Shown: positions 1-20,902 of the stretch, piece after piece
How positions within the stretch are numbered: the first letter of the stretch is position 1
Layout: each line of letters begins with the position of its first letter
Virus record (IMG/VR): IMGVR_UViG_3300040815_000684
Location: 1-20,902 of that record
Source of the DNA: a virus
Length of the DNA: 20,902 nt
Direction: 5' to 3' (one strand)
Made by a program: the position numbers and the translations under genes
Notes under the pieces: model-generated
Databases searched by the model: none
What the model saw: the letters and a program-made list of their open reading frames with translations, nothing else
Told to the model about the DNA's origin: nothing

Positions 1-669
1 AGAGATTCGTCTACTCGTTGGTGTGCTATTCTACCGACTATGATACAGATAGAGGAAGCAAATCCTGATATTGTTCTCTATGGTGTTAATGGTGATGAAA
101 TGTTTTTCCGTGATTTGTTTCCACACCTACATTTATTACATTTAAAATATTATAGTAAGAGTAAAGGTTATATTGAGAACAAGATTATGGAAGATATGGA
201 GAATAAAAGAAATCATTACGGTGCTTGTTATTCTCTTGGAAGGAGAGGAAAAAAAATAAAGCATACTGACCAAACGAGCTTTGATTTCTTCAAATATAGT
301 ACTACAGACTCTTCATTAAATTATTATATTAACAATTGGTTGACTTCTGAGAAAGACTATGGTAAAATAGAATTTGATATGTTGCACCTTATAACACCGA
401 AGTTATATACACGGTCAATTAGTTGTAATAATGATGTACTTACTGCATCACTATATAATGATAGAAGAATTTACCACGAAGTGTTTAAAATTAATAATAA
501 GTGGTTAGAAGAGAATGCAATGGATTCTCCTATTCAGAGAAATATATTGAAAAAGTTTGATTATGAGTTTGTAACACCACATAAAGATGTGTTATCTGCT
601 AACTATTCAGACATATATGAAAACATTTTTAATGCAACTGTACCTCACTGTATGGAACAAAACATATAA
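1..669 (+). CDS. Asparagine-synthase-like protein, 3' part (5' end outside window)
   Basis: The frame is open from base 1 (R D S S T R W C A I L P T M...), so the ATG at 40 is internal and the gene begins upstream. The visible 222 residues resemble the C-terminal synthetase domain of class B asparagine synthases. YGVNGDEMFFRD recalls the family's GxGGDExFGG signature. The later stretch from LYTRSIS through RRIYHEV to IQRNILKKF recalls the region where these enzymes have RxSM..E.R.PFLD followed by a helical K.ILR segment. Known family role: ATP-dependent AMP activation of a carboxylate, followed by amidation. The PP-loop (SGGxDSS) and any glutaminase domain would lie upstream and cannot be checked. 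The second G of GGDE is N here. Phage members often sit with surface-sugar genes, so amidation of something other than aspartate is possible. The assignment is by motif only. Confidence 0.6.
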   Translation, partial: RDSSTRWCAILPTMIQIEEANPDIVLYGVNGDEMFFRDLFPHLHLLHLKYYSKSKGYIENKIMEDMENKRNHYGACYSLGRRGKKIKHTDQTSFDFFKYSTTDSSLNYYINNWLTSEKDYGKIEFDMLHLITPKLYTRSISCNNDVLTASLYNDRRIYHEVFKINNKWLEENAMDSPIQRNILKKFDYEFVTPHKDVLSANYSDIYENIFNATVPHCMEQNI

Positions 670-672
670 ATA
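665..672 (+). promoter_or_regulatory. Candidate T4-type late promoter octamer TATAAATA
   Basis: A perfect TATAAATA octamer overlaps the TAA stop of the upstream gene. Only five bases (agact) separate it from the ATG at 678. A T4-like late promoter would start transcription almost at that ATG, giving a leaderless or nearly leaderless message, and there is no Shine-Dalgarno sequence in front of the ATG. In AT-rich DNA a chance octamer is possible. Confidence 0.4.
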
Positions 673-677
673 AGACT

Positions 678-1277
678 ATGGGAATATTAAAATCAGCAGC
701 AGACTTAGTTTATACGATTCGTTTCTTGAAACTATTGGTTACTCCGTTTGAGAAGACCGAAGCATTCAAGGCAGGTATTATAGACAAAGACGGTAAAAAG
801 AATAAGGACTTCAATACGAATAGTACTGATGACCGTGAAGCATACCGTTCTCACTATACACCATTCCATCGTCTTGTATATAATCTAAAACGTCTAATGG
901 CAAAAGTGCCTGGCGGTCAATCAGTTGTTGCACGTTATGGAGCAGCACTCGCTCTTATCAAAGAACACGGTGAATTAAGTGATAAGAGATTAATGGAAAT
1001 CCACGAAGAGACTGGGATTGACATTCTTGACGTTCTTGCTGAAGAGTCCCAATGGTTTATCCTAGATGACAAACAAATGTCGCCTGGGGTCTATCGTATT
1101 AAATATGATACTATAACAACACAATGCGAAGACATTGTAAAGAAAGACGACAAAATTAGAATAATAGAATCTGAATCCTATCCTATTGCAGAAATACTTG
1201 GATTAGATATCTATAAAGGAATACACATGAACTCTAATCAGACAGTGTATTTCTCTACAGGGGAGATAACTCGATGA
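678..1277 (+). CDS. Conserved phage hypothetical protein (199 aa)
   Basis: The function is not recognised. The protein is soluble, without signal peptide or membrane segment. Its N-terminal two thirds contain a charged helical region (KLLVTPFEKTEAFKAGIIDKDG, then REAYRSHYTPFHRLVYNLKRL) that I associate with a conserved protein of marine T4-like phages, without a known role. The C-terminal part (about residues 115-199) has short beta-rich, acidic sequence. The ATG at 678 directly follows the previous stop and lacks a Shine-Dalgarno sequence, but it is the first start after the stop and precedes the conserved region. The stop overlaps the next ATG (1274), so it is probably translationally coupled to the following small protein and the holin. 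Confidence 0.75.
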   Translation: MGILKSAADLVYTIRFLKLLVTPFEKTEAFKAGIIDKDGKKNKDFNTNSTDDREAYRSHYTPFHRLVYNLKRLMAKVPGGQSVVARYGAALALIKEHGELSDKRLMEIHEETGIDILDVLAEESQWFILDDKQMSPGVYRIKYDTITTQCEDIVKKDDKIRIIESESYPIAEILGLDIYKGIHMNSNQTVYFSTGEITR

Positions 1278-1543
1278 AAGGTTTTAAAAACTGGTTTGAA
1301 GAAGAAATGACTGCTACAGGTGCAGTCGCAGGTGCAGGTGACGATAGTAGTACTGTTCCTGTCTATCTTGATAAGAAAAAGAAAAAGAAACCTGAAATAG
1401 TTAAACGATTTGAGAAACTTGAAATGACAATCGCAGATAGACAAAGAGAAAAAACTAAGTCTCAACAACAAGCACATCAAAAAAGAATGATGAAGTCTGC
1501 AAGAGATTCTATTAAAAAATATGAGAAGAGTAGGAGTAAATAA
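1274..1543 (+). CDS. Small basic/GA-rich phage hypothetical (89 aa)
   Basis: The function is not recognised. The protein has three parts: a short N-terminal FKNWFEEE helix, a low-complexity small-residue stretch (TGAVAGAGDDSSTVPV, residues 15-30), and a very Lys/Arg/Gln-rich tail with a KKKKKK run and predicted long charged helix (about 33-89). Small proteins with an acidic helix followed by a GA/DDSST segment occur in marine myoviruses; whether they are virion-associated or processed is not known to me. It overlaps the preceding gene by 4 bp (ATGA) and its last stop base is the first base of the holin ATG (TAATG), so all three are likely translated from one message. Confidence 0.65.
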   Translation: MKGFKNWFEEEMTATGAVAGAGDDSSTVPVYLDKKKKKKPEIVKRFEKLEMTIADRQREKTKSQQQAHQKRMMKSARDSIKKYEKSRSK

Positions 1544-2004
1544 TGTTAAGTGGATTACTTGGTAGTGTATTAGGATTTAGTGGGTCTGTTGTCCCTGCAA
1601 TCACTGAACACTTTAAAACAAAAGCAGACAACAAATTTGAATTACAGAAAATGGAAAAAATGGCAGAACTTCGTGCTGCTGGTTTTGACCACGAAATGAA
1701 AATGTTTGAAACCCAAGCAAGGGACAACGAACACGAAAGATTGATACAACACGATATCTCTATTAACCAAGGAACAGGTTTTATTGCAGGACTACAAAAG
1801 TCTGTCCGACCAGTCATTACCTATTGTTTCTTCGGTCTCTTTGCGGTTATTGAAATCACTCTACTAATGGAAGCATTAGAGAAGGGTTCAGATTTCAGTG
1901 AAGCAATCAATATCCTCTGGGATGACGATACGAAGGCAATCTTTGCCGCTATTATATCATTCTGGTTTGGGTCTCGTGCAATAGATAAGTCTCGTAGAAA
2001 ATAA
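1543..2004 (+). CDS. GTA-type holin family membrane protein (153 aa)
   Basis: Probable holin of the three-TM GTA holin family, which opens the inner membrane to release endolysin. Visible architecture: a hydrophobic/amphipathic N-terminus (LLGSVLGFSGSVVPAI, residues 5-20), a long charged helix (22-75), then SVRPVITY leading into TM at about 88-109, a short acidic loop, and a second TM at about 131-146 ending in the family-typical FWFGSRAIDKS. The combination of RPxITY before the first TM and FWFGSRA at the second is the reason for the family call. The start overlaps the previous stop. The other lysis candidate, an M15 peptidase, lies 9 kb away, so lysis genes are not clustered. Length fits the family. 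Confidence 0.75.
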   Translation: MLSGLLGSVLGFSGSVVPAITEHFKTKADNKFELQKMEKMAELRAAGFDHEMKMFETQARDNEHERLIQHDISINQGTGFIAGLQKSVRPVITYCFFGLFAVIEITLLMEALEKGSDFSEAINILWDDDTKAIFAAIISFWFGSRAIDKSRRK

Positions 2005-2007
2005 AAC

Positions 2008-2036
2008 TTGACTTTTTACCCTGACTAGGGTATACT
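2008..2036 (+). promoter_or_regulatory. Sigma70-type promoter for nrdAB
   Basis: TTGACT (2008-2013) and TATACT (2031-2036) are separated by exactly 17 bases and sit 3 bp after the holin stop. The predicted start near 2043 leaves a leader of about 65 nt before nrdA. The leader holds a direct repeat CTGAAAAACT at 2044-2053 and 2079-2088, 35 bp apart. Host RNA polymerase would be expected to use it early. Confidence 0.7.
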
Positions 2037-2043
2037 ACACAAA

Positions 2044-2088
2044 CTGAAAAACTCAAGTGTGATATATACTATTACGCTCTGAAAAACT
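2044..2088 (+). repeat. Direct repeat CTGAAAAACT in the nrdA leader
   Basis: Two identical 10-base copies lie at 2044-2053 and 2079-2088, start-to-start distance 35 bp, immediately downstream of the nrd promoter -10. The spacing is a little over three helical turns. A regulatory role is inference; chance is possible given the A-rich core. Confidence 0.5.
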
Positions 2089-2107
2089 ATACTCTATGGA
2101 AAAATAA

Positions 2108-4084
2108 ATGCCCGTAAAAATTGATAAGAAGAAGGACAAACTGCTAGCAGAATACGCAGTTGGAATGTTAAAAGAATTCTACCTAAATGATTATGAAAAA
2201 AGTCCCCAAGAGGGATTCGCAAGGGCATCAACCGCATGGAGTAATGGAGACGAAGAACTCGCACAACGTCTATACGACTATGTGTCTAATAAGTGGTTTA
2301 TGTTTGCGTCTCCTGTATTATCCAATGCACCCAACGGTCACGACATAAAAAGTAAAGGAATGCCTATCTCGTGTTTCCTTACCTATGTTCCTGACACTCT
2401 AGAAGGACTTATAGGTCACTCATCTGAACTACGGTGGTTATCCGTTTATGGTGGTGGTGTCGGTGGACACTGGTCTGACGTAAGAACTGTATCAGACATT
2501 GCACCTGGCCCGATTCCTTTTCTACATACTGTTGACGCAGATATGATTGCATATCGTCAAGGTAAAACAAGAAAAGGTTCTTATGCTGCTTATATGGATA
2601 TCTCTCATCCAGATATTGTAGAGTTTATGAATATGCGTATCCCTACAGGTGACGTACAACGTAAAGCATTAAACCTACATAACGCAATCAATATTACTGA
2701 CGAGTTTATGGAAGCAGTAATCAATAATACAGACTTTGATTTGCGTGACCCAAAGAACAACGAAGTAAAAGAAACTGTTAATGCACGTAAACTCTGGGAA
2801 CGTCTTCTAGAGATTCGTTTCCGTACAGGTGAACCTTATCTAAACTTTATTGATACAGCAAACAACGCTTTACCTCAACCACTAAAAGACAAAGGATTAA
2901 AGATTCACGGTAGTAATCTATGTAATGAGATTCACCTACCAACCTCTGACGATAGAACTGCGGTATGTTGTTTATCGTCACTTAATCTAGAATACTATGA
3001 CGAGTGGAAGGACACTACTATTGTTCGTGACATCATTCGTATGCTTGATAATGTGCTTCAATACTTTATTGAGAATGCACCTGATACTATTACTAGAGCA
3101 AAGTATTCCGCAGAAAGAGAAAGAAGTTTAGGTCTTGGTGCAATGGGATTCCATTCTCTATTACAGAAACACGGAGTTGCGTGGGAGAGTGAAGCTGCAA
3201 GGGATATCAACAGAACTGTATTCCAACATATCAATGAAGAAGCACATAAAGAAACTGAATTACTTGCAGAGGAACGAGGAGAGTATCCTGACGGTATTGG
3301 TTCTGGTAAAAGAAACTCACACCTTCTTGCGATTGCTCCTAATGCCTCGTCTGGTGTAATTCTATCAACCAGTCCTTCTATTGAACCATTGAAAGCGAAT
3401 GCATATACTCATAGAACACGTGCAGGAAGTTTCTTGGTAAAAAATAGATATTTAACTGAGTTACTAAACGAAAAAGATATAAATAATGATTCGACTTGGA
3501 CTTCAATCATTACGAATAAAGGTTCTGTTCAACACCTTCCTGAACTAACTGAAGGTGAGAAAGCAATCTTTAAGACTGCGGATGAACTTGACCAAGACTG
3601 GGTAATTACTCACGCTTCAGAGCGTCAAGAGTTTATTTGTCAAGGACAGAGTGTTAACCTGTTCTTCCCAGCTGGTTCTGAGAAGTCTTATGTAAACAAA
3701 GTGCATTTGAATGCGTGGAAGAAAGGACTCAAGGGTTTATACTATCTACGTACAGAAGCAAAACAAAGAGCAGAGAACGTATCGGAAAAAGTAGAACGTG
3801 TCGCCCTTCAAGGTGATACTCGTACTATCATCTACGGTAAAGTAGATTGTCCGTTTTGTTCTATGGCAAAGGAAGAACTCAAGTTAAGAGGTATTCCATA
3901 TGATTATATTAACCTGAAAGATATCGGAAAAACTGCTGCCGAGGTTACAGGTCGTAAAGTCAAAACAGTCCCTCAAATCTATATTGAAGGTGAATATGTT
4001 GGGGGTTATGACGAACTTATGGTATATTTAAATCAACCAGTAGAAACAAACGAAGGCGATGAATGTCGTGCTTGTGAGGGATAA
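2108..4084 (+). CDS. nrdA: Class I ribonucleotide reductase alpha subunit with inserted glutaredoxin domain
   Basis: Catalytic subunit that reduces ribonucleotides to deoxyribonucleotides for phage DNA synthesis. Residues seen: C89 (PISCFL) and C287/C288 (AVCCLSSLNL) for the substrate-reducing pair, N270-L-C272-N-E274 (catalytic Asn, thiyl-radical Cys and Glu), PNASSG at 411-416, and the radical-relay Tyr pair at 545-546 (GLYYLRT). There is no N-terminal ATP-cone; the protein starts directly in the R1 fold. After about residue 570 follows a full glutaredoxin domain (IIYGKVDCPFCSMAKEEL, active site C581-P-F-C584; TVPQIYIEGEYVGGYDEL at 620-637). Then comes an extreme C-terminus ECRACEG whose C653/C656 pair looks like the normal R1 swinging-tail cysteines. 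So the glutaredoxin lies between body and tail. ATG 2108 is chosen as the first start before conserved sequence. nrdB follows after 2 bp. Confidence 0.95.
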   Translation: MPVKIDKKKDKLLAEYAVGMLKEFYLNDYEKSPQEGFARASTAWSNGDEELAQRLYDYVSNKWFMFASPVLSNAPNGHDIKSKGMPISCFLTYVPDTLEGLIGHSSELRWLSVYGGGVGGHWSDVRTVSDIAPGPIPFLHTVDADMIAYRQGKTRKGSYAAYMDISHPDIVEFMNMRIPTGDVQRKALNLHNAINITDEFMEAVINNTDFDLRDPKNNEVKETVNARKLWERLLEIRFRTGEPYLNFIDTANNALPQPLKDKGLKIHGSNLCNEIHLPTSDDRTAVCCLSSLNLEYYDEWKDTTIVRDIIRMLDNVLQYFIENAPDTITRAKYSAERERSLGLGAMGFHSLLQKHGVAWESEAARDINRTVFQHINEEAHKETELLAEERGEYPDGIGSGKRNSHLLAIAPNASSGVILSTSPSIEPLKANAYTHRTRAGSFLVKNRYLTELLNEKDINNDSTWTSIITNKGSVQHLPELTEGEKAIFKTADELDQDWVITHASERQEFICQGQSVNLFFPAGSEKSYVNKVHLNAWKKGLKGLYYLRTEAKQRAENVSEKVERVALQGDTRTIIYGKVDCPFCSMAKEELKLRGIPYDYINLKDIGKTAAEVTGRKVKTVPQIYIEGEYVGGYDELMVYLNQPVETNEGDECRACEG

Positions 4085-4086
4085 CA

Positions 4087-5052
4087 ATGCTATTAGAATT
4101 TAGTAAAACATATAAACCGTTCTTGTACCCTTGGGCGGTTGAACTTGTAAAGAAACACGAAGAGGTACATTGGGTAGAAGACGAAGCAGAACTTTCTGAA
4201 GATATCCAAGATTGGAGAACTAAACTAACCGAAGAAGAAAAAGAATTTATTACCCAAGTATTAAGATTGTTTACTCAATCAGACGTACAAGTAGGTGAGA
4301 ACTATCACGAACTCTTGATTCCTCGTTTTAAAAACAACGAGATTCGTAATATGTTATCTTCCTTTGCAAACCGTGAAGGTGTACACCAACGTGCATATGC
4401 ATTGTTGAATGATACTCTGGGTTTACCTGACGAAGAACATCACGCATTCCTTGAATATAAAGAAATGGCAGATAAGATTGACTTTATGAAGGAAGGTGAT
4501 ATCAACTCTTTAACTGGTCTTGCTTTAGTACTTGCACAATCAGTATTCAACGAAGGTATGTCATTGTTTGCGTCCTTTGTAATGTTATTGAACTTCCAAC
4601 GTTTCGGTAAGATGAAAGGTATGGGAACAATCGTAGAATGGTCTATCAGAGACGAAACTCTACACGTACAAGGTAATGCAAAACTATTCCGTGAGTTCTG
4701 CGAAGAACATCCACGTATCGTAAATGACGAACTTAAATCTAAAATCTATCAAATGGCAAAGAATGCTGTTAAGTTAGAAGACCGATTCATTACTCTTGCA
4801 TACAAGTCTGGTGATATCGAAGGTCTATCTGAAGAAGATGTGAAACAATATATTCGTCACATTGCAGACCGTAGATTATTACAATTAGGAATGAAACCAA
4901 AGTTTGGTGTCAAAGATAATCCACTACCTTGGTTGGACTGGGTATTGAATGGTGCATCGCACGATAACTTCTTTGAGAAACGTGTAACTGAATATTCAGT
5001 AAATGGTATGGAAGGTGATTGGGGTTGGGATGAAGAAGTAAGTGTTGCCTAG
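4087..5052 (+). CDS. nrdB: Class I ribonucleotide reductase beta subunit (di-iron, tyrosyl radical)
   Basis: Radical-generating R2 subunit partnering the alpha subunit just upstream. All expected metal ligands are visible with E. coli-like spacing: D66, E97 and H100 (REGVH), E156 (NEGMS), E190 and H193 (RDETLH). The radical tyrosine is present at Y104, seven residues after E97, as in E. coli (E115/Y122), so this looks like a classical di-iron/tyrosyl class Ia-type protein rather than a Tyr-less subclass. The C-terminus (FFEKRVTEYSVNGMEGDWGW) ends with an aromatic-rich acidic tail, expected to dock on alpha and to carry a relay Tyr. Length 321 aa is compact for the family. Two bases separate it from nrdA, so they are one operon. 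Its stop overlaps the GTG of the next small gene. Confidence 0.95.
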   Translation: MLLEFSKTYKPFLYPWAVELVKKHEEVHWVEDEAELSEDIQDWRTKLTEEEKEFITQVLRLFTQSDVQVGENYHELLIPRFKNNEIRNMLSSFANREGVHQRAYALLNDTLGLPDEEHHAFLEYKEMADKIDFMKEGDINSLTGLALVLAQSVFNEGMSLFASFVMLLNFQRFGKMKGMGTIVEWSIRDETLHVQGNAKLFREFCEEHPRIVNDELKSKIYQMAKNAVKLEDRFITLAYKSGDIEGLSEEDVKQYIRHIADRRLLQLGMKPKFGVKDNPLPWLDWVLNGASHDNFFEKRVTEYSVNGMEGDWGWDEEVSVA

Positions 5053-5174
5053 TGGAAGAAGAAAACACATACATCTTAGAATGTAGTCTTTGCGAAACTC
5101 AAGTAGAAGTTACAGTCAAAGATAGTGAAGAAGAACCTCAATACTGTCCTATGTGTGGTGTTGATATAGAATAG
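5052..5174 (+). CDS. 40-aa zinc-ribbon microprotein
   Basis: This short reading frame starts with GTG inside the nrdB stop (TAGTG). The product begins MEEENTYILECSLCETQVEV and ends QYCPMCGVDIE. It contains two CxxC knuckles, C11-S-L-C14 and C32-P-M-C35, separated by 17 residues, the arrangement of a rubredoxin-like or zinc-ribbon fold. The middle is acidic (KDSEEEPQ). Such small ribbons in phages may bind RNA polymerase or nucleic acid, but nothing here shows the partner. Its position between nrdB and the nuclease, the overlapping start and the perfect metal-binding pattern argue that it is real. The start is a GTG without an obvious Shine-Dalgarno sequence; translational coupling to nrdB is likely. 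Confidence 0.75.
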   Translation: MEEENTYILECSLCETQVEVTVKDSEEEPQYCPMCGVDIE

Positions 5175-5186
5175 ATATATACCTTT

Positions 5187-5591
5187 ATGTGGATATATGA
5201 AGGTAAAGAGTTTGACCCTGAAGAAGAGTTCTTGGAACAATATCAAGGATTTGTTTATTGTCTTACAGAGTTAAGTACAGGTAAAAAGTATATTGGTAAG
5301 AAGTTTTTCTGGAAACCTAAGATACTTCCTGTTACGAAAACAAGAAAAAGACGCAAAAGAACAAGGGTTCAATCTGACTGGCGGAAGTACTATGGGTCGT
5401 CAGAAATGGTAAAAACACTCGTAGAAGGGGGTCAGGACTTCCAGAGAGACGTTCTAAGACTATGTAGGACAAAAGGTGAGTGTTCATACTACGAGGCAAA
5501 ACTACAATTTGAATATGACGTTTTGTTGAGTGACGAGTATTATAATGAGTTTATAGGATGTAAGATTCATGCCAAGCATATCAAAAGATAA
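5187..5591 (+). CDS. GIY-YIG nuclease, SegE-like (134 aa)
   Basis: Predicted GIY-YIG family endonuclease of the type found as free-standing genes in T4-like phages. Visible motifs: GFVY at 21-24 (variant GIY), KKYIGKK at 33-39 (YIG), a basic insertion KTRKRRKRTR at 51-60, DWRKYYGSS at 64-72 carrying the conserved Arg, and YYEAKLQFEYDVL at 101-113 carrying the metal-binding Glu (E103). The protein is only the catalytic domain, with no separate DNA-binding domain apart from the basic patch. It lies just downstream of nrdB, a region that T4-like phages often carry homing endonucleases in. It may be mobile or a domesticated DNA-processing nuclease. The 3' end overlaps the next gene by 23 bp. ATG 5187 has no clear Shine-Dalgarno sequence. 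Confidence 0.75.
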   Translation: MWIYEGKEFDPEEEFLEQYQGFVYCLTELSTGKKYIGKKFFWKPKILPVTKTRKRRKRTRVQSDWRKYYGSSEMVKTLVEGGQDFQRDVLRLCRTKGECSYYEAKLQFEYDVLLSDEYYNEFIGCKIHAKHIKR

Positions 5592-6852
5592 TTATTGGGG
5601 CACATTAAAGAATAACGGTGTATTGAATCGTCAAGTTATAGGTGGACGATACGGTTTTGTTTATGACGGTCAAGAGTATAAAGACTTTTATTTGTTGACC
5701 AATGAAATGAAATGGCGACTGCGTGATGCAGGTGCAAAGAAAGGTGATTTGATTACCATTTCTATTATGAAGGTCAACCTACAACACATTGCTTCTTTGA
5801 TTGCGTGTGCAGAACTAGGATTAAGAATATTCATATTAGATAGTCCTGCGACCAAAGAATCCCTTCCTTTTACTAAACTTGCACTTCACGGCCCAAGTGA
5901 TTACTATATCTACAGTTCAAAAGAAGATACCACTAAAATATATAACGGTCTTCATGACGAAATGATGAAACGATACGGTGGTGTTGGTATTGATTGTGAA
6001 TCACCTGCGTCTTCTGACAATGACTTTAATCACGAATATCATGATTGTGACTTTCCTAAAGTATTACCTACCGACCCACTATTAGTTAGTTCTACTTCTG
6101 GAACAACAGGAAAATCAAAACCAATCACATTCTCACACCAAGAAGTAATGGGTATATCAATTCGTAATATTCATACATTCTGGTTTGTGCAGAATTCAAA
6201 AGTAGTTCATTCCAGAAATCTACACCACGCATCAGCAATGTTAACTCACCTATTACCTGCATTGTTTTTTTGTTATGGTCATAGTTCATTTGCAATTGGT
6301 CACGACTTGAGTGCAGAAGAAGACGTTGACCGATTGATAGGATTAAGAGACTTATTAGAAAACCCTCCTTCTAATATAATGATACCCAACAAATCAGAAC
6401 TCTATGACTTTCTTGAAACCTTTGGTGGTAGATTCAAAAGAACAGTCAATATCAATATGTGTGGATTTGCATTAGACGAAGAGTTTGTAGAACTTGCAAA
6501 AGAATATAATGTTCTATTTCAATCACATTACGGTAGTATTGATACTGCAATTCCATTACTGGTAAATTATGTTGGAGAACACGATAAGATTATTCCGAAT
6601 AGTCTGGGTATATTACCAGACGATTTCTACAAGACTACTTTAGAGAATGGTCGTATGAAAGTAGAACACGAGTGGTGGGACGAACCACGATATATGGAAG
6701 ACGAACTAGAACTGATAAACGGACAATATATAATACATCCGAAACCAAGAACTGAGATAGAAATACCAGAGGGATTTGATATTACACCTTTCTATCAAGA
6801 TACTAAACTTAATTATGAACAACTAAGAGGACATTTGAGTGTTACATCGTAA
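5569..6852 (+). CDS. ANL-superfamily (AMP-binding) adenylate-forming protein, N-domain only
   Basis: Member of the acyl-CoA synthetase/NRPS adenylation/luciferase superfamily, which activates carboxylates as acyl-AMP. The signature phosphate-binding loop is intact: SSTSGTTGKSKP at 174-185, followed by ITFSHQEV. Upstream, KKGDLITISIMKVN.QHIASLIACAELGLRIFILD (58-91) matches the Rossmann-like half of the N-domain. HYGSID at 320-325 corresponds to the A5 motif, with Asp where Glu is usual. At 427 aa it ends near the hinge: no TGD motif, hinge Asp or C-terminal lid with the catalytic Lys is visible. It could still adenylate weakly, or be a binding or transfer module. The ATG overlaps the nuclease gene by 23 bp, with TAGGA at 5554-5558 as ribosome site. 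A degenerate tandem paralogue follows at once. Rare in phages; the substrate is unknown. Confidence 0.8.
   Translation: MPSISKDNYWGTLKNNGVLNRQVIGGRYGFVYDGQEYKDFYLLTNEMKWRLRDAGAKKGDLITISIMKVNLQHIASLIACAELGLRIFILDSPATKESLPFTKLALHGPSDYYIYSSKEDTTKIYNGLHDEMMKRYGGVGIDCESPASSDNDFNHEYHDCDFPKVLPTDPLLVSSTSGTTGKSKPITFSHQEVMGISIRNIHTFWFVQNSKVVHSRNLHHASAMLTHLLPALFFCYGHSSFAIGHDLSAEEDVDRLIGLRDLLENPPSNIMIPNKSELYDFLETFGGRFKRTVNINMCGFALDEEFVELAKEYNVLFQSHYGSIDTAIPLLVNYVGEHDKIIPNSLGILPDDFYKTTLENGRMKVEHEWWDEPRYMEDELELINGQYIIHPKPRTEIEIPEGFDITPFYQDTKLNYEQLRGHLSVTS
6825..6831 (+). promoter_or_regulatory. Ribosome-binding site supporting a GTG start at 6839
   Basis: AAGAGGA ends 7 bases before GTG 6839. The later in-frame ATG at 6884 has no comparable site, and the segment between them aligns with the paralogue upstream. 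Confidence 0.5.
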
Positions 6853-7798
6853 TCTTATAAAAGACGACATTAAAATTAATAATATGAACAAAGAAGAGTT
6901 TTGTGTTATGATTAATCAGTTTAAACACTTACTCATACAAAACGGTGTTAGAAAAGGAGAAGTAACTAGTGTTCAAATACCTAAAGTAGACGCAACCAAC
7001 CTTGCAGCTGTATTTGCGTGTATAGAATTAGGATTACCTTTGTTCATTATTCCTGATGCAGTTTTTGATGTTAAAACTAAAGCAAACGAAAGGATTAATA
7101 ATCTAACCAACGAAGAATGGTCTGGAGACAACTGGCCAGTTAATCGTTTAACTACAATAGACCAAGAATTCATAAAGAATAGTAAAAGTGAGAAAATGGT
7201 GGGTGGTTGGATTGGTCTCTGGATGATGATACAAAAACAAGTATCAAAGAACATTGACGCACGAGTAGTACCTGAAGAAAAGGATAACATTGAAATCTGG
7301 GGAGTCAATGAAAACGATACTGCATTTATTAATAGTGACGGAGAACTATTGAGACTTATGGGTTTCTTATCTCCTGAAGGTGAACCATTTAAGTTTATAT
7401 CTCATAAAGAAACAATCTATAATGCAAGTCGTATGAATTATTATTATGAAAATAAGAATGTTGGACTTGGGACTGCATATCATCATTTTAATTCATTTGA
7501 ACGAAGTATCTTACCTGCACTTATGACTGCGAAGTCTGTACAAGGTGTTATGATTATTCCACCGTCAATCTATGGTGAGGAAATGTCAACCATAGTTGCA
7601 AAAAGAAATATTCCAAAACTAAAAACAGTAGACGTAGTTTATGGAATACTAGACGATTCATTAGAATTACTGTTTAACATTATGTCCGAAAACAAAGAAG
7701 ACTTTGACAATACTCTAGAGATTGTCCCTCGTGAAGGACAAAAATATGATAGTAGACACATTGAATGGGAACAAAAATTTAATGTAAAATTTCTCTAA
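6839..7798 (+). CDS. Degenerate, truncated ANL-superfamily paralogue (tandem duplicate)
   Basis: By eye this protein aligns along its length with the preceding AMP-binding protein. FCVMINQFKHLLIQNGVRKGEV (21-42) pairs with FYLLTNEMKWRLRDAGAKKGDL; LAAVFACIELGLPLFII (55-71) with IASLIACAELGLRIFIL; FISHKETIYNASRM (186-199) with FSHQEVMGISIRNI; ILPALMTAKSVQGVMII with LLPALFFCYGHSSFAIG. The phosphate-binding loop has decayed: residues 172-186 read RLMGFLSPEGEPFKF where the paralogue has the STSGTTGKSK loop. The gene stops at NVKFL (315-319), exactly before the position of the paralogue's A5 motif (NVLFQSHYGSID). It is therefore probably catalytically dead. An intact open frame of 319 codons suggests retained function, for example as a partner or regulatory subunit. 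GTG start 6839, overlapping the previous stop by 14 bp. Confidence 0.7.
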   Translation: MLHRNLIKDDIKINNMNKEEFCVMINQFKHLLIQNGVRKGEVTSVQIPKVDATNLAAVFACIELGLPLFIIPDAVFDVKTKANERINNLTNEEWSGDNWPVNRLTTIDQEFIKNSKSEKMVGGWIGLWMMIQKQVSKNIDARVVPEEKDNIEIWGVNENDTAFINSDGELLRLMGFLSPEGEPFKFISHKETIYNASRMNYYYENKNVGLGTAYHHFNSFERSILPALMTAKSVQGVMIIPPSIYGEEMSTIVAKRNIPKLKTVDVVYGILDDSLELLFNIMSENKEDFDNTLEIVPREGQKYDSRHIEWEQKFNVKFL

Positions 7799-7804
7799 AA
7801 GGGC

Positions 7805-7833
7805 TTGACAAAAGGTGTTCTTGTTGTTATAAT
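7805..7833 (+). promoter_or_regulatory. Near-perfect sigma70 promoter (early promoter copy 1)
   Basis: TTGACA (7805-7810) and TATAAT (7828-7833) match consensus at all 12 positions with a 17-base spacer. It lies 6 bp after the stop of the ANL paralogue. The spacer and the bases after the -10 are shared with two other promoters in the window (ending TTGTTATAATAA). The transcript would begin near 7840, about 26 nt before ATG 7866, with AGGAG at 7855-7859. Confidence 0.85.
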
Positions 7834-7865
7834 AAGTGTATAATTTGAAAAGAAAGGAGAAAATT

Positions 7866-8072
7866 ATGAGTAACTTAAATAACGATTTTATTTGCGACAG
7901 AGTAATTTCTGACGCAATTGACATTGTAGACGAAATGTCTGATATTAAGGTTAAACAAGTTCTTCACTTAAACTTTGGTATTAATATTCCAATGTGGAAA
8001 CTTAACCTTGACGAAGCAAGAGATTTCTTGATTTCTAGGATTTCAGAACAATTACTTGAGGAGTCTGCATAA
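7866..8072 (+). CDS. Small phage hypothetical (68 aa)
   Basis: The function is not recognised. The product begins MSNLNNDFICDRVISDAIDI and is a small acidic, mainly helical soluble protein. ATG 7866 is chosen because AGGAG lies 6 bases upstream (7855-7859). A GTG in the same frame at 7836 would lie only 2 bases after the -10 box, before the transcript starts. It is the first gene after a very strong promoter, the typical place for small early host-takeover proteins in T4-like phages; that role is inference. Its stop overlaps the next ATG (TAATG). Confidence 0.7.
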   Translation: MSNLNNDFICDRVISDAIDIVDEMSDIKVKQVLHLNFGINIPMWKLNLDEARDFLISRISEQLLEESA

Positions 8073-8353
8073 TGTTAACATTTAATAAAGAAGTTGGTTA
8101 TCCAACAAACCAAGAGAAAGGTGTTTTTGTTGAGTATCTACTCTCATTCTATAGTGATAAACCTGAGTGGGACGCAGTTTACCCTGAAATTGGTATGGGT
8201 TCTCTTGACGCAGTAGAGTGTATGGAAATGTACTTAGGAGGACACTACGAGAGTGTTTCGACCAAAGGTGAACATTTATGGGGTGGTGGAGACTCCATTG
8301 ACAGAGAAAATGTTAGAGATATCTTTTTGTCATTTTCTGCAAAAAGTGCTTGA
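8072..8353 (+). CDS. Small phage hypothetical (93 aa)
   Basis: The function is not recognised. It is an acidic protein (MLTFNKEVGYPTNQEKGVFV...) with a gly-rich loop LWGGGDSIDRENVRDIFLSF near the C-terminus. No membrane segment and no cysteine cluster; only one Cys. It is coupled to the preceding small gene (TAATG). Its TGA stop is part of the TTGACA -35 box of the next promoter, so it is the last gene that fits before the next transcription start. Homology searches would be needed to place it. Confidence 0.7.
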   Translation: MLTFNKEVGYPTNQEKGVFVEYLLSFYSDKPEWDAVYPEIGMGSLDAVECMEMYLGGHYESVSTKGEHLWGGGDSIDRENVRDIFLSFSAKSA

Positions 8354-8378
8354 CAAAGAGTGTTCTCATTGTTATAAT
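8350..8378 (+). promoter_or_regulatory. Near-perfect sigma70 promoter (early promoter copy 2)
   Basis: TTGACA (8350-8355) and TATAAT (8373-8378) with a 17-base spacer, 12/12 consensus. The TGA inside the -35 is the stop codon of the upstream gene. The spacer (aagagtgttctcattgt) resembles copy 1 (aaaggtgttcttgttgt). AAGGAG at 8398-8403 serves ATG 8411; distance from -10 to start codon is identical to copy 1 (32 bases). Confidence 0.85.
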
Positions 8379-8410
8379 AATATAGTAATTTAAAAAGAAG
8401 GAGTTTAATT

Positions 8411-8830
8411 ATGGCGTATGTATCTCAAGAAGATAAAAAGAAACTTGCGGTTGGAGTAAAGAAGGTCGCAAATAAGTATGGATACAAAGTATCTTTAAGT
8501 GTTAACAATCATTCTACTTTGGTTGCAAAAATCAAAGGTGCAGAGGATATCTTAGAAGAGTATTGTGAAGTTCAAATGACACCTGATAAGGTATTGGAAA
8601 GAGAAGTAAAACACTATACGTTTAGTCCTGTCGAAGTTTTTGAAAACGCAAGTAAGTGGGGACATAGAGTTAATGAATACTGGATTCCTGAAAACTACGG
8701 TGAAAAAGGTACTGCATTCTTAAGTGAAATGAAAGACGCAATGGAAGGTGAAGATTTCTTCTGCGAAGACGATTCAATGACAGACTACTTCCATAGAAGT
8801 CACTATATAGAAATGGTATTAATGACGTGA
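8411..8830 (+). CDS. Hypothetical protein resembling LPD29-type domain (139 aa)
   Basis: The order of motifs recalls the small mobile-element domain I know as LPD29: KKLAVGVKKVANKYGYKVSLSV followed by NNHSTLVAKIKG (residues 32-43), then a divergent centre, then RVNEYWI (86-92), a helix FLSEMKDAMEG (103-113) and MTDYFHRSHYIEM (122-134). Proteins of this type are found in phages, plasmids and polyvalent proteins; the biochemical role is unknown. The family match is from memory and should be tested with an HMM. ATG 8411 has a strong Shine-Dalgarno sequence (AAGGAG). It is the first gene of the second early promoter. The end overlaps the next start by 4 bp (GTGA). Confidence 0.7.
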   Translation: MAYVSQEDKKKLAVGVKKVANKYGYKVSLSVNNHSTLVAKIKGAEDILEEYCEVQMTPDKVLEREVKHYTFSPVEVFENASKWGHRVNEYWIPENYGEKGTAFLSEMKDAMEGEDFFCEDDSMTDYFHRSHYIEMVLMT

Positions 8831-9018
8831 CAAAGAAATTAACAAAAAAAGAAATTCTAAAAAAGAAAGGTGCAATCGAAGAATATGTACAAGTTTCTAA
8901 GGAAAGATTAGAAAAATATACCCTAGAGGGTGACGAACAGGGAATTGCAACTGCGATTTACCTCATTAATGAATACGAAGAAATGTTAGAAGAATTTTGT
9001 AATTATTACAAGGTTTAA
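8827..9018 (+). CDS. Small charged helical hypothetical (63 aa, GTG start)
   Basis: Starts with GTG 8827 overlapping the TGA of the preceding gene. The product (KKLTKKEILKKKGAIEEYVQ...) is Lys/Glu-rich and predicted as one long helix or coiled coil, with short hydrophobic positions (AIYLINEYEEMLEEF, 43-57). No catalytic motif. The 4-bp GTGA overlap suggests coupling with the upstream protein. Small size and low complexity make function unreadable; the open frame and its tight packing support it as real. Confidence 0.55.
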   Translation: MTKKLTKKEILKKKGAIEEYVQVSKERLEKYTLEGDEQGIATAIYLINEYEEMLEEFCNYYKV

Positions 9019-9041
9019 AGAACTTTCTACGTATATATAAT
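9014..9041 (+). promoter_or_regulatory. Weak candidate promoter
   Basis: TATAAT (9036-9041) inside gtatatataatataag, with only TTTAAA (9014-9019) at a 16-base spacing as -35. An activator-dependent middle promoter is possible; otherwise read-through from 8350 would serve the next gene. Confidence 0.3.
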
Positions 9042-9055
9042 ATAAGAGAGAAAAT

Positions 9056-9478
9056 ATGGAAAAAGAAGTCTTTGAAATCTTTGAGGATTTTACAAAGTTG
9101 AAAAATAGAAAAGACAAGATATCTTTTCTAAGAGAACAGGGACAAAAAGTTCCTGCAATTAAAGACGTAGTTAGAGGTTGCTTTGACAAACGTCTAGAGT
9201 TCCTTCTACCTGAAGGTAAACCACCTTACACACCCAACAGACCTGAAAGTGTTCCGTCTAGTTTACGACAGTTACACCGTCAGTTTGGCAACTATGTCAA
9301 AGGTGCAAGGTCTGACGGTATGCAACAATTTCAAATCGAGAACCAGTTCATTCAGATGCTTGAAAGTATTCACGCAGAAGATGCCCTGATTGTTCTTGAT
9401 ATGGTGGCAAAGAAACCACCAGTCAAAGGATTGACGAAGAAGATAGTAGAGGAGGCGTTTCCAAATCTAATATCTTGA
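9056..9478 (+). CDS. Conserved T4-like phage protein, DUF6433-like (140 aa)
   Basis: Resembles a conserved protein family of marine T4-like phages (DUF6433, from memory). Features: N-terminal helix FEIFEDFTKLKNRKDKISFLREQGQ (6-30), then VVRGCFDKRLEFLLPEGKPPYTPNRPES (38-65) with the LPEG.PPY core, and C-terminal MLESIHAEDALIVLDMVAKK followed by GLTKKIVEEAFPNLI. The last part resembles a helical pair ending in the family-typical L.K..V.EAFP. It is soluble and has no known enzymatic role. ATG 9056 has gagagaaaat upstream, a weak ribosome site. Its TGA stop falls inside a TTGATT hexamer that may be a weak -35 box for the next gene. Confidence 0.7.
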   Translation: MEKEVFEIFEDFTKLKNRKDKISFLREQGQKVPAIKDVVRGCFDKRLEFLLPEGKPPYTPNRPESVPSSLRQLHRQFGNYVKGARSDGMQQFQIENQFIQMLESIHAEDALIVLDMVAKKPPVKGLTKKIVEEAFPNLIS

Positions 9479-9503
9479 TTCTCTTTTGTTATGTTATTTT
9501 AAC
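9475..9503 (+). promoter_or_regulatory. Weak promoter candidate with overlapping inverted repeat
   Basis: TTGATT (9475-9480), a 17-base spacer and TTTAAC (9498-9503) match consensus 4/6 and 4/6. An inverted repeat, TGTTATT (9492-9498) and AATAACA (9509-9515) with a 10-base loop, overlaps the -10 and could be an operator. AGGAG at 9515-9519 serves ATG 9527. Confidence 0.35.
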
Positions 9504-9526
9504 CCCATAATAACAGGAGCAAATAT

Positions 9527-9697
9527 ATGCCAAGAAACCAAATAGAGAGATTAAAGAGTGACAGTCGTGAACTTGATAACTATATCCACCGTCTCAAGAA
9601 AAAAGGACGAGACAACCTTGCTCACAAGTTAACGATAAAACAGACACTTCTTAATCAAACTATTGCCGAGTTACATACTACTCATAATCTAGCATAA
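9527..9697 (+). CDS. Small coiled-coil phage protein (56 aa)
   Basis: A short frame with a good ribosome site (AGGAG, 7 bases upstream). The product begins MPRNQIERLKSDSRELDNYI and continues HRLKKKGRDNLAHKLTIKQT with a helical tail ending in HNLA. It is highly charged with leucine/isoleucine heptad-like spacing, so probably a small helical hairpin. Similar short proteins (PRNEIE.L....ELD..I.RLKK.G) occur in many T4-like phages, function unknown to me. A strong hairpin follows 25 bp after the stop, so it ends the transcription unit. Confidence 0.7.
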   Translation: MPRNQIERLKSDSRELDNYIHRLKKKGRDNLAHKLTIKQTLLNQTIAELHTTHNLA

Positions 9698-9722
9698 TAA
9701 GGTAGGTGGTCAAAAGTCTCGT

Positions 9723-9750
9723 AGGGGTGCATTAGCACCCCTTCGTCATT
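9723..9750 (+). terminator. Hairpin terminator
   Basis: AGGGGTGC (9723-9730) pairs perfectly with GCACCCCT (9735-9742) around an ATTA loop. It is the most GC-rich stem in the window, in the gap after a convergent run of small genes. The T-tract after it is poor (tcgtcatt), so termination may be partial. The stem is symmetrical, so orientation rests on gene context. Confidence 0.65.
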
Positions 9751-9753
9751 ATA

Positions 9754-9761
9754 GATAAATA
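9754..9761 (+). promoter_or_regulatory. Late-promoter-like octamer GATAAATA before panD
   Basis: Differs from TATAAATA at the first base only. It lies five bases before ATG 9767, the same geometry as at 665-672. There is no Shine-Dalgarno sequence. It follows the hairpin at 9723-9742, so a new start of transcription here is plausible. Confidence 0.4.
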
Positions 9762-9766
9762 ATATT

Positions 9767-10105
9767 ATGAACTATTTAACACTATTGAAATCAAAACTAC
9801 ACGGTGTTGTATGCACCGAAACAGATTTAGACTACGAAGGTTCTATTCTGATTGACGAAGACTTGATGGATAAAGTAGGAATCCGCATATACGAACAAGT
9901 AGACGTTTACAATAAAACCAACGGTAACAGACATACAACCTATGCATTACCTTTACCCAGAGGTTCAAATAAAATATCGGTTAATGGTGCAGGTGCTCAT
10001 TTAACTAATGTCGGAGACGAACTCATAATTTGTGCATATATAAGAAAAGACTATACGTATGCAACAGGTCACGAACCTAAAATTTACATTGCAGAGAAAA
10101 CTTAA
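9767..10105 (+). CDS. panD: Aspartate 1-decarboxylase (pyruvoyl-dependent)
   Basis: Converts L-aspartate to beta-alanine, the first committed step toward pantothenate and CoA. The zymogen cleaves itself between Gly and Ser to form the pyruvoyl cofactor; that site is intact as YEG25-S26 (LDYEGSILID). Other key residues match E. coli PanD with an offset of one: K10 (SKLHG), R55 (TNGNRHTTYA), T58, Y59, and N73 in ISVNGAGAH. At 112 aa it is slightly shorter than the bacterial enzyme (126), lacking part of the C-terminal tail; no separate maturation factor gene is seen nearby. Start ATG 9767 gives the normal N-terminus. It is the first gene after the hairpin terminator, followed by overlapping small gene, phoH and peptidase. 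A pantothenate gene in a phage is an auxiliary metabolic gene. Confidence 0.92.
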   Translation: MNYLTLLKSKLHGVVCTETDLDYEGSILIDEDLMDKVGIRIYEQVDVYNKTNGNRHTTYALPLPRGSNKISVNGAGAHLTNVGDELIICAYIRKDYTYATGHEPKIYIAEKT

Positions 10106-10338
10106 TGCCATTATATACAATTATCAATAATAAAACTGGAGAGACCGAAGAGGTTATGTGCAGTTATGATAAACTACAAGAACGTTTAGAAAAGAATCCT
10201 GACGAACAACAACAGATTGGTGCTCCCAATCTAATCACTCATACTGGTAATGTTATTAATAAAACAAGTGGTGACTGGAAAAATCTAATACAAAATATCA
10301 AGAAAGGTTCTGGAAAAGGAAATAGTATCAAATCATGA
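10105..10338 (+). CDS. Small conserved phage protein, FmdB-like beta start (77 aa)
   Basis: The product begins MPLYTIINNKTGETEEVMCS and contains LEKNPDEQQQIGAPNLITHTGN (29-50), then a basic tail SGDWKNLIQNIKKGSGKGNSIKS. This pattern (PLYTFxNxKTGE, SxxExxxxLExNP, QxxGAPxxVS, GFKDxLxxIKK) is that of a common phage protein related to FmdB zinc ribbons but without the cysteines. The role is unknown, perhaps head or nucleic acid associated. Its first base is the last base of the panD stop, and its own stop overlaps the phoH start by 4 bp, so it is embedded in the operon. Confidence 0.75.
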   Translation: MPLYTIINNKTGETEEVMCSYDKLQERLEKNPDEQQQIGAPNLITHTGNVINKTSGDWKNLIQNIKKGSGKGNSIKS

Positions 10339-11021
10339 CAATGAAACGTCTTAAAATTGACCACTTGTTATCCTATGAACCTATTACAGAAAATCAACAA
10401 CACGCATATGATTCTTGGGAAGAAGGAGACCATTTAGTTTTATGTGGTTCAGCTGGAACAGGTAAAACTTTTGTTGGTATGTATCTTGCACTCCAAGATG
10501 TTATGGACAGAAAATACGACCAAGAGAAACTTGTTATCGTAAGAAGTGTTGTTCCGACAAGAGAGATGGGTTATCTGCCTGGCAGTATTGAAGAAAAGGT
10601 TGACGCTTATACCGCACCTTATCGTGCGATTGCGACAGAACTCTTTGACGAAAAGAAAGCATACGAACAACTAGAACAACAAAATAAGATTGAGTTTCTC
10701 TCTACTTCATATATTAGAGGAACAACTCTAGACAATTGTGTTATCTTAGTTGACGAAATGCAGAACTTAACTTATCACGAATTAGATAGTATTATTACAA
10801 GGGTAGGACACAACAGTCGTATAATCTTTAGTGGTGATTACTATCAATCTGATTTAACCAAAGAATCAGATAAAAAAGGAATTCTTGACTTTATGAATAT
10901 CATAGAAGTTATGAATAATTTTAGAACCATTGAATTTGGGTGGGCAGATATTGTTCGGTCAAAGTTTGTCAGAGACTATATAATGACAAAGGAAATGGTT
11001 GAACGAGGAAACATTAAATGA
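10335..11021 (+). CDS. phoH: PhoH-like ATPase
   Basis: P-loop ATPase of the PhoH family, very common in marine phages. Walker A is GSAGTGKT at 38-45 and Walker B is VILVDE at 136-141 followed by MQNLT. Between them, VIVRSVVPTREMGYLPGSIEEKVDAY (67-91) and SYIRGTTLDN (125-134) are the PhoH signature blocks. IIFSGDYYQSDLT near residue 160 is the sensor-like motif (GD..Q.D). The length (228 aa) equals the single-domain phage form. PhoH has been tied to phosphate stress and, by homology, to RNA-related ATPase or helicase function; the role in phage is unsettled. It overlaps the neighbours on both sides by 4 bp. MTMKRL has a second possible ATG two codons on. Confidence 0.92.
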   Translation: MTMKRLKIDHLLSYEPITENQQHAYDSWEEGDHLVLCGSAGTGKTFVGMYLALQDVMDRKYDQEKLVIVRSVVPTREMGYLPGSIEEKVDAYTAPYRAIATELFDEKKAYEQLEQQNKIEFLSTSYIRGTTLDNCVILVDEMQNLTYHELDSIITRVGHNSRIIFSGDYYQSDLTKESDKKGILDFMNIIEVMNNFRTIEFGWADIVRSKFVRDYIMTKEMVERGNIK

Positions 11022-11482
11022 AACTAAGTAAAAATTTTACCCTTGACGAGTTTACTAGGTCAATGACCGCAACTCGTTTAGGTATTGATAACACACCAAA
11101 AGACGAACATCTTGAAGCTGCGAAAGCATTATTTGAGAATGTAGTACAACCTATCAGAGACCACTTTGGTATTACTCGGATTAGTTCTGGATATAGAAGT
11201 CCTGCACTAAACGAAGCAATCGGTGGTTCTACTAGGTCTCAACATAGTAAAGGTCAAGCAGTTGACTTTGAATGTGACGGACAAGATAACCTAGAAGTCG
11301 CAAAGTGGATTAGAGATAATCTAGACTATGACCAAGTAATCTCTGAGTTCTACGTAGAGGGAGACCCTAAGTCTGGTTGGATTCACGTATCTTATGTGAG
11401 TAAAGAAGAGAATCGTAATAGACCTCTGACTGCACAAAGAGTAGACGGTAAAGTACAATATAGTGTTGGTTTACCTGAATGA
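11018..11482 (+). CDS. Peptidase M15-family peptidoglycan hydrolase (candidate endolysin)
   Basis: Zinc peptidase of the M15 (M15_3) family, cutting peptidoglycan peptide cross-links. The N-terminus KLSKNFTLDEFTRSMTA (2-18) is the family start; RISSGYRSPALNEAIGG (54-70) leads to the metal site SQHSKGQAVDFE with H76 and D83, and GWIHVSY contains H123. No signal peptide, so export would require the holin. The 154-aa length is that of single-domain phage endolysins, without a separate wall-binding domain. The C-terminus has an additional short basic extension (NRNRPLTAQRVDGKVQYSVGL). It sits between phoH and a glycosyltransferase with 4-bp overlaps, and 9 kb from the GTA-type holin. A virion-associated role cannot be excluded. 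Confidence 0.85.
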   Translation: MKLSKNFTLDEFTRSMTATRLGIDNTPKDEHLEAAKALFENVVQPIRDHFGITRISSGYRSPALNEAIGGSTRSQHSKGQAVDFECDGQDNLEVAKWIRDNLDYDQVISEFYVEGDPKSGWIHVSYVSKEENRNRPLTAQRVDGKVQYSVGLPE

Positions 11483-12309
11483 ATCTGATTTATCAGTATA
11501 TGATTACCAATGAGGAGACTGAGAAACGAAAAAAAGTTCCTGAGTATCCTCAAGGTAGTCGTTCTGAACTCTATCGTAAAACAGGTGACCTATCTGCGGA
11601 ATCATTTAGAATCTATGCAGAAAAACTAGATTGTGTTCATCACTATTCTACTAGACAAGTATTTACCGCAGGTAAAACAGGTTCAACAGTATTACTCTTT
11701 GAATGTTTAAGAGTAATCTATGACCCATTGTATGATGACTTTGATAAGGTTGCATTCATTGATAGTGATATTATTTGTAATACCGAAGAGAATATCTTTG
11801 ACCAAACCAACGGATATGATGTAACAGGTGTTTTTGAATCTGAGATTCGTACAGAAAAGGACGGTGGATATAATACGTGGGATTATTCTGATAAGATTAA
11901 GAAACAACTAACTGAGAAATACGAACGCAATAACATTCCACTTGTTCCTACTGAATCTCCTTATAGACCTTCTTGTATTACTACATTCAATACTGGTGTA
12001 TTGGTATGGACTAAGGAAGCACGACTCAAAGCACGAGAAGAGTTTGACGATTGGTATGATTATATGCAAGACGGAGATAAACACGGTGACCCATTTTGGT
12101 TGAACAATGACCAACCCTTTATATCTGGACAATTAGTTAAACACGGATTCAATATACAAAGTATTGACCAAACGTGGAATGATACTCCTACTCACTATAA
12201 AGATGAACATGGATACAATCAAAACTTTCTTCACTATACTGGTGGAGGAAACAAAGTAGTAATGTTAGAAGACTATAACCAAGGTAAATTTAAATATTTA
12301 AAGCCTTGA
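11479..12309 (+). CDS. GT-A fold glycosyltransferase (GT8-like)
   Basis: Predicted nucleotide-sugar glycosyltransferase. Evidence: a single catalytic-type domain with the metal-binding DxD at FIDSDIIC (D95, D97), preceded by FDKVAFI; a family-like acceptor/donor section TFNTGVLVWTKEA (about 168-180); NNDQPFISGQLVKHGF (about 209-224), similar to the DQ..LN motif; and HYTGGGNK near the C-terminus (His that binds the metal in GT8 enzymes). No membrane segment. It overlaps the peptidase gene by 4 bp. Its TGA stop lies inside the -35 box (TTGACA) of the next promoter. It probably acts with the other glycosyltransferases 3' of it. Acceptor unknown. Confidence 0.75.
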   Translation: MNLIYQYMITNEETEKRKKVPEYPQGSRSELYRKTGDLSAESFRIYAEKLDCVHHYSTRQVFTAGKTGSTVLLFECLRVIYDPLYDDFDKVAFIDSDIICNTEENIFDQTNGYDVTGVFESEIRTEKDGGYNTWDYSDKIKKQLTEKYERNNIPLVPTESPYRPSCITTFNTGVLVWTKEARLKAREEFDDWYDYMQDGDKHGDPFWLNNDQPFISGQLVKHGFNIQSIDQTWNDTPTHYKDEHGYNQNFLHYTGGGNKVVMLEDYNQGKFKYLKP

Positions 12310-12334
12310 CATTTGTTGTCCTTATTGTTATAAT
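12306..12334 (+). promoter_or_regulatory. Near-perfect sigma70 promoter (early promoter copy 3) with palindromic -10
   Basis: TTGACA (12306-12311), 17-base spacer, TATAAT (12329-12334), 12/12 consensus. The -10 lies in an 8-bp perfect inverted repeat: TCCTTATT (12319-12326), GTTAT loop, AATAAGGA (12332-12339). The upstream gene's TGA (12307-12309) is within the -35. The transcript would begin near 12341. Confidence 0.85.
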
Positions 12335-12346
12335 AAGGATATGAAA

Positions 12347-12351
12347 AAGGA
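12347..12351 (+). promoter_or_regulatory. Ribosome-binding site deciding GTG start 12362
   Basis: AAGGA ends 10 bases before GTG 12362. The upstream in-frame ATG (12341) would be at the transcription start itself, with no leader. GTG also gives a promoter-to-start distance (27) close to copies 1 and 2 (32). Confidence 0.6.
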
Positions 12352-12361
12352 AAATAATAAA

Positions 12362-12943
12362 GTGTTAGACCAGTATCATAAAGTAATACTGACAGACGCA
12401 GACGGTGTTCTCCTGAACTGGGGATATGCGTTTGACGTATGGATGACCGAGAAAGGTTATACCGCAAAGAATAAGTTAAAATATAATATCGGAGAAATCT
12501 ACGGTATTACACAAACAGAATCTAAAAAACTAGTCAGAGAGTTCAACGAATCTGCACATATGGGATTTGTTCCTCCTCTAAGAGACGCAATCCAGTATGT
12601 TAAGAAGTTGCACGAGGAACACGGATATGTGTTTCACCTGATTACTTCAATGAGTAAAGACATAAATGCACAAAAACTAAGAACAATGAATATTAAGAAG
12701 TTGTTCGGTAAGACTGCATTTACTAAGTTTATCTACCTTGATACAGGTGAGGACAAGGACGAAGTTCTTGCACCATACGAAGGAACAGGATATACTTGGG
12801 TTGAAGACAAAGTAGAAAATGCACACGCAGGTGCAAACTTTGGATTAGATTCAATTGTAATGGAACACGGTTACAATATGGATTGTAAAGACTTCCCTTT
12901 AATGAAAGGTTGGAAGGACGTGTATGAATACCTAGTCGGTTAA
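12362..12943 (+). CDS. HAD-superfamily phosphatase (nucleotidase-like)
   Basis: Hydrolase of the HAD superfamily. With the GTG start the protein is 193 aa. Motif I is ILTDADGVLLNW, with D12 as nucleophile and D14 as acid; motif II is HLITSMSKD (T95/S96); motif IV is YTWVEDKVENAHAG (D149). These positions and the small alpha-helical cap (about 20-80) resemble phage 5'(3')-deoxyribonucleotidase or HAD proteins in T4-like genomes. The substrate could be a nucleotide, a sugar phosphate or a phosphorylated intermediate of the neighbouring glycan genes. An ATG seven codons upstream (12341) exists but coincides with the expected transcription start. It is the first gene after the third early promoter. 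Confidence 0.75.
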   Translation: MLDQYHKVILTDADGVLLNWGYAFDVWMTEKGYTAKNKLKYNIGEIYGITQTESKKLVREFNESAHMGFVPPLRDAIQYVKKLHEEHGYVFHLITSMSKDINAQKLRTMNIKKLFGKTAFTKFIYLDTGEDKDEVLAPYEGTGYTWVEDKVENAHAGANFGLDSIVMEHGYNMDCKDFPLMKGWKDVYEYLVG

Positions 12944-12961
12944 AATTCCCTATATACTTGT

Positions 12962-14482
12962 ATGAAAAGATATGTAGGATATTCCGAATATTTCCACGAT
13001 GCTGCTATAGCTATCGTCAACGAAGACGGTACAATTCCGTGGGCAAGTCAATCAGAACGATATAGTGGAAGTAAAAACGACCCTCTAATACCTCCTGAAA
13101 TGTGGGAGTTTGTTAATGAAGACGACCACGTTACTTTCTACGAAGACATAGATATGCGTAGAGAACAGATGGGTGGATATCGTACTCACGGCCCGTGGTC
13201 AATGCACGGATTTTCGAGTGATAAAGTAGAATCACATACTCCAATGCGTAATGCATTGACGTTTGACACTTTCAATACTCACCACGAGAGTCATTGTGCA
13301 GGTGCATTCTTTACTAGACCTTGGAAGTCTAAAGAAGATACTGTTATGGTATCGGTAGACGGTTCTGGTGAACTAGAGTCTATAGTTATCAAAGACCACA
13401 ACTTCAAAACAATTAAACGCATTACTTGGCCACAATCCTTGGGTTGTCTCTATGGATTGGTTGTTAGGTCATCTGGAATGATGCCACTCAGAGACGAATA
13501 TATTATTATGGGTCTTGCGTGTTACGGTGAAGTTAATGAATATCTTTATAAACTTCTTCATAATTGTTATTATTGGTTTGAGAGTGAACAAGGTAAAAGA
13601 GTTAAACAACTAGTAGACTTTGAAAGAATTGCTTATGCAGAAAGTGGATTGTCAGATAAGTATGCTCAATACTCTGACCGAATCAATGATTTTGTAAAAA
13701 ACCATATACATCGACCTGAAGACGCAGCCGCAACCGTACAAAAGTTCTTTGAAGTAGAAGTAATGAAGATTATGAAAGAAGCACGTAAGTATGGTTCTAA
13801 GTTAGTTTACTCTGGTGGTTGTGCTCAAAATGTTGTTGCAAACACTTTAATTAGTGAACTGTTTGATGAAATGCATATTGCAATTGCACCGAGTGACGCA
13901 GGTAATTCTCTTGGTTGTGCTGCTTATACGTGGCATAAAGAAACAGGTGGAACACATTTAGATTGGTCTCCATATCTGGGTCATAATATTGACCGAGAAA
14001 TTAATCCAAAAGAAGTTGCAAAGTATCTTACCGAAAACAAAGTATGTGGTGTTGCAAACGGTAAAGCAGAGTTTGGCCCTCGTGCGTTAGGTAATCGTTC
14101 TTTGATTGCAGACGTGAGATATGATGTAAAGGATACCGTAAACGATATCAAACGTAGACATAGATTCAGACCTTTTGCACCTGCAATCTTATCTGAATAT
14201 GCAGACCAATATTTTGAAGGGCCGATGAATCAATATATGCAGTTTACCGCAATCGCAAAACACGACTATAAGTCCGTGACCCACGTAGACGGAACTGCAA
14301 GAGTTCAGTTAGTTGAACCTGATTGTAAGTCTGCAATACGTCAAATACTTGAAGAGTATTATGAACTTACAGGAGTTCCAATGCTACTAAATACATCATT
14401 GAATATTCGTAATAGACCTATGGTAAATACTATAGAAGATGCGAATGAGTGGGAAACTAAATACAAAGTTAAAGTATTTTAA
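12962..14482 (+). CDS. Carbamoyltransferase, NodU/CmcH/TobZ family
   Basis: O-carbamoyltransferase that uses carbamoyl phosphate and ATP to put a carbamoyl group on a hydroxyl of a sugar or small molecule. The N-terminal Kae1-like domain shows GYSEYFHDAAIAIV (6-19), HHESHCAGAFF (107-117; metal-binding His) and SVDGSGE (131-137); LVYSGGCAQNVVANTLI and APSDAGNSLGCAAYTWH follow. The C-terminal YrdC-like domain carries the family's GKAEFGPRALGNRSLIADVR block and RHRFRPFAPAIL. At 506 aa it is slightly shorter than bacterial members (about 550-600) but both domains appear complete. No Shine-Dalgarno sequence in front of ATG 12962; 18 bp after the HAD gene. Context with glycosyltransferases suggests a sugar acceptor; base or nucleotide modification is an alternative known for related phage enzymes. 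Confidence 0.9.
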   Translation: MKRYVGYSEYFHDAAIAIVNEDGTIPWASQSERYSGSKNDPLIPPEMWEFVNEDDHVTFYEDIDMRREQMGGYRTHGPWSMHGFSSDKVESHTPMRNALTFDTFNTHHESHCAGAFFTRPWKSKEDTVMVSVDGSGELESIVIKDHNFKTIKRITWPQSLGCLYGLVVRSSGMMPLRDEYIIMGLACYGEVNEYLYKLLHNCYYWFESEQGKRVKQLVDFERIAYAESGLSDKYAQYSDRINDFVKNHIHRPEDAAATVQKFFEVEVMKIMKEARKYGSKLVYSGGCAQNVVANTLISELFDEMHIAIAPSDAGNSLGCAAYTWHKETGGTHLDWSPYLGHNIDREINPKEVAKYLTENKVCGVANGKAEFGPRALGNRSLIADVRYDVKDTVNDIKRRHRFRPFAPAILSEYADQYFEGPMNQYMQFTAIAKHDYKSVTHVDGTARVQLVEPDCKSAIRQILEEYYELTGVPMLLNTSLNIRNRPMVNTIEDANEWETKYKVKVF

Positions 14483-14494
14483 TGGAGAAATGAT

Positions 14495-14884
14495 ATGGTA
14501 AAAGAAACCGTAGATACACCTGTAGGACAAGCGACAGTTGATTTAGAAAAATACACTGAGTTAGTTCTTAAGGTAGACGAAGCACAAGATAAAATTAAAG
14601 AGATGGAAAAACTCTCGAAGGAACTACAAGTTGTAACAGCAGCTGCAAAACCAGTACCCAAAGGTTTCTGGTCATTGTTCAGAGACGAAAATGATATCAA
14701 TGAAAAATCAATTATTGGATTTGCATCGTTTCTTATGATGGTTGCGTTTGGTATCTTTGATTTGATTACTGCAATGGACGGTACACCTCTAGAGATATCT
14801 GATACAATCTATACGTCTTTTGTTGTTGTGACATTAGGTTCATTTGGTATTGCTGAAGCAGGAAAAGCATTCTCAGGCAAATAA
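14495..14884 (+). CDS. Two-TM membrane protein with N-terminal coiled coil (possible second holin)
   Basis: The function is not recognised. The 129-aa protein has a charged N-terminal coiled coil (KYTELVLKVDEAQDKIKEME, 19-38), a linker, then two membrane segments: about 72-93 (SIIGFASFLMMVAFGIFDLI) and 103-122 (DTIYTSFVVVTLGSFGIAEA). The predicted hairpin topology and small size fit a holin-like or phage membrane protein. The GTA-type holin upstream also has a charged helix before two TM segments, so the two proteins may be related in architecture, but not visibly in sequence. GGAGA at 14484-14488 is a good ribosome site for ATG 14495. The next gene's ATG directly follows the stop. Confidence 0.65.
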   Translation: MVKETVDTPVGQATVDLEKYTELVLKVDEAQDKIKEMEKLSKELQVVTAAAKPVPKGFWSLFRDENDINEKSIIGFASFLMMVAFGIFDLITAMDGTPLEISDTIYTSFVVVTLGSFGIAEAGKAFSGK

Positions 14885-15685
14885 ATGGAAAAGGTTAGGT
14901 GGAGAGGCACTTGGGGAGTCGGAGACTTTATGAATGCCCTCAATACTTGTCATAACTATTGTTTTGATAACAACACAAAAGTAAATCTGGAAATGCACTG
15001 GGAACACGATGAAGATTATCTTCATCACCCAGAAGACCCAGAAACAATTATAGAACGTATGACGTGGATGCATAATCAGTATCACCGTCAAGAAGATGTA
15101 ACGGTCACTCACGTTTATAACTCAGATTTATTTCCAAAGGGAAATGTAAATCCTCAAAAGAACAAAGACCGATTCTATTTTGATTCAAAAGCATTTAAAC
15201 CTCATAGCGCTCCACCAAACGATTGGATATTTAAACCTGAATCGTTTGTACCCAAGAAAAAGAAGATAGTTATCTGGACACCGCACTATAATAGTGAACC
15301 ACCAAGAAAGTGGAAAAGGTTCTTGACAATTGATGATTGGTCTGATATAATCAGCTTACTGCGCTGGGAAGGTTGGATACTAGTAGAATTAACCTACAGA
15401 ACTCCTATCAGAGATGCATTTAAACAGATACAGGAATGTGATTTTATTTTCTGTTATGATGGTATGTGGCATTATATTGCAAGAAACTTTAGTAAACCAA
15501 TGTTTATTCCATCTTGGGAAGGTGTAACTGATTATAATACTCCTCAAGCAATAAGAAAACCAAGTAGACATCAAGTACTTGATTTCATAGCTGACGGTGC
15601 AGAAGAGTTTAAACCTAATCTAACAGAAATGAAGGATAAAGCAAAGGACTATATAGATATGTTAAAGAGTAGATATCATGACTAG
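14885..15685 (+). CDS. GT9/GT-B-like glycosyltransferase-type protein
   Basis: Similar in plan to ADP-heptose/GT9-like proteins. The N-terminal strand-loop KVRWRGTWGVGDFMNAL (3-19) resembles the R..G.GD....P motif of GT9. The C-terminal domain carries KKIVIWTPHYN (126-136) and CDFIFCYDGMWHYIARNFSKPMFI (about 190-213), the equivalent of AD..I..DSG..H.A..l..P...lf, with a Met-Trp instead of the usual Gly-Pro. The segment between is rich in Trp, His and Asp. It would be a soluble GT-B protein, 266 aa, shorter than heptosyltransferases (about 320-350), so the N-terminal domain is reduced. ATG follows the upstream stop without gap; the stop overlaps a very small frame. Family match moderate; enzymatic activity not certain. 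Confidence 0.6.
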   Translation: MEKVRWRGTWGVGDFMNALNTCHNYCFDNNTKVNLEMHWEHDEDYLHHPEDPETIIERMTWMHNQYHRQEDVTVTHVYNSDLFPKGNVNPQKNKDRFYFDSKAFKPHSAPPNDWIFKPESFVPKKKKIVIWTPHYNSEPPRKWKRFLTIDDWSDIISLLRWEGWILVELTYRTPIRDAFKQIQECDFIFCYDGMWHYIARNFSKPMFIPSWEGVTDYNTPQAIRKPSRHQVLDFIADGAEEFKPNLTEMKDKAKDYIDMLKSRYHD

Positions 15686-15758
15686 AAAGTTATTAGTTTC
15701 AGTATGGACTGATGGAAGAAAAACAGTAAAAGTCTATGCGGACGTAAAAGAGAAATAA
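15678..15758 (+). CDS. Possible 26-aa microprotein bridging two genes
   Basis: Open frame MTRKLLVSVWTDGRKTVKVY followed by ADVKEK. Its ATG overlaps the end of the GT9-like gene (ATGACTAG) and its stop directly precedes the ATG at 15759, filling the only gap between them. It is basic with alternating hydrophobic residues (a possible beta hairpin). The ribosome site is weak (aagagtag). It is plausible as a translational-coupling frame or a real microprotein; chance remains possible. Confidence 0.4.
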   Translation: MTRKLLVSVWTDGRKTVKVYADVKEK

Positions 15759-15962
15759 ATGTATGTTCCTTGGTTCAGTAAACCTGAAAACGAAAAGAAA
15801 ATATTAAGAGCAGTTAATCTATCTCCGAATGAAAGTATTATGGAGAAATTACCTGAAGTACACCCTATGAAACAGGTTGCATACGCATCTGTCATACAGG
15901 TACTTGTGTTTGGTTTTATGATATTTATGTTTTGGTTGATTAGTCAATTTGTGAGTCATTAA
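15759..15962 (+). CDS. Small single-TM membrane protein (67 aa)
   Basis: The function is not recognised. It has a soluble N-terminal part (MYVPWFSKPENEKKILRAVN; about 1-40) and one strong C-terminal transmembrane segment (42-64, SVIQVLVFGFMIFMFWLISQ). It is a tail-anchored type or N-in/C-out protein. Stop TAA overlaps the ATG of the radical SAM gene (TAATG). It could anchor or assist a neighbouring enzyme at the inner membrane, but nothing in the sequence shows this. Confidence 0.6.
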   Translation: MYVPWFSKPENEKKILRAVNLSPNESIMEKLPEVHPMKQVAYASVIQVLVFGFMIFMFWLISQFVSH

Positions 15963-16924
15963 TGAAGATTGATAGAGCAGTTATTGAGATTAATGGAGGA
16001 TGTAATTTCTCCTGTAGTATGTGTCCTCAAGATATGCGAACAGGAGGACGTGATAAACGATTCCTCAAGAAAATGAAACTAGACGAGTTTGAAAAAAATG
16101 TCTCTGATTGTGCCAAACACGGATTAAGAGTAGTCAACCTAGAGGGTAGTGGTGAACCTACTCTGAACAGAAACCTACCTGAATACATTAAGATTGTAAA
16201 GAAGTATGGGGCGAAATGCTTTATGTTCTCTAATGGATTCCGTATGGGTGGACAATTTATGAAAGATTGTGTTGATGCAGGACTAGACTTTTATCGTTTC
16301 TCCTTTATTGGATATGACCCTGCAAAATATGACGAATGGATGTATAACACTATTGGTAGTAACTTTAATCATATTGTCAATAACATATCAGAAATGAAAA
16401 AATATGTTGACGAATCTGGTAGTGATTGTGTTGTTGCAACCTATCACTTAATTACCGATAACGATAATCTAGACTATGAGTTAGAAAAATATCAAGAACT
16501 AGTAAACAATCTAGGAGTCAAGACCGAGATATGGAAAATGCATAACTGGTCTGGTGTTTATGACCCCAAACAAAATGTTCGTAGTGGTGAAGAAAAGACT
16601 TGTGGTAGACCATTCTCTCCTGACGTAGTTATTCGTGCAGGAGGACTTGATAAAAAGACTGGTGCGGTTGCACCTTGTTGTCAAGTATTAGGACAAGACG
16701 AGAATGCAGTTCTAGGTCATACCAGTGAAAATACTATTGAAGAAATCTGGAACGGCCCAGAATATAGTAAACTACGTGAAGACCACAAGAACAAAACATA
16801 TCCTGACTACTGCAAAACTTGTGACTTTCTACTTGACGACCCTGAAGTATTAGTTTGGACTAATCACGAAAGAGACTTATATAAAATGCACGGAACTGAA
16901 TTTGACCTTGACGATTACAGATAA
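15962..16924 (+). CDS. Radical SAM enzyme with SPASM-type C-terminus
   Basis: S-adenosylmethionine radical enzyme. The cluster-binding CxxxCxxC is C14-NFS-C18-SM-C21 (NGGCNFSCSMCP), and the downstream LEGSGEPTLN (60-69) is the GGE-like SAM-binding motif. The C-terminus has further cysteines: C214 (TCGRPFSP), C239/C240 (APCCQVLG) and C284/C287 (YCKTCDF), typical of a SPASM/twitch auxiliary cluster. The sequence NTIEEIWNGPEYSKLREDH (257-275) is also SPASM-like. Such enzymes modify peptides, sugars or cofactors; their substrate cannot be inferred from the sequence. It sits among glycosyltransferases, with 1 bp overlap upstream. No leader peptide gene (RiPP-type precursor) was identified beside it; the 26-aa and 67-aa frames upstream are not obvious precursors. 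The 320-aa length is normal. Confidence 0.88.
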   Translation: MKIDRAVIEINGGCNFSCSMCPQDMRTGGRDKRFLKKMKLDEFEKNVSDCAKHGLRVVNLEGSGEPTLNRNLPEYIKIVKKYGAKCFMFSNGFRMGGQFMKDCVDAGLDFYRFSFIGYDPAKYDEWMYNTIGSNFNHIVNNISEMKKYVDESGSDCVVATYHLITDNDNLDYELEKYQELVNNLGVKTEIWKMHNWSGVYDPKQNVRSGEEKTCGRPFSPDVVIRAGGLDKKTGAVAPCCQVLGQDENAVLGHTSENTIEEIWNGPEYSKLREDHKNKTYPDYCKTCDFLLDDPEVLVWTNHERDLYKMHGTEFDLDDYR

Positions 16925-16931
16925 TATATGG

Positions 16932-17516
16932 ATGATACAGATACCTGATAGTAAGGTATCTCAACATTATGCAAAACAGGCAATACAAAGTTGGAAATCT
17001 CACGGTTTTCAAGTAAATCTATTTGATGCAGTCACACCTGAGACTCTACATCTATATGACGATATACAGCTTGACCAGTATCACGGTAAACGTGATTTCA
17101 CTGATACTGAAATGGGTTGTTGGTATAGTCACTATCTGTTATGGGAGAAATGTGTTGAAGAACGAACGCCCATAACAATTATAGAACACGATACCGAATG
17201 TCTTACTTCTGATATGCCTATTATCGCACCATACTTTTCAATCTGTAATTTTCAGAATGATGCAGAGTTTCATAACTATTGTGATAGATTTGAAGGACAT
17301 CCTTATTGGTGGCATTACAAGTTATGTCCTATTACTTCTGGATATTATATTGAACCAGAACAGGCAGAAGACTTGTTATTAGAATGTGTGACTGAAAGAC
17401 ATACAAGATATGTTGATGATATAATGTTTGATAAGTTAAATAAAGATTTAAATCTAATTGCGGATTACTGTAGACCTATATATGATACGAAGGTAGGAGG
17501 AACAGTTGACCACTAG
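16932..17516 (+). CDS. GT25-like glycosyltransferase
   Basis: Resembles the GT25 (LPS/LOS beta-galactosyltransferase-like) family. Shown by MIQIPDSKVSQHYAKQAIQS at the N-terminus (the I.L......R....) and by FTDTEMGCWYSHYLLWEKCVEE (56-77), which matches the family block L...E.GC..SH...w......; ITIIEHDTEC (81-90) holds the acidic motif, here EHD rather than EDD. The C-terminal half contains TSGYYIEPEQAEDLL. ATG 16932 is taken as start; the frame is open upstream to TTG 16902, which would overlap the radical SAM gene by 23 bp, but there is no ribosome site for either. At 194 aa it is shorter than many members. The end overlaps the next gene. Confidence 0.65.
   Translation: MIQIPDSKVSQHYAKQAIQSWKSHGFQVNLFDAVTPETLHLYDDIQLDQYHGKRDFTDTEMGCWYSHYLLWEKCVEERTPITIIEHDTECLTSDMPIIAPYFSICNFQNDAEFHNYCDRFEGHPYWWHYKLCPITSGYYIEPEQAEDLLLECVTERHTRYVDDIMFDKLNKDLNLIADYCRPIYDTKVGGTVDH
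17495..17500 (+). promoter_or_regulatory. Strong Shine-Dalgarno for a TTG start at 17506
   Basis: AGGAGG, the best ribosome site in the window, ends five bases before TTG 17506 and 17 before the ATG at 17518. Normal spacing therefore favours the TTG. Confidence 0.65.
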
Positions 17517-18300
17517 AATGATATTTCAAGTGTCGGTAGGTAAACCGTCCGAATTATATGAACACTGTATTGAGAGTGTCGCACATTATTGTGAGAAATA
17601 TAATATTGAACATATCGTCTTAACCCAACCTAAATTAAGAATCAAACCAGATATTTTTTCTTCTGGACGTAGTGAAGAATCCTATATGAAGTATGGTGGA
17701 TATCTTCCTATCTACGAAAAAGAAAACGCATTTAATTATCTGGACGACTATGACCAGATTGCAATTGTTGATGCAGACATTTATATCCGACCTGACGCAC
17801 CTAATATCTTTGAGGACTTTGGAACAGAACACGCTTTTGGTGCTGTATGTGAACGTGAGATGGATATTCACCCTTGGTATGTAAACAAGATTATAAACTA
17901 TTCAAGAATGCAATATGAAACCTTACATCATCATAGTAAAATAGATTTTAAACCTGATAGATATGGATACGAATTCTTTAATATGGGATTGATTCTTTTA
18001 AACAGTAAGTTATTCAAACCTTATCTAAAAGGACAAGACCCACATAGTTTTCTGAATCGTATGGAATTCAAAGACTTTGTGGATGGTATTGGTGCTTATA
18101 AATGGAGTACTGACCAGACACTACTAAATTTCTTTATAAAGAAATATAAAATTCCAACCAAACATATGGGAGGTCAATGGAACGGATTGTATAGTGCGGT
18201 AAACAACATAAAAGAGTGTTATTTTGTTCATTTCTTTTTAAAGGACAAATTACCAGAAAACGGTGAAAATGTCGAAGAGTTAATGAAACAAATTGTATAA
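17506..18300 (+). CDS. GT8-like glycosyltransferase (TTG start)
   Basis: Nucleotide-sugar transferase of the GT-A type. IAIVDADIYIRPDAPNIFEDF (86-106) has the DxD (D89, D91), followed by a family-type loop with hydrophobic residues; EFFNMGLILLNSKLF (about 156-170) matches the NxG.....N motif; STDQTLLNFFIKKY (about 206-219) matches the DQ..LN motif; and CYFVHFFLKDKLP (about 243-255) contains the C-terminal His region. These are the four landmarks of GT8. The protein is 264 aa, soluble. The strong AGGAGG and its distance favour TTG 17506, giving MTTRMIFQ. It is the last gene before the late promoter at 18296, whose octamer overlaps its stop codon. Confidence 0.8.
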   Translation: MTTRMIFQVSVGKPSELYEHCIESVAHYCEKYNIEHIVLTQPKLRIKPDIFSSGRSEESYMKYGGYLPIYEKENAFNYLDDYDQIAIVDADIYIRPDAPNIFEDFGTEHAFGAVCEREMDIHPWYVNKIINYSRMQYETLHHHSKIDFKPDRYGYEFFNMGLILLNSKLFKPYLKGQDPHSFLNRMEFKDFVDGIGAYKWSTDQTLLNFFIKKYKIPTKHMGGQWNGLYSAVNNIKECYFVHFFLKDKLPENGENVEELMKQIV

Positions 18301-18303
18301 ATA
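18296..18303 (+). promoter_or_regulatory. T4-type late promoter TATAAATA
   Basis: Perfect TATAAATA overlapping the TAA stop of the glycosyltransferase gene. Predicted start near 18310 leaves about 30 nt of leader to ATG 18340, with AGGAGA at 18328-18333. In the leader, a 10-bp palindrome TAATATATTA (18308-18317) and a hairpin TAGGA/TCCTA (18327-18331, 18335-18339) are visible; the hairpin would cover the ribosome site. Confidence 0.65.
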
Positions 18304-18339
18304 ATACTAATATATTAATAGAGTGATAGGAGAATCCTA

Positions 18340-19038
18340 ATGTTAAACCCCAAAGAGTTTGTGAAGAAAATTCGCAACGATAACCAAGCACTTTTTGAAG
18401 CGTCTAAAATGAACGTCAAAGAGTACTTTGAAAACGACCTACCTGAAGAGGAAATGGTCAATCACTTCATTGGTCGTATGGTCAATGAACGTATGAATAT
18501 GTCTGAAATATCTCAGCAGATTGCAAATGCAGCTGATAATGCAGACCCTAAAGAATTAGAACTTCTTTCTAAACAAGCACATGACGAAGCAAAACACTAT
18601 CGTATGGTTCGAGAAGTAATCGAACATATCAAAGGTGAAGAAGTTGATGTCGCAGCTGCTCTTGAATCAGAAAGAAAAGCAAACACCGCCAAAGGTGCTT
18701 CACTATTAGAAAAGTATGGTGCAGAAAATGATGAAGCAGTTCTCGCTGCCTATCAGTTAGTTGCAGAAGGACGTGCGGAAGCAGTCTGGAATCAGATGGC
18801 AGATACTATTCAAGATGAATTTATTTCTACACGATATCGTGAAATTGCAAAGGACGAAGGTTTCCATAGTGCAATCGGTGGATATTCATTACGTAAAATT
18901 GCAACAGATGAAAAGACACAAAATCGTGTTCTTGACATCATTGGAAAAATGCGTAAAGACTTATTTGAAATCTCGTGTAAAAATACAGTTGAAGCAAAAG
19001 GTTCTAGAGAACTAGTAAACGCTGCTTACGGTTGGTAA
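18340..19038 (+). CDS. Ferritin-like di-iron protein (possible oxygenase/oxidase)
   Basis: Four-helix-bundle non-haem di-iron protein. Ligand pattern: E50 (MVNERM), E83 and H86 (DEAKH), E147 (GRAEAVW), E173 and H176 (DEGFH): the canonical E...ExxH...E...ExxH of ferritin-like oxidases. It is distinct from the R2 subunit in this window, lacking a Tyr after the first ExxH at the R2 spacing. Length 232 aa is typical for single-domain ferritin-like oxygenases. The C-terminus is capped by helical KGSRELVNAAYGW. It could hydroxylate, desaturate or otherwise oxidise a small molecule. It is the first gene of the late-promoter unit, and the amidotransferase begins at the base after its stop (TAAATG), so the proteins are probably made together. 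Storage ferritin is less likely, since the cage-type sequence features are not evident. Confidence 0.82.
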   Translation: MLNPKEFVKKIRNDNQALFEASKMNVKEYFENDLPEEEMVNHFIGRMVNERMNMSEISQQIANAADNADPKELELLSKQAHDEAKHYRMVREVIEHIKGEEVDVAAALESERKANTAKGASLLEKYGAENDEAVLAAYQLVAEGRAEAVWNQMADTIQDEFISTRYREIAKDEGFHSAIGGYSLRKIATDEKTQNRVLDIIGKMRKDLFEISCKNTVEAKGSRELVNAAYGW

Positions 19039-19596
19039 ATGAAAATAGGACTCACTCAACGAGTCCTCACGTACAATAGACAAGTTCATGACTCTTTAGA
19101 ACATAACTGGTATCGGTTATTAAAGAGTCACGAACTCATTCCTATCCCAAATCGTGACGACTTAGATTATAAATCTCTTGCAGAATCCTTAGACCTTCTC
19201 ATCATTACTGGTGGAGGGAATGAGGAAATTCGTATCACTACAGAAATATCTCTGTCAACAGAAATGGTCAAACTAAATAAACCTATTCTTGGTATATGTC
19301 ACGGTGCATTTTTACTTACAGAGATTCTTGGTGGTAAAACAAGAACAGATAAAAACAATCATTTTGATGTTGAACATTTCGTATACAGTAAATACCAACC
19401 ACATTTAGTAAAAGTAAATAGTTTTCATACGATTGCTATTGACAAAATACCACCAGATAGTGTACAATTATGTACAGATGTAAGTGGTGATTGTGAATCT
19501 TGGATTAAAGATAATATTTGTGCAATTGTGTGGCACCCTGAGAGAATGACTACACCCTATATACCTAAAGATATTGTAAAGGCAACAGGATTATGA
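19039..19596 (+). CDS. Class I glutamine amidotransferase-like (C26-type) protein
   Basis: Glutamine amidotransferase or gamma-glutamyl hydrolase fold with a full catalytic triad: C87 in LGICHGAF, H166 and E168 in VWHPERM. LLIITGGGNE (53-62) is the oxyanion strand. The N-terminus KIGLTQRVLTYNRQ..DSLEHNWYRLL (2-28) resembles the subgroup of single-domain GATases found in surface polysaccharide loci, which includes the gamma-glutamyl-CDP-amidate hydrolase (Cj1417-type) of the Campylobacter capsule phosphoramidate pathway; that comparison is from memory. Whether it supplies ammonia or hydrolyses a glutamyl conjugate is open. No synthase partner domain is fused. The preceding ferritin-like gene abuts; the following cupin gene overlaps by 4 bp. 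Length 185 aa fits a free-standing class I domain. Confidence 0.82.
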   Translation: MKIGLTQRVLTYNRQVHDSLEHNWYRLLKSHELIPIPNRDDLDYKSLAESLDLLIITGGGNEEIRITTEISLSTEMVKLNKPILGICHGAFLLTEILGGKTRTDKNNHFDVEHFVYSKYQPHLVKVNSFHTIAIDKIPPDSVQLCTDVSGDCESWIKDNICAIVWHPERMTTPYIPKDIVKATGL

Positions 19597-20261
19597 TGAA
19601 GAACATAGAAAATGGCGAAACCTATAAGGTTAGAGATATCTGGAGTTTTGATGTCCACGTCCAAAAAGGTGATTATAATGAATATGTCAATAAGAACTTT
19701 GACGGAACAAGTTTCTTAATGGCAAAAGATTGTAGTGTTAGTGTAGACAATTCTTGGTCGGTTAGTGATACTAATTTTACTGGACAAACAGTAAATCCAT
19801 TTACCGCAGAAGTGTATGATACATTTGTTCATATTAAGTTTTATGGTTTATCAATGAATGATGACCGTTTGTTTATACCTAAAGGTCTTCCTAAAGGTAA
19901 TCTATCCTATATGGACGGAGGCACAAACACTACTGCTTCAAACCCAGGCAGACTAGGATTACCTGTAGTCAACTATGTTCATTTCCCTGCTGGAATGAAA
20001 CAAACCCTGCATACTCACCCAAGTCAAAGAATCGGTCTTATTCTCTCTGGTAGAGGTGAGATTGAACTTGATAATGGCGTAATGTTTCCTATCGAAGAAG
20101 GAGACTGTTGGATTATGGAAAGAAATGTATTACATAACTTTATGTGTAATCAAGGAGAAGATGTCACTCTGTTTGTGTTTAGTCCTGACTCTGGTACAGG
20201 GCCGACAGATGAAATTAATCCATTGAAGGTGAGAACTTATGTCGGACAACAAAGAGCGTAA
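19593..20261 (+). CDS. Cupin-domain protein
   Basis: Single cupin fold at about residues 125-200 with a 120-residue N-terminal part that I do not recognise. Motif 1 is HFPAGMKQTLHTHPSQRIG with H140 and H142, but the position normally occupied by Glu is Q/R (Q145/R146). Motif 2 is EEGDCWIMERNVLHNFMC with H181. Three His may still bind a metal, so it could be an epimerase-, dioxygenase- or isomerase-like protein, or a sugar-binding one. No membrane segment. ATG 19593 overlaps the TGA of the amidotransferase; a second ATG follows immediately (ATGATG). The end overlaps the next gene by 23 bp. Its position in a tightly coupled set with ferritin-like, amidotransferase and P-loop proteins suggests a joint pathway. 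Confidence 0.78.
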   Translation: MMKNIENGETYKVRDIWSFDVHVQKGDYNEYVNKNFDGTSFLMAKDCSVSVDNSWSVSDTNFTGQTVNPFTAEVYDTFVHIKFYGLSMNDDRLFIPKGLPKGNLSYMDGGTNTTASNPGRLGLPVVNYVHFPAGMKQTLHTHPSQRIGLILSGRGEIELDNGVMFPIEEGDCWIMERNVLHNFMCNQGEDVTLFVFSPDSGTGPTDEINPLKVRTYVGQQRA

Positions 20262-20874
20262 ACTATTAATCATAACAGGGCCGCAAGGTTCTGGAAATCA
20301 TTTATTCAGTAAAGTATTCGGATATCACTCAGATGTAAATGGGTGGGATTTCGGAGACAAATACTGGATTCCTAGTGACGAAGAACCTTTTGCTGAATGT
20401 TGGGTTGACCCATCTAAAACAAAAAGTATGTTAAATCATAATCTTATGGTTGCGAATGTAAGTGTGCCTTTTGTTTATGATGGAGTTAAACAGATTCCTC
20501 AGATACAACAAGTAGTCTATGAAGCAGAAGACTATGGATATGATGTAAAGGTTTGTATCGTAGTACGTGATAACAATATTAACAAAGAACAACAACGTAG
20601 AGTTCGTAAGGAAGTAACCTTACCAACTGCACTACAATATTATTATAATCTAGACGCAACTTTAGAGTTTTTATCACACGAATCATTATATCTTTATGGT
20701 GGTGCATATCTAAAATGGTTATCTAAAGTTCTTGATTTTCCTATTGCTTATAATGATGAACGAGTAATCAAAGATATCAACGAAGACCAGAATGCGAAGT
20801 ACGTGAAACACGTAGAAAAACATTGGTTAGACGAACAAGTATGGCAAGGAATAAGACCTAAAAATGAAAGGTAA
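20239..20874 (+). CDS. P-loop protein with non-canonical Walker A (possible sulfotransferase-like)
   Basis: The N-terminus KLLIITGPQGSGNHLFSKVF (8-27) is a beta strand followed by a phosphate-binding loop, GPQGSGNH. The Lys and Ser/Thr of a normal Walker A (GxxxxGK[ST]) are replaced by N and H, and SGN recalls the PAPS-binding P..SGN/TT loop of sulfotransferases. A typical sulfotransferase 3'-phosphate motif is not obvious. VKVCIVVRDNNINKEQQRRVRKE (about 104-126) contains a basic helix with an R.D that could contact a nucleotide. 211 aa, soluble. GGTGAG before ATG 20239 is the ribosome site; overlap with cupin 23 bp. The frame of the next gene begins 11 bp before its stop with another P-loop-like start, so two related genes may be adjacent. 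Function uncertain. Confidence 0.6.
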   Translation: MSDNKERKLLIITGPQGSGNHLFSKVFGYHSDVNGWDFGDKYWIPSDEEPFAECWVDPSKTKSMLNHNLMVANVSVPFVYDGVKQIPQIQQVVYEAEDYGYDVKVCIVVRDNNINKEQQRRVRKEVTLPTALQYYYNLDATLEFLSHESLYLYGGAYLKWLSKVLDFPIAYNDERVIKDINEDQNAKYVKHVEKHWLDEQVWQGIRPKNER

Positions 20875-20902
20875 TTATCTACTAATGACTGGAGCGCCAG
20901 GC
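20864..20902 (+). CDS. Partial gene, N-terminus of a second P-loop-like protein
   Basis: ATG 20864 overlaps the end of the preceding gene; the 13 visible codons give MKGNYLLMTGAPG before the window ends. The strand-plus-glycine start (NYLLMTGAPG) resembles KLLIITGPQG of the neighbour, so this may be a tandem paralogue. There is too little sequence to decide the family. Confidence 0.5.
   Translation, partial: MKGNYLLMTGAPG

Follow-up and report, generated by a model that had tools for sequence, protein, structure and literature searches.

ANL enzymes consist of two domains, one of which, a rotating lid, bears the adenylation lysine. The window analysed here, a virus record of 20,902 bases, carries two neighbouring genes, designated A and B, which had been predicted to encode ANL proteins without the catalytic lid. 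The question raised by this locus is whether A can still adenylate a substrate, and whether B is a decaying copy of it or a maintained component of the same system.

Organization of the gene pair

5569-6852, + strand: gene A, ANL (AMP-binding) protein of 427 residues with a shrunken C-terminal lid (PF00501, AlphaFold2, Foldseek)
6825-6831, + strand: AAGAGGA, ribosome-binding-like sequence for gene B, 7 bases before its GTG
6839-7798, + strand: gene B, nucleotide-dead ANL N-domain paralogue of 319 residues with a GTG start (homology to A, fold, dN/dS, clade)

Both reading frames were found where the original prediction had placed them, B preceded by a sequence resembling the ribosome site that had been proposed for it, and the end of A overlaps the start of B by 14 bases. 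The proposed paralogy also held, since A and B align with E=1e-9 and 21% identity over about 300 residues and B is predicted to fold as an ANL N-domain. The possibility was considered that A and B represent a single ancestral gene that was frameshifted, or that B is a recent duplicate being lost. The adjacency of the genes and their short overlap are compatible with this explanation. However, B aligns to the N-domain of A and not to the C-terminus that A is missing; the two cover the same N-domain as paralogues, which argues against a single frame broken by a sequencing error. A recent duplication is opposed by the open frame of B in all lineages, by purifying selection and by the ancient split of the two families (see below). 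Either version of the explanation is scarcely credible.

Gene A retains the motifs of the ATP site

Gene A matches PF00501 in Pfam (E=1.9e-11). Its AlphaFold2 model (pLDDT 83.3, pTM 0.87) has the ANL N-terminal fold, and Foldseek searches of the PDB returned ANL enzymes throughout, including LgrA, EntE and further adenylation domains, among them those of NRPS (best 2.1e-16), in agreement with the ANL identity first assigned to it. The following motifs were located in the protein.

6094-6138, + strand: A3 P-loop TSGTTGKSKPITFSH (aa 176-190), from the motif scan; it fits the published A3 expression (PMC6122825)
6223-6228, + strand: A4 His-His (H219-H220), H220 being aligned with the A4 His of EntE
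6529-6543, + strand: A5 YGSID (aa 321-325), with Glu replaced by Asp, from alignment and motif scan
6691-6702, + strand: A7 YMED (aa 375-378), Asp378 invariant; the match to the A7 of EntE was read by eye
6784-6831, + strand: A10-like motif TPFYQDTKLNYEQLRG (aa 406-421), Lys413 codon at 6805-6807, from L-INS-i alignment, PSSM and the invariant Lys

The intact loop and the YGSID motif ascribed to A are thus both present, the loop as TSGTTGKSK (aa 176-184). Relative to the A5 consensus YGxTE, YGSID retains Tyr-Gly and has Ile for Thr and Asp for Glu, a variant common to all relatives ([YF]G[ST]ID in each of the 20 checked). The ribose-binding Asp of A7 is found as Asp378 in RYMED, again with the A7 match made by eye. 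The motif scan detected A3, A4, A5, A7 and A10 in all 20 A proteins, although the second Gly of A3 is variable in the family.

A minimal lid with an A10-type lysine

It had been stated that gene A ends before the catalytic Lys. This statement could not be sustained, because an A10-type motif containing Lys413 lies at its C-terminus. The segment PFYQDTK(413)LNYEQLRGH matches the ANL A10 motif, and TK[ILV][ND]xEQLRG is retained in 20/20 of the A relatives checked; the block in these proteins reads P-F-x-x-D-T-K-[ILV]-[ND]-x-E-Q-L-R-G, with the Pro substituted in the relative L078. An L-INS-i alignment was made with six ANL proteins of E. coli K-12 (EntE, FadD, Acs, CaiC, EntF and Aas), MenE and FadK being left out of the set as their C-terminus was cut. 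Lys413 aligned on the A10 Lys (GK[IV]xxxxLR) of the E. coli proteins, following a gap that corresponds to the missing lid. The conserved Pro of the A family lies six residues ahead of the Lys when placed by eye, similar to the A10 expression PK[TN][PA][ST]GKI (PMC6122825). Moreover, the AlphaFold2 model of A has short strands followed by a helix (416-426) at this site, comparable to the beta-25 and alpha-P elements of A10 (PMC6122825).

The motif was also evaluated with a PSSM derived solely from the A10 motifs of the six E. coli proteins, with which 498,377 windows in all ORFs were scanned. The C-terminal site was the top-scoring 15-mer in 18 of 19 A proteins. The exception was L078, whose C-terminal site was not selected by the PSSM even though DTKLNYEQLRGH in this protein represents the same block. 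Versions of A with Asp after the Lys scored 11-14, the highest being 14.2, and scores of at least 16 were reached in just two of the 498,377 windows, both in copies of one 488-residue protein. Because most A versions, including that of the virus record analysed here, score a modest 2-7, the case for A10 rests on the consistency of the site across the family and not on single scores.

Alignment, PSSM and motif scan, all of them sequence comparisons, thus place the A10 catalytic Lys in gene A. The body of the lid, roughly 80-100 residues between the hinge and A10, is missing, and the alignment gave no full C-terminal lid domain (AMP-binding_C, PF13193) in A. Of the suggestion that both proteins lack the catalytic lid, the loss of the lid body therefore stands for A and the loss of the lysine does not; as judged by sequence, gene A has a minimal lid rather than none.

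The absence of so much of the lid, together with the A5 substitution of Glu by Asp and the variable second Gly of A3, would also suit a protein that is catalytically dead or merely binds nucleotide, in which case both genes would encode pseudoenzymes. Against this, the ATP-site motifs and the A10 lysine have been retained while the A family diverged to about 50% identity, and dN/dS of gene A is about 0.2. A dead A protein is considered quite improbable, and catalysis by A is inferred.

Gene B is nucleotide-dead and maintained

No significant match to gene B was found in Pfam or PHROGs. The AlphaFold2 model of B (pLDDT 86.7, pTM 0.88) has the ANL N-terminal fold, with nearest structures in the PDB by Foldseek being TT0168, acyl-ACP synthetase and FadD-type acyl-CoA ligases (TM up to 0.65). 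The model is not wholly independent of A, as some A rows were present in the alignment; however, two B relatives, those of L012 and L079, have weak PF00501 matches of their own (7e-6 and 1.6e-4). An ANL fold is thus predicted for A and B alike when modelled singly, as had been anticipated.

7352-7396, + strand: site of the lost P-loop in gene B (RLMGFLSPEGEPFKF), from alignment and motif scan
7481-7486, + strand: His215-His216 of gene B at the A4 position, His216 being invariant over the aligned B and A rows

A3, A5, A7 and A10 are missing from all 17 B proteins, except that three have YGDMES close to their C-terminal end, and B ends before or at the A5 position. Alignment and motif scan agree with the earlier observation that B has lost the loop and stops ahead of A5. 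B relatives occur in several clades, none with A3, A7 or A10.

The description of B as decayed was not borne out. Its dN/dS, calculated by the Nei-Gojobori method and counted only for pairs with dS>0.2, was 0.23 against the relative L034 and 0.09-0.21 in the other informative pairs, and no neutral decay was seen in this range of 0.09-0.23. In a tree of 40 proteins B formed a single clade (support 92/88, 93% of bootstraps), separate from the A clade (95/98); both lie inside a phage-only group, where long branches were noted. The B frame is open in all lineages. Gene B is therefore under purifying selection and belongs to an ancient clade that is not decaying. Its rate of evolution is well above that of A, the identity between clades being mostly 20-40% for B and 50-75% for A.

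Co-occurrence and arrangement in related phages

Gene A was found on 56 viral contigs, and every contig on which B was seen has A as well. The pair was expected in other phages, and B is indeed present in most relatives of A. The exceptions among the matches to B are L111-L113, in which the match is a 460-residue ANL protein itself; in L106 the match is to A. A occurs without B in the L028-L031 group, in L023 (a 22-kb fragment) and on contigs too short to tell. The L028-L031 group encodes a third, different ANL paralogue of 472 residues with a degenerate P-loop, TSGYSGDD, on the opposite strand (L028:16332-17750, - strand; also L030 and L031). The pair is carried by a clade of marine T4-like phages. 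Judged by NrdA, the closest phages with a name are Phage C48C1, at 77.6%, and the Melnitz group of Methylophilales phages, at 67%; the records of C48C1 and Melnitz-1 are assigned to Kyanoviridae.

The gene order is variable. A precedes B with a 14-base overlap in the window, L010 and L078, and B precedes A with an overlap of 10-14 bases in L076, L079, L083 and L018; overlaps in both orders suggest coupled translation. In others, such as L014-L017, L020 and L022, an SGNH-like gene separates the two. B lies about 8 kb upstream of A in L007-L009 and L024-L026, where it overlaps a gene resembling fatty-acid desaturases (DesA family in L007, 4.9e-6). In L011 (8048-9508) and L012 (6382-7893; PF13578, 2.1e-4), B has a C-terminal fusion to a domain resembling class I methyltransferases, and the close relatives L013, L018 and L019 have B without this fusion. 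Furthermore, a PhyH-type oxygenase gene (1.6e-10) lies between B and A, ahead of A, in L011 and L012.

The two genes also differ in their history. Between the window and L034, A is 99% and B 85% identical, and between L020 and L016 the values are 72% and 96%. A and B thus recombine independently, since some phages share the sequence of A but not that of B, and a very tight A-B co-specificity is therefore disfavoured. The mirror-tree correlation of A and B (r=0.34) was no stronger than those obtained with NrdB (0.30 and 0.38).

Alternatively, B may have no functional tie to A. It would then be a dead ANL domain recruited as a separate binding protein, for instance to sense an acyl group or another ligand or to inhibit some host enzyme, and would stay near A only since genes of a phage module travel together. 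The 8-kb separation in several phages, a mirror-tree signal at background level and the faster evolution of B are in keeping with such a role. However, the confinement of B to contigs with A and the short overlaps in both gene orders suggest a closer link, and an independent B is regarded as unlikely.

Neither a separate lid gene (PF13193) nor an acyl or peptidyl carrier protein was detected in the records of 15 relatives, one of them of 149 kb. The following genes were noted elsewhere in the window.

2108-4084: NrdA, with a C-terminus that by eye resembles an appended glutaredoxin (CPFCSMAKEEL)
8072-8353: conserved small gene that follows B; every relative aligned has the motif GGGDS[IL]DRE
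9767-10105: PanD, aspartate 1-decarboxylase (PF02261, E=8.1e-36)
11479-20261: cluster of sugar/acyl-modification type (GT8-like, carbamoyltransferase, radical SAM-SPASM, GT25, class I GATase, cupin and ferritin-like genes)

A carrier-like MGSLDAVE in the small ORF at 8072-8353 was considered as a carrier protein and rejected, as it is not conserved in relatives. Because the phage encodes PanD, beta-alanine is one candidate acid for A; several phages that carry A are without the PanD gene group.

Proposed function of the pair

The preferred reading, to which a probability of about 0.55 is given, is that the two ANL paralogues form an ancient pair that has been maintained together, with A adenylating and B in a non-catalytic role as partner or adaptor. 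A would bind ATP and a carboxylic acid at the A3, A4, A5 and A7 motifs, and the miniature lid, consisting of the A10 segment only, may bring Lys413 to the active site for formation of the acyl-AMP. Without the rotating lid body, A would probably not carry out the usual thioesterification of pantetheine. The acyl group might instead be passed to another acceptor, possibly a carrier protein of the host or CoA. B would be a non-catalytic N-domain in which the ANL fold and the acyl-pocket His of A4 are retained. As a partner or adaptor it could serve A, tailoring enzymes (methyltransferase, desaturase, oxygenase, SGNH-like hydrolase) or both. This role is preferred because of the overlaps, the fusion and the neighbouring genes, that is, through guilt by association only. 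Counting against this reading are the A clade that has no B and carries the 472-residue ANL protein instead (L028-L031), the distance of about 8 kb between B and A in some phages and the mirror-tree correlation, which does not set A-B apart.

A more speculative extension, put forward tentatively, is a phage-specific heteromeric adenylating system in which a minimal-lid ANL enzyme would be accompanied by an obligate dead ANL subunit, the latter offering a platform on which interchangeable tailoring enzymes (methyltransferase, desaturase, oxygenase) dock. A conserved A10 lysine on a stub would indicate that adenylation requires only a small part of the lid, and the pairing of an enzyme with an ancient dead paralogue would, as far as we know, be unusual in the ANL superfamily. 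A putative active/inactive pair suggests that the phages may modify some molecule during infection and would point to an acyl-modification pathway carried by marine phages.

Comparison with known systems

Viral ANL proteins exist but are rare, as was originally supposed. INPHARED phages gave no tblastn match to A or B and no hit to the 460-residue ANL protein, and just seven viral structures in BFVD match A below 1e-3. An EntE query of phage records gave 78 matches, the best listed of which mostly resemble host DNA, judging by names, size and annotation only. No cellular relative of A was confirmed in 84,980 species genomes by a short-peptide-pattern search, which can miss distant ones, and the open-access papers searched contained no description of paired phage ANL proteins or of a dead partner in this superfamily.

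The top viral structural match to A is A0A6J5L571 (442 residues, E=1.2e-21), which with A0A6J5L563 and A0A6J7WHT9 represents short AMP-dependent ligases borne, like A, by phages (uncultured Caudovirales); their identity to A is 19% or less. The accessions A0A6J5L563, A0A6J5L571 and A0A6J5L770 are nearly consecutive and may stem from a single phage contig that encodes more than one ANL paralogue.

B resembles its nearest folds, acyl-ACP synthetase and the fatty-acyl-CoA ligases, in the N-domain, but unlike them it is without A3, A7 and A10 and stops before or at A5. A shares the N-domain fold, the A3, A4 and A7 motifs, the Tyr-Gly of a variant A5 and the A10-like Lys with the class I adenylate-forming enzymes of the ANL superfamily (EntE, NRPS adenylation domains and FadD). 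It differs from these in a lid reduced to the A10 segment, in the A5 Asp for Glu and in the lack of a carrier or lid gene in the related records. The 460-residue phage ANL protein of L112 and L113, whose 15.8-kb record yielded no B-like gene, is 23% identical to A in the N-domain and likewise ends in an A10-like sequence, NGVKVDKEMLREFF, but keeps a longer C-terminal part. With its C-terminal end VKVDKEMLREFF, the L113 protein is, from its sequence, an apparent intermediate.
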